From Rhodosporidiobolus odoratus (Eukaryota > Basidiomycota > Microbotryomycetes > Sporidiobolales > Sporidiobolaceae), in assembly GCA_034387635.1 (NCBI GenBank), contig JAOANU010000017.1, positions 310,001 through 374,000 on the forward strand: a stretch of 64,000 nucleotides of DNA, given 5' to 3'. A model generated the notes under the pieces. It was given only the letters and a program-made list of their open reading frames with translations. It was not told the origin of the DNA and did not search any database. This document shows, piece by piece, positions 1-64,000 of the stretch. Both the position numbers and the translations under genes were made by a program. How positions within the stretch are numbered: the stretch's first letter is position 1; every line of letters starts with the position of its first letter.

Positions 1-2054
1 TCCTCCTCCTCCTCCTCCTCCTCAGCTTCTTCGTCCTCAGGAGCAGCATTGCCACCTGCGGCAGCAGGTCACCAACATTCCGCAGGAACCCGAGTCAGAA
101 ACGGTGAAAAATAGGAGAGGTAAAAGACTATGCAGGAAAAAAAAAAAAAGAGCGAACGCACCCTCCCCATCCCCCTCAACCTTGTTATCAACAACCAGCC
201 TCAACCCCTGAACCGTAGTAGTTCCTTTTTGACCCTCTTTCCGTTTCGTCATCAAGATTTTCTCAACCGTGTGATCGAGGTTGGCCATTTCCGTGATGAT
301 CGAGTTGAGTCGACGGAGGTTGTGAGAGGTTGAGTGGTGGAGACCCTGTCCCAAGTTGCGGTGCATGGTACCGTCGAGGCGAAGCGGGCGGAAGAGGGAG
401 GAAGGGGGACGAGGGGGAATGATGAGCCAGTCCGCAAGAGCATATAGAAGGAGAGAACTTACAATACTAGGCGCCACATCCCCATGCAACATCCACCCCT
501 CTCCTCTCCTCTTCTTCGCTCTCAAAACCTTCAGAACCCTACTCTTGACCAACTGACGGTTACTCGCCAAGTACTGGGCCGAAAGTGGAGTCATCAACAG
601 TTCCCCCTCTCGTCCTCTAGGTCCTCTGCCTCCTTCTCCTCCGAGCGCGTCATCGTCATCGTCCTCTTCATCGCCAGATTGAGTAGGGTTGGCGCTGACG
701 TTCGCACCGGCGGACGGGTCAGAAGCGATGTGAATGGCCCACTTGTCGGAACGCGAGAGGTAGCGAATGTGGAGGACTCGGTTGGTACGGCAGCCTTGAT
801 CTATGTCGGAGAACTTTTTGCTGCGCGGCGGTGGTGTAAAAAGACCATGAATAGGGAGAGAGAGAGAGGGAGAAGGATCGGTCAGTGGGTTGCACGGGAG
901 GTTTGCGAGGGAGAGCCGGGGCAAGACTGCGAGAGTGCGTGGGGATGAGGGTACCGAGGACGATCATAAGGCAGCGGTACTACATGCACGAGGCAGAAGA
1001 GAGAAGGCAACAGAGAAAGCGACTCACACCAACCCCAACCCAATAGGAATCTTGATACAATGAAACACACTTTTCGGTTCGATCCCGAGCTGCTTCGAGA
1101 TGGTGACGGCCGTGACTCCTTCCTCACGGGAGGAGGCGACGAGTTTCAAGACGGAGATGATGAGAGGGGTAAGGGAAGTGGGCTGATCAGGGGCAGGTGA
1201 ACGAAACGAGATGAAGGACCGGGCGGGAAGAGCGGAAGGGGGGAGGGGGGGGGGGAGCAGGTGAGTCGGACGGACACGAAGGGAGGAAAGTGGGGGCAAG
1301 GCAAATAACCAAAACGCACCCTGGCATAACTCCCGGTAATAGCGACCCAAGCCGTCTCCTCCCCTACCAGCACCCTCAATCGCTCCTGCCCGTACCTGTC
1401 CCTCAACGCGAGCATGCCTTCTTGCCTTTCCTCTCCCTCCAAGATCCTCATCTCATGCGTCGGCTTTGTGGCCGCCGCTGCGGCTTTTTTCGCTCCCGGT
1501 CTCTTTTTTCCTGGGGCGATTGCGGCCGGGGCGGCGGGTTTCGTCTTGCCTGCGCCGCTCGAGGCTTCTGCCGCGCCTTCGGCTTGGCCGTCTGGTGAAG
1601 GCGCACCTCCTCCGTCCTGTGCGGCCTGTTCTCCCCCTTCTTGCGCATCTTGCTCCTTTTTGGCTCCGTCCTGGTGGTTCGCGAGCGGGCTCAAGACGCC
1701 GACGCGGACATGGTCCTGCTGAACGAGTTGGTCCCAGACGAACGAGAGAAAGGGGTCGTCGATGTTTTGTCGGTGAGGTTTGGGTTGCGAGGTGCTGGTC
1801 GAGGCCGAGGCGGAGGACGAGTAGAAGTAGTCGACAAAGCGGGTGAGGGCGGGGAGGGAAGTGCCTGCAGTGAGAGGGGGGGGGGGGGACGGGGCCAGAG
1901 TGTCAGTCTGGTTGGGCACAGAGGGTGAAAAGTAGATAGAAGTGGCTGGGAGGGGGAGTCGAACTCGTGTGGTTGCGACTAGCGAGCTGGACTTGCCGTT
2001 GTCGGCGTCAAAGGCGATCTCGTCGAGTAGGAACTGAACGAGAGCGTCAATCAT
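1..2054 (-). CDS. TFC3: TFIIIC largest-subunit (B-block binding) protein, partial
   Basis: Probable B-block-binding subunit of RNA polymerase III factor TFIIIC, which recognises the internal B box of tRNA genes in the nucleus. The reverse-strand gene starts at 2054 (MIDALVQFLLDEIAFD) and its 3' end lies beyond the left edge. Several introns split it; visible coding blocks lie roughly at 2054-1330, 1170-1030, 830-490 and 330-1. The block near 1170-1030 reads LGIEPKSVFHCIKIPIGLGLV and joins to a block with TNRVLHIRYL, the winged-helix pattern (lineage-specific response, then 'kGLI') known for the B-block domain. An Ala/Pro/Lys-rich low-complexity linker precedes it. The TCC repeat at the left edge encodes a Glu-rich run. 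The domain assignment comes from family pattern only; the rest of the protein is not in view. Confidence 0.7.
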
Positions 2055-2363
2055 TCCCTGACCCCGTCGGTGTGGTGGGTGGGTGATGAGATGAATATGT
2101 ATGGGAGTTCAAGTTGGAAGTTGAGGATGATGAGGTGCTGGGCTGACAATGGGTCAAGTGGGTAAGTACGGTGGTCTACTCGGTCTACTCCCTGCTGAAG
2201 TCAATTATTGTACAGCCCAGACTCGAGCAGTCGACGGGACTGAGAGTGACGACTTGTCTCTCTAGTCTAGTCTCTCTCCTCGTCCACCGTAACACCGTAA
2301 CAGGGATCACAACAGTCGACTTGGACACTGTCGTGCGTTCCCCCCACCACCCTCCGCTGGGTC
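2055..2363. promoter_or_regulatory. Shared divergent promoter region TFC3-like / VPS36
   Basis: The 309 bases between two divergent start codons (2054 reverse, 2364 forward) must hold both core promoters and leaders. I see no recognisable factor site. The forward side has C/T-rich stretches typical of basidiomycete leaders. Confidence 0.5.
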
Positions 2364-4916
2364 ATGCACCGCTTCACCCCGCTCGCCCTTCCCTCGATTC
2401 AATCCCTCTCGGCCCTCTTGTACCCCGACGAACTCGTCCAACTCCAACAGCACAACGTCGGACTCTACAACGGGTAACTTGTCCTCTTCCCCCTCTCTCT
2501 CCCTTCCCTTTCGCACCTTCCCGTCCACTCACTCGTCCCTCTCTTTCTCACAGTAAAGACAAAGCCCCACTTTACCAACATGGTACTCTGGTCCTCACCA
2601 CCCACCGCCTCCTCTTTCTCCACTCGACTCACCCTCACAAACACTCGCTCGCCCTCCCACTCGACCTCATCCGCCAGTCCGAGTTCTGGACCGGCTTCCT
2701 AAAGTCGTCCCCGAAAATCACCCTCACCCTCAACGAGCCTCGGCGCGGCGACCAGGCCGAGCAGTCCGACACGCGACGAGAGGGCGACACACAGGACCAA
2801 CCCCGACTAGATGACCCCGAGAGGCTGCACCAGCAGTTGGCACACCAGGCTCAGGGCAGGAGCTGGGTCTGCCGAGTCTGCGGCATGAGAAACTCTCCCT
2901 CGGCCAAGTGCTCACTCTGCGGCGTGCCCAACGACACTCCCTCGACATCGTCGTCGTCGTCAACCCCTCCTGCAACCGCTCCTTCAAGGTTTTCCACCCC
3001 TCCCCCACCCGCTCCTCCGGTCCCTCCCCGACCCGCACCCTCTTCAGCCTCTCCAGCCTCGACCGTAGACGCCCGCGAAGCCGGCGCCCGACTCTCCTGC
3101 CCCGTCTGCACCTTTCTGAACCACCACTCGATGACCTCGTGCGAAGTGTGCGGGTCGGCCCTCTTCCCCTCCTCCTCGATTCCAACTTCTCGCCGACCTG
3201 CAGCTTCCTCCGCATCCAGCTCGACCTCGACTTCGACCTCGACTTCGACCTCGGCTACCTCGACTCCGCGCCCTGCCACCCCGGCCAGCAGCGGCAACGG
3301 CAACGGATCCGACAAGCTACCCACCTTTGTTCGGTTGTCGTTTCGACAAGGTGGAGCTGGTCCGTTCTATGCGAAACTCAAAGAAGAACTCGGGCAGAGA
3401 CGGTGGGAGATTCAGACTTCAAGGGGGCCGAAGGGTGGGAGTAGGGATGTCAAGTCGCAGAGCGGTGCTACGGGAGAGGGACACGAGGGGAAGGAGGGAG
3501 TCGGGATCGGTGCGTTGCTCTCTCTGATCTGCCTTTGCTTGTTGGCTACGGTCATTGACCTCGGCTCCACCTGCTCTCTGCCTACGCTCGTCCTCTGATA
3601 TCCCTTCCTCGACATCCCTTCCTCGCGCGGCAACTTATTCCTGCCTTCTCTCAGACGCTATCCTCCGTAACCTGACTTTGACATCCCAGAACCGAGAGGA
3701 CGAGATGGATGTCGCCTTGCGAGATTTGGAGAGTTTGATGAGCAAAGCGGGCGAGATGGTTCGGTTTCTTTGCTTTCTTTCTTCCTTTCTCTCAGCTCTT
3801 TCCGTCCGGAGAGACCAGGATGACGGACATGTCTCTGATCTCCATCGCTTTGAATGGACAGATTGCTCTCGCTCAGTCTATCAACGCTCAACTCTCCACC
3901 TCTTCCTCTACCTCCACCTCTTCTTCTTCCACCCCAACTCCCGAAGCCGCCGCCCTCGCCACCCGTTCCCTAACCCAACTCGGTCTTCTCACCCAACCCG
4001 CCGTAACCTCCTCCACCTCTTCCACTTCCACCTCGACCTCTTCCGCTGCAAGCTCGAACACATCAGGTTACCACCTCGACTTGGCCAAAGAATTGGTAGG
4101 CGTGCTTGAGAAAAGTCGGTTGGTAGAGAGAGGAGGAGGGGTGGTGGGATTGGATGAGGTTTGGTGTAGTTGGAATAGGGCTAGGGGGGTGGGTACGTGT
4201 CCCTGTTCTCTCTCTCTTCGTCTTCTTCTTCTTTCTCTCCTGTTCTCTCCTCTCCGACTCCTCTGCTGACCTCCTTTCTTCCTGCCGCCCCCTTTGTCCT
4301 TCATCCCTCCTTCGTACCACCCTTTCCCAACCTCTCTGCCCTCTCTCTCCCCACAGCCCTAGTCTCCCCCAAAGACCTCCGCCTCACAGCCCCTTACCTC
4401 CCAACCCTAACTCGAAACCCCAAACTCGACCTGTTGACGTTCCCCAAATCGGGCTTGACGATTCTTCACGATGAGAGGTTTTCGAGGGACGCTTTTGGGG
4501 CGAGGCTGGGGGGGTGGTTGGATGAGGAGAGCTCGAGAGGTGGGGTGATAGACGACGACGACGACGACCACGACGAGCAAGTAGAAGAAGAAGGCGGAGG
4601 AGGAGGGGATCCAAACCCGTCCCCTCGCAATCGCGACCGCGACGGCAATCGTCAACGACCACCGAGACAACCCGTCGGAGGTCTCAACCTCTTACAAATA
4701 GCTCAACACGAACACATCTCTCTAGGTTTGGCGAAAGAGTTGGTCGAATTGATCGAGATGGAACCTGCCAGAGGAGGACTAGGCGAAGAAGGGTCGATTG
4801 TTTGTAGGGATGAACAACAGGTTGGGGAGGGGGTTAGGTGGTTTAGGAATGTTATTTCGATGATTGGAGCGGAAGGAGAAGGAGAGGGAGGCGGGTGGGA
4901 TGGTCAGGTGTTGTGA
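2364..4916 (+). CDS. VPS36: ESCRT-II subunit VPS36
   Basis: ESCRT-II component that binds ubiquitinated cargo and phosphoinositide at endosomes for multivesicular-body sorting. The start at 2364 (MHRFTPLALP) gives an N-terminal GLUE domain, interrupted by an intron at 2477. Two NZF-type zinc fingers are inserted, as in yeast Vps36: WVCRVCGMRN...CSLCGVPN near 2862-2930 and CPVCTFLNHH...CEVCGSALF near 3097-3165. Ser/Thr/Pro-rich linkers follow, then the EAP30-type winged-helix region in blocks at about 3690-3755, 3820-4190 and 4355-4916, with short introns between. The C-terminal block contains LNLLQIAQHEHISLGLAKEL and an Asp-rich tract encoded by a GAC repeat (4552-4575). Divergent from the TFC3-like gene. 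Exact splice sites were placed by eye. Confidence 0.88.
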
Positions 4917-5170
4917 GGGGCGTGAGGGAGGGAGAATGGTCGGTAAGCGAGCGAGCGAGGCAAGGTGGGGGGAGCCAGGACGGACGTCGAGCAAAGAGCG
5001 CAGTACTGTTAGAGCGTAGTTAGCTTGTTGTCGTTATACACAGCCTTGTTCGCATTACGAGATTTCTCTCGCAAACCTGGGCAATCACTGCTGATCCTCG
5101 ATCGTGGAGCAAGAAAAGACTGCAAGGACGACAGCGATGGATAGGACTGCACCTCCCCTCCCCGGATCTG

Positions 5171-6531
5171 CTATCGTTCTTCCACCTCGCCCTCTACCTT
5201 CCCGCCCTCCTGTGCTGCTACCTCTGCTTGTTCCCGCTCCATGACATAGAAGTAGTACGAAAAGCCATCTCCGACTTCTAAAATGTCGACTGTCCAGCCG
5301 GGTCGAAGCAGGTGTTGGCGTCGGAAATGAGGTTGACCAACTGTCAGACAGGAGAGAATCAGCGTCAGTCTTTCATGTGCCGCCTACATGACGATCTTTG
5401 CAGAACGAGGGTCGGGTAGGAGAAGGAAAAGAAAGTGAGGGAACGCAAGCCTCCCCCCCTCCCCCCTCAGAACTCACAAGTCAAATACAAGAACTTCCCC
5501 CCCTCTCTCAAAACCCTAACCACCTCATCCACTTCGCCCTTTACATCCTCCACAATCTCGGGAGGAGGGTTCCAGGGATCCAAGTTTTTGGCAGTGAGCA
5601 TGGCGTCCATGGTACCTTTGTCGAGGCAGATGTCGATCGAAGAGGCGGGGAAGGGGAGGCGGCGGATGTCGCCGGTTGTCCCTGATTTAGGTGGGAAGGG
5701 TTGAAGGGAGTGGGTGCGTAGAGGAGTGGGTCGAGAGTGAGGAAGAATGGACGGATTGCAGGAAGGGAGAGCAGAGAAGTAGGTCAGTCCTGAATCGAAA
5801 GGGCCCGTGAAGCGCACGCAAGTGCAGATCTAGAGCATGGACGGCCAGAGAGGTGTGCTTTCCTGGGCGGGAGGGACTTGAAAGGCGAGAGAGGGTGAGA
5901 CAGACAGAAAGAGAGAAACGCACAGGTCATTCCCACTCGCTCAACATTAACCCTCTCCATCTTCTCAATTACGACGGGCGAATAGTCGATGTTATGGATA
6001 TCATGATACCCATCGTCATACATATCTTGCGATAAAGTCGAGTTACCGCATCCGAGCATGACGATTTTGGCCTTCTTGTCCGGGATGAAACGGTTGATCA
6101 GGTGCTTGATTTCTGCGTACGTCTTGAACCAGTCGAAGGAGGAGGTGTCGGCTTCTCTGTGGTGTAGGAGAGGGCGGGGTAGGTTGGAACGAAGGTCGGC
6201 AAGGTTGGGAAGAAAAGAAAGGGACGCGGAAGAAGGAGTTCAGTGGTCGAGTAGAGCGGGGCGAGGCGAACTGCTGTGACCTTACTTCGAATATCGCTCA
6301 TCCCTGTACGAATGATGGGGGAGGGATCAGCTTAGAACGGCGTGTGTGTTGCATTTCTGTAGGAGAAAGCGGTCGAGGAGGGACAGAAAAAGCGGACAGG
6401 ACGCCTGGAAGCGGCGCTCTGCCCTGGGGCGCAGCCGCCAGAGGACGGGCAATACATGCTAGCTCCGAGAGGGGGGCTTACCAGTACTCCTGTGTTCCGT
6501 ATTGATGGTTTTCGGACGGTAAGAGGTCCAT
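5171..6531 (-). CDS. Class I SAM methyltransferase, EEF1AKMT4/METTL13-like
   Basis: Seven-beta-strand S-adenosylmethionine methyltransferase of the family that includes lysine methyltransferases acting on translation factor eEF1A. The start at 6531 gives an exon ending YGTQEYW; the next exon supplies DERYS, restoring the family motif YGT-x-EYWDERY across an intron. Then come SSFDWFKTY, the SAM-binding loop VMLGCGNSTLSQDMYDDGY, DYSPVVIEKM, and the catalytic-face segment DICLDKGTMDAML. The last exon reads QPHFRR...GWTVDILEVG and a Glu-rich tail, with stop at 5171. Five or more introns. The substrate is inferred from family resemblance only. Starting at the later methionine at 6301 would lose the YWDERY motif, so the 6531 start is preferred. 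Confidence 0.82.
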
Positions 6532-6787
6532 GGTTCAAAAAGTGCAGAGCAGGCGAAGAGTATTCGGGGCGGGGCCGTCGAAGCTGTGTCGAGTGATAAT
6601 ACAGATTCAATGAGGCCAATAAGCTCTTCGAGGCTGTAACAACGAGATGTCGACGAGGTGAAATGGCAACCTGTTCTCGCTGTTGTTGATCTCCGACTTC
6701 CGGGCGGACGCATCTCGTTCCCCACTCCCTCCGTCACTCTCGCTCTTCTCCTTCTCACTTGATCTATTCATCTAGTCTATTGTCATC

Positions 6788-7613
6788 ATGTCGCTCACCA
6801 ACTACTCTCTCTACTCTGTCCCCGCCGTTGTACGTTCCCCCTCTCCTCCTCCATCTCGACCTCCTCCACTTCTCTCGACTGGCCGAGCTAACCCTTAGCA
6901 CTTCCTCATCCATCTCACCGTCTACCCACAGTGGCTCGTCGGTATCGGCGTGCACTGGCAGGCAATCTTCCTCAGCAAGAGCAGCAAGGAGATCCCCGAA
7001 TTCGTTCGTCTCGTTCTCCCACCTCGTCTCGCCTCGGTTCCCACCTCCCTAACCTCCACTTTCGTACAGGACAATGTCTCCCCGAGGCAGTTCGTCGTCA
7101 GGATGAGCGAGCTTGCCAGGACGAGCAAGGACGCCGCCAAGTTCCTCCGCATCGAGGCTGCTCAGCAAAACATCTTCGAGAACCTCGGTAGGCGGCGTCT
7201 CCCGTTTCCGCTTCCTGCTCGACCGTACTGATCCCGCTCTACCTCCAGGATGGTACGCTGCTGCCATTGTTGCCGGTAACATCGCCCGCCTTCCCGTCAA
7301 GACCTTGAACACCATTGCTGCTTCTTACGTTGCTTCCCGCCTCCTCTACTCCGTACGTTTGACCCCAGTCGACACTATGCTATTTGCCCATACACTGACC
7401 TTCCACTCCTCGTGCAGGTCCTCTACGCCAACACGACTTCCGCCAAATACGCCGCCCTCCGCTCGGTCACCTTCCTTAGCAGTGCGTTTGAACTTTCTTC
7501 CGTGTTTCCCCGCTGCTATCTCTCATCTGACCTCACATCCCTTTTCTATAGGCGTCGGCTTGACCTTCACCACCTTCATTAAGGCTGGCAACGCTCTCAA
7601 CAGGCTTTACTAA
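6788..7613 (+). CDS. MAPEG-family membrane protein
   Basis: Small integral membrane protein of the MAPEG family (membrane-associated eicosanoid/glutathione metabolism). It starts at 6788 (MSLTNYSLYSVPAV) and is built from about five short exons. Visible coding segments: WLVGIGVHWQAIFLSKSSKE (first membrane span), NVSPRQFVVRMSELARTS, FLRIEAAQQNIFENLG (the conserved R-x-x-x-A-x-x-N loop), WYAAAIVAGNIARLP, LNTIAASYVASRLLYS, and a final span ending GNALNRLY. The RxEAAQQN and SR(L/A)LYS positions match fungal MAPEG proteins. The reaction cannot be fixed from sequence; many fungal members are glutathione-transferase- or peroxidase-like. Confidence 0.83.
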
Positions 7614-8274
7614 GCGACATTGCCTTGTTCCCCCTGAATCCCGTCTTGTACACTTGTCTTCCCTACAAATAACGGTATCAGTATACTATCAACGCGTCCT
7701 CAGGCACACTGTGTCCGCGCTGTCACTACGAGGCGTCGCCATGCAGTCAGGAGACGCGCTCTCCATTTTTCTTTGCGGTACCTTCCGCTGCACAACGTGC
7801 TTTTACAGCGCACGCTCCAGGAGCGGGTCGGAACGGTCTGGATGCTCGTCTGTGTGACTTTTCGTGGCCGCATCGCGTGAACAGAGGAAAGAAGTCGTGC
7901 AGAAAGGGAAAGCGCCAATTTCGTCACCTTTGGGAGGCGATGATCGGGCGAGTACCGCGACTTTCTAGAGAATGCCGAGCACTCGCGGTCGCCTGCAGTC
8001 CTCTTCACGAGAGTGTCCATTGCTACACTGTTCAGAGAGAGGGCCGACTTGACGTGTCGGTCAGCGAACCGGCGAGTCGAAGTGTCAGAGGGAAGGAAGA
8101 GTTCAACTCGCTCTCGTTCCATCCAAGTGGACTCAAGAACCTCACCTAACCCTTGTATACACCCCTAGCAACACTGTCAACCCAACTCGCGCCCCTCTTG
8201 ACTCCGCTCAGGCTCACTCTCCTCACCCCGAGCCCTCGAGCTCACCTCTTCCCCACCTCTACGGGCCAGCTGGA
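7614..8274. other. Intergenic region, no gene seen
   Basis: About 660 bases between the MAPEG gene stop and the OTU gene start, both forward. It should contain the MAPEG 3' UTR and the OTU promoter. I found no conserved coding segment on either strand and no repeat. Confidence 0.5.
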
Positions 8275-10629
8275 ATGGCGAAGGGTGAAAGACACGCGAA
8301 GGTCTACGGTCGGTCCGGCAGGGAAAAGACGAGATCGAAGAAGCCGACGGTGCGTGCTTTATACTCTCCCCCCACTCTCGTTCTCGCTTCACTCCTCTGT
8401 TGACACAACGCGAAAGTCGCTGATGAGTCTTGTACCACCAGCTCATCGAGGATCCCGAGCTCGAGGAAAAGGTCCTGAACGCCCAGCTGAGAGAGGCCAA
8501 CCTGTACGCGGCAAATATTCTCGGCGGTGAGGCGTTTTTTTCCCTTTCCCTCTTCTGTCGCCAAGGAGGGAGTGCTGACTCCCCGGGCCTATCCATCCGT
8601 CGTTGCATGGTGCAGATGGGAACTGCCTCTTCCGAGCCTTGTCGGATCAGCTGTACGGCTCGCCGTCGATGCATTTGGCCCTTCGGCATGAGGTGCGTTT
8701 CCCTTCACCCCTGTGTAGTCGTCACCGCCATCGGCGCACTCACGCTCGATCGTGCTACTTTTCTCTCTCTCTCTCTCTAGGTCTGCGATTACTTGTCCGC
8801 CAACCCGGACAAATATCGCTTCTTCATCGACGAAGATTCGGTGAAAGGCGGCTTCAACGGTCACGTACGAGAAATGCGACAACCTGGTGCGTACCACCAT
8901 TCCTTCCGCTCTGTCGTATGCGATCTTGCTGAAGTGTTTTACATGAGTAGGAACGTACGGCACCAATATCGAGCTTTCGGCCTTCGTTGCCCGCTATCGT
9001 CGCCCCGTCAAGGTCTACCAACCAAATCTAGTCTACGTTCTTCCCGTTGACGAGGCAGACCCATCCGCATCTGGCGGTGCCGCAGAAGGCTCGAGATCTC
9101 CCTCACCTCCTCCGCCTGGACCCGAACTCGAGCCGGACGAGCCGAAGCTGTCGGCGAGAGAGCGACGCATGAAGGCTCGGGAGGAGAAGGCGGCCGCAAA
9201 GGGAGAAAAGGGCAAGGGAAAAGGCAAAGGGAAGGAAGTCGTCCAAGCGAAGTGGACCGCGCCTGATCCTCAGCCATTTGACGGCACCCCGCTTTGCATC
9301 GTGTACGTCGAGTTTTCCCTTCCTCGTTTTGATCCATAATAGCTAGCTGACGCTTACCACCTCGAGACCGCAGCTACCACTCTTGGGAGCACTACTCGTC
9401 GCTTCGCAACCTCGATGGTCCGCACACCGGTCCGCCTCGTCTGCGGGTTGTGAGCTTATTTCTGCTTGGCTATGTACTGTGCGGAGTTTGCTCACCCAGG
9501 GCTTCTGTTCTAGGCGCGTCTTGGCTCACCGGCGCTGACGGAGCAAACCGCTGTTGCCAACGACGACCAACCCGCTGAGGAAGACGACCTCGAAGAAGCC
9601 GAGCCCGACGATGATCAACCTGCTTCACCTGACCGCTCGCAACGGGATGTCGACATGGCTGAGGCAGAAGACGATGATGCGGAAATCCCTTTGCTTCGGC
9701 TCGACCCAGATACCGACGCCCTACATACGGGCCCGGCTATACGGCTCGCCTCGTCTCGCCCGCACAAAGCCACGGATGCTCAATCCTTACCTTCCGTACG
9801 CGCTGCTCTTGCTCGAGTCAAAGCCGACGCTACTTCCGCTCAGCCTTCACGTGCCGCTTCACCTTCCTTGCATCCTCCTGAGTCCATCTCGCATGGCCGT
9901 CTCCCTCCCCTTCCGCCTCCACCTACTCTACCCACGCGTACCAACTATGTAGCCCCTGCAGCTGCGGAACGTGCTTCCCCGCGGCCTCCGAAACACAACC
10001 TTGACCGAAGTCGACCCCGCTCGCCCTCTCAAGCCACATCTTCCTCCTCTTCTTCCGGTGCGACCTCCCCTGTTCACCCAGACGAGCAAGACCCGGACCC
10101 AGACCCCGAGCCCGACCTGGACGAGAATGACAACGATTCCCTATCTCGGCGATTACGCTCCCGGGTTGACTCACCCGCATTGTCCACCTCAACCGCTTCG
10201 ACCGGAGTCGCAAGCGCTTCATCAGGTTACAGCGGTGAGAGTGGGGACAGTGGAGGAACGCAGGCGTCTTCTCCGCCTGATCCCAAGGCTGCGGCTCAGA
10301 CGAGTCCTGCGAGTGATGGTGCCTTTGAAGAAGGAGAAGATGTGGAAGGGGAAGAGGCGACTCCTTCCCCTGCTTCGGCCGCGGCGGCATCGACGAGCAA
10401 GACCCGCTCACAGACCCGGCAACGGCGGGGTCCGACTGCAGCGGAGAAGAAGGAGCTGGCGAGGCAACGGCGGATGGAGCGCAGGAGGGCGAAGGCGGTT
10501 GAGGCTCAGGCTGGAATTAGAGCCTCGGCTGATGAGGGGAGGGTTCTCAGAAGTGGGAGGACGACGGGAAAGGTCGGCCCTGCGGGAGGTGAAGGAGAGT
10601 TGGGCAAGATGCGCGAGCTGTTCATCTGA
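8275..10629 (+). CDS. OTU-domain cysteine protease (deubiquitinase-like)
   Basis: OTU-family cysteine protease, expected to remove ubiquitin. It starts at 8275 (MAKGERHAKVYGR), followed by introns near 8350-8441, 8528-8613, 8695-8780, 8886-8950 and further short ones. The catalytic Cys box is DGNCLFRALSDQLYGS (about 8615-8665), then LRHEV, CDYLSANPDKYRFFIDED and the family-typical GTNIELSAFVARYRRPVKVY (about 8950-9025). The catalytic His is in YHSWEHYSSLRNLDG (about 9373-9418). Between the substrate-binding strand and the His box lies a basic Lys/Gly-rich insert. A C-terminal half of about 370 residues is Ser/Pro/Asp/Glu-rich and disordered, ending with an Arg-rich segment. Domain order resembles OTUD3/OTU2-type proteins. 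High confidence for the domain, low for substrate specificity. Confidence 0.88.
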
Positions 10630-10973
10630 TCTGTCCTTTCCTCTGTCTCTTCTTCTCCCGCTCACGCCCCGGTCTTGTCTTTTTTCTTTCGTGTACATAC
10701 TTCTAGCCCGCCATTCATCTCACTACTTGTGCCTTACCTTCTTCGCCTCGTTCTCATTGTCATCTAGCATACAGCAGCAACCTTGCCTCGTCTCGCATCC
10801 ATTCCCTCGTTCTTTTCCGTGTTGACGCCCCTTTGCATAGTCCACCTGTTCCCCCCTCTGCAGTAGAATGATACCTTCTCGTACCCCTTGCATTGCTACA
10901 GTCTTCTACCTCCAACTCGTCATGCTTGTGGCGAACGGGACAACATGCAAGCATAACGAGAATCTCCTTCGTG
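10630..10973. other. Convergent 3' intergenic region
   Basis: About 344 bases between the stops of the forward OTU gene and the reverse BAR-SH3 gene. It is pyrimidine-rich in the first part, consistent with 3' UTRs. No gene seen. Confidence 0.5.
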
Positions 10974-13323
10974 CTAATCATCCCCGAACGGGCTCGCTTC
11001 TGCCTGTGCCTTCGTAACCGTGATACTCCTACTCCTCGACGCCGGCGGTCTCGGCGCTGTCCTCCTCGGCGCCATAGGTGCACTGTCGGGGTCAACTCGT
11101 GCAGCCGCCGGCGGGTGAAGAGCAGAAGAGTGGAAAGGAGAAGCCGACCTCCTCCTGGCAAGTAATCCATCCTCTCCATCGCTTTCGTCGACCGATCCGC
11201 CCTCGCCGTCAGTCGATCCTGCACCTTCAGCGGAACCGAATAGCGAGGTCGAATCGTTCGCAAAGGTGGTCCAGCGCGCTTCCCCTGCTGTTCGACGCCG
11301 TTCGCCGTCTTCGGTCCCAGCTGCTGACTCTTCGCAAGGTACAACGTACGCTGAGGGGAACATACCTCTTCTGCCGCTGAAATTGGCGGACGAGGAAGAA
11401 GGAGAAGAAGGCAAAACTGAACCGATCCACCAATCCGAGTTAACCTCGTTCTCGACTCGAACAATATCCCCGGGTGAGAGTTGCAGCTCGAGGTGATCGT
11501 CGTCGTCATCGTCGCCGTCCAAACCGCTGGCGGAGTGAGCGGCGGGAACATGAGCCCATTGCGCCCGATAGGTTTTCCCGACGGGTCCGGCTTGGCTGAC
11601 GAATGTGGATGGTGGGAGAGGTGGGACGGCTCGGCGCTGAGACGGGAGAGGAGAGGAGGGAGATGGTGAGGAAGATGTGCTGGGAGGGGCTGTCTGCGTG
11701 CGCTTGAAGAGCGGTGGTGTCATGCGAGCGCCGTGGGACGAGCCAGGGCGGGGGGAGGACGAGAAAGATGTGTGCATAGGGGAGGTCGGTAGGGCGACAG
11801 TCTTTGGCTCGTCGGCCAAGCTTCCGTACTTTGATCCTCCAGTAGCGGTAGCGAACTTCTTGATGGAGCCGAGGGTTGGGAGACCGGGCATGTTGAGGCT
11901 TGACGAGGTGAAGCGGGAAGAAGAAGACGTGCCGCCGGAAGAAGGCGGAGAGGAGGGATCTTGATCATCTCCGCCTTGGTCTTCGTCACCAGTCGGTGCC
12001 GACGATTCGCGCTTTTTACTCTTGTTGCCAAGCGCGAAGCGTTCGAGCACGCTACCGCTGCGGCTGCGGTTCTTGGTACTGCTCTCACCGCTGCCGTGTG
12101 GAGCAGGCGTGTCTTTCTCGCTTGCCTGAGAAGAAACGGTACTTCGACGGGTGCGGTTGGGGCCGAGCGAGGAGAAGAAAGACGAAGAAGGTGGGGCGGG
12201 ATCACCTCGAACGGAAGAGTCGGACTGCGAGCGAGACATGCGAGCTGTGGCCAGCGGGACTTGTAGCGATGCAGATCGAGAGCGTTGGAAAGAGCTGCAA
12301 GGAACCAAGGTCAACGATCCATCACATCCCAAGGTCGACGAGGCAGCAGTAAGGTGGACTTGGCAGGAAAGGACTAACGGGGCGCTGATCGAAGGCATAG
12401 TAGCCGCACAAGTCTCGAGTAGCTCGACATAGTTTCGCGCGAAAACTAGGTCAAGCAGAGGGATTAGCTTCGTCCGCTTTGTTAAGAATGACAGCAGAAG
12501 AGGGACAGGCTTGAACACTCACCGAGCTGGACGTTGACGAGCTGTCTCAGACTCGCGACGTCGTCTGCTAGTGCAGCTTCGAGCTTGTCCGCATGTCGGC
12601 TAAGCGCGTCTGCTTCGTCGTTATAGTCCCATTCCGCTTTCTCGCGCTCCATTTCGTACTCCGACGGGTCTTTCTTGCCTTTCTCCGCCTAGAGAGGAGC
12701 GACATCAGCTCGCAGTAGAGTGATGCGTGTGAGGACTTGTCGACGTACCTTGATTGTGACTGCTTCTAGCGCGGATCTCTTCTTTTCCGCCTCCTGGACG
12801 GCCTTGTCGAACTGCTTGTGCTCTTCTGAGCGCTGCTCGAGGGTCGTGAGGTAGCCAACCGAGAGCGAGTCGGCAAGCCCAATTGAGATGTCGGCGAGCT
12901 GGAGGTGCAAGTCGCCGACTGCAGAAAGTGCTATGCCTGCAAAAGAAAGAACAGACGAGGTCAGCCCGGTCCAGCGCGGCTTGAAGGGAGGGCCTCTAGC
13001 TGACGGTACTCCTCTTGCCCCTTCAGCCCCTCGTCTACGTCTCTGAGCTCGTGTGCGGCATTCATCATGGTCTGGCCAAGCCATTTGGCAGGAGGGGCAG
13101 TAGCGTTGCCTCGAGCATTTGGGTCTGGACGCTGCTTTGCGAGGTTCTTGAGAAAGGGTTGGAAGGAGGTCTGAAGACTGCTAGAGATGTCTCTACGGTG
13201 TGTGAAGGCGTCTAGGCGAGGTTGAGGAAGGGGTGGGGGTACGAGGTCGGAAGAGGACGTGGATCCGAATGAAGGTAACGCAGGAGTTGGCAGGGACGAC
13301 AGGGACTGTTTTAGCTTGTTCAT
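10974..13323 (-). CDS. BAR-SH3 domain protein (membrane curvature / endocytosis)
   Basis: N-terminal BAR-like region plus C-terminal SH3 domain, an architecture used in endocytosis and actin regulation. It starts at 13323 (MNKLKQSLSSLPTPALP) in the reverse direction. Early exons encode helices typical of fungal BAR proteins: FLKNLAKQRPDPNARG, AKWLGQTMMNAAHELRDVD, DLHLQLADISIGLADSLSVG, LEQRSEEHKQFDKAVQEAEK, then EYEMEREKAEWDYNDEADAL. A long Ser/Pro-rich linker follows. The SH3 domain is near 11570-11340: YRAQWAHVPA...LELQLSPGDIVRVENEVN, SDWWIGSV, GRRGMFPSAYVVPCEE (WW and FPSAYV are SH3 hallmarks). A disordered acidic and Arg/Pro-rich tail ends at 10974. A negatively charged Asp run interrupts the SH3 n-Src region. 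Whether it is the Rvs167, Gvp36 or another group cannot be settled here. Confidence 0.8.
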
Positions 13324-13475
13324 GATGAGTCTGAACTCGCCAGAGGGAGACGAGCTGAGTTTAACCTCTTCCGCTGTTTGTTGTCACTTTGACCTTCTCA
13401 TCCTCAACTCGTCTCGACTCCCACAAGGGAAATAGGCTAGCAGACTATTTCACAGCAGCTTGTCTATGCTCCCGT

Positions 13476-14811
13476 ATGATCCGCCCACTATTCGCCCTGT
13501 CCCGTCACTTCACTCCTTCTTCCGCTACCGTCCGCCTCATGTCGACTCCCGCTTCTTCCACCTCATGGAACCGCCTCATCCGCTTTAACCCCGCTTCTAA
13601 TCCTACCTCGATCCTGATCGGAGAACCCGTCGACGCACACCTCGATGTAGGACGGGCAACGTTTGACGGAAACTTCCAAGTCGAGGTCGAGGTCTACGAG
13701 GGCGCTTCGATTCTCAACGCTGGCAGTAAGACGGGAATACGCGAGACCGTGAAGACGCTACTCAGTCCGCTCGCCGAATCTGAGGTACGCTCAACGAGAA
13801 GCCCGTAGACCAGGCGACCCGCTTTGCTCACGTTCTTCTTTTCCTCTTCTCCTCTCACCTGCGTCCTAATCCACTTGCGTTGGTATACTGCCGTCCAACG
13901 ACTATAGGTGGGTACCATCCGCTGCATCGGCCTCAACTATCGCGCCCACGCCATCGAAGCCAAGTTGGACATCCCCACCGTCCCCGTCGTTTTCTACAAG
14001 CCCGAGACCGCCCTCGCTGGCCCTCACCCGGACAAGATCGTCGTACCGCACTTCACCATCGAGCATAAAAGTGCAGACTACGAGGCCGAACTAGCGGTCG
14101 TGCTCGGGAAAGACTGCAAGAGTGTCAGCGAGGAAGAAGCGCTGTCCTACGTATTGGGTTACACAGGTGCGGGTTTTCTCAAGCTCTGCTCCCTCTATGT
14201 CAGTTTTGCAAGCCGCTGAGGCTGACACCCGTCCCGAATTAGCAAGCAACGACGTGTCATCTCGCAAAACTCAGTTTGAATCCTCTCAATGGTCGCGTAG
14301 CAAATCCTACGACAAAGCCTGTCCAATCGGGCCGTGTATCGTCTCTTCCCGAGCTATTCCAGACCCTTCGAAGCTGCGAATCAAGGGCATTAAGAATGGG
14401 AAGGAAATGCAGGACTCGTCCTTGAGGTGCGTTGACCAATCTTCCTTCTCCATTGCTCTGAAGCGCCAATGTTCCCTGCTGGCTTCAGTATCCTCGCTCT
14501 TCCTCTTAATCGCTCCTCCGCATCCACGACTCCTCGCCAGTGTCCCCGTGCTGACCTCCGTCGGTCTCCATTTTACTCCCGACAACAGCGACCTGATCTT
14601 TACCATTCCTCGCATAATCTCCTTCCTCTCCCAAGGCACCACCTTGCGAGCCGGTACCGTCATCCTCACTGGTACACCCAGCGGAATCGGGTTCTTTTTC
14701 GATCCCCCAGAAATTCTCAAAGACGGCGACGAGTTCCGGGTTGAGGTGGACGGGGGCATTGGAAGCTTGATCAACCAGGTGCAGTACGAGTCGAAGCCTT
14801 CAACAGCGTGA
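13476..14811 (+). CDS. Fumarylacetoacetate hydrolase-family protein, FAHD1/2-like, probably mitochondrial
   Basis: FAH-superfamily enzyme; members cleave or decarboxylate 2-oxo-diacids such as acylpyruvates and oxaloacetate. Start 13476 gives MIRPLFALSRHFTPSS, an Arg/Ser-rich stretch like a mitochondrial presequence; an in-frame methionine 29 codons upstream (13389) is possible but not needed. The FAH core begins after an intron ending near 13908: GTIRCIGLNYRAHAIEAKLD, PVVFYKPETALAGPH, then the metal-binding acidic residues in DYEAELAVVLGKDC. Later exons give SYDKACPIGPCIV, QGTTLRAGTVILTGTPSGIG and LKDGDEFRVEVDGGIGSL, all diagnostic. About four introns. Length and the lack of extra domains fit FAHD1/FAHD2 rather than the tyrosine-pathway FAH. 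Confidence 0.87.
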
Positions 14812-15068
14812 GTGAAGCTGTCCACCTTGCCGCAGGCGATTTGTAGCATAGACATCCCTCGCCATTCTCCCTGCTTGAAGCGTATGAGTGCACTGAAAAA
14901 ACGGCTTTGATTTCGACTGCTGTCACTTTCGAACCCCGCAAGCGACCAGAGCGTCCGATAGAACGCGTAGAGAGCTGCGGTAGGCATGCCACGACAAACA
15001 AATTGAGAGAACCGAGAGGGGAAAAGGAGAGGAAAGGGGGAATTCATCGAAGGGAACTAGCCAATCAA

Positions 15069-16946
15069 TCAGAGCTTGGGCTGCTGAATAAAGTTGACAC
15101 CCTCTGCGCAGTACAGGAGCATGATTGCACGGTCAGCGTGACCCGCCCCGAAACGGCAACACGGACTGATTGAGGGTCAGAATGGAAGACGTACTGGTGA
15201 TAGAGCCAGGGAGTTCACCTAGGACGGCCTTGAGGAGCTCCTGCTCGTAGGCGGACAGCTGACCCAACGGATGGAGCTTCTCAGCACCATTGGGCTGAAG
15301 AGGCGACAGACAGGAGAAAGCAGAGGTGAGTTCGCGAACCCCGGCATCTGAAGAGGAGATCCATGTTGTCGGGGGATTGTGGAATTGTGAAGAGTACGTA
15401 CGCCAAGCTCGACGGGGACGGAGAAGAAAGCAACGTCCTGGCCAAGCGTTTGCTGAATCTCAGTCGTGTCTTTGACGTAGACATAAGAAGGCGCGATGAT
15501 GCCGGTCTTGCCCTGGAACGCGGCCGCGATGACTTGCTCAGCAAACTTGTAGCCCGCTGTCGCACAAGAGCCGTAGTGACCCGCCATTAGTAACGGGTTC
15601 GATCGCAGATGTGAAGGAATGCGGCTGACCATAGGCCATAGACAGCGTGGCAGATCCAGCGCCAGCCTTGGCCTCGACAACCTCGTCACCACCGAACTGG
15701 ATGCGGTGAACCAAAGCTTTGATTTTGTCCTCGTCCTTGAAAAGCGATTCGGGAAGAGCAGGCTTGGCTTGAGAAAGAAGGGGAAGGATCGTGACACCGG
15801 AGTGTCCGCCGACGACTGGGATCGTGTACTCGCTAGCCGAGTTGGGCTGTCCAATGGCCTGCGCAGACATGGTCGAAGAGCGGACCACGTCCAGGGTAGT
15901 GACACCAAACAGGCTGAAGAGCCATCGAAGGGGTCAGTTTCGAGGAAACCCGAACGATACATTCGCGGAAAACGCACCGCTTCGGGTCAAAGACGCCGGC
16001 CGCCTTGAGGACCTCGGCAGCAATCGGCACCGTCGAATTGACGGGGTTTGAGATGATGAGGATGAAGGCTTTCGGGCAGAATTCCGCGATTCCCTGCACG
16101 AGGTCGCGCACGATGCCGGCGTTGATCTGGAAGAGGTCGTCCCTAGTCATGCCGGGCTGGGTAGGGGAATGGCAACCACGAGGGGTAAGCGTCTCAGCCG
16201 CAGCATAACAGGGCCAAATGCAATCCTCAATCTCGCCTGCTCTCAACTCGGGTCACACCTCGACGAACGCATAGTTCGACGTGTTTTGCCTCTCGTAGCG
16301 GTTAAGAGGGTTCACCGGCGCTCCTGCCGCGCTTGGCATCGCCCTGAGCCGTGGGCGGGAGGCGGAGAGGCGAGGAAAGGCAAATCGCTCTCGCGTCGCC
16401 GAGGCTTCGTACGGCAGGGATGGCAGGGGTGAGGTTCCATACCTTTCTCGGCACACCTGCAGGAATCACGACCAAGTTGGCGCCAGTCAACGCCTTCTTG
16501 AGGCCATCATCGTCCTTGGTGTAGCCTTGAGTGACGGCGGAAGTGTCAACGTGCGAGATGTCCTGCGCCACGCCTTTGACGACGGGAACGACATCAAAGA
16601 GCGCGAGCTCCTTGATGGCGGCATTCTACAAGTTGTGCGCGCGAAGAGGCAGCGAGGTGGACAAGAAGCGAGGTGAGGAAGAGGAGGTGTGGGGGGCGGG
16701 GCCAAGCGAGGGAGAAGAGAAAGAAGGCAGCAGTCAGCGACGTGGGCTAGACATGGACGCCGAGGTCGTGCTCAAGTATGTGGACCTGCAGCTGTACCTG
16801 TTTGAGGAGGAGGGCGAGGGGTTGGCCAATACCTGTCGGAAGCGGACGGGGCGGGGAAGGTCAGCGGGCATCAGTATAGCGCTGCGCGGTCGGCAGATAA
16901 GGTCGATCAACTGACCTCCAGCGGCACCAAGCAGAGCAACCTTCAT
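15069..16946 (-). CDS. Malate dehydrogenase with C-terminal PKL (PTS1-like)
   Basis: NAD-dependent malate dehydrogenase, interconverting malate and oxaloacetate. It starts at 16946 with [11 protein letters not shown] and no leader peptide, so it is not an obvious mitochondrial form. Exon joins give [13 protein letters not shown] (Rossmann glycine loop), [74 protein letters not shown], and the catalytic His loop [18 protein letters not shown]. Many small introns. The final exon splices after GELPGSIT and reads [11 protein letters not shown], stop at 15069. The terminal PKL matches the relaxed peroxisomal import consensus. So a cytosolic and/or peroxisomal (MDH3-like) location is inferred; the enzyme call itself is firm. 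Confidence 0.93.
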
Positions 16947-17383
16947 GCTAACGTGAGAGATTGTGGAGCGTTGAGAACACAAGGGTACGAAGAGCGCGAA
17001 GAGCGGAGAACTGGTTTCTAGACTACCGATCTCACAATTTGCTCCACATACATACATAGTGACTCGTGTGGCGGTCCGCAACCTCAGCATTGTACGAGGG
17101 TCTCGGTGCTTTCAGTGCTTCCGGTACAGAGGTCAATCTTCTCGACCTGGCAACGAAGCTTGAGCACTCTGCACAGACATGGTTCGTCTACTCTCGGAGC
17201 GGTGGTTTCGCCCGGGGTCCAACACGCGCCCCCCCCCCCCCCCCCCCCCCCCCCCCTGATCCTGACGTTCTCGCGAACCTTTGTCAGCTGAAACTCATTT
17301 TCGAATGCCTACGAGGTTCGCACTTCACACAGCATGCACCTTATAAGCTCAAGCTGCAGAGGGGACGAAGGTACAGCAAGGTG
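16947..17383. other. Intergenic region with C homopolymer
   Basis: 437 bases between the ASF1 stop and the malate dehydrogenase start, both reverse strand. It should hold the ASF1 3' UTR and the MDH promoter. A run of 28 cytosines occupies 17229-17256; otherwise no motif was recognised. Confidence 0.6.
17229..17256. repeat. Poly-C homopolymer, 28 bases
   Basis: Uninterrupted C28 tract between the two reverse-strand genes ASF1 and MDH, in the sequence upstream of the MDH start (16946). The exact length may be affected by sequencing error. Confidence 0.8.
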
Positions 17384-18347
17384 CTATTCGCCATTCGGTG
17401 CATGCTTGAAAGGCGGTGGCGCTGCTGCAACGGGCGCGGCGGGTGCAGATAACACATTGAGGTCTGCACAGACCGGAGTCGCGGTGAGGGGTGCTGGCTG
17501 AGGAGGTTGAGAAAGGGTGTCCCTTGAAAAGCCGGATCAGCTGCTTGGAAAGGGCAAGAAAGTGGGAAGCCTACCAGGCGATGTTAAACTTGGTCACCCT
17601 GGGCTTATCAGCGAGTACGCCTCGCACGAGGTGATCAACATGCTGGGACGGATCGGGGGCAACGAGACCACGCTCTCCGGCGTCGTCCGCCTGAGCCGCG
17701 TCATGCTGAGACTTGAGGTCAGGATCTCCGTATTCCGTATTGACGTAGTACCCTATCCGAACGAATTCCTGCTCGTTGTAGGCGCACGTCAAGAGGATGA
17801 CGGTGACCCCGATGAGGTCCGAAGAGGGGATTCGGGTTGGCGATGGAGCTGCAGCCTGTCGGGACAAGAGCGCGATGAGTCCATGAGGAGAACCGCGCCT
17901 TGTCTTCCACCAATGCTAACACAGTGTCACAGGAAGGGAAGGAGAACACACCTCGAACTCGAAGCTGTTCACTCCCACCGGCACCGGCCCCACCATGCAA
18001 GTGTCGAGCTCTTGATCGTATGATTCGCTGTCGGCAGATCCGACGTAGGTGAGTTTCCATTCGAGATCTGCGGTCGCGCATGGTCGGTCAACAGAAACGA
18101 CTGAAGGAAAAGCAAAGGAAAGAAAGACGCGCCGTCCTGAAGCGGGGCCATGCATTCAAAGGTGATTCTGAAGATGTAGGGATTGGTAAATGGTGCGGGA
18201 TTGTTGAGTACAGTCACATCGCTGAAGGACGCGTAGTGTGATATATTGACAGAGGTCGACGCGGTAGGATCAAGGTAGAAGATGTCAGAACCCTTCGGCG
18301 AGATAGCTGGACGGGGAGCGGACGCACGAGATGTTAATAATGCTCAT
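17384..18347 (-). CDS. ASF1: Histone chaperone ASF1
   Basis: Anti-silencing function 1, the H3-H4 chaperone for replication-coupled and transcription-linked nucleosome assembly. The first exon (18347) encodes only MSIINIS; the second gives [20 protein letters not shown] and [10 protein letters not shown]. Next come [38 protein letters not shown], and [20 protein letters not shown] followed by [12 protein letters not shown], the conserved H3-binding face. The last core exon ends [14 protein letters not shown]; after an intron the tail begins [12 protein letters not shown], is Ala/Pro-rich and stops at 17384. Its divergent partner upstream was MIC26/27 before a transposon (18427-20786) inserted between them. 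Confidence 0.93.
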
Positions 18348-18417
18348 TGTGGGTGGGAATCAATATAGGCCAGCGCAAGCGAGCCAAGGGTGACAGACGG
18401 ATGCCAAAGGTCGGATG

Positions 18418-18426
18418 CCAGAGGGG
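18418..18426. repeat. Left target-site duplication of TIR element
   Basis: CCAGAGGGG directly before the left terminal inverted repeat. The same nine bases directly follow the right end at 20787-20795. Confidence 0.85.
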
Positions 18427-18877
18427 TAGGCTCGACACAAGCCGAGAGCAAAGCTAATGAGAATAGAAAAGATTAGAAAAGAAAATGAGATTTAGATCGG
18501 AGCTTGCTCCGGCTTGTCCAAATGGCAAGGATTTGCGGGGGGTCTTGAGACGCGCCTCGTCGCCTCTTTCATCTTCAGGTCAGTTCTGCTGCTTCTTCGC
18601 TCGCTGGAGCAAAGAACGAATAAGGTCTACCGGTAGATACACCCTTCAGCTCCCCTCACGAGCAAGCTCACCTCTCTCCGTGCAGAATCCAGGTTTTACG
18701 AGCCCATCAAAGTCGCCGCTTTTCGCGCCCCCGTCTCCCTCTCGACCCTCTCTCGCCCGCTACACCTCTCTTAGAGGTTTTCTATCGCCGCGCACGCCCA
18801 AATCACCTTCATATCGACCTTCTGGCCAGCTCTCGAAGCGCCTCGTCACCATTTCGACTCCGCCGCCTCCTCCCCTT
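18427..18877 (+). repeat. Left terminal inverted repeat (451 bp)
   Basis: Matches the reverse complement of 20336-20786. It contains a spurious ORF from 18485 (MRFRSELAPACPNG) that occurs identically in the other arm, and likely promoter sequence for the forward ORF at 19060. Confidence 0.9.
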
Positions 18878-19059
18878 GGCTTTCACCTCGTCTAACCGAC
18901 GTCGTCCTCCCTCTGCCGCCTCGACGTCGCGGCCATCGTCTACACCTGCGCCCTCTCTGCTCGCCCTTTGCCGCTCACCGACCCGCTCTTCCTCTCGTCC
19001 TTTTCTCCCTTGCCGACCTTGTTGCCGGCCTCCTCCGTCGCCCGTTCCCTCGTCCCACC

Positions 19060-19548
19060 ATGCAAACCCCTGCCTTACCTAGCATGTCGGCGACCGCATC
19101 CTCAACCCCTCGCCCAGCTCTCAATGCCCGCGACCACCGCATCCTGGCCACGCTTGACGCCATCAGGACTACCTGGGGTGCCGGTCTCAACGACTTCCTT
19201 TACGCCCTATTCGATGAGTCAACGTACGAGGATGTGATCACCAAGCGGGCTCAGCTCCTCAAAGGCGGGCATCTAGCCTCAAAGCTCATTCCAGCTTCGG
19301 TAGAGCATTCCCCCGAAACGGGCTCGGCGGTTCTAGCGACTACGCTCGTCAAGTCCGCAGCCGACATACTGCGAACAGAATTGGCCGTACGAGCACGTAA
19401 AGGAGGGCTCAATCTGGTTGCAACTGACCTCAAGAAGAAGGATCTCGACGCGGCCAAACCGATCGACGAGGTCCTCCGAGATGGAATCACCGTTGACAGC
19501 GTGCGCGTCAATGCCCATCCTACGAAGAGTGTCCACCTGCGAGAGTAA
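19060..19548 (+). CDS. Transposon-internal ORF, unknown function
   Basis: Encodes 162 residues beginning MQTPALPSMSATASS. The body reads ARDHRILATLDAIRTTWGAG and LNDFLYALFDESTYEDVITK, a predicted helical segment. This faintly resembles the N-terminal region of large basidiomycete repeat-associated proteins (DUF6589-type), but I cannot confirm that. It converges on the reverse-strand helicase fragment and their 3' parts overlap on opposite strands (19251-19548). Its start lies about 180 bp inside the left TIR, and the helicase gene has a matching start (MQTPAPPRRA) about 170 bp inside the right TIR, so both genes seem to use TIR-borne 5' ends. It may be a captured fragment rather than a functional gene. 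Confidence 0.45.
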   Translation: MQTPALPSMSATASSTPRPALNARDHRILATLDAIRTTWGAGLNDFLYALFDESTYEDVITKRAQLLKGGHLASKLIPASVEHSPETGSAVLATTLVKSAADILRTELAVRARKGGLNLVATDLKKKDLDAAKPIDEVLRDGITVDSVRVNAHPTKSVHLRE

Positions 19549-20162
19549 AGCATGTCAGATTCCCGCTCCGCAGTTACAAGAAAGGAGAAACGAACCTGAT
19601 CCTCCATCATCCCTTTCGTGACCGAAAGCAAGATGACCATCTTCTTCGCTTTGGGGCGGTCTCGCTTGTACTCCTTGATCCCCAGGCAGAGAAGCTGACA
19701 TATAGTCGACTTGCCAGCCCCCGTTGCGGCAATTGTGACCGTCGAGATACCATCTGCCAAATCTCGAGCTCCACCCCACTGGAAGTCCTGGACCTTGGAG
19801 TGACCGCCGAGCTCGCACATCTTCTCCCTAACTCTGACCCAGCCGATAGGCCGCAGCGGTAGTCGGGGCGTCGTGCGGCTGAAGCGGCGATTCTTCTTTG
19901 CGTGCTCCGCGTACCGCGGCTCGTCCTTCTGAGCCGCCTCGAGTTTCTCCTGGCCGTTCGGTAGCCTTGCAATCTCCCCCAATTCTGCCGCATCCCGCGC
20001 CTGGTTAGCCGCCGCTGCCTTGGAGGCGTTGGACGGTCGCCCCCCTCGATTCTTGTGGGGCGGAAAGGGTGTAACGGCGGGTGGGGTATGGCCTGATGTG
20101 CGAGGGGCGCGGCGCTGAGGGGCAGATGGTGTAGCGCGACGGGGAGGAGCCGGGGTCTGCAT
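19251..20162 (-). pseudogene. RecQ-like helicase N-terminal fragment
   Basis: Reverse-strand gene with first methionine at 20162 (MQTPAPPRRATPS; an in-frame one lies 5 codons upstream). After a Pro/Arg-rich N-terminus it encodes KVQDFQWGGARDLADG followed by the Walker A motif TIAATGAGKSTICQLL, then KKMVILLSVTKGMMEDQ, the counterpart of the RecQ motif Ia (PLxxLMxDQV). An intron (about 19593-19537) joins to VDTLRRMGIDAHAVNGDSIS and RFGRVEILLLE. The reading then closes within about 100 codons: no DEAH box, no motifs III-VI and no RQC zinc domain. This is about one third of a helicase core, so loss of activity is expected. The fragment lies wholly inside the TIR element. Confidence 0.6.
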
Positions 20163-20335
20163 TGCGACGGGAGGCAAAGGGCGAAGGAGAGGCGCGGGTG
20201 GAGGGGGAAGGAGAACGAAAACAGGTGCGGGGCGTCGAGAGACGGGTAGCGGGTAAAGAGAGCACGGGTAGAGACGATGGCAGCAACGGCGAGGCGAAGG
20301 AGGGAAGACGACGGCAGTGAGACGAGGTGAAAGGT

Positions 20336-20786
20336 AAGGGGAGGAGGCGGCGGGGTCGAAATGGTGACGAGGCGCTTCGAGAGCTGGCCAGAAGGTCGAT
20401 ATGAAGGTGATTTGGGCGTGCGCGGCGATAGAAAACCTCTAAGAGAGGTGTAGCGGGCGAGAGAGGGTCGAGAGGGAGACGGGGGCGCGAAAAGCGGCGA
20501 CTTTGATGGGCTCGTAAAACCTGGGTTCTGCACGGAGAGAGGTGAGCTTGCTCGTGAGGGGAGCTGAAGGGTGTATCTACCGGTAGACCTTATTCGTTCT
20601 TTGCTCCAGCGAGCGAAGAAGCAGCAGAACTGACCTGAAGATGAAAGAGGCGACGAGGCGCGTCTCAAGACCCCCCGCAAATCCTTGCCATTTGGACAAG
20701 CCGGAGCAAGCTCCGATCTAAATCTCATTTTCTTTTCTAATCTTTTCTATTCTCATTAGCTTTGCTCTCGGCTTGTGTCGAGCCTA
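20336..20786 (-). repeat. Right terminal inverted repeat (451 bp)
   Basis: Reverse complement of 18427-18877, ending CCTA at 20786. The same nine bases that precede the left arm (CCAGAGGGG) follow at 20787-20795. Confidence 0.9.
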
Positions 20787-20864
20787 CCAGAGGGGGAACG
20801 TTGAACACGCGCGTATCTCTGCGACTTGCGACTGAGTCCCTCATTCAACCCCAATCCTGCTAAC

Positions 20865-21874
20865 ATGGCTCTGCTAAAGGTACCTCTTTCTCTCATGCTC
20901 TATCCCTTACCCGGCTCGGCATGTTCTGACTTCTACCCCCTCGTCTCACCTTACGCTGCTCTCAAAACGCAGCCTTTGGGCACTTCCGTGCTGGCCTTGG
21001 CCGGGGCAGGTATCGCCTACGCAAGTACAGTCGACCTCAACCAGGCCCTCCTTGACCCCTCACCATCACGTCTGGCCGATCCCGAAGGCGCCCGCTCTAA
21101 GGTATGCACCTTTGGCTGACCGCAGCTGATCCGATAGAGCTGATCGCTGATCGCCTCGCTTTGCACAGCTCTCCATTTACGCCGACGCCGAACCGACTGC
21201 TGTCCTCGTGCCCGTCAAGTCGCCTCTGCAGGATGACGTGCACCAGGCGCGCATTAAGGCCCAGAGCGTCCTGCAGAGTTTTGGTCAGAAGAGCGACGAA
21301 GGAAAGAGCCGCTGGTTGGCTCTGGAAAGGTCCGGAGAAGGTACGCCGGCGTGTTGCAGCTATATTCTTTCCTACCTATTCGTTTGTCTGCGCTGATTCT
21401 CGCTCGACCTTAATCTGCTGTCTATGGTCCATGCTTTCTACCTTCCCACTGCGTCACGCTATGGTTGTCGCAGAAAGTATCCGCACCATCATATCGCCTC
21501 ACGACGATCTCAACCCGAATCTGCTCTAGTACGTCTTCTCCCGCCTTCGCTGCGGATGCGAATGCTCGTTCACGCTACTTCCGATCGCAGTGTTACCGTG
21601 ACGGCTCTGGCAGGCTCGATTTTAGGCCGCAGCCGCACGTCAATACGCTCTGACTTTCAGCCTCCGTCAGCTTTACTAATCAATTGTGTCCTCTGCAGGC
21701 GGTATGCTCATGAGGGCTACTCTCCCGCCAGTATTCTTGCTGGCCGGCATATCGCACTTTCTACCGCACACTTGGAGCAATGTCTGCGAGCGGGCAGAGC
21801 GATTTGAAGCCGGTTACCTCCCAGGTTTGCGCGATTTAAGGTCGAGAGTTTCTAGCTGGCCCAAGACTGTCTGA
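20865..21874 (+). CDS. MICOS complex subunit MIC26/MIC27 (apolipoprotein O-like)
   Basis: Inner mitochondrial membrane protein of the MICOS complex, which maintains crista junctions. The start at 20865 encodes a five-residue first exon (MALLK). Exon 2 gives GTSVLALAGAGIAYASTVDL, a hydrophobic segment. Exon 3 reads LSIYADAEPTAVLVPVKSPL and then QDDVHQARIKAQSVLQSFG. After another intron comes SIRTIISPHDDLNPNLLY, and the last exon gives GGMLMRATLPPVFLLAGISH and FLPHTWSNVCERAERFE, a glycine-containing membrane span followed by F-L-P-x-T, as in MIC26/27. Stop at 21874. About 210 residues, usual for the family. The TIR transposon ends only 69 bp before the start codon, so its promoter has been replaced or displaced. 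Confidence 0.78.
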
Positions 21875-22458
21875 TATCTGATGGATGTGACCCAGGGCTC
21901 ACGCGAGACGACGAGACAGAAGAGCTGGATGAACAGTGCTAGTACCGTCCGGAAAAGGCTTCGTAGCCTGCTACACTAGCCCCACTGTGATTCTTTGGCC
22001 TTCGTGCTCATCGGCTGCCGGGTCCGCTGGCAGCGCCGGCGGCCCCAACGCGAGGCAGCCGTCGGTGATGTTGGTCGATAGACGTTCAGACGTTCAGGCT
22101 CGGCAAAGTGCCGCCGGCGTATTGTGCAATGACATAACCCTTTCCGATTTTTCTCTACTTCCCTGCTTCTACCGAGCACTCGGAACGCCTATGATCAAGG
22201 TGCAATAAGGATACGTATCACGCGGGAGCAACAACAGGTAGACTACGGCCAATCGCCAAACGAGCAAAGGCGCCGCCTCGGAAGAAAAAAAAGGGGAAAG
22301 ACCAGGAAAGGGGGGAAGAACGCCGGCTGGACCTGGGGGCAGGAAGACGGCAGACAGACGGACAGCAGTGTCCTGTCAGCGAAGTGCGCGCTGTAAGGGC
22401 TTTGCGGACCAACAGGAAAGGAAAAAGATTCACCAAAGGCCCCGCGGATTTCCTCCAT
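21875..22458. other. Intergenic region, no gene seen
   Basis: About 584 bases between the MIC26/27 stop and the convergent pheromone gene stop. It has CGG/GCC-rich stretches near 22010-22060 and A-rich runs near 22280-22300. No conserved coding segment was recognised. Confidence 0.5.
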
Positions 22459-22608
22459 TCAAGCCACCGTGCAGGTGTTGTAGGTGTAGCCAACGGCCGG
22501 GTAAGATTTGGCGACCGTGCAGGTGTTGTAAGTGTAACCGACGGCGGGGTAAGACTGCGCGACCGTGCAGGTGTTGTAGGTGTATCCAACAGCGGGGTAG
22601 GCGACCAT
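22459..22608 (-). CDS. Farnesylated mating pheromone precursor, rhodotorucine-type, three tandem peptide copies
   Basis: An intronless 49-residue reverse-strand ORF starting at 22608 and ending with TGA at 22459. It consists of MVA followed by three exact copies of YPAVGYTYNTCTVA joined by QS and KS. Each copy ends in C-T-V-A, a CaaX-type farnesylation signal. Rhodotorucine A of Rhodosporidium toruloides is a farnesylated 11-mer starting Tyr-Pro and ending Cys, made from RHA precursors with tandem copies separated by TVA-type spacers; this gene has the same design with a different peptide. The three DNA copies differ at several third codon positions and every difference is synonymous, so the peptide is under selection. 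The predicted mature product is YPAVGYTYNTC with farnesyl-cysteine. The neighbouring PAK kinase supports a mating-type locus. The name RHA-like is inference. Confidence 0.92.
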   Translation of the reverse strand: MVAYPAVGYTYNTCTVAQSYPAVGYTYNTCTVAKSYPAVGYTYNTCTVA

Positions 22609-23352
22609 GGTGAACGAAAGACGAGGGTTGGGGTGGGTAAGAAGCCGGAGAGAATGCGGGAAGAGAATGGCAGGTTGAGAAGGCCGGCTAGTCGACAGGT
22701 TTCCGAGCGCAGCGCACGAGAGAAAGGCGCTGTGGAACGACTATGGGACGAGCATGCGTAGCACAGGGCGGCACGGAACTCGAATCGGTGTCGCAGCCGC
22801 CTTCAAGGAAAGAAAGGAACGTGAACGGAGCGAACAAAGGAACGGCCGGAACAAAGGATGCTTCTGAGTCGCGTTTCCTCCTTCTCGGTGCCGCGACGAG
22901 TGTCGTTCTACAAGAGGTGCCCGAGAAGAGGCTGTAGTTGAATTCAGCAGCTTGGATGTATACCTGCAGTCGGCCCGTCCTGCCACGAAACCGAGCGCTG
23001 GTTTCCGTCCTCATATCGTGGTGTTATGCACCCTTCAGCAGCATCACTGGAGTAGATCCGTGCATTCGCCGGCGCCGCGCGATCATAGATATGCATATGC
23101 ATCAAGCTTGTACTGGGTGCCTGTATAGTCGGAGGATTGAGGCTCCTGTACTAGCCATCGACTTATCTCGCACGGCAGTCGTTGACGCACTGTTAGATCC
23201 TATAGCTTGGCATATAGCAGCAGCCTGATGTGGCTTGCCTACGGGGAAGGCAGAAGACGACAGGAGACGAATCCGCGACGACGGACTGGCGGCTCCGGCT
23301 ATGCTTTGAAACGTTGACCGCGCGCACGAGACTGCGAACGTTCTAAACCGCC
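22609..23352. promoter_or_regulatory. Divergent control region: pheromone gene / PAK kinase
   Basis: 744 bases between the reverse pheromone gene start (22608) and the forward kinase start (23353). The two genes share this region as a possible bidirectional regulatory block. Two ACAAAGGA boxes lie at 22834-22841 and 22851-22858. Confidence 0.6.
22834..22858 (+). promoter_or_regulatory. Paired ACAAAGGA boxes, candidate pheromone-response elements
   Basis: ACAAAGGA occurs twice, at 22834-22841 and 22851-22858, spaced 17 bp start to start and about 230-250 bp upstream of the pheromone start codon. HMG-box regulators of basidiomycete mating (Prf1 type) are known to bind ACAAAGGGA-like sites; each copy matches eight of nine positions. 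Function is inferred. Confidence 0.45.
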
Positions 23353-25935
23353 ATGCCTGCTCAGACGGACAGCTTATATACTGCTTCGCGTACTGCTTCA
23401 ACACCGGACTACGGCTCTCTGACTCCCTCTCGCCCTGCTCCCCCCATCCCCCTCGTCAATCAGGGCTCCACCTCCTCAACTCGCGACTACAACACGACCA
23501 ATTCAACTCTATCCACCTCGACATCAATCAGTAGTCAACAATCACACTCCTACTCCGACTCGTATCGCCTTCCCACCCTCGAGTCAGCCGGTGGTGCACA
23601 GACCATCCTCAGGCGAGGCTGGGTAAACGTCAAGGAGGATGGCATTCGCGCTTGGATATGGAGCAAGAGGTGGTTGATACTGAGGGAACATACCCTCAGC
23701 TTGTACAAGAACGAGGTTCGCTGCCCGCTTCCTTTTCTTCCCTGCCTTTTCTTTCTCCTGGCCTCGTTGATTCACCCATCTGGTCGTCGCAACAGGCCAG
23801 CACCACGACGCCAACCACAACGATCCAGCTCCAGGACGTCAACTCCGTCATGCGTGAAGACCTGAAACCCTTCTGCATCTCCATCTCGAACGCGAGCCGA
23901 ACCTACTACTTCGCGCTCAAGTCGGACGAGGAGCTGTATGGGTGGATGGACGACATCTACGCTCGCTCGCCGCTCATGGGCGTATCGAGTCCGACCAATT
24001 TCGTCCACCAGGTCCACGTCGGTTTCGACCCTATCAGCGGCGCTTTCACCGGTCTGCCCGAGCAGTGGACTCGATTGCTCACGAGCAGCGCCATTACCAA
24101 AGAGGACTACGCCAAGAACCCACAAGCAGTGCTCGACGTGCTCGAGTTCTACACCGATATTCAGAAGAGGGAGCGAGACGACTACGGCTTGGGAACTACA
24201 GGTCTCGGCATGACCGATGTCGGAGCTGGCCTTCCCTCCGGCTCAGGTGCTCCCGTACGGTTCGGGGCAGGAACGGGTTTAGGCGGGCACGCTATGGCTG
24301 CCACTGCCTCTCAACCCGTGCCACGCGCCTCTCCCGGACTTTCTTCGCCAGCCGCTATGGATCGCCTGCCCCAGCTGTCGCCCAATTCGCCTCACCCACC
24401 CTCCTCAGCCATTTCGACCCCCCCCATATTGGGCCCATCTTCCAACCCTCTTCGTCCTTTCCCCCCTTCGACGCGCGATGCCGCCCCGCGACCACTAGTC
24501 CCAGGTCGAACTGCTCCTCCAGCTCCGATCTCCTCCCGCTCGCCCCCCGCCACCACAAGCCCCGGCCTCAGGCCTCTCTTGACGAGCGCCGCTTCCCGCA
24601 CCAACCTGAAGGAAGGGGGCCCTCTGCCACCGCGAGGGCCGAATGCGGGCGCTACGACCGGTGCGGGTGCGAAAGCGGTCAATGGCTTGCCCACATCGTC
24701 TGCGGCGCCTCGCACGTCGACCAGTACTGCGAGCGGGACTCCGGGGACAGCAGCCTCGGGCAAGCCGGTACCGGCGCTGAAGAAGGCGGACAAGGAGCCC
24801 GAACGGCGGATCTCGACCATGTCCGAGTCGCAGATTATGACCAAGTTAAGGTCGGTCTGCTCCAGTGCAGATCCAAACGCGCTCTACTCCAAGATCAAAA
24901 AGGTGGGGCAAGGCGCATCAGGCTCTGTCTTCGTCGCGAAGGTTCTGGCCAACAATTCCAAGGTCGCCATCAAACAGATGGACCTAAGCCACCAACCCCG
25001 CAAGGAACTTATCGTCAACGAGATCCTCGTCATGAAGGAGAGTCAACACCCTAATATCGTCAACTTCCTCGACTCCTTCCTCGTCACCGGTACCGAGCTG
25101 TGGGTGGTGATGGAGTACATGGAAGGAGGAGCCTTGACCGACATCATCGACAGCAATACGCTGGAGGAGGATCAAATCTCGTGTATCTCGAACGAAGTAC
25201 GCCCCAGCCTTTTCTAATCTAACGGTATATCTGGACTCAACATTCGGCGCTTCCCGCCCCGCAGACGTGCAAAGGCCTGCAGCATCTGCATGCCCAGAGC
25301 ATCATTCACCGCGACATCAAGAGCGACAACGTCTTGCTCGACGCCCAGGGTCACGTCAAGATCAGTACGCTTTTCAGTCTCGAATACGCCGTTTCTTCCT
25401 CCTCATCTACTTCCGAGAGGTCGAAGCTCTCACTGAATCCTACCCGATGCATCCCTCACAGCCGATTTCGGATTTTGCGCCAAGCTTACGGACCAGAAAT
25501 CGAAGCGAGCGACAATGGTCGGAACACCATACTGGATGGCGCCCGAAGTCGTGAAGCAGAAGGAATACGGCGCAAAAGTCGACATCTGGTCTCTCGGAAT
25601 CATGGCGATCGAGATGATTGAGAACGAGCCGCCCTACCTCGACGAGGAGCCGTTGAAGGCGCTCTATCTAATCGCTACGAACGGCACGCCGACGCTTAAG
25701 AAACCCGAGAAGCTCAGCAAAGAACTCAAGAACTTCCTTGCCGTGTGTCTGTGCGTTGACGTCAAGTCTCGTGCAACCGCGGACGAACTCTTGCAGGTCA
25801 GTCCTGCCCCATCCCATTCCCCCTCTCCGCGCGCCCTCGCTCACACGACTGTGCACTTCCTAGCACGAGTTCCTCAGGACAGCTTGCACGCTCTCCCGAT
25901 TAGCCCCCTTGTTGCGTTTCCGAGGCCAGCGATGA
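23353..25935 (+). CDS. STE20: PAK-family protein kinase (PH-CRIB-kinase), STE20/CLA4
   Basis: p21-activated Ser/Thr kinase acting below Cdc42/Rac in mating, polarity and morphogenesis. After a Ser/Thr-rich N-terminus, a PH domain runs from [20 protein letters not shown] across an intron (about 23716-23794) to [19 protein letters not shown]. The CRIB motif is [17 protein letters not shown] (about 23977-24030). A Pro/Ser-rich linker leads to the kinase domain: [12 protein letters not shown] (P-loop), VAIKQM (catalytic Lys), [13 protein letters not shown], then DFGFCAKL after an intron, and [11 protein letters not shown]. The last exon reads [19 protein letters not shown] and ends at 25935. PH plus CRIB is the Cla4 arrangement; the PAK gene reported beside RHA genes in R. 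toruloides is named STE20, so the symbol is used loosely. Convergent with KAP95. Confidence 0.93.
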
Positions 25936-26107
25936 AGGACTTTCTCCATGCCTTCACTTTCGTTTCTGTACCCAGTCTCGAGTACCTCGACATAGTTCCG
26001 GTTCGTGCGTGTACAAAGCGAGTTGCGCTGAATGGGAGGGTGCGATGCAAAAAACGAAACTACGAGGTAAAGCAGAGAAAAACGAAAAGAAGTGAAAGGC
26101 TTCGGCC

Positions 26108-29100
26108 TTATTGAGTTGCTCGGCGGACCATCTGCACGTTCAAACATCGTGAGAAACCTGGCTGATCAGGGGCAGACGGAAGCGCAGGAAACGCACCTCT
26201 CGTGCCCACTTCGCAACCTTTTTCGTCTCTGCGCTGCCCATCTTGGTCCTGCCGGCTTTGAGTACCTCGTCGACCCAAGGCGAGCTGAACGGCTCTTTGA
26301 GCTGTCCGTTCGGGAACGCTTCGGCAAGGTCACCTAAGAGACCGATGGCGGAACGCAGGATGACTTCGGTACGGTCTTGATCGGTGAGGGCGAGGTGTAA
26401 GAAGCCGAAGATCGTGGCGATGTGAGGCAGGAGAAGATCCGACTTGCCGCCGCTCTTCATGGAGCCGACGATACCGGTGTAAGCTTCTAGAATACCTTCG
26501 CGAAGGCCGTTGACGTAGTCGACGAGATCGAAGTTGGTCTGTGGCATATGCAGTCAGCACGATAAAGAGCAACGTGGAAAAGGATATCTGAGCGCACAGG
26601 ATCCGCTCTCATCTGTCCAGCCTGCGAGAGCACTCTTGCCGACGTATCGAGGAAAGGCTCGAAAGCGGGACCCACCGCCAACGCGATGTCACCGAAGCAG
26701 CTGAGAATAGGCGGCTTGACGCTGCGATGAAGGACGGTACTCTGTAGAGCGGCGAGGAGGCCCTCCATGAATCTTTGGCAGAAAGGAAGACTGGCCTCCC
26801 CCAGGGCACGGCAGATGTCGCCAATGAGCCCCACCGCAATAGAGCACAGCTGGTATTCTTCATACGAGCTGATCGCGCCGATAAGGTAGGGCAAGAAGGT
26901 ACTGAGGTAGTTCTGAAACCCGGTGTCGAGTGCTGCCGTGACGGAACCGACTGCGAGAAAGGCATCTTCGAGGACCGGAGACTGCTTGCCCGCTGAATCG
27001 ATGAGCTGAAGGAGAAGGGTCATGATGCGGTCGGCAAGAGGCTGAATTTCCTTTCCCAGGCGGCGGATGATGCTCTGCAGTGAAGGAAGCGAACGAGACG
27101 TAAGCGGCAGCACAGCCTGGAAAAGCAGCAAGACGGCAAAGAACGCACGGTGACGACGCTGCAGATATTGACCTGGAGCTCGTTGTAATTGTTGCGATCG
27201 TCGGCTCCGACCAACTGAGCCTGCGGGAAGGAGACCCGGTCAAGTCGTGTAAAGGCGAAAGGGGGTAATGATGCGTACCTGCATGCTCAGCAGTTGCTCT
27301 GAGCGGTCCAGTACAGCAATTACGAGCTTCGAGATGACAGGTAAGCAGTCGGCTGGAGCATGCGTCGCGAGCGTGGACAGCGCTTCGTAGGCCGAAGTGC
27401 GGGAGTTCGATTCGTTCGTTGCCCTGCGACGCGGCCCAAGTCAGTTGGGTTTCTGTAACGCCGCTGAGACGGTGGGAACGAGGCAATAGTACCTTTCAGC
27501 CAATTGAAGGAGTGCTGTGATCAGGCCGTCATAGTAGGCGCTGAGGGGACAACTATCGGCCGCCGCGTCGCCCAGCTGCTCGGCGAGGTTCATGATGGTC
27601 CAACAGCAGTTGCTGATGATGCGAGGCGACTGCTCGAGACCGGTCACGAGGGCGGAAACCATAGGAGGGAGATGCACGTCGAGCTTGATAGTCTTGACGA
27701 GAACGTCGGTGACGCGGCCAAGAGTCCACGCCGTAGTGTCGCGGACCTGAGTCGACGAATCGCCCATCATTTCGATGAGGGTCGGCAAGGCTTGCGCGAC
27801 GAGAGGAGCGAGGATCTTCTCTTCTGGCCCGTCGAGAATGGATCCAAACGCCATAACGGCTGCTTCGCGGTACCTCCAGTCGGCGCTCTTGATGTTGCCT
27901 TCGACGAACGGGATGATGGGTGATACGATGCCGTCTCCGACGCATTGAGCGAGCAGAGCCAAGCAAGTTCCTGCAGCCATCGAGACGCTCCATTCGTCGT
28001 CCGTGGCATCCTCATCCTGTTTAGTGAGCAGAAGGAGCAAGACCGGTAAGATCTCGGGCAAGGCGACTCGGGCGAAGTGTGCCGATTCGCGATCCGGCGC
28101 CTCGCTGTACTCGGCGGCTTCTTCCGCCTCAAGCGCGAGCTCGATCTCCTCGTCGCACACAGTGGACCAGAATTCGACGGCTTGTAGGGCGACGTTCTCG
28201 TCCGCGTGCTTCATGCCGAGGACGGTGAGCTGAGGAGCACATGCATCCCGGTGTCAGCGCTGCTGATTTGCTATGGAAAACGATAGGCTTACACCGAAGA
28301 GCGCGCGCTCCATGTAGAATTTCATGTAGTCGTAGTAGAGATGCATGATCTTGACAAGGCAAGCGAAAGCTGCGACTTGAACATCGGACGAAGGCGACTG
28401 AGTTGCTTCACAGACAACCTGCATAATATAGTTGCGCTCGCCCTGCAAATGACGAGGATGCGGATAAAACTGACTTGCTCAGCAGGAAGTGAGAGGGGAG
28501 AAGAAGAGATGATTGGCGTACCTCTCGGCCGAAGTTCTCGCGCACGAATTCGAGAGAATTGTAGAGGGCATTGATTGCTGCGAGCTGGACATCGACGCTG
28601 CGAAGCAAGATTAATGGGCATTCTCGGTGACAGAGCGGAGCAAGCGTGCGCACCTGGTCTCTTCCTTGCGTGCGCCTTGTACAACCGCAGTGAGGATCTC
28701 GTTGGACTGGGCAGCAAGGATCTCGGGTTTCTGCAGCCGCGATTCCAAGTCAGGTGAAGGCACTCGTGAAGGGAGGAGAGCGACAAGCAGTACTCACGAT
28801 GCTTTCGCAGATGTAACCAATGGTCTGCAGCGTGGCTTGGCGGAGCGGAGGATTCTCATTCCGGCTAGCCAGCTCGAGCAATTGACCTACGAGGCCCGTC
28901 CACATGCCGGCGGGCAACTCAACGGCGGCGACGGCGGCCACGACTTGAGCGGAAACGTTGCGAGCGCCACGGTCGGCTGCGGCCAATGTGGACAGGGCAG
29001 CGTGCTTTAACTTGTCGCGAGTTGCGGGATCGAGGCTCTTCCAGCGGTTGGCGTACTCTTCCTGACGAGGGGTTTCGCGTGCTGTGAGGGCGTTTTTGAT

Positions 29101-29280
29101 GGCGAGGCCGGCGGCATTGCGAATATGAGAAGGGGCCTGGTCACTGGCGAGCGTGTCTGCGAGTGCGACGAGGTAGGCGGAGGGGTTGGATGAGAGGAAC
29201 TGCGTGAGTTGGCTCGTGGCAGCTTCGCGTTCTTGCTGATTGGGTGAGAGAGTAGCTGCGAGTACTGCAGAGGCGTCCAT
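26108..29280 (-). CDS. KAP95: Importin beta-1 (karyopherin KAP95)
   Basis: Nuclear import receptor that carries importin-alpha/cargo through nuclear pores. The start at 29280 ([16 protein letters not shown]) gives the N-terminal region [20 protein letters not shown], and [18 protein letters not shown] is the typical first HEAT repeat. Further HEAT repeats follow through about ten exons, including [54 protein letters not shown] and [16 protein letters not shown], with PSDVQ-type linkers between. The penultimate exon ends AKWAREV; a tiny last exon encodes MVRRATQ and stops at 26108. Total near 860 residues, normal for KAP95. Divergent from LSM7 (323 bp apart) and convergent with the kinase gene. 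KAP95 is also known as a gene linked to the pheromone-receptor region in Sporidiobolales (from memory). Confidence 0.94.
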
Positions 29281-29603
29281 CTCGGCTGCAATAGGCTTGA
29301 ACAACGAGAAGACGATCAGGTATCCAAGAGACGAGAGAATTGGTGAATACAAACACGCTCCGACATCAAAGCTAATCTAGAATACAACCTCCATCACTAC
29401 GTACACTGTATATGTACCCTTGCCGTGACGACCATATCTCCCAATTCGGACAGACTCGACGTTGTCGCCTGTCGATCAACCGTCCAGCTACTTGACCATC
29501 ACTACAAACGGCGGCAACCCCGTGTTCATTCCCTTTCACTCACTCTTCATCCATAAATCTCAGTCCTTCCGATCCCCCTTGCCCCGCTTCGTTCTCAACT
29601 GGT
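29281..29603. promoter_or_regulatory. Divergent promoter KAP95 / LSM7
   Basis: 323 bases between start codons 29280 (reverse) and 29604 (forward). No specific site was recognised. Confidence 0.5.
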
Positions 29604-30334
29604 ATGAGCACTGAAGCAAGAGTGCGTCTGTTCCGATTTCCCAAGTCCTACTGCGCTGGCTTACGATCTCGGCCATGACAGGGACGCGGTCGAGGGCGCG
29701 GTGCCCGAGGAGGCGCAAGTCGGGCGGGGCCAGGCGGACGAACAGATGATCGTCCGAAGCGTGAAGCTATTCTCGATCTCAGCAAGTACGTGGACAAGCA
29801 GATTCGCGTCAAATTCACGGGGGGAAGAGAGGGTGCGTACTTTTCTTGTTCTCTCTTTCACTCTTCCGAAATGTCTTGCCTGCCCCTCGAGACCGCAACC
29901 ATGCCGGCCTCGTGTGCCAGCGCACATCCATCTCCACCTTGTGCTCAACTTACGCGTCTGAGCTGAGCTTTTCGCGTTTGTCACAGTTACCGGCACTCTC
30001 AAAGGTTTCGACCAGCTACTGAACCTAGTAATGGATGAGCTGGAGGAGACTGTCAAAGGTGCGTAGCCCCGTTGGCGGTTCTACGCATCCGAACCTCGAT
30101 TCTCAAGCGAGCCTATGCGACAGATCCCGAAACAGGCGCTGCAGTCGTTCCGCCCAGATCACGCTCCCTTGGTTTGGCGGTCCTCCGGGGCACGAGTTTG
30201 GTTGTCATCAGTCCGCTAGACGGGTCAGTGATAGATCTCCTTCGCCTCTTGTTGTTGATTACGCTTGCTTACCTGACCTGAACCGCAGGTCGCAGGAGAT
30301 TGCCAATCCGTTTCAGGCCGATGGTTCTCAGTAA
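29604..30334 (+). CDS. LSM7: U6 snRNA-associated Sm-like protein LSM7
   Basis: Subunit of the Lsm1-7 (mRNA decay) and Lsm2-8 (U6 snRNA) rings. The first exon is 18 nt (29604-29621, MSTEAR). Exon 2 ends at 29832 and encodes a GRGRGRGARGG tract, then REAILDLSKYVDKQIRVKF. The Sm1 motif continues across the intron as TGGREVTGTLKGFDQLLN. LVMDELEETVK follows, then an exon with SLGLAVLRGTSLVVISPLDG (Sm2 motif, R-G-T in place of the canonical R-G). The last exon adds SQEIANPFQADGSQ, stop at 30334. The N-terminal Arg-Gly tract and the insert between Sm1 and Sm2 are usual for LSM7. All splice sites are GT-AG. It is the last conserved gene before the transposon block. Confidence 0.93.
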
Positions 30335-31706
30335 GCTTGTTACTGTTCACAATCGGTGGAGCAAATAGGTGGCAATGGAGGTTTTCATTGTGCCTCAGCA
30401 TGCCGTATGGCATACTATCGAAGACAAGGAAGTTGGCCGGCCGACCCATACAAGGAGGTGCACCTGCCGTCTGGTGATGTAGGTGACACATGCGCGTGCT
30501 CTTTCTGCCAGGTCGTCTGTTTCTTGCCATTCTCGTTGCCGATATCTCTGAGTCCTCTTCCGGTCGTCGGGGTGCCAGGGACCATGTCGAGACGCTCGCT
30601 TGTTCCGCTGGTATCCACGGCTAAGATCCGTTACGGCATTGATGCAGGTCGTCTACTTACGCCAAGTCAGCGGCACAGACACACAGCAAACTTGGACTTC
30701 GCCCATTGCTCTCGCCTTAATAACGCCCCTCCTTTCCACCAGCGGCTCTGAACAGCACCGCGAAAGTGGGACAGCAGCCAGCGGACTGTCTATCCGCGCT
30801 GCAGAAAGGCGCCGGGACTGCTGTGTGACTACCATGCAAGCCTCGTGAAAGGTCGATCTCGATCACCCTACCAACACTATGAACGAATGGCGTGGGTTGC
30901 AGATGGTCGGTCTTCGTCAGTGGTGAGGTGAGCTGGTGAGCTGTACCACGAATTATGCGAAAGAACCTGGACAGTCTTCGCCTGTGAGGTGAGGAAGAAA
31001 CCAGGTTCGCCGTCGGAGCGGGGCCCCTATCCCTTCTTTCGACGGTCGTTCTGGTTTCGTTTCGCGCCTCAGGCCTAGACTGGTGTCCCCCCTTTCTGGT
31101 CGTTCTCCTCCTCCCCCTGCTGCTCTGCTTCTTGCTCGCACCCTACTACCCACTCATTCTCGTTTGATCATGCAACACAACAGTACCTCTTCTGCGCAGC
31201 TCAAGCATGTCCACGCTATTGCTCCCCTTTCAGCCAGCACGTCCCCGTCCGTCCAGCTTCATTCAACCTCGCTCTCAACACGATCCAAAGCTTAGCACAC
31301 GGCTAGCCTGCAGTAAAACCTGGTCACGACAACCACTGACTCTACAAAAGCACTATCCACCGGGACAGAGTCGCCGCCGCACGTTTGTTTGGTCATTCGC
31401 CGTCATTCAACAATGCCGCCCCTGCTGCCGGCGCTCATTGCTGTTTCTCCGAGCATAGGCTATGCTGTCATTTTAGTGCACTGTAGGCTTGAGAGGCGTA
31501 TTTGCAAGGTGCATAGGCACGGGGGGCACAAGCGTGTGTGATCCCTGCTCTTCCGCCGTTGTCTCTTCCCCTGCACCCCTTCGCCCCTGCGACTCTCGCC
31601 GTGCCAGTACCTAGCGGATTGGGGTCAGCGTTTAGTAGGGCAGCGTGGGCCGATTGAAGTGTGAACCTGCGGGGTCGTTGCTCCGGAGCCTCGCTTGTCC
31701 AATGCC
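30335..31706. other. Intergenic region leading into the transposon nest
   Basis: About 1.4 kb after LSM7. Open frames on both strands are short and have no recognisable motif. Nothing supports a gene; it may hold decayed repeats. Confidence 0.5.
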
Positions 31707-31722
31707 TCTCCTGCAAGGAAGT

Positions 31723-31983
31723 TGTAAGGCTAGGGCCTCACCAAAGGGAAATAAGGATAAGGTGAGACACGAGGGAGATGGATGGTAGAGCGCGGTTCCT
31801 CCTGGTTCTTCTCCTTACGCTCACGCTCACGCTCACGGAGAACGAACCAGGTATGTACACTTTCGTAGCTCTCTCCTTACGCTCACGCTCACGGAGAACG
31901 AACCAGCAATATACTGTGTTCCCTTGTTTCTCCGGTACAGCGTCGAGACAAAGTGTTGGTCGACTTATCTACGCGACCTTCCA
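31723..31983. mobile_element. Solo LTR of a third family
   Basis: 261 bp beginning TGTAAGGC and ending CTTCCA (TG...CA ends), flanked by GAAGT at 31718-31722 and 31984-31988. Inside is a direct repeat of about 35 bp, TTACGCTCACGCTCACGGAG onward, at about 31813 and 31868. No second copy of this family was found in the window. Confidence 0.7.
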
Positions 31984-31997
31984 GAAGTGTCCTCGCA

Positions 31998-32366
31998 TGC
32001 TACGTCTGGCTCGACGAGCACGACTTACTCCCCAGATCGCTAAGTCGTTATTTCTTATATTCCTTCCTCCAGTTGACTCTTTCTCTCTCTCTCTCTTTAC
32101 GCTCACTGCTCCCTTGACGCTTCCTGCAGACGGACGTCCTCGGACATCGTTCGGTAATGTTGAGTGATCGGAGGGAAGTCGACTTGGACTTGTACTTTTG
32201 GTAGAGAAGCTTCACCGCTACACCTCCCCGTCCGTCTGTCGAATACTAGGCTCGAATCACTGTTGATTGCTTTCGTAGCGGGAAGCTTGAGCAAGTTCCG
32301 ACCCCTCTCCTCAACCCTCTGCTAGACTACCGACATCGCCTCGAGCTTGAAGTCGTGGGTCCTGCA
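31998..32366 (+). repeat. 5' LTR of element A
   Basis: 369 bp, begins TGCTACGTCTGG and ends GGGTCCTGCA. A CT-dinucleotide run lies near 32082-32098. Confidence 0.9.
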
Positions 32367-32690
32367 CTTTTTTAACAGTCGAGCAATCGATATCTACCGT
32401 TCGGATCTTATCCGACACTACCCACCATTTCCTCCAACTCCGACGACTCCGAGGTCGCTCCTGTCCCGGCGAACCACTCCTCTTCGTCCGGAAGTTCTTC
32501 CCATTCTTCCTCATCCCTATCCTCTCTCTCGTCGTCGCCTCTCCCCAACCCGCCTCGACGCTCTACCCGCTTCGCCCGCTCCCCCTCGTACTCCCCGTCC
32601 GATCTCAACACCTTCTTAACTGCCCAACGCTCTCTCTCTCGCTCTACTCGGTTCGCCAACCTTCCGCCTCTCCCCTCGTCTTCCTCCAGC

Positions 32691-34181
32691 ATGTCTCTCC
32701 CCGTTCCCCTCGGCACCGTCCTCTCCGACCCCGCCGATGCCTGGCAGGGCGAGGACGCACAATCCGCCGTCTCGTCCGTCCGGTCTAACAACTCGCTCCG
32801 GCGACGCGAACAAGCCAACGTCGAATTCCTGGCTGCCGCCGAACGACGCCGTAGGATATTCGAGGAGCAGGAGGCACGGATGAGGCGGGAGATGGACGAG
32901 GCTGTGAGTGCGGCCGATGTGAAGTCGGAGCGGGAACGAGGGAATCCGGCCCCTTTGGGTTCCGCCGTCGAAGAAGAGGCTGAGGTCATGCAGCGTCGGT
33001 TGGACGACCTCAGACACGAGGCTGGTGCTCTTGAGCGCATGATCGCGCATCGCACGGTCGGCGTCGTCGCTCCGCAACCGCACCCGCTCTCGCAATCCGT
33101 CTCCTCGTCCCCCTCCTCTTCGCTTCCTCTCGCGTCGTTCGGTGTCAAGATCAAGGTCAAGGAGCCAAAACCTTGGACGGGGGAGTTTGACATGGTCAAG
33201 CGAGAAGGGTGGATTAAGACCGTTGCGTTATACTTCGCGGGTCTGGAGCTGGACGTGAACGCAACTCTAGATGAGCATCTCACCCCTTTCCCTTTCTATA
33301 CTCTCCGTTCTCTGTTCTCTCCCGATGCTGCTAACGGATCAATCTCGCCTCAGGCTTGGTTTGACGCTCGCAACAGCAGGATTCCCTTTGTCTCGGTCGA
33401 GGATGTCTTCAAGGCTCTCCGTTCCCACTGGGCGGATGATCACGCCGCCGAGCAGGCGCTGTCACGCTATCGTGCGGCACGTCAAGGTTCCTTGCGTGCT
33501 CGCGATTTCGGTGCAGCGCTCGATGCTTTGGCAGACGCATGCTTCGATCGCAAGATCGACGACCTCGACCGCAGGACAACCTTCGTCGGGGGCCTTCAGC
33601 CCTCGGTGCAAGACTTTGTTCGGACGCAGCTTGCGTCGTTGAAGGCTCTGGGCAAGCAGGACGCAACCTTTGATGAGGTCGTCAAGATTGCCGCATTGAC
33701 CGATGGATTGGCGTTGTTTTCGTCTAAGAAGACTTCTTCTCTTTCATCGGGGAATGTGGGCTCTACCTCCAAGAAGAACAGCGCTAACGATCCTTCTTCC
33801 TTGTCTCCTAAGGTCTCCTCTTCCCCTTCTTCTCCCCGCGGCCCCTCGACGTGGACTCAAGACGCCCAGAGTTGGCAGTCATCGCACCCGGTTGCCTCAA
33901 AAGCTGACTGGTTTGATGCGCGTCCGCGTCCTACTACGAAACCAGTGCGATGCTACAACTGTGGCGATCTTGGGACACACTACTCGAGGGCCTGCACGGC
34001 GTTGAGGAGGGACCCCAAGGGGGTGGTTGTGGCAATGTTGTCTAAGCTGCGTATCTCTTCCTTGTCCGCTTCTCCATCTCCTCCCGTTGCTTCTTCCTCT
34101 GCTCCTACGGCTCCGGCGATCGCTTCGGCGAACCGCTTCGAAACCCTTAGCGAGGACGAGGGAAAAGCGGACGAGGAGTAA
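32691..34181 (+). CDS. Gag-like protein of element A
   Basis: Structural capsid-type polyprotein of 496 residues. A coiled-coil-like segment (RRIFEEQEARMRREMDEA) precedes the retrotransposon gag core (IKVKEPKPWTGEFDMVKREG, ARQGSLRARDFGAALDALAD, FVGGLQPSVQDFVRTQ). A single zinc knuckle CYNCGDLGTHYSRAC (CX2CX4HX5C as spaced here) lies near the C-terminus at about 33950-33996. Close to the stop, GGGAAAA at 34160-34166 is in the gag frame as G-GGA-AAA, the classic slippery pattern for -1 frameshifting. The pol frame is -1 to gag and open across this point. Confidence 0.88.
   Translation: MSLPVPLGTVLSDPADAWQGEDAQSAVSSVRSNNSLRRREQANVEFLAAAERRRRIFEEQEARMRREMDEAVSAADVKSERERGNPAPLGSAVEEEAEVMQRRLDDLRHEAGALERMIAHRTVGVVAPQPHPLSQSVSSSPSSSLPLASFGVKIKVKEPKPWTGEFDMVKREGWIKTVALYFAGLELDVNATLDEHLTPFPFYTLRSLFSPDAANGSISPQAWFDARNSRIPFVSVEDVFKALRSHWADDHAAEQALSRYRAARQGSLRARDFGAALDALADACFDRKIDDLDRRTTFVGGLQPSVQDFVRTQLASLKALGKQDATFDEVVKIAALTDGLALFSSKKTSSLSSGNVGSTSKKNSANDPSSLSPKVSSSPSSPRGPSTWTQDAQSWQSSHPVASKADWFDARPRPTTKPVRCYNCGDLGTHYSRACTALRRDPKGVVVAMLSKLRISSLSASPSPPVASSSAPTAPAIASANRFETLSEDEGKADEE
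34160..34166 (+). promoter_or_regulatory. Candidate -1 ribosomal frameshift site (GGGAAAA)
   Basis: Matches X-XXY-YYZ in the gag reading frame, 15 bases before the gag stop codon. The -1 frame from here runs open into protease and beyond. The same heptamer in the same frame occurs in element B at 41030-41036. Confidence 0.6.
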
Positions 34182-37100
34182 GGCTACCCCCACCTTGCTC
34201 CTCGCCGTCTAGTACCCGGGGCACTTTCCTTCTTCCCACTGATGACTCAGCGGAGCCAGCGGCTCGGGCTTCATGCCCTTGCAGCGAACTTATTGCTCTT
34301 AGCGTTTCTGAGGGATGGGAGCGACCAACCCAGGAGGACTTCCGGTCTTTCCTTTCGTCTCGGCGGAGCCGGACAGATACTCCTCCTCGTTCCCATTCCC
34401 TTTCTTCGCCACCATCGTTTTCTTCTCCCTTACCTACCCTGGCTGCTGTAGTGGAGGACACGTTGACTTCTATTGCTCCTGTAGAGACGGATGCAACGCC
34501 AAACCTTTCTCCTAGCTTGTCTACGGCTAGTGCAGGAGAAGTGGAAGCCTCTAGCTACGCCTCGACGGAAGCGCAGGCCGAGCCGGTCTCCACCAAGGTG
34601 GCCAGTAAGCCAAGGAAGTCGCGACGGTCTAAACGCTCTTCTAAGTTCCCTTCCTTGCCCCCTAATATAGCATCTCTCCCGCTTACTCTTCCTTCCTTGT
34701 TCGGGTCGAAATCGACAACTCAAGTGAAGGGGGATACCCTCATCGATTCCGGCGCTCAGGCGGACATCCTATCCCCGGAGCTCGTCACTCGTCTGGGACT
34801 TGACGTGCGACGGCTCGTCGCGCCAGTCCATGCTGACCTCGCCGCCGATGGGAACCAAGTCCGCCTGTCCCTCTTCGTCACAACTTCCGTCGCCGTCGGC
34901 AAGATTCGTCATGCCGAGCGCTCGTTCTTCGTCCTACCCCTCCCTTCCGGCATCGACGCTATCCTGGGTGTACCGTGGCTCAAAGATTCAGGTGTGGCCG
35001 TCTCGGCTACGTCTCTCTTTGTCGCGCCGACTGGTCCTTCGGAAGAGATTTACGACTTCGTCCAAGGTCAATTCGTCGAGCAGCCGGACGCCAACTTCGA
35101 GTCGCTCGGGTACACTCGTCGCGACATGACCGACCTGGAGTTAGATTCCTTCGTCCTCTGCGCTATCCAGGCGGGGGTCGAGGCCGACGTCGTCAAGGAG
35201 GTCATCGAACGTATTGAGTTTGAACCCCATAACCCTCTGTTGAAGTTCCCGACGATGATGACCCTACTGACGATCTCTCTGCGGAAGAGGCGCAAGCGGA
35301 GCTGGAGGCTATGCTTAGCGAATTCGACGATGTTTTCGTTGATTCTTTGCCAGGTCCACCTCCCCTTCGTCCCGTCAACCACAAGATCCATCTGAAGGAC
35401 GTCGAAAAGAAGATTCGACCGCATGCGATCCGCATGCCAGACCGGTACAAGGCGCAGTGGACCGCCCATCTCCGCAAGTTCGTCGACTCGGGATTCTGGT
35501 CGCCGGCTGCCCTGGACTCCGCCTGCGCCATGTTCGCCGTGCCGAAGCACGATCGGACGCAGGCCCGCTTCGTCATCAACCTCAAGCCTCGGAACGAGAA
35601 CACCATCAAGATGGCTTTGCCCATTCCGGACATGAAGGAGGTCCGGTACCGGGTAGTGAGCAAGAAGTATCGTTCCAAGCTTGATTTCAAGCAGGCATAC
35701 GAGCAGATCAGGCTCACAGCCGAGTCTGTCGGACTATCGGGCTTTGTGACGCCTAATGGGACTTTCGTCTCTCGGGTTATGCAACAGGGCGATACGAATG
35801 CGCCTGAGACGATGCATCAAGTTTGCTACATGATGTTCTCTAAGGCAGTAGGACGATTCCTCGATGTCTTTTATGATGACGTTCTTGTGTACTCAGATAC
35901 TCGACGTGCCCATCTCCGCCATCTCCGTATCATCCTCACCTCCCTTCGCCATTATCGCTTCTATCTCTCTCGCGCCAAGGTCGAGTTCTTCGCCACCTCG
36001 ATGGAGGTACTGGGAGCAGTAGTGGATGATGATGGCGTTCACGTGGTCCCAGACAAGTGGGATGCGGTGAAGCGTTGGCCCACCCCTAAGAACGCCAAAG
36101 ACGTTCTTCGGTTCATGGGAACCGTTCAATGGATGTCCGATCATCTTCCGCATCTTAACGAGATTGTGGCGGTATTGACTCGACTGACGGGGAAGACTGA
36201 GTGGGACTGGACTCCGGCGTGCGACATGGCTTTCGATCTGCTAAAGTCCCTCGTTCCACGTTCCCTTTCCCCCTTGAACATCTCCACACTCGATGACGGC
36301 ACTGAGCGTCTCTTCCTCTTTACAGATGCCTCGGTCTTCGGCTGCGGGGGATGGCTAGGTCAAGGAAGCTCTCGTGATACGGCTCGCCCTTTCCGATTCT
36401 TCTCGGCCAAGTTAAATCCCGCACAGCGCAACTACTCGACCACCGACCAGGAGCTCCTTGCCGTCTTCGTGGGAACGAAGAAGATGCATGAGCATCTGGT
36501 TGGCTTCCGGTTCACGGTAGTCTGCGACCATGAGCCGCTGAAGACTTGGCTGACGCAGCCGCCAAAGGCAACGCGTCGCCACGTTCGCTTGTGGGAGGTC
36601 CTAGCCCAGTACGATTTCGACTGGGAATTCATCCCTGGTGTCAAGAACGTCCTGGCAGACGCGTTGTCGAGGCTGGCGGAGTTGGACGAGGAGGAACGCT
36701 TGGGTTTACCCGACGCTCCCGAACCAACTCCGTCGTCGGAGGATCCCGAACCTTTCTCTTCCACGCTAACCGAACGCGCTCACGTTGTTTTTGCATCTCT
36801 TGTTGCCTCCCTCTCCTCCGCTTCCGCTCCCTCCGCCACTGCCCTCACGCTCGCTCCCATCGCCGTTCCTGACCTCACGTCTTCCCTCCCCTCGTCCTTC
36901 CTCTCTTCTCTCCGTTCGTCACTCCAAACCGACGCTCTCACCTCTAAGATCCTCGCTGCACCTGCGTCGCATTCAGGTTTTGCCGTGGAAGATGGGCTCG
37001 TGTTCCGAGCGGATGACGGTGGATGGAAATTGGTCCTTCCGGCTGGTCGTCACCGTCGGGAGGATGGGAGGGATGCAGGATTAATGGAGACGGTGGTCGC

Positions 37101-38514
37101 GAGGTGCCACGAGCTGGTAGGGCACCTTGGCGCGAGTAAAACGCTGAGTTATACGCGGCGGTTCTTCTGGTGGAAGAGCATGGCGAGCGACGTGGTGGAC
37201 TTCTGCCGGTCGTGCGAGCCGTGCAACCGCAACAAGGCGCCCACTACCGCGCCGTACGGGTTCCTACATGCCTTCGACCCTCCGCCTCGATGCTGGTCGC
37301 GAATCGGCATGGACTTCGTCGTCGGGCTCCCCCCTTCCCTCTTCCTTTCTTCTCCCGTCGACTCCATCCTGACGGTGACGGACTACCTCTCCAAGATGGT
37401 GGTTCTTATCCCCCTCAAATCCACCGCTACCGCCGCTGAAGTCGCCGACGCTTTCCACATCCACGTCTTCCGCCGCTTCGGCCTCCCTTCCTCCATCGTT
37501 TCCGACCGCGACCCCAAGTTTACATCCGCCTTCTGGGCGTCTCTCAACCGGAAAATTGGTGTCACGCTCGCCATGTCTACCGCGGCGCACCCTCAAACTG
37601 ACGGGCGCGCTGAAGTAACGAACAAAACGGTCGGCCAGGTGTTGCGAGTGTTGTGTGAGGATTCTCCTGACGATTGGGCGTCGAAGTTGGTGGCCTGCGA
37701 GTTCGCCATCAACTTGGCGACGGCGGCGGCCACTGGGCTAGCGCCCTTCGAGGTGGTTTACGGCTTCCTGCCTACCGTGTGGCCGGCGGGGAGTTGGGAT
37801 GCAGCAGGGAACTTGGCGGCGGAAGGCTTTGCAGAGCGCACGAGGCTTTATTCCCTCGCAGCCACTGACACCATTATTGCTTCTCGAGTAGCCATGACTC
37901 ATCAGGAGAACCGCCATCGACGCGACGATACCGACGTCTTCAAGGTTGGTGACAAAGCCTACCTCTCTTCCGCCGGCCTCCGCTTCCCGAAAGGCCTCAC
38001 ATCCAAATTTATTCCCCGCTACATCAGTCCTTACACCATCTCCCGCGCCTTCCCCAGCTCTTCGAACTATTCGCTCGACCTTCCCCCTCACCTCCGCATT
38101 CACAACAAGTTCCACGCTTCTAAACTTCGCCCCCACTTCCCGAATGACGACTCTCGCTTTCCTCACCGTTCGTTCGACGCGCCTCCTCCCGTTATCGCGG
38201 CCTCCGACGCAGCCGAAGCGGAGTATTTGGTGGAAAAGGTGGTGGCGGATAAAGTGGTGCGAGGTCGTCGTCACTTCAAGGTGCGGTATCTGGGGTACTC
38301 GGCGAGTGAGGACCAGTGGCGTCCGGAAGCCGAGCTTAAGGCAACTGCAAAGGAGACCCTGGATGCCTACCTCGCGCTCAAAAAGGTACAAGGTAAAGGT
38401 GCTCCGGCGCGCGCGAGGCTATCAGGGCTTCTCTTTTCTCTGCGGGCGTCCTTCTCAGGGGAGGTGAGTGCTACATCTGGCTCGACGAGCACGACTTACT
38501 CCCCAGATCGCTAA
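34166..38514 (+). pseudogene. Pol polyprotein of element A, broken by a frameshift
   Basis: Pol with aspartic protease (TLIDSGAQADILS, about 34736), reverse transcriptase ([13 protein letters not shown], then [10 protein letters not shown] for the YxDD box near 35875), RNase H ([25 protein letters not shown]), integrase HHCC zinc finger (HELVGHLG...[11 protein letters not shown]), the DDE core ([35 protein letters not shown]) and a C-terminal chromodomain ([28 protein letters not shown]). The reading frame shifts between protease and reverse transcriptase near 35242, where comparison with element B indicates loss of one base; the RT part then continues in another frame (35311-38514). The last codons run into the 3' LTR. 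Inactive as it stands unless the lost base is a sequencing error. Confidence 0.85.
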
Positions 38515-38816
38515 GTCGTTATTTGTTATATTCCTTCCTCCAGTCGACTCTTTCTCTCTCTCTCTCTTTACGCTCACTGCTCCCTTGACGCTTCCTGCAG
38601 ACGGACGTCCTCGGACATCGTTCGGTAATGTTGAGTGATCGGAGGGAAGTCGACTTGGACTTGTACTTTTGGTAGAGAAGCTTCACCGCTACACCTCCCC
38701 GTCCGTCTGTCGAATACTAGGCTCGAATCACTGTTGATTGCTTTCGTAGCGGGAAGCTTGAGCAAGTTCCGACCCCTCTCCTCAACCCTCTGCTAGACTA
38801 CCGACATCGCCTCGAG
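38469..38816 (+). repeat. 3' LTR of element A, first part
   Basis: Aligns with 31998-32345 with no gaps and three substitutions. It ends TCGAG, which is repeated at 45711-45715 after element B. Confidence 0.92.
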
Positions 38817-39180
38817 TGCAAGGAAGTGTCCTCGCACCTCTCGTCCTTCGCTTCTAAGTCTGTCTTCTCAGTCCTATCGCTAGATGATACTGATTATTAG
38901 TTTTCCCCGCAGACTATCACTTACTCATGTCTGCGGTTGACTTGGGAAGGAGTAGTAGACGGTCACTCAACATGGGCTGAGCTGTAGCGGTTCTCTTCCC
39001 CTTCTTTTCCCTTTTTTTCTTTAGCGCTCTATTCTCTACTACTGTTGTTCTACGGAATAATACCCAGTTCACTGTCTTCGGTGACCGTCTGCCCTCGCCT
39101 TCGCTCAGGCAACCTCCTTCCGACTTCTTACCGCAAGTGACCTGTCCTCGCCATCCGGCTTGAAGACGGTGCCCCTTGCA
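38817..39180 (+). repeat. 5' LTR of element B
   Basis: 364 bp, TGCAAGGAAGTGTCC to GGTGCCCCTTGCA; near-identical to 45347-45710. Confidence 0.92.
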
Positions 39181-39470
39181 CTTTTTTGACAATTCAAGGT
39201 TATTAAACCGTCAAGATTACATCCTCACCCCTCTCCTCCCTCGGACCGTCGTCCCGGTCATCCGATCGACCTCCTATCTCTCATTCAACTTCTTCCTCCA
39301 CTTCCTCATCCTCTGCCGGATCATCTCTCCAGTCGCCCACCCCGGTTATCCTTGGTCTGCGTCAGTCTCGACGTCGCCAGCAACAACCTCCGTCCTTCAC
39401 CGCATCCGATCACGAAACCTTCATTACCGCCCACCGTTCCATTCCCCGTTTCGTCCGCTTCGCCAATAAC

Positions 39471-41027
39471 ATGGCCCCTCCAATCGTCTCCGCCGAGGAT
39501 CCGCCCGAGGTTCCCCTTGATGCGGGCTCACCCCACTCCAACCCGGCCGCCGCCTGGGCGTCTACCAAGCCCCCACCTTCCCATCGGTCGGTTCGTTCCG
39601 CTACTTCAGCGGCGCGGGCGGTCTTCCTGGACGCCCTGGAGAAGAGCAAAGAGATGCGTTGGCGGCAGTTTCAGGAGCGTGAGAAGGAATTAGAGCAATT
39701 GGCTCAAGACGAGTTAAGGCGCATGAAGGCAGAGTCGGAGGCGGGGTCTCAAGCTACGGCCCCAACGGTTGCCGGCGATGCAGGCGATTTGGAGGTACTG
39801 GTTAGGCAGAAGGCGGAGGCGTTGGCCAAGGCGGACATGCTTGAGCGGATTATTCAGGCTAAGAATCAGTCTGCTGGTCCTCGTCGTCCCCCTACGGTTC
39901 CCCCTCGGCCGCAGCCGGTGGTTCAGACTAACGCCTTACCCTCGTCTCCCGAGTCCGAGTATGAGACACTCGTGACTCCCCCTCCCTCTCCTAACGCTCC
40001 TGTCGTCTCCCGTTTTACAGACATCTCCCTCAAGAAGGTGTCGGCTCCTAAGGCGTGGCAAGGCGACTTCAACTACAGACGTCGGGAGGCTTTCGTCAAG
40101 TCGGCCATTGGTTACTTGGCGTCCGTCGGCGTCGCCTTGGACAAGGAGATCTCAGCCTCGTGGACGCCTCAAGCTCACTTGGCGTTACGTTCCCTCTTTT
40201 CTTCCGAGTCCAAGGGCTCGTTTCTTTCCGCAGTCGATTGGTTTGATGCCATCGACCGCGAACACACTCACATCACTCCGCAGTTGATCTTTGCAGAGCT
40301 TCGTGCTCACTGGGTTGATGATGCCGCCGCGGAGGATAATTTCCGGCGGTATCGTCAAGCCAAGCAAGGTTCTCTGAAGGTGCGAGAGTTTGGGGCATTG
40401 GTCGAGCAGTTGGCGTTCGACTGCTTCGACCGAGTAGTCTCGGACGAGGATCGCGCCTCAACTTTCCGCGAAGGATTGAATGCGGGCACTAAGGATTTTA
40501 TTCTCCAGGTTCAAGCAGCCCAATCGGCGGCGTTCGGAACTCCCGCGAGGATGGGATTCCGGAAGTTGGTGCAGGTCGCCTCGGCGTACGATTCCGTCGA
40601 GTCGCGCCGATCTACATCTTCTTCTGCTCCCTCTTCTAACAAGAACGCTCGCTCGAACGCTAACTCTTCCTCTTCTCATTCCTCACCTTCTTCGTCTTCC
40701 CCGTCCTCCGCACCTCCTTCCTCTTCCTCGCCCTCGTCGCAGAAGAGCAAGTCGTGGGTGGAGGACGCGCAAGACTGGCAGTCGAGCCACGCCGTCAAGG
40801 AAAAGGATCGTTGGTTCCGCAAGGACACCCGTCCCACGTCTAGTGCGGTGAGATGCTATAACTGCTGTCGCGAAGGGTTCCATGTCTCTTCGGGTTGTCC
40901 CTACTCGCGTGGTTATCCTCGCACGGTGGTTATCGCGGGAATTCAGCCGAAGCTAAGTCCCTCTTCTCCATCTACCCCTTCTCCCGAGGCTGCGGTCGAG
41001 GAGGAGGATCTGGTAATTTCCTCTTGA
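39471..41027 (+). CDS. Gag-like protein of element B
   Basis: 518 residues. A basic/acidic helical region (RWRQFQEREKELEQLAQDEL) precedes the gag core (KAWQGDFNYRRREAFVKSA, KQGSLKVREFGALVEQLA). A Ser-rich linker follows, then one zinc knuckle CYNCCREGFHVSSGC near 40855-40900, where the second glycine position is replaced by Cys compared with element A. It ends LVISS and TGA at 41025-41027. The pol ORF overlaps its end in the -1 frame. The GGGAAAA heptamer found before the stop in element A lies here one codon after the stop. Confidence 0.85.
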   Translation: MAPPIVSAEDPPEVPLDAGSPHSNPAAAWASTKPPPSHRSVRSATSAARAVFLDALEKSKEMRWRQFQEREKELEQLAQDELRRMKAESEAGSQATAPTVAGDAGDLEVLVRQKAEALAKADMLERIIQAKNQSAGPRRPPTVPPRPQPVVQTNALPSSPESEYETLVTPPPSPNAPVVSRFTDISLKKVSAPKAWQGDFNYRRREAFVKSAIGYLASVGVALDKEISASWTPQAHLALRSLFSSESKGSFLSAVDWFDAIDREHTHITPQLIFAELRAHWVDDAAAEDNFRRYRQAKQGSLKVREFGALVEQLAFDCFDRVVSDEDRASTFREGLNAGTKDFILQVQAAQSAAFGTPARMGFRKLVQVASAYDSVESRRSTSSSAPSSNKNARSNANSSSSHSSPSSSSPSSAPPSSSSPSSQKSKSWVEDAQDWQSSHAVKEKDRWFRKDTRPTSSAVRCYNCCREGFHVSSGCPYSRGYPRTVVIAGIQPKLSPSSPSTPSPEAAVEEEDLVISS

Positions 41028-44000
41028 GAGGGAAAAGCCGGAGGCGTGTAAGGGCAAAGAAGCCTTACATGCCTATTGAGACTTCCTTATCTTCTTCAGA
41101 TTCCTTTCCCATTCCCTGTGATGAAGGTCTCGAGGGCGTCTTGTCACCCGCGTGCGTATGCGCTAAGGTGTACCAGCGTTTCCTTTCTGAGGGCGGATCC
41201 GTTCTATCGTTGGATCAATGGCGTCATTGGGCATCTAATGTACCACTGACTACTCCTTCCCACGTTCGAACAGATCCTCCCGAGACCCCTGCCTCTTCCC
41301 TTCCCTCGTTCCTTCCTCCTTCGCGGTCCGACAGTCCTTTTCCGGATACCGGCGCTTCGTCGGCTTTGGTAGCTACCTTGTCTCCTGTCGAGCCTTCGGG
41401 TGTAGATGATTGTGAGGAAGGTGAAACTAAACCGTTTCGCGCCGAAACCCCTCTGATTGCGCCCGAGACTCGGGACTCATCGAGGAGAAAGCGTCGTTCC
41501 GCTGCTAAGTCGCATCCCTTTGAACCTCAGGTTGCGCCTCAGCCGCTGACCGTCCCGGTTCGTCTTGGTGAACAGCAAGCGACTGCATTGGTCGATTCTG
41601 GTTCGCAAGCGGACGCCCTATCGTCGGCTTTCGCCCATCGACTTGGCCTTCCTTTCCGTCGCCTCTTGGCCCCAGTCCATGCAGACTTGGGTGCCGATGG
41701 GCATGCCGTTCGCCTCAGTATTTACGTTGAGGTGTCGGTAGAAGTCGGGGACTTGGTCGTTCCCCGCCGTTCTTTCTTCGTCGCTCCCTTACCCGAGGGA
41801 ATCGACGCCATTCTGGGCGTACCCTGGATGAAGACCACCAACACCGCTGTGTCCGCAACCTCGCTATTCGTGGTACCCGTCGGTCCGTCCGAGGACGTTT
41901 ACAACTTCTTGACGGGCACCTTCAACCTTCAACCTCGTCGAAATTTCGACGATCTCGGTTTCGTCGACCGTCCAATGACGGTCGACGAGGAGCATCGCTT
42001 TGCAGTATGCGCGGTGCTTGCGGAGGTTGAAGGTATCGAAGATTTCGTGGACTTTGAGCCGCACAATCCGCTGCTCGATGTCGATGAAGATGATCCTTCC
42101 CGTCCTGACCTCTCCGCTGAGGAGGCTGAGTCTTTGCTCGCCTCTCTCCAGGCACAATTTGCTGACGTCCTAGTTGACATTCTACCCGATAGGCTACCTC
42201 CCCACCGGCCTATCGATCATTCCATCGACTTGGTAAACGACGAACTCAAGATTCGTCCCAAGGTGATCGGGATCCCCGCCCGGTACGACAAGCAATGGCG
42301 CGCTCACGTACTCAAGTTCAAGGAGTCGGGCCATTGGTCTCCCATGGCGTTGGACTCCGCCTGTTCCATGTTCTCGGTTCCGAAGCACGACCCTTCCGAG
42401 GCGCGATTCGTGATCAACCTCAAACCGCGCAACATGAATACTCGGAAACGTATCAGTCCCATTCCCGATATGAAGGGAGTTCGTTTACGACTTGGCGCCC
42501 ACAGATACCGAACCAAGCTCGACTTCAAAAATGCCTACGAGCAAATTCGCTTGGCACTGGAGTCGGTAGCTAAGTCCGGTTTCGTGACGCCTTCGGGCAC
42601 TTTCGTATCTCCGGTGATGCAGCAAGGCGATACTAATGCGCCTGATACTATGCACCGAGTGTGTGCGATGATGTTCGAGAAAGCCCTTGGGCGTTTTCTC
42701 GACGTTTTCTATGACGACGTGTTTATCTACTCACACACTCGTCGAGCGCATCTCCGTTACTTGGAGATTGTATTCACGACTCTTCGTCATTACAGGTTCT
42801 TCCTGTCTCGGACGAAGGTCGAGCTCATGGCTCCTTCCCTCAAGGCACTTGGTTGCATCATCGACGATGCCGGCGTCTCGGTGGATCCGTCTCAGTGGGA
42901 CGCCGTCCAGAACTGGCCTACACCTCGCAATAAGAAGGATATCATGAGGTTCTCGGGAACCGTGCAATGGATGGGTGATCACCTTCCCCATCTGAACGAA
43001 CTAATGGCGCCCATCTCCCGCTTAACAGGGTCCGTCGACTGGAATTGGTCCCCGGCCTGTCAAGCGGCATTCGAGCTCGTTAAGTCCCTGGTTCCCCGTA
43101 CTCTGTCCCCTCTCAATCTCGCCGCCTTGGAAAGTGGCGAGGAGAAGCTCTTCATTTTTTCCGATGCTTCCATACTTGGGTGTGGCAGTTGGATCGGGCA
43201 GGGGACCAGTCGTGACACTGCGAGGCCGTTCCGTTATCACTCAGCTAAGTTTAACTCAGCGCAGCGCAACTATCACACAACCGACCAGGAGCTTCTTGGC
43301 GTCCTCGATGCTTGTCTCAAGTATTGGGAGCTGATCCTGGGTTGGGACGTTGTGGTCGTTACGGATCACCAGCCTTTGCGTACCTATTGGGACCAAAGTC
43401 CTAAGTTAACTCGACGGCATGTTCGGCTGTGGGAGACTCTCTCCCAATTCTCTTTGGTCTGGGATTTCATTCCCGGTTGTCTCAACGTCTTTGCCGACGC
43501 GCTCTCGCGTCTTGCGGAGCTATGTGCTGACGAAGAATGGCTAACCCTTCCGTCCGCTCAAGAGCCACCTCCTGCAGATGACGATGCTGCGCCATCCCCG
43601 GTCGAACCGTCCGCGAGAATGGTTCTTGCGGTTCTCGCCCTTCAGGCGGCTACCGGTCATTGTTCCGAAGCGGTGGTAGCTCCGGTGGTAGCAGGGGAGA
43701 GACCGGACGAGTCCTCTTCCACTCGCTCCCTCCTACTGTCCCTACCGTCCGCTCTGTCTTCCTCATTACCCACGGCTCTGCCGCTTGACCCTCTGGGTCG
43801 CAAGGTGCTGGCGGCCCCAGCGCAGTTTCCCCTCTTTGTCGTTCAAGAGGGGATACTATTCCGTACTGATGGCGAGTTGCCTCAACTCTACATTCCGCAG
43901 GGTCGTCTTTTGACCAAGGATGGTTCTCCTTCGTTTGTCGAGAGCGTTCTCAAGCAATCACACGACGCTCTCGGACACTTCGGAGCCGTCAAGACACTGG

Positions 44001-45430
44001 CAGTGGTCTGTCGTGCCTACTGGTGGCCAACCATGCACAAGGACGTGCATGATTCCGTTCGTTCGTGCGAGACTTGCGCTCGTAACAAGTCCGCGACTAG
44101 CAAGCCCTACGGGTTGCTCCACCCGCTGGCGGTACCGTCTCGTCCTTGGGCCACGGCTGGGATGGACTTCGTCGTCGGCCTCCCGCCGGTACTGTTCCGT
44201 GGGGAAGTTGTCGACTCAATTTTATCGGTCACCGACTTTCTGTCACGAGCGGTAGTATTAATCCCCTTACCCTCCTCGGCTTCCGCCGCGGACGTAGCGG
44301 ATCGATACTACGACGCGGTGTTCCGGCGTTTCGGTCTTCAGGAATCATTGGTCTCTGACCGCGATCCCAAATTCACGAGCCGTTTCTGGCGTTCTCTTCA
44401 CGAGAAATTGGGTACTGATCTTCGTTTCTCCTCCTCGGCTCATCCACAGACCGATGGCCGCTCGGAGGTGACCAACAAGATCGTGGGACAAATTCTGCGG
44501 TGCTTCTGTGAGGATGACCAGGAAGGATGGGCGGACAAGGTCGCCCTAACCGAGTTCGCCATCAATTCTTCCCCCTCCTCTTCCACCTTGCTCGCTCCCT
44601 TTGCCGTCCTCTACGGCTTCATCCCCTCCGCCTGGCCCATCACTCCTTGGTCGTCGACGGATGCCGACATCTCTCGCCGGGGCGAACTCGCCCGCTTGGA
44701 CTGGTTGAGATGCAGCGACGCGTTGATCGCTTCTCGTGTCGAGATGGTCCACGTTGCCAACAAGCGTCGCCGTGACGAGTCTCCCCAGTTCCAGGTGGGA
44801 AGCAAGGTTTTCGTCTCCTCGGCGGGACTTCGCTTCCCTCATTCCCTCTCCGGGAAATTCATTCCCAAATTCATCAGTCCCTACAACATCATCGCGGCAA
44901 ATCCCGCCAAATCAACATTCGACATCGCGTTCCCTTCCCACCTATCTATTCATCCTCGAATCCACTCTTCAAAACTCCGTCCTTTCTTCCCCAACGACGA
45001 CTCCCGTTTCCTGTCTCGCTCTCTCGCCGATCCGCCTCCCGGTATCGTCGCAGCGGATGGTACGGAGGAATTCTTGGTGGAAAAGTTGGTTGCGGACCGT
45101 ACTCGCTATGGAAAGCGCGAGTTTCGAGTTCGCTATCTTGGCTACTCGCCGGGATCGGATGAATGGAGGCCTGAGTCGGAGTTGGCGGAGTCGGCACCCG
45201 ACATGCTGCGCGAGTATCTGGCGCTTGCGGCGGCTCGTCGTGGTGCCAAGCCAGCGGGTCACCAACGACGCGCCGCGGTCTTGGCTACCTGCATGGTGCC
45301 CTCCAGTTCTGCGCTCCCTACGGTCGCGCCCCGGAGGGGGGGTGAGTGCAAGGAAGTGTCCTCGCACCTCTCGTCCTTCGCTTCTAAGTCTGTCTTCTCA
45401 GTCCTATCGCTAGATGATACTGATTATTAG
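40895..45430 (+). CDS. Pol polyprotein of element B, intact
   Basis: 1511-residue open frame, probably made as a Gag-Pol fusion so that the true N-terminus is not the methionine at 40895. Protease: TALVDSGSQADALSS. Reverse transcriptase: [37 protein letters not shown] (YxDD box near 42708). RNase H: IFSDASILGCGSW, NYHTTDQELLGV. Integrase: HDALGHFGAVKT with CETCARNKSA (HHCC finger), [36 protein letters not shown] (DDE). Chromodomain: EEFLVEKLVADRTRYGKREF and RVRYLGYSPGSDEWRPE, expected to direct integration to marked chromatin. The last 28 codons lie inside the 3' LTR. All catalytic boxes look intact, so the element may be competent. Confidence 0.93.
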   Translation: MSLLAWLSSHGGYRGNSAEAKSLFSIYPFSRGCGRGGGSGNFLLRGKSRRRVRAKKPYMPIETSLSSSDSFPIPCDEGLEGVLSPACVCAKVYQRFLSEGGSVLSLDQWRHWASNVPLTTPSHVRTDPPETPASSLPSFLPPSRSDSPFPDTGASSALVATLSPVEPSGVDDCEEGETKPFRAETPLIAPETRDSSRRKRRSAAKSHPFEPQVAPQPLTVPVRLGEQQATALVDSGSQADALSSAFAHRLGLPFRRLLAPVHADLGADGHAVRLSIYVEVSVEVGDLVVPRRSFFVAPLPEGIDAILGVPWMKTTNTAVSATSLFVVPVGPSEDVYNFLTGTFNLQPRRNFDDLGFVDRPMTVDEEHRFAVCAVLAEVEGIEDFVDFEPHNPLLDVDEDDPSRPDLSAEEAESLLASLQAQFADVLVDILPDRLPPHRPIDHSIDLVNDELKIRPKVIGIPARYDKQWRAHVLKFKESGHWSPMALDSACSMFSVPKHDPSEARFVINLKPRNMNTRKRISPIPDMKGVRLRLGAHRYRTKLDFKNAYEQIRLALESVAKSGFVTPSGTFVSPVMQQGDTNAPDTMHRVCAMMFEKALGRFLDVFYDDVFIYSHTRRAHLRYLEIVFTTLRHYRFFLSRTKVELMAPSLKALGCIIDDAGVSVDPSQWDAVQNWPTPRNKKDIMRFSGTVQWMGDHLPHLNELMAPISRLTGSVDWNWSPACQAAFELVKSLVPRTLSPLNLAALESGEEKLFIFSDASILGCGSWIGQGTSRDTARPFRYHSAKFNSAQRNYHTTDQELLGVLDACLKYWELILGWDVVVVTDHQPLRTYWDQSPKLTRRHVRLWETLSQFSLVWDFIPGCLNVFADALSRLAELCADEEWLTLPSAQEPPPADDDAAPSPVEPSARMVLAVLALQAATGHCSEAVVAPVVAGERPDESSSTRSLLLSLPSALSSSLPTALPLDPLGRKVLAAPAQFPLFVVQEGILFRTDGELPQLYIPQGRLLTKDGSPSFVESVLKQSHDALGHFGAVKTLAVVCRAYWWPTMHKDVHDSVRSCETCARNKSATSKPYGLLHPLAVPSRPWATAGMDFVVGLPPVLFRGEVVDSILSVTDFLSRAVVLIPLPSSASAADVADRYYDAVFRRFGLQESLVSDRDPKFTSRFWRSLHEKLGTDLRFSSSAHPQTDGRSEVTNKIVGQILRCFCEDDQEGWADKVALTEFAINSSPSSSTLLAPFAVLYGFIPSAWPITPWSSTDADISRRGELARLDWLRCSDALIASRVEMVHVANKRRRDESPQFQVGSKVFVSSAGLRFPHSLSGKFIPKFISPYNIIAANPAKSTFDIAFPSHLSIHPRIHSSKLRPFFPNDDSRFLSRSLADPPPGIVAADGTEEFLVEKLVADRTRYGKREFRVRYLGYSPGSDEWRPESELAESAPDMLREYLALAAARRGAKPAGHQRRAAVLATCMVPSSSALPTVAPRRGGECKEVSSHLSSFASKSVFSVLSLDDTDY

Positions 45431-45710
45431 TTTTCCCCGCAGACTATCACTTACTCATGTCTGCGGTTGACTTGGGAAGGAGTAGTAGACGGTCACTCAA
45501 CATGGGCTGAGCTGTAGCGGTTCTCTTCCCCTTCTTTTCCCTTTTTTTCTTTAGCGCTCTATTCTCTACTACTGTTGTTCTACGGAATAATACCCAGTTC
45601 ATTGTCTTTGGTGACCGTCCGCCCTCGCCTTCGCTCAGGCAACCTCCTTCCGACTTCTTACCGCAAGTGACCTGTCCTCGCCATCCGGCTTGAAGACGGT
45701 GCCCCTTGCA
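45347..45710 (+). repeat. 3' LTR of element B
   Basis: Near-identical to 38817-39180. The start is set by alignment and is good to within one base. Confidence 0.9.
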
Positions 45711-45736
45711 TCGAGCTTGAAGTCGTGGGTCCTGCA
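45711..45736 (+). repeat. 3' LTR of element A, terminal part
   Basis: TCGAGCTTGAAG through GGGTCCTGCA, identical to the end of the 5' LTR at 32341-32366. Confidence 0.92.
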
Positions 45737-46081
45737 TCGCACCTCTCGTCCTTCGCTTCTAAGTTCTTCTTCTCAGTCTTTTTGTCAGATGATACTGATC
45801 GATAGTTGCCCCGCAGACTATACCTTATCCTTGTCTGCGGTTGTTGTGAGGAGGAGTAATAGATGATCACTCATCATTTGGCTGAGCTGTAGCGATTCTC
45901 CCCTCATCCTTCTTTTCTCTTTAGCGCTATCTTTACTTCTACTATTGTTCTACGGAATAATACCCGGTTCATTGTCTTCGGTGATCCGTCCGCCCTCGCC
46001 TTCGCTCAGGCAAACCCCTTCTGACTTCCTATCGCAAGCGACCTGTCCTCGCCACCCGGCTTGAAGACGGTGTCTCTTGCA
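45737..46081 (+). repeat. Old solo LTR (element B-like family), main part
   Basis: Diverged copy of the element B LTR from TCGCACCTCTCG onward, ending GTGTCTCTTGCA. Its first 11 and next 14 bases lie at 31712-31722 and 31984-31997, on the far side of element A. Confidence 0.88.
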
Positions 46082-47461
46082 TCTCCTCACTCCCTCTCCC
46101 TCTTACGCGGCGTTCTTACATGCAATATACCTGCCTTTGGGCTATTGTGCACTGGATATGATGCTCTCCTTCCTTCCCTGCTCTTGCAGACCAAGATGTG
46201 GCGCTTTTTATTGCAGGAAGAGGGACAACAAAAAAGAGCCTGAAGCCAGTAATAACTGTGTCGCTATGCCCACAGTACAGGTATATCAGTATGCTACCTG
46301 GGAGACACCGTAGGCGACTTCTGACTTCGAGAGTCATTGGTCGTTCTGCGTTTTCGGAAAGCCGTTTGGCAGAAAGGTCGGGCAAAAAGAGAACGACCGT
46401 CGAATGACATGTTTGGGCCTTTTTGGCCTCCATGACAACTAGCCGGTTCAATTCACGCACGGGCCAAGAAGAGTGAACCTTCTTTTTGCTTCTCTCTCTC
46501 TCCTCTCATCTATACCGCTGCCTTGTCTCAATGCTTAAAGGCTTGCAAGCATTGTACTCAAGCTGTGACAGTCTTTGTAGGCACTTTTAAAAAGTCTCGA
46601 GATAGTGGAGTGAACCGGGTTCGAACCCTCGACCTCGAACTTTCCTTTCTCTCCGCACTTATGCCTTGCCCGGGGGGACTCGACGAAATGCAACCTTCCC
46701 AACTTCAAGCTCACTTTCCTCGGTCTATACACTAGCTAGCGAAGAACAGAGACAAGTTGTCAAGGAATCAGAGCAAGGGCTACAATCTGGTATAGGTTGA
46801 CCTTTGTAATAAACGCCACTCTGTAAGGAACAGAGATCCCTCAAACCAATGTGTTCCTCATAGGGTGTCCCTACTGTACAATGCTTTAGTGCTGGTACCC
46901 TTACCGCCCTCTTTCATTACCTCAATTGAGCACAGGGCCTCTCCTTTTCCACTCATACTGCAGCAACTCTTGCGATCAATGTCACTTAGAGTCCATGTAC
47001 ACTTTGGTTTCTATCGTCAGGTGGTGACAATATACAAAGGCAGATCTTGTTCCGCATGACATGCATAGTGAATGATATCATGGTGAGCATAGGGTGTCCA
47101 TATCCTCACCGTGTTGCTGCACCATCTGCGTGACCCTGGACAGAAGCTGTTGTGCTGGAACTGCTGAGCCTGCTGGGTAAGGCCTGATCGTATGTTGCTC
47201 TCTTTCTACTACATTCTTTCTGGTAGAGTTACTTGGTTTTCCTGTACCCTGTCTGATACACGCCTATGGGACAAAGCCTGAGTGCCTCTACGTGCACACT
47301 GAAGCCAAAATTACCACGTCTTTCAACTTTGATCACTTGCATGAAGCTGCAGCCTTGGTCGTGATGGTGCTTATGTCAACGTGGCAACTTTCACAGTCCA
47401 GTCCTGGGCTAACACCATCTCTGCTGAAACAGGCCACTTTGGATGGACAGAACACGTTCTG

Positions 47462-48219
47462 TGCAAGGAAGAGTCCTCACACTTCACTCTCTCCGCTGCT
47501 AAGTCAATTCTTCTTTGGTCGTTCAGTAACACAGATTGACCTTTACTATATCTGACTGCAGATATACCATCAAATATAGTGGCTGTAAGATATAGTAGAT
47601 GGTCATTAAACATGGTGGAAGCTGTAGCCTCAAAGACTCCCCTCTTGTTTTATTCTTCAGCGCTATCCATTTACACTTCTCCTGTTCTTTGCAATATTAC
47701 CCAGTTCATGATCTCTTGTTCCGTCCGCCCTCGCCTCTACGCTCAGGCTTCCTGCTAGGATTGCCATCCTATCTATGAAACCGTGCTAGGTTTACCATCC
47801 TATCTATGACACCTATTAAGTCTTCTTTCCTAATTATCCTTTCCTTTGCTATCTTTTCTTTCAGACTGGTCGCTGCCGTGCTTGCCTCTCCACAGTCTAC
47901 ATCCGCCTACCTACCATTGGACCGTAGGGCAGAGTTGAGATGGAGTTGAGGTAGCCGGGGCAACTCGCGTAGAACATTATTCAACTTCTCGGATTCTTCT
48001 CCTGTTTTTCTTTGGTTTCTTCGTAACAAGGGTTAATTCACTGTTACTCTCGTCGTCTGCGCTCATTAGGCTAGTCCTACTCGGGTATTATCCCTCTTCC
48101 CGCTGAGCCCCTGGCCTCCCTTGGGTCGACGTTGGTGGACTCAGCACTTCCCCTCCCTGTCACCTTCCATCGCAAGCGACCTGTCCTCGTCAATTGACTT
48201 GAAGACAGTGTCTCTTGCA
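47462..48219 (+). repeat. Degenerate LTR related to element B, interrupted
   Basis: Begins TGCAAGGAAGAGTCCTC and follows the element B LTR, with many changes, to about 47747 (CGCTCAGGC). It resumes near 48160 as CGCAAGCGACCTGTCCTCGTC and ends GTGTCTCTTGCA at 48219. The roughly 400-bp interruption is unrelated and contains a repeated CCATCCTATCTATGA segment (about 47766 and 47798). Possible imperfect 5-bp duplication TTCTG / TTCTA at the ends. Confidence 0.7.
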
Positions 48220-48617
48220 TTCTATCTTGAGAATTATATGGAAGGAGTCGTGCTGTTGGGACGTGTGAGTTCTCTCTGTTGCTATGCTATGTATTTTGCA
48301 CTTATGACCCGCTTTCTCCTAGCCGCTCGGTATCACAGACATCACTTGTGCTGGTGGAGAAACCTTGTCTCTGCGCAAAAAGGCAAAGACTGCTTACTAT
48401 TAGGAAGACGGGCCCCTCCTCTTCCAAATGATCTCCCATCTTCACCGTCTTCATCATCTTTCTGTTGTTCTCCATGGTGTATTACTAGAAATGGGAATAC
48501 AACTTCCGAATTTCTTGTCTACTTTGAAGTTTGCACCGCCGCTTGTTGGCATTTTCCCCAGTCATCTTCCTTTCTTCCTTTCCTCTTGTTTACCATTTGT
48601 AGCGATATGAAGCCTCG

Positions 48618-48718
48618 CTAGAGGCGAGAGAGAACAAAGTGTGAACGGTGTGTGGTACAGCAGTCGACTAATGAAGGACTAGTTACCTAGAGGCGAGAGA
48701 GAACAAAGTGTGAACGGT
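48618..48718. repeat. Direct repeat pair, about 33 bp
   Basis: CTAGAGGCGAGAGAGAACAA and the following 13 bases (through GTGTGAACGGTG) occur twice, starting near 48619 and 48688, about 68 bp apart. Confidence 0.8.
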
Positions 48719-49081
48719 GAAGAAGAGAAAGGAAAGAAAGGGAGACGTAGTGAGGCTTGATATCACTGACTGTTCCCTTCCTCTCCCCCTCTTCCACGTC
48801 CCCCAAGCGGGGCTCAGGGATTCAAACATGCGCGCTCCAGCCAGGCTTTGCCCACCTGAGTCAGCAAGGAGCTCGCACTGCTCCTAGACCTATTGCTGTA
48901 AGGGATCACTCCCTTACCACGCCTAGCAGTGCAGTTGCGTTGGTCTACGGACTATAGCACGGGGAATCTGTCTAAGCGGGAAAAGGGAGTTGTCGGGAAA
49001 AGGTGCTGAGCGGAGGAATCGAAGCGAGGTTGAAGGAAGGACTTGGGCCGATCCGCGGCGACCTGGCTTGCCTTCTTTCTC

Positions 49082-49172
49082 ACGCTTCAGCTGAGTTAGA
49101 TTGCACGCCAGGTTCGTTCTGCTTCTCTTATTACTGTAGGACGCTTCAGCTGAGTTGGATTGCACGCCAGAC
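49082..49172. repeat. Direct repeat pair, about 31 bp
   Basis: ACGCTTCAGCTGAGTTRGAT followed by TGCACGCCAG occurs near 49081 and 49140, with one difference (A/G), about 60 bp apart. Confidence 0.8.
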
Positions 49173-50699
49173 TATCCTATTGGCCTCTCAACCTCTCAGT
49201 GCCGAGTGAGCGAAGTCGACGAAAGCGTCGCTTTTCAATTGCCCCCGTCTGTCGCGCTTTGGGTGTCCCTAGACTCCTAGAGAATGCATAACGACCCCCG
49301 AGCTGCCAACAGCTCGAGTCCCTGGGTACTTCTGGGCGCTATGGGCATTACAGGCGGACACCTGAGGTACGGCGCCCCGGGCTCTGCTGAGCCTGCCAGC
49401 CTCGAGCTCAAGGGGAGCGAGACGAGTGACACAGCGAGGAAGGGTGAAGCAATAGCCCGAACTCCCCGCTACGAGATTGATAGTGATTCAAGCTTCGTTG
49501 CGAAAGGAACCCCGAGAGAGGGATGTCGCGGTGTCAAAACCAAGAAGAACTACAAGACGAGGTCGATCTGCAGAGTAGATCGATCACCCAACTTCGTCGT
49601 GTCTCATCAGCGTCGGCTCGTCCCGTCTGCAGGATGCGGAAGGGAGGGAGTGAGCGCAGAAGAGAACGAAAGAAGGAAAGGAAAGGGAAAGGAAAGAGAA
49701 GGAAAGGAGACTTAGCCCTCGGGGGAGTAAGTCGTGCAGTCGGTAGACGTAGCAGGCTCCCAAGAATGCATTCTCTAAGTGCCCCTACCGTGATCCAGAA
49801 GTTGAGATTAGAGACCGCTGCTGCAATCCTGGCCCGCCTTGCTTGGCTCACATTGTCGAGGAAGTTGACAAGGCAAAAAGAACACTCGAAGACTTCATCT
49901 GGGGGTCAGAGATCAGCTATATGCAACTGCTAGTGGGTATGTGACATAGAACGTAAATGGACTGGGAGAGTTCGCAAGACCAGTGCTCGTCTATAAGATA
50001 CCAATCCTTCCACACCACTACCTTTCCTCACTAAGGTTGGATAAGCGGTTCTTCACTGATCTTATCCCTCACATTATATACAAACTTCACTCCAATCAAC
50101 AATAGTAGGAAGTAGAGAATGTCTTCCCGGTCAACGGGCCTCACACAGGGAAGGGCACCCGTTGCCCCGGTTAGACGAGCTCACTGGAGCCCAGTCCCGC
50201 CGGCTTGCCCCCTAGAGAATTGCTGCACAACCGGAAATGCCCGTTGAACCCCTGGGGTCAAAAGAGGTGTTGGCAGTTTCTAAAGACGTGCACACATCTC
50301 CAGCACGTCTTCAGAACGTGATATATCCTGTTTAGTACGATTGGGGCCTGCTATTCAGCTTGGAGGTTTACCAGAGCGCACATGCAAGGCACAAGCAAGC
50401 CGGTACGTTGACCTTCTCAATCGAGAGAAAGCCGTACACACTGCCTGCGGTGTCCTACTGATTGCAGGCTGTATGCCACAGCGTCTAGAATAGAATGAGC
50501 CGCCTGCAAAACCCACATGTCTTTGGAATGGTCTGCAGAGGGGGAGAGGAGGTCTCCCCATTGTACTTCTGGCTCTGGTCGTTCTCATTCAGTCTGATCA
50601 GCCTCTCTTGTGTCTTTCAAGCCCTTCTTTCCTTCCTGCTGGTCTTGTCCGGATGTAGGAACTAGGTGGGGCAATTGCATCCTGAATTTCACTTTTTTT

Positions 50700-50755
50700 T
50701 CTCTCGTCTCGCCTGTCTCGCCTGTCTCGCCTGTCTTGCCCGTCTTGCCTGTTGT
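50700..50755. repeat. Short tandem repeat (GTCTCGCCT-type)
   Basis: About five consecutive 10-bp units of CTCGCCTGT / CTTGCCYGT type. Confidence 0.75.
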
Positions 50756-51059
50756 TCCGGGAGGAAAGGCAGGAAGAAGGGAAGAGGAAACATCGCAGTC
50801 TCTCTCTCTTATCATCCAAACCTTGTCTTGTCTCACTCTTCCACGGAACCCAGCAAGAGGCAACGGCTAGGAAGAGGCTAGCGGCTAGAACTGCTCTCTC
50901 TCTACACACTGTCTTGCCCATCTTGACTCCGTACTCCCCGATTAGACAGGTATGACGTAATCATGGTCCCCAATGAGATCCCGTTGGCCAATACAAGGGT
51001 TTCTGCCCCAATGTCACCGTCCAACGGGACCGACGGGCACGGGAAGGCATTCTCTGGTA

Positions 51060-51290
51060 GAAATGTCGACGGCGAGTAGCTGGATCACCAACTAAGGCGA
51101 CTTGTAGCTCAACTCAATCCTTTTGTCTCCCCTTCCCTTTAGCGCCAGTTCTCCCTCTCCAGTTGTTTATCTGAGATTCCAAGATAAGTTCATTGTTTCT
51201 GGTTCTCCCTCAAATCTTGCTCAACTCAGCAACTCAGCCCTCCCCCCTTTGCGGCAACTCTGGTCTTGCCATTCAGCTCGATTACCGGTA
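51060..51290 (+). repeat. Very degenerate LTR remnant, element B-like
   Basis: The order of GTAGCT, CCCTTCCCTTTAGCGC, AGTTCATTGTTTCTGGT and the C/T-rich end matches the second half of the element B LTR, with heavy divergence. Boundaries are uncertain. Confidence 0.45.
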
Positions 51291-52198
51291 GTCCCAGCAG
51301 TTCTGTTGGTCAATGTACATGGCTAAGTGGTCGACCCTCTTGACGTTGGGCACCTTGGCCTTGCAGTGATCAGGTTTGTCAATCTTGCGGTATGCCGGGC
51401 CTGCCACATAGTCATCCTCGCAGGTGTCGACATGGCCGAGACAAGCCATTGCCGCGAGGCCCGCATCGAAGAGGTCTTGATCAATGCCATCTTTGCCGTG
51501 GAGGGCGCTATAGAGCAAAGCGGCACTCATTGAGTGTGCTGTTGCTTACTGACGAGACATGACACAGTCTGCCATGGCTAAGGCAGCGCAGTGAGGCAAG
51601 TGACGCAAATGAACAAAAATCTAAGATGGAGCCATGGCATTTCGACCTCCTCCTGGGGGGTTCAATCTGCCAGTCTCTCCAGTGCTGTACTGCAAGCTGT
51701 TCACATCCTGCCTGTCAACTGACCTTCCTGCGTTCCTTGTCAGCCTTCTCAACATGATGAGTGTCGTAAAAACCCTCTCGGATGATGGTGAATATCGGCG
51801 TACTGCACTGCCCATACATGGTCTGTACCCTAATATATGTCCTGCAATGGTCAATACACCAGTTGGCTGCGCGCTGCTTGCATGTGAATCTGGTTTGGGC
51901 CACAAACAGATATTACCTGGGTATAATCAAACCTATACTCTCTCTGCCTAACATAGCTCGCTGCAACACAGCTCAGTAGCCAAGCTGGGTCCACTTATAT
52001 TAGACAGATGCACAACATCAGCCAGAGCCTCATGTGCGTGGAGAGAGAGAGAGAAATCTCGTTTCAAGTCGCGGGAGATTAGCTTGCACATTGCAGCGAG
52101 ACGCACGCTGATCCAATGCCAAATGAGAGAGGTACCGTGGTGTTGCGAACGGGAGACGAGAACTAGAGGCACATCGGTCGTACTGGAGGGGATGTCAT

Positions 52199-54102
<1,904 letters not shown>

Positions 54103-54772
54103 GGTAGTAGGTAAGGGGTAGGTGGAGTATGTAGGGGGAAGAGTGGTGCGTAAGAGCAAGAAGGCGAGAGAAGCGATCAAGAGATGTCGACTTCGTCCTT
54201 GTGCTCCTCAACCTCTTGCGGTCCGACTTTCTCCGAGCCCTTTGCCTTGAACTACCATTCAAAACTTCATCCAACAAATTCTCGTTTGCTTGCGAAGAGG
54301 CTTCGTTTTTGGTGCTAATTCCCGCCGTCTTCGCCATGGAGATGACGGCTCGAAGATCGGGAAGAGAGATGCCGAAGATCGCCTACAGGGGGTACCTTGG
54401 AATCGCTCCTTCGCACGCTCGTCGCGCGCACTGCCTTCTCCGTCGAGGTGCTTCACACCAAGCTGGGGCGCGAACGAAGCAGTGCGGTCTTTATCAGCTG
54501 CGCAATAGCGCGGAAGAACGACGGGAGAAGAAAATGACAGTCCACCATGAACTGAAAGCTTAAGGCGAGCTGTAGATAGAGCAAGAAGACGAGCAACGCA
54601 CGATGACGCAGGCGTCACAGAACAGCTTTGTTGCAAGTCTGTTGAGGCTTGCGGCCCACTAGCCCGGGCGATCGCGCAGAGTGATCGGCTCTCGTCTAAC
54701 TCTCCGCTCGCCCGTCTCGACTCCCTCCATTCCTCTTCCCTTTGCCACAGAACCTCGCGACCTGCCGGACAA
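54103..54772. promoter_or_regulatory. GAPDH leader and promoter region
   Basis: About 670 bases upstream of the reverse GAPDH gene and downstream of CHO2's stop. The part next to the start is pyrimidine-rich on the reverse strand (54110-54150), usual for strong basidiomycete glycolytic promoters. No TATA box or named site was identified with confidence. Confidence 0.45.
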
Positions 54773-57700
54773 TCACCCCTCCTTCAGATCTGCCTTCGTT
54801 GACTGACCGCTGCGTCCCGGCCGCACCAAAGCCCTCGCCTCGCTGACACGTGACGACAGCTTGGCGACATTCGGAGCCGCGAGCACAACTTCTTTGTCCA
54901 GCTCGATGTCGCCGCCGAACGCTTCCTTGACGGCGTACGCGATGTGCTCCGCCTCGTCCTGGGTATAGAGGACGAAATCGTCTGGGTCAAGTAGCGCCAG
55001 CGGTTCGGACGATAAAGGCGCCGAAGCAGATCCAATGCGAGGGGCCTTGGTTTTGCCCTTGTCCATACGCGCCGCGAGTAGCTGGGACTCGTAGCAAAGA
55101 GCTTGTGCCGACTGCGGGGTCACTGCTGGATTCAGAGCGAGAGTCTTGGCCACAATGTGGGTCATCGCGTTGCGAACACTGGCGGGACTGTCCGCATCGA
55201 CGGGCTTGTCGACTATGCGAGGGTGAAACATCCCTAAGCTCATCGTGATGGCGCACTAAAGCGGAGATACATGGACTTACCGAAGATCTCGAACGGCGGG
55301 GAGGAAGCCACCACGCTGTGCTTCCCGTCGTGATGATAGCTGCACAGGCAATTGTGAGCGAAGTATCTCGTGCTATGCGAAGAAAGAGCTTACCGCAACT
55401 CGTACTCGCCCGTGCGCCACGGAAGCTTCTTGCCGTAGAATACCAACTCGCCATTCGCTTGAAGCTCTCGCTCAGGAGCGAGACGACGTTCGCCTCCAGC
55501 GTACCAATCCCCTTCCCAATCGTCATCGAAGACGCCAAGCCACTTCCCCCGGCTAGAAACCGTCGTTAACAGGGTGCTCTTGTTGGCGCCGCGACGGTAG
55601 ATACCGATCCAGTCTCGCGGCGAATGGTCGATCGGCGCCCTCCAAGACACTTGGAGCGGTTCGCCAAGGGGAAATCTAAGCCCAGCCGCTTTCGAGGTCG
55701 AAGCATGCGGAGTGAGCGGGGGGAAGATTGAAGAGCGCAGAGAAAGCGAATATTGGGAGGCATCGTAGGATTCGAGGTCGGTAGCAACTCGACTGCGTAG
55801 ACAAAGTGTGAGGACGAGCCCGGTATGACAAGGATGCAGGAGGATATACCTAATCACGAAGCGTTCGCCGCTTTGTTGCAAAAGGATTTTTGTATCCTCA
55901 ACCACGCCTCTGACGGTCGGGCCGCTCCGAGTCAAGAAGTCCTCAACCGCCTCAATCGTCTCGTCGAATACCTTCTCAACGGTTCCTTGAACCTCGCGGA
56001 CATGCTTCGAGAGTCGATCAAGCAGATGGGCGTGCTTCTGAGCGGCAGTCGGGGCCCTATGAGAGGTGGACATGCGGCGAACAGCGTTGCGGAGGGTCTT
56101 GGTCACGCCGGCGTCTTTGCGGACGGCGTGGCCGTAGAGGCGACGCATGTGGGGGCTGCAGGGACGCGGTGAGAGTCAGAGTCCCGGATAGAAACCGACA
56201 ATGTCACCGTACGTACTTTTCAACGTTGCTGAGGAACCACCAGTGGGCGACAACGGCGACAACGGCTTGAAGAAGAACGAGCTTCGACGCTGACAGCAGG
56301 AAAAGTCCGAAGAATGCGGCTCCACCCATCGAGCGTTCCGGATTGTTGAGGTAGCGATAGATGCCAGAGTAGTACAAGCGCCACGGATATTCGTCCGAGA
56401 TGAAAAAGTCGCCTGCAAGGAAAGACACCTGTTAGGCTCGGTACAAGGTCGTAGGGTGGAGCGAGAGTCGGAAGCACCGTAGAACCACCCGAAGGGTCCG
56501 AGCACTTCAAAGGTAGAAAGAGCCGTCCAGACGTGCAGGCCGATTAAAGCCTAGAAAAATCCGTACCGTCAAAGGTTGATCATACTAGCAAAGCGAGAAT
56601 ACGAATGGAACGTACCGAGCCTAGAGCATGTCGAACGAGCTCGCCGCCAACTGTCCAATGCTCCGGAGTTGAGTAGCATTTCCAGGCGAGTGCACCGAAC
56701 GATGCTATGGGCGACCAGAAGGGTTGCAGTATTAGCTTGCGTCTTGGCCACTGCTTGACAGGCCTGTGGAACAGCGGAAATGACGGAACACCCACCGTAA
56801 GTCATGCAGAGCGACAGATTGTAGACGGACTTGAAGCTATTGAATGTTTCGAGGACGGCGTCGCCCTCCTTCTCGTAGTGGTAATGCTTGAGGAAGTGCC
56901 GGACGAGCCACTTCTTTTCGCTCTGTAGTTTCAGCAGCGAGCCCAGGCCGACGGTGTGAAAGGCGCGCCACCCGAGTGCTTGAACCGAGAGAAGAGCAAG
57001 CTGGGCTGGACGACCGAGAGGCGGCAACAGAGCGGGGACGACGGTGTATAACAGAAGGAGGGAGAAGGCAAAGTCTTGCGACCTGTAGGCGCAGTATTGG
57101 GGCAATGAGCCACGTCACCAGCATAATGGACAGCCGGATCTTACCGGAATACGTCGAAGTGCCTGAAAACAAGAAGGTCCTGCTTGAAATACTTGTTGTC
57201 GAGATCCAAGCGACTCACAGGTCGATCCGGTTCCGGTATCGTCTGAGACGGCATGGCCGCAGGGACATTCCCTTCCTTCACAAGCTCGGAATGAGCTTTG
57301 CGCGTGCCAGTCGAGGCTAGCGGCGTGCGGGCCGCAAGAGGTTGCCTCTGACCGTAGGTGCGTTCAATGTCTGCGAGTAGCCTCCTCAGATACTTCTGCG
57401 GAAGTCGCTAGTAGAGAACGGCAAGGGCAGCAACTTACGAGGCGTTTCGAAGTACACCAGAAAACCGAATTGTGCAGCGTGCGCCGACATGGAAACGAAG
57501 AGGACGATTGGCGAGGCAACGATGAGCGAAAGACCGTAGTACCCAGCGTAGCCGACTGAGTACATTGGATGAGGAGCGAGCTGTTGTGCGCATAAGTGTG
57601 GTCAGACGCAGCGATTATCTCGACATCTAGAAACAGGTTACCTCAAAGACACCATCGAAAACGAGCTCCTGCAGCGAGGTAAAGAAGGCATCGCCCCAGT

Positions 57701-58868
57701 ACCAGCTGTACGAGCCTGTCAGAAATGAGCCGCGCGTGCCGATAAAGCTAAAAAAGGAATGCCACGCACGCGTAGTCCTTCACTATCCGGTGAGCATCGA
57801 TTTTGACCCATAGGTTGAAGAATAGGAGAACTGCTCCACCGACCCAACGTAAGGCATGGTACAGAAAGGAATGTCCGGGTGGCCCAGCGAGACGCAAGAA
57901 GGTGAGGGAAAACAGGAGGTAAGCGAGGAAGTCGTTCAAGAGGATGACGTCGACGAAGTGGCGGAACATGATCCAGACCTGTGGGTAGTACATGGAGCTT
58001 TGTCAGGGCCTTCTTCGTCGAGTGCAGACAAAGGCTCTATCATCGCCAGAGATTCTGCGTCCAAGTCGTATACACCGTGAATAGGTCTGGAAACTCACGT
58101 TATATTCAAGCGGCGCAGACTCAAAGCTGTAGTCGCGACCCATCTTCTTCTGGAGTTCTCTGCGTGCCCAGGTGCTAACAGCCGGCCTGCGCTCAGGGTC
58201 GAACCAGCCGTACTTGCTGGCGGCTTTCACGATCCAACGCGTCTCGCTCTGCTTCCTCAAGACGTAGCCCAGACCTGCATCGTATGCAAGACGCCAGAAG
58301 GCGAAAGACAGGCCGAAAAACCACTTTGCCGAAGCACGAGGTAGGATGAAGAAGAGGAAGACTTGGGTAGCCAGCAAGCCGAGGGTGAGGAGGTCAATGT
58401 TCTGCACACTTGGATGCTCGTCAGAAGCAGAAACACACGCGTGGAAAGGAATCCGGCTACGGCAACAATGAGGACGAGAAAGCGCACCGATTTCGGGAAC
58501 CGCGGGTCGAAGAGACTGGAGAGCATGTTGTGGGTTTCCGGGATTGAGAAAACTGCGCAAGAATCATGTCAGTACCTACAAAGCTCGTCTCTTTGGTCTC
58601 TCCTGGTGAGTGAAAGGCCAAGGGGGACACGTGGATGGGAGACGGCAGCGAGTAGAAATAGTGGGAAGAGAGGTGGCTCACCTGTTCCGTCGGGAGTCTT
58701 GCCGTACGAGCCAGACTGCGCGTCGGTGTGTTCGACGCTCAGAGAAGGATTCTCTGGGAGTTCTCGAGGCGCCTCCTCAACGACATTGACGGACGACCCC
58801 ACCCGACGACGAAGGCCAACAGGTTCCGCAGGGAGCGGCCCATCAAAGGGCGTGTCATCTGTCTCCAT
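54773..58868 (-). CDS. CHO2: Phosphatidylethanolamine N-methyltransferase CHO2
   Basis: ER multi-span enzyme for the first methylation of phosphatidylethanolamine on the way to phosphatidylcholine. The start at 58868 ([10 protein letters not shown]) gives an acidic N-terminus. Exons then encode many membrane spans: [120 protein letters not shown], and a second methyltransferase half with [20 protein letters not shown]. The duplicated membrane core and the soluble C-terminal domain ([38 protein letters not shown]) are specific for CHO2 rather than the smaller OPI3. Stop 54773. About a dozen introns. Divergent from the prefoldin gene. Confidence 0.9.
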
Positions 58869-59014
58869 GGAGTTGGACCTTGAGGCGTTTCGTGCTCAGT
58901 AGCAATGGATTGCGAGGTGATGGGAGAGAGCGTGATGATCAGAAACGGGCCGTCGCACGTCGAACCCAGTTTCTCATCTTATCATCATTACAGAGTCGGA
59001 CACAGCTGGTCACC

Positions 59015-60009
59015 ATGGCTACCGCAAGCTCTACTACCCTGCCACCCAACGCTGGTAACCCTCGTGGCATTCCGAAAGCAGCTTTCCTCGTTCGTCCTCT
59101 CCCTCTTCCTCTGGATCAACCTCGTCTCGGTCTCCCTCTTGGCTTCGGGCCCAACTGATCACGCTCCTCAATACAGGAGAATGTTCAAGCTTTCGTAGGT
59201 GGACCAGAAGGAGATACCGAGCTCGCGCTCAAATCACTGCAGGAAACGCTAGCGTTAGTACCCTTTCTCCACCCACCACGCTTGCAATACGCTGGGAGAA
59301 CCGCTGCGCTGATACATCCTGTCACACCGACAGAAAGTACCGCTTTATGGAACAGAGCGCTTTGCAGCGTAGAGCAGGGCTAGAAGAAAAGGTTCCCGAA
59401 TTGAACCGGACTATCGAAATGGTCGAGGTATTGCAGAGGAAAAGGGTACGTTCTCTGGCCCTTGTCAGGCTGTGATCGAGTTTAACCGGTCGCTTGACGA
59501 CCACGACTTCCCCAGGAAAAACGTCAACCTTTCGAGACGACCTTTGAACTCGCTGACACTCTCTATGCCCGAGGCGAAGTGCAAGATGTTGACGAGGTTT
59601 ACATTTGGCTCGGGGTGCGTGGCAAATGAGCCTATACTACGCCCGATTTGCCGCTGACGTTCGCGTCGCCCCATTCTCTTGCATTTTGCGCTCCGCTTGT
59701 CCTTCTCTTCTGTGCACTTGCGCCTATACTTACCGCGGCATACGCCTGCATGCCCTTGTTGTCGTTGCATGCCGTCCTGTACAGGCTTCCACGATGCTGT
59801 CCTACCCTCTGCCGCAAGCTCTGAGCCTCTTGCAAGCCAAACTCGCCGCTGCGCAGCAGAGCCTTTTCGGGATTAGGGAAGATCTCGGCTGGCTGAAGGA
59901 ACAAATAACGGTCACCGAAGTCAACGTCGCTCGCGTCTACAATTGGGATGTCGCGAAGCGAAAAGAACGGAGACTGGATGAATCCCAAGCGGGCGAAGGA
60001 GTAGTTTAG
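59015..60009 (+). CDS. PAC10: Prefoldin subunit 3 (PAC10/VBP1)
   Basis: Alpha-type subunit of the prefoldin hexamer, which hands unfolded actin and tubulin to the chaperonin CCT. The start at 59015 (MATASSTTLPPNAGNPRGIP) leads to short exons: NVQAFVGGPEGDTELALKSL, KYRFMEQSALQRRAGLEEKV (coiled coil), LNRTIEMVEVLQRKR, then TFELADTLYARGEVQDVDEV with YIWLG, and the last exon ASTMLSYPLPQALSLLQAKL, ending with the family signature ITVTEVNVARVYNWDVAKRK. Stop at 60009. An upstream in-frame methionine (58880) would add unrelated sequence. 146 bp separate its start from the divergent CHO2 start. Confidence 0.92.
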
Positions 60010-60090
60010 CTGCAAGCCAAGTACAGTCGACAAGCTACCGCTTGGGATATTCACGGCGGCAGAATGTTGTACGGTACCTTGCAGTACAAA

Positions 60091-62780
60091 CTACGCCGAC
60101 ATCTCGAACTTGCGTTTACTACCCGCTTTCCCGAGGCCGAGCAGAACGTCACCGCGGTTTGTTGGATTGCTCTCTGCTTCCGATGCCCACTGTAGGACGA
60201 GGTGTCGACCGAGGAGATGCGTGTGTTCCAAAGCGTCGAATGCTACTTGAGCGTCACGGCGGGTGGCGAAGTCGAGGAAGGCGAACCCGCGAGTCTTGTT
60301 GTCGACCTTGCGAGGCAGTCGGACAGACTTCAATTGACCGTAGGTTCTAGCAGGACGGGAACGTCGGTCAGAGCGAGACCGGCCGGGTGAAAAAAAGCTA
60401 CACGCACCCGAAGAGTTGTCGCAATTCTGCTCGCGTGGCCTCGAACGGTACATTCTTGACGAGAAGCTTAGTCGTCAGATTCGTCTTCTGCTTAGTATTG
60501 GCAGCATCGCCTTGCACATTGTGGACGGCCATGTCCGCATGGCGCTGCGCGAAACGAAGTTCGAGCGCATGCCCGTCGAGTACGTACCCTTGCCGCGCGG
60601 TTTTGGCGGCGGCGGCAGCTGTCGTCGTTCGGAACCCGACAAAGCCGAATCCCATGCTGAGCACTTTGTGCGGCACAGTCGGATGGGGTTTTGTCTGAAT
60701 GCGCGCGAAGAGGAACTCCGGCAATGTATCGAACGTCGCTTGCAACCGGGGTTGCGTCGTTTCGAAGTTGAGGTTCTTGACAAAGAGGGTAGCGCCCGCA
60801 ACGGCGGCATCGCCTTCGGCATCGGTTGTAGGAGGCCGCGCTGGGACACCGGCGTTAGTGGAGCCTGCCGACGTAGCAAGTCCTGGTTCGCCGGGAGCTC
60901 TCGTGCGCGCGTCGAGCCAGAGTTTGGCCGGCGCCCTCTCGAGATACAGCACGCTGCCGCCGAATTGCTTGTAAACCAACGCTCGCCACGCCGCCGCGGT
61001 TGCGTCGGCGTCCGACATCTCGACCACGGCGATCAAGCCGGAAGGAGGCAGAAGCAAGCGAGTGATGGCGCCGAAGGGTGCGAAGAGGGCCTGCAGAGAA
61101 GCGGCGGTGGTACCGAACGGCAGATTCTTGACGAGGATGCACGTAGAAGATCGAGGACCAGGTCGGCCGAGCGCTTCGAGATTGACGCTTTCCTGCAGGC
61201 GAGTTGTTGTGATTAGACGTCTGAGTATGCGACTAAGGCAAGTATCGATGTGTCTTACCGCTTCGAAATATCGCTTCGTTTCGGCGAGGGTGTGCGCTTC
61301 CGCCAAGGCCACCTTGACAGCCGGATCGGACGCAGAAGGTTCTAGAAGACTCGACTTGGTAACGCCGAGCCGATTTGCGACGGCGGAGAGGGCGGCATCA
61401 GCCTGCGAAAAAGAGCATCTGTCAATGTCCCGTTAAAGTGAGGCAGGTGCGGCAGGAAAGAGCGTACATTGAGGTATAAGGTGCTCCAGCTGAATGTATC
61501 GCCGGCATTTCGTTTGCGCTCCTCGAGGCGCTCCTGCTGCAGCGTTGCCGGTGCATCCCGGCGCGCTTCCTTCGCGAGACGTTCCGAAGCAGGTAGTAGG
61601 TGGAGCAAACGACCCTGGAAGGAAGTGCGGTCGAGGCGCTCAAATGCCTTAACGGCATCTGAGGATTGCTGAAAAGTCACGTAGGCAATTCCTTTAGATG
61701 TTTGCGTTGACGGCTCGGTGACGACGTGGACCTTCATTGCGGCAAAACGTTCAGCTCTGTCCTAGAAGTGATGTAGAATGAGCATACCTGTTGAATAAGG
61801 CCGAATGGACTGAATGCGTCGGAGATTTCGCTCGAGGTAGCGGAGAAAGGAAGATTGCGAACGAAGATGCGGCCGGTGGTTGCGAGGGCGCTACGGATTC
61901 TGCTCGCCTCGTTGCGCGAATCGCGGTCATCGCCCTCGTTATTGGGCTGTGGTACAAGGAAGGTCAGCGGAAGGTTGCCCCGCAGAAAGATAGGAAGAAA
62001 CAGCGCACAGATGGAACACCGTGTGCTTCCGACGATGCTGCTACAACCTCGATCTGCGACCACTCTGCTCGACCGTCTTCAGGCATCTCGCGCCCTTCGC
62101 CTTCGCCTTGCAACTGTCGCGTCATCCGTCGTGCCAGATACTCGGCGTCCGAGATCGTTTCATCCTGAGCTAAGTGGTCGCTCACGGAACTCACGCCGCT
62201 TTCTGGTGTAGCGATGACCGTCGTTCTAGAGGAGTCGATTTTGGCTCCCGCTGCAAGCAGTGAAGGAGGAGAAGGCAAAGGAAGGGCGGCGGTGGAGGTC
62301 TCTTCCACGGGATGCGGTTTGCGGGGCGCCATCAGCGCCATGAAATCGCCAAAGCGACCATCTTGAGCGGAATTTGATACGGTAGCATGCAATTTCGTGC
62401 GCTTCGCTGGACGGGCATCCGCATGCGCCTGAAAAGGGCGACGGTCAGCACTTTTACGCGAAAGAAACTGATTCCGGGAGACCGGCACGCACGTCTTGCG
62501 CCCAGTCCACTCTGACACGAGATCCGCCCTTTACGCCCGCTACCCAAGCGCCGCCTAACCATTTCCTGACCCGTTCCGCTTCATCATGCGTCTTGAAGCC
62601 TACAAACGCTATACAGCGTGACTTGCCGCCTGACTTGGTGACTACTTTGAGATCCGTGAAGGCTGGCGGTGCTGGCGGGCAACGCTCAAGGCATTCGCGA
62701 AGATGCGCAGCGGCGACAGTTGGGTGAAGGCTGGTAACGAGCAGTCGAGTCGGGGAAACGCCAGGCACAGATGTATCCAT
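60091..62780 (-). CDS. MRD1: Multiple RNA-binding-domain protein MRD1
   Basis: Nucleolar protein with several RRM domains, needed for 35S pre-rRNA processing to 18S. The start at 62780 (MDTSVPGVSPTRLLVTSL) opens RRM1, which continues CIAFVGFKTHDEAERVRKWL and RVRVDWAQD. After a linker, RRM2 (GRIFVRNLPFSATSSEISDA, KGIAYVTFQQSSDAVKAFER) is followed by the MRD1-specific block DTFSWSTLYLN, then VNLEALGRPG before RRM3 (CILVKNLPFGTTAASLQALF). RRM4 has TLFVKNLNFETTQPRLQATF, and the last RRM has KLLVKNVPFEATRAELRQLF and YGQLKSVRLPRKVDNKTRGF. The end is KAGSKRKFEMSA, stop 60091. Five RRMs are visible, as in fungal MRD1. Convergent with PAC10, 81 bp apart. Confidence 0.92.
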
Positions 62781-63042
62781 GGTGTGTGCACTTGGCAAGG
62801 GTCCGCTGCTGGCGTTTCGGAGCCTCAGCTTAAAGATGCGGTAGAAGTTAGGGAGGGAGAGTCCCCCTGTCCCAGCTGCCAAACCTCTAACTATTCGTAG
62901 CCACATCGTTAATATGTCCAACGGGCAGGGCACGGCTTGCGGTATAGATCTGTATACTGCTGTTTGCGGACCGTGGAGCAAGCGGTAGGGAAGCAAAAGA
63001 GAAACCTCATTGGATCATCTGATTCTGGCGCGCCAAAACTGT

Positions 63043-63564
63043 TTACTTGGCCTTCTTCCTACTCTTCCGCTTTTTACCCTTCTCCACCTCCAAATGCAGC
63101 ATCTCCCGCTCATCGATCGCATCACCTTCCGCGCCGGCTTGCACGCTTGTCGACGGGGGACTCGGAGAGAGACCTTCTTGATTTGCTTTTACTGCCGCAG
63201 AATACGGGTCCTTGCGATTCCAGTGATGGGCGAGAAGGCGGGAATTGAGCAGCTCGAACCGATTGAGGTAAGAGCTGGAACAAGCCTTGAAAGTGAGAGT
63301 CTGCGGGCGCAAAGGTCATCCGTCAGCGATACGACCTGTCGCTGCTAGCTAACCAGGGAGGCTTGCCTGATGATCATTCGTCACTCGTATGACGAGCAAC
63401 CCTGCCGCTTGTCGCCATCGCAGGCATGTCCTGACCTGTAGGGACGAAGAGATTTCAGGACGGCCGGTGCTTGTAGAGACGACGACGGGACTGACGGGCT
63501 TGTCATTCAATTCGCAGAGACTATGACACGCGTCCACGTATCGTTCCCAATTACGGAAGAGCAT
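63043..63564 (-). CDS. Small basic protein, possibly SRP9/SRP21-like
   Basis: Two exons: 63564-63436 (MLFRNWERYVDACHSLCELN, ending EISSSLQ) and about 63306-63043 (TLTFKACSSSYLNRFELLNS, ending in a Lys/Arg-rich KGKKRKSRKKAK tail); about 131 residues. The W-E-x-Y/F start followed by a helix, a strand region around an intron, and a late helix with F-x-x-L resembles the SRP9/SRP21 subunit of the signal recognition particle, and fungal SRP21 also ends in a lysine tail. The match is weak: the central YRH-type strand is not obvious. Treat as a real but tentatively named gene. Its start is 200 bp from the divergent gene at 63764. Confidence 0.45.
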
Positions 63565-63763
63565 TGTCGTTTCGCCAGCTTCGTGAGGTGGTGCGAGGCT
63601 ATGAGCGCCGAATCGATTGATGCAGGGGAGGGGAATGGGACTGCCGCAAATCGCAGGCGCTTCAGAGAGACAGGGGTGCTGGACGTTGTCGCGGATTGTT
63701 GCCTGGACTTTCTGAGATCGACTGCTGCGTGTGTGGGTTGTAAATCGGACAGAAACCGCTTCC

Positions 63764-64000
63764 ATGGCTCCACCGCGTCAACGGCGCCGTTCTCTTCCAC
63801 ACCTTGCGCCTTCCGCTTCTACGTTTGGTCGGCGCATCTATGCTTCAATCGCGTTCGCAGGTGTCACTGACTAGCCAGCACACCCATCCGCTGATTGTCG
63901 CCGCGGCGACAGCTTCGACCCTCGTCGTAACCTTTGGTGTATGGTTCCGCTTCGCCAGGCGCATACCCACCATCGATCAGCTCAGGCCAAGCGACTTCAG
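63764..64000 (+). CDS. LCL3: Probable membrane-anchored nuclease LCL3, 5' part only
   Basis: Forward gene cut by the right edge. A possible first exon starts at 63764 (MAPPRQRRRSLPHLAPSAS). After an intron of about 52 bases it reads HTHPLIVAAATASTLVVTFG, a membrane span, followed by VWFRFARRIPTIDQLRPSDF. A single N-terminal span followed by R-R-I-P-x-x-x-x-L-x-P is the start of fungal LCL3, a staphylococcal-nuclease-fold protein. The nuclease domain itself is outside the window, so the call rests on a short segment. The start codon and first splice site are uncertain. Confidence 0.45.

Follow-up and report, generated by a model that had tools for sequence, protein, structure and literature searches.

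A short open reading frame on the minus strand, here called R1 (22459..22608, 49 codons and a stop), is with a probability of about 0.95 a gene of the RHA kind, encoding the precursor of a MAT A1 lipopeptide pheromone in a red yeast of the Sporidiobolales, most likely a Rhodosporidiobolus species. Positions without a prefix refer to the window, i.e. the whole stretch of 64,000 nucleotides that was analyzed (C17:310001-374000, C17 being the contig of the window in a genome of 24.8 Mb and 45 contigs). An earlier note on this DNA had proposed a rhodotorucine-type precursor, and this proposal is borne out by the a1 relatives of STE3, by MAT A1 neighbors, by two paralogs and by the silent-only divergence of the peptide cores. 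The expression, processing, prenylation and receptor partner of R1, and the genus, are points that we infer from sequence.

The reading frame itself was correctly recognized beforehand: it is real, lies on the minus strand and extends from ATG to TGA through three head-to-tail repeats. The start context is TTCACCATGG, and the closest in-frame stop 5' of the ATG is 135 bases away. The translation has the layout MVA-YPAVGYTYNTCTVA-QS-YPAVGYTYNTCTVA-KS-YPAVGYTYNTCTVA, which in full is MVA-YPAVGYTYNTC-TVA-QS-YPAVGYTYNTC-TVA-KS-YPAVGYTYNTC-TVA. Three 48-nt repeats follow one another head to tail in the DNA (22463-22606); against the reference copy, two show identities of 83% and 79%. Read along the minus strand, unit 1 (22558..22599) is preceded by MVA and followed by the linker QS (22552..22557), unit 2 (22510..22551), the linker KS (22504..22509) and unit 3 (22462..22503), which has a C-terminal CaaX-type box at its end; each of these units reads YPAVGYTYNTC-TVA. 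After the start Met the protein consists of exactly three 16-residue units, composed of VA, QS or KS, then YPAVGYTYNTC, then TVA. The repeat unit of 14 residues given in the earlier note is to be corrected to 16, as the QS and KS linkers had been overlooked. An Rfam scan of the window returned no match.

Among the three 33-nt cores of R1, five sites are variable (all of them third codon positions), corresponding to at least six changes and to no change in the protein. With a silent fraction of 0.23-0.28 under random change, the chance of six out of six independent random core changes being silent is 1.6e-4 (kappa 1), 2.9e-4 (kappa 2) or 5.1e-4 (kappa 4); the test takes the changes as independent and covers R1 only, the sister genes carrying one replacement. 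The TVA codons after the cores likewise show silent differences only. The statement that all differences between the copies are synonymous therefore stands for the cores and the TVA codons and falls for the linkers, which differ at the amino-acid level (QS vs KS).

Searching the whole 24.8 Mb genome with the precursor protein produced five matching stretches. They fall in three places, every one of them on C17. Two five-unit pheromone genes (C17:380888-381133 and C17:381840-382085) are located outside the window, on the same strand of the same contig as R1 and 48-49 kb away from it. Their coding sequences are identical, with boxes and linkers in the order TVA-QS, TVA-KS, TVS-KS and TVS-KS and a fifth unit, YPAVGCTYNTC, followed by TVA. 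This fifth unit, in which Tyr6 is replaced by Cys, is the one unit in eight with a replacement in the two distinct coding sequences, and a minor variant pheromone YPAVGCTYNTC is predicted from it. In the three-way alignment R1 equals the five-unit genes minus 96 bases (two units, in-frame), plus scattered single changes. Common to the three genes is a duplicated cassette of promoter, gene and downstream part (22094..22932, minus strand, for R1), with aligned pieces 94-99% identical; all three cassettes are direct copies. Over the 311 bases upstream of R1 the identity to one sister is 99%; for 259 of these bases the identity to the other is 98%. BLAST pieces spanning upstream and coding sequence showed identities of 98.7% and 98.3%, those spanning coding and downstream sequence 94-95%, and between the two five-unit cassettes the identity is 99.8% across 825 bases. 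Codon by codon, each of the three cores of R1 is identical to the core of the same number in the five-unit genes, which indicates that the units diverged before the genes were copied, unless gene conversion took place.

The in-frame gap of two units and the scattered single changes would also suit a shrunken, redundant or non-expressed copy, with the five-unit genes beside STE3 doing the work, as would the position of R1, which is separated from STE3 by some 52 kb that include two retrotransposons. Such a state of R1 is improbable, however, since the gene is open and in frame, its promoter is kept at the identities given above, and all three of its units belong to the majority type, the sole replacement-bearing unit being found in the five-unit genes.

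The kept promoter contains two AACAAAGGA copies 17 bases apart, approximately 225-250 bases 5' of the R1 ATG (22833..22858). A count over the 124,000 bases examined gave six occurrences of AACAAAGGA, a possible pheromone-response element, against 0.57 expected, and all six sites are accounted for by pairs 17 bases apart in the three pheromone promoters; as these promoters are mutual copies, the enrichment amounts to one observation, found after looking. The paired sites are possible candidates for HMG-box (pheromone-response) sites. Two counts speak against the response-element reading: ACAAAGGGA, presumably the response element of smut fungi, has its one occurrence in the region away from the pheromone genes, and ACAAAGGAA has three further occurrences elsewhere. 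The 500 bases upstream of STE3 contain one ACAAAGG in the opposite sense, and no ACAAAG was found within 500 bases upstream of STE20.

A search of the genome for STE3 detected one locus with two matched stretches, which are its exons. Spliced by hand, the gene (C17:385079-386363) has four exons and encodes 367 residues; it is located 3 kb past the five-unit genes. A shorter splice of 322 residues matched Pfam STE3 across nearly the whole profile (E 1e-86). With this 322-residue query, 38 related proteins were found among the 7,994 scored candidates, i.e. those sharing most words. The top-scoring relative, from Rhodosporidiobolus azoricus, is named 'Mating pheromone receptor a1' and shares 73% of its residues with the 322-residue query; for the A1 receptor of R. 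toruloides the identity was 74% over 93% of the query. The top three matches are all named a1/A1 receptors; ten of the 38 matches carry a Sporidiobolales species name (five a1/A1, four hypothetical, one with an incomplete name), and no a2 label occurs among the 38. In a tree of the 367-residue protein and the top 14 of the 38 matches, the protein is placed beside R. azoricus with a support of 99/97; the full-length identity between these two is 71% over 366 columns.

The STE20-type PAK kinase gene next to R1 (23353..26000, plus strand, 3' end approximate) has PBD and kinase domains over the cut-off and a PH match under it; its ATG is 745 bases from that of R1, and the two genes are divergent. 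The importin beta (KAP95) gene follows on the minus strand (26140..29370, extent approximate), with domain evidence (TPR_IMB1, HEAT) from 26490-28253 only. Along C17 the order is R1, STE20 kinase, importin beta, two LTR retrotransposons and other genes, and beyond the window ABC1 kinase, mitochondrial carrier, the two five-unit genes, RNA polymerase subunit, L6, STE3 and putative L18ae. Pfam matches over the cut-off were obtained for STE3, L6, ABC1, the STE20 kinase and importin beta; the match for RNAPOL was slightly below it (22.9 vs 24 bits). The gene beside STE3, which we name RibL18ae from its translation, gave no Pfam match. A search of the genome for Homeobox_KN, with three candidates scored, yielded one match, on a different contig (C20); in S. 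roseus the two loci are more than 800 kb apart, as given in passages of PMC2916851.

The neighborhood of R1 resembles the published MAT A1 layout. Gene order by itself is no proof of mating type: S. ruineniae has a pheromone gene of the A2 type between RibL18ae and RibL6 (passages of PMC3236058). That the gene marks the mating type, as claimed at the outset, is upheld for A1 by the a1/A1 names of the top STE3 matches together with the STE20/KAP95 and RNAPOL-RibL6-STE3-RibL18ae neighbors. A short repeat protein unconnected with mating, e.g. a structural or secreted peptide, is hardly credible: Tyr-rich short repeats are, as general knowledge, found in other proteins, but R1 combines its repeats with a terminal CTVA box, the MAT A1 neighborhood, paralogs near STE3 and a likeness to rhodotorucine A.

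Several larger repeats were observed on this part of C17. The two adjacent LTR retrotransposons (31998-45710), with reverse transcriptase, integrase and chromodomains, are inserted inside the MAT A1 region; their end repeats measure 348 and 367 bases, with 99% identity. An inverted repeat pair of about 5.4-5.8 kb (46877-52656 in the window and C17:388317-393733; pieces 97.5-97.8% identical) encloses a block of 25.7 kb with the five-unit genes, STE3 and their neighbors, R1 being outside; recombination between the arms could invert this block. A smaller inverted repeat (18425-18956 / 20257-20788) has 532-base arms that are 96.4% identical and separated by 1.3 kb; each arm holds, roughly 100 bases in, the start of an open frame that runs inward, and both frames begin with MQTPA.

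Regarding maturation, the 49-residue precursor would be cut into three units, the Cys that ends up in the C-terminal CTVA box of each unit would be farnesylated, and TVA would then be removed, possibly followed by methylation. The residues before Tyr-Pro (VA, QS, KS) would be trimmed by aminopeptidases, and this trimming would stop at Tyr-Pro because the bond before proline resists most aminopeptidases. The predicted product is three copies of farnesylated YPAVGYTYNTC, which would be exported and recognized on MAT A2 cells by their STE3 receptor; the two five-unit sister genes may contribute a higher dose and the minor variant. The calculated [M+H]+ of the farnesylated peptide is 1455.72 as free acid and 1469.74 as methyl ester, and that of the variant 1395.67 and 1409.68, respectively. 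For Cryptococcus, passages of PMC9296135 suggest that having several genes and units increases the output of pheromone.

Without Met, the precursors have 48 = 3 x 16 and 80 = 5 x 16 residues, and the unit can be written as X-[Ala/Ser]-YPAVG[Y/C]TYNTC-TV[Ala/Ser]. This n x 16 layout suggests a cut behind TVA/TVS, by which each internal Cys would come to lie in a true C-terminal CaaX box; as they stand within the chain, the internal CTVA boxes require an extra cleavage by some enzyme before they are C-terminal. By the rule for farnesyltransferase, the X of the CaaX box is Ala or Ser. A view of the precursor as a series of 16-residue prenylation substrates, each complete in itself, cut behind TVA/TVS and trimmed to Tyr-Pro, with Lys no cutting signal, is put forward tentatively, at somewhat less than even odds. 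If the cut is made behind TVA/TVS, the linker sequence would be free to vary and the Tyr-to-Cys unit would represent a second pheromone species. Cleavage at the linkers by a Lys-directed (trypsin-like) protease, and not behind the CaaX box, appears unlikely; it agrees with the KS linkers (three of four in the five-unit genes, one of two in R1), whereas all three genes have QS, without a basic residue, as their first linker, and the Ser after the linker Lys would be left on the peptide by a cut behind Lys.

As to the enzymes behind such cutting and prenylation, domains of the prenyltransferase beta family, which is not specific to CaaX processing, were found at three loci in the genome. ICMT gave one partial match, with a model that also matched five of 14 control genomes and belongs to a family holding other enzymes. 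The exon-by-exon search of the genome, with one candidate scored, gave no Rce1-like match, which we take as a limit of that kind of search. The maturation enzymes of rhodotorucine-type precursors were reported as not known in 2010 (passages of PMC3068285); with the n x 16 layout and a non-basic linker, the maturation route of these precursors becomes testable.

A comparison of the precursor with the protein database gave 92 candidates with shared words, none of them at E values up to 10. A three-unit rhodotorucine control, for which leader and spacers were guessed, also matched nothing in the database, so that the missing homologs of the precursor say little. Viral and bacterial/archaeal contigs contained 4 and 38 pattern-matching stretches, respectively, and no relatives, as expected for a fungus. 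Neither 'YPAVGY' nor 'YPAVGYTYNTC' was found in the running text of the papers searched, and no pheromone sequences of Rhodosporidiobolus were seen there; sequences of this sort frequently appear in figures and supplements, the key one being Additional file 3 of PMC3236058 with an alignment of red-yeast Rha2 precursors. The kind to which R1 belongs, the RHA pheromone precursors, is already known, and the exact peptide may already be recorded.

Rhodotorucine A, an 11-mer with a Tyr-Pro start and a Cys end which we take to be YPEISWTRNGC, and the 11-mer of R1 share five of 11 residues in a gapless alignment (Y1, P2, T7, N9, C11; shuffle P 0.0005, and 0.004 when Cys was left unshuffled). The earlier note had likewise described a layout like that of RHA precursors with other core residues. 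The remaining six of the 11 core residues differ; Arg, Trp and Glu are absent from the peptide of R1, and YPAVGYTYNTC has no basic residue at all. Several genes are said to encode rhodotorucine A, going by the title of Akada et al. 1989, and the presence of several precursor genes is a further likeness to R. toruloides.

In R. toruloides the rhodotorucine A precursors are likewise tandem pheromone copies with CaaX-like spacers, as described in passages of PMC3068285; the QS/KS linkers in the spacers of R1 are compared with that species by description. The features of RHA-type genes recur here: tandem peptides with CaaX-like spacers (three and five units; TVA/TVS, then QS/KS), an 11-residue core from Tyr-Pro to Cys with a terminal CaaX-type box (YPAVGYTYNTC, TVA-stop), several gene copies (three genes) and an STE3.A1 region with conserved neighbors. 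The embedding of RHA genes in inverted repeats, a non-defining trait noted in two species, is not seen for the three direct-copy cassettes, although the inverted repeat of about 5.4 kb does surround the two five-unit genes and STE3.

The closest likeness in gene order is to Sporobolomyces sp. IAM 13481, where RHA1, RHA2 and RHA3 are located in the STE3.A1 region, STE3.A1 is flanked by RibL18ae and RibL6/RNAPOL, and RHA2 was amplified by primers in STE20 and KAP95 (passages of PMC3236058). The RHA genes of this strain and of S. salmonicolor are likened to R1 by gene order (passages of PMC3236058 and PMC2916851). Unlike in Sporobolomyces, the three genes are here direct copies in the same direction, and unlike RHA2, R1 is placed on the side of STE20 that faces away from KAP95. 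For a red yeast close to Rhodosporidiobolus azoricus, R1 and STE3 together supply a candidate pheromone, a receptor gene and the probable mating type, and they add one more lineage for the study of joint pheromone-receptor divergence.
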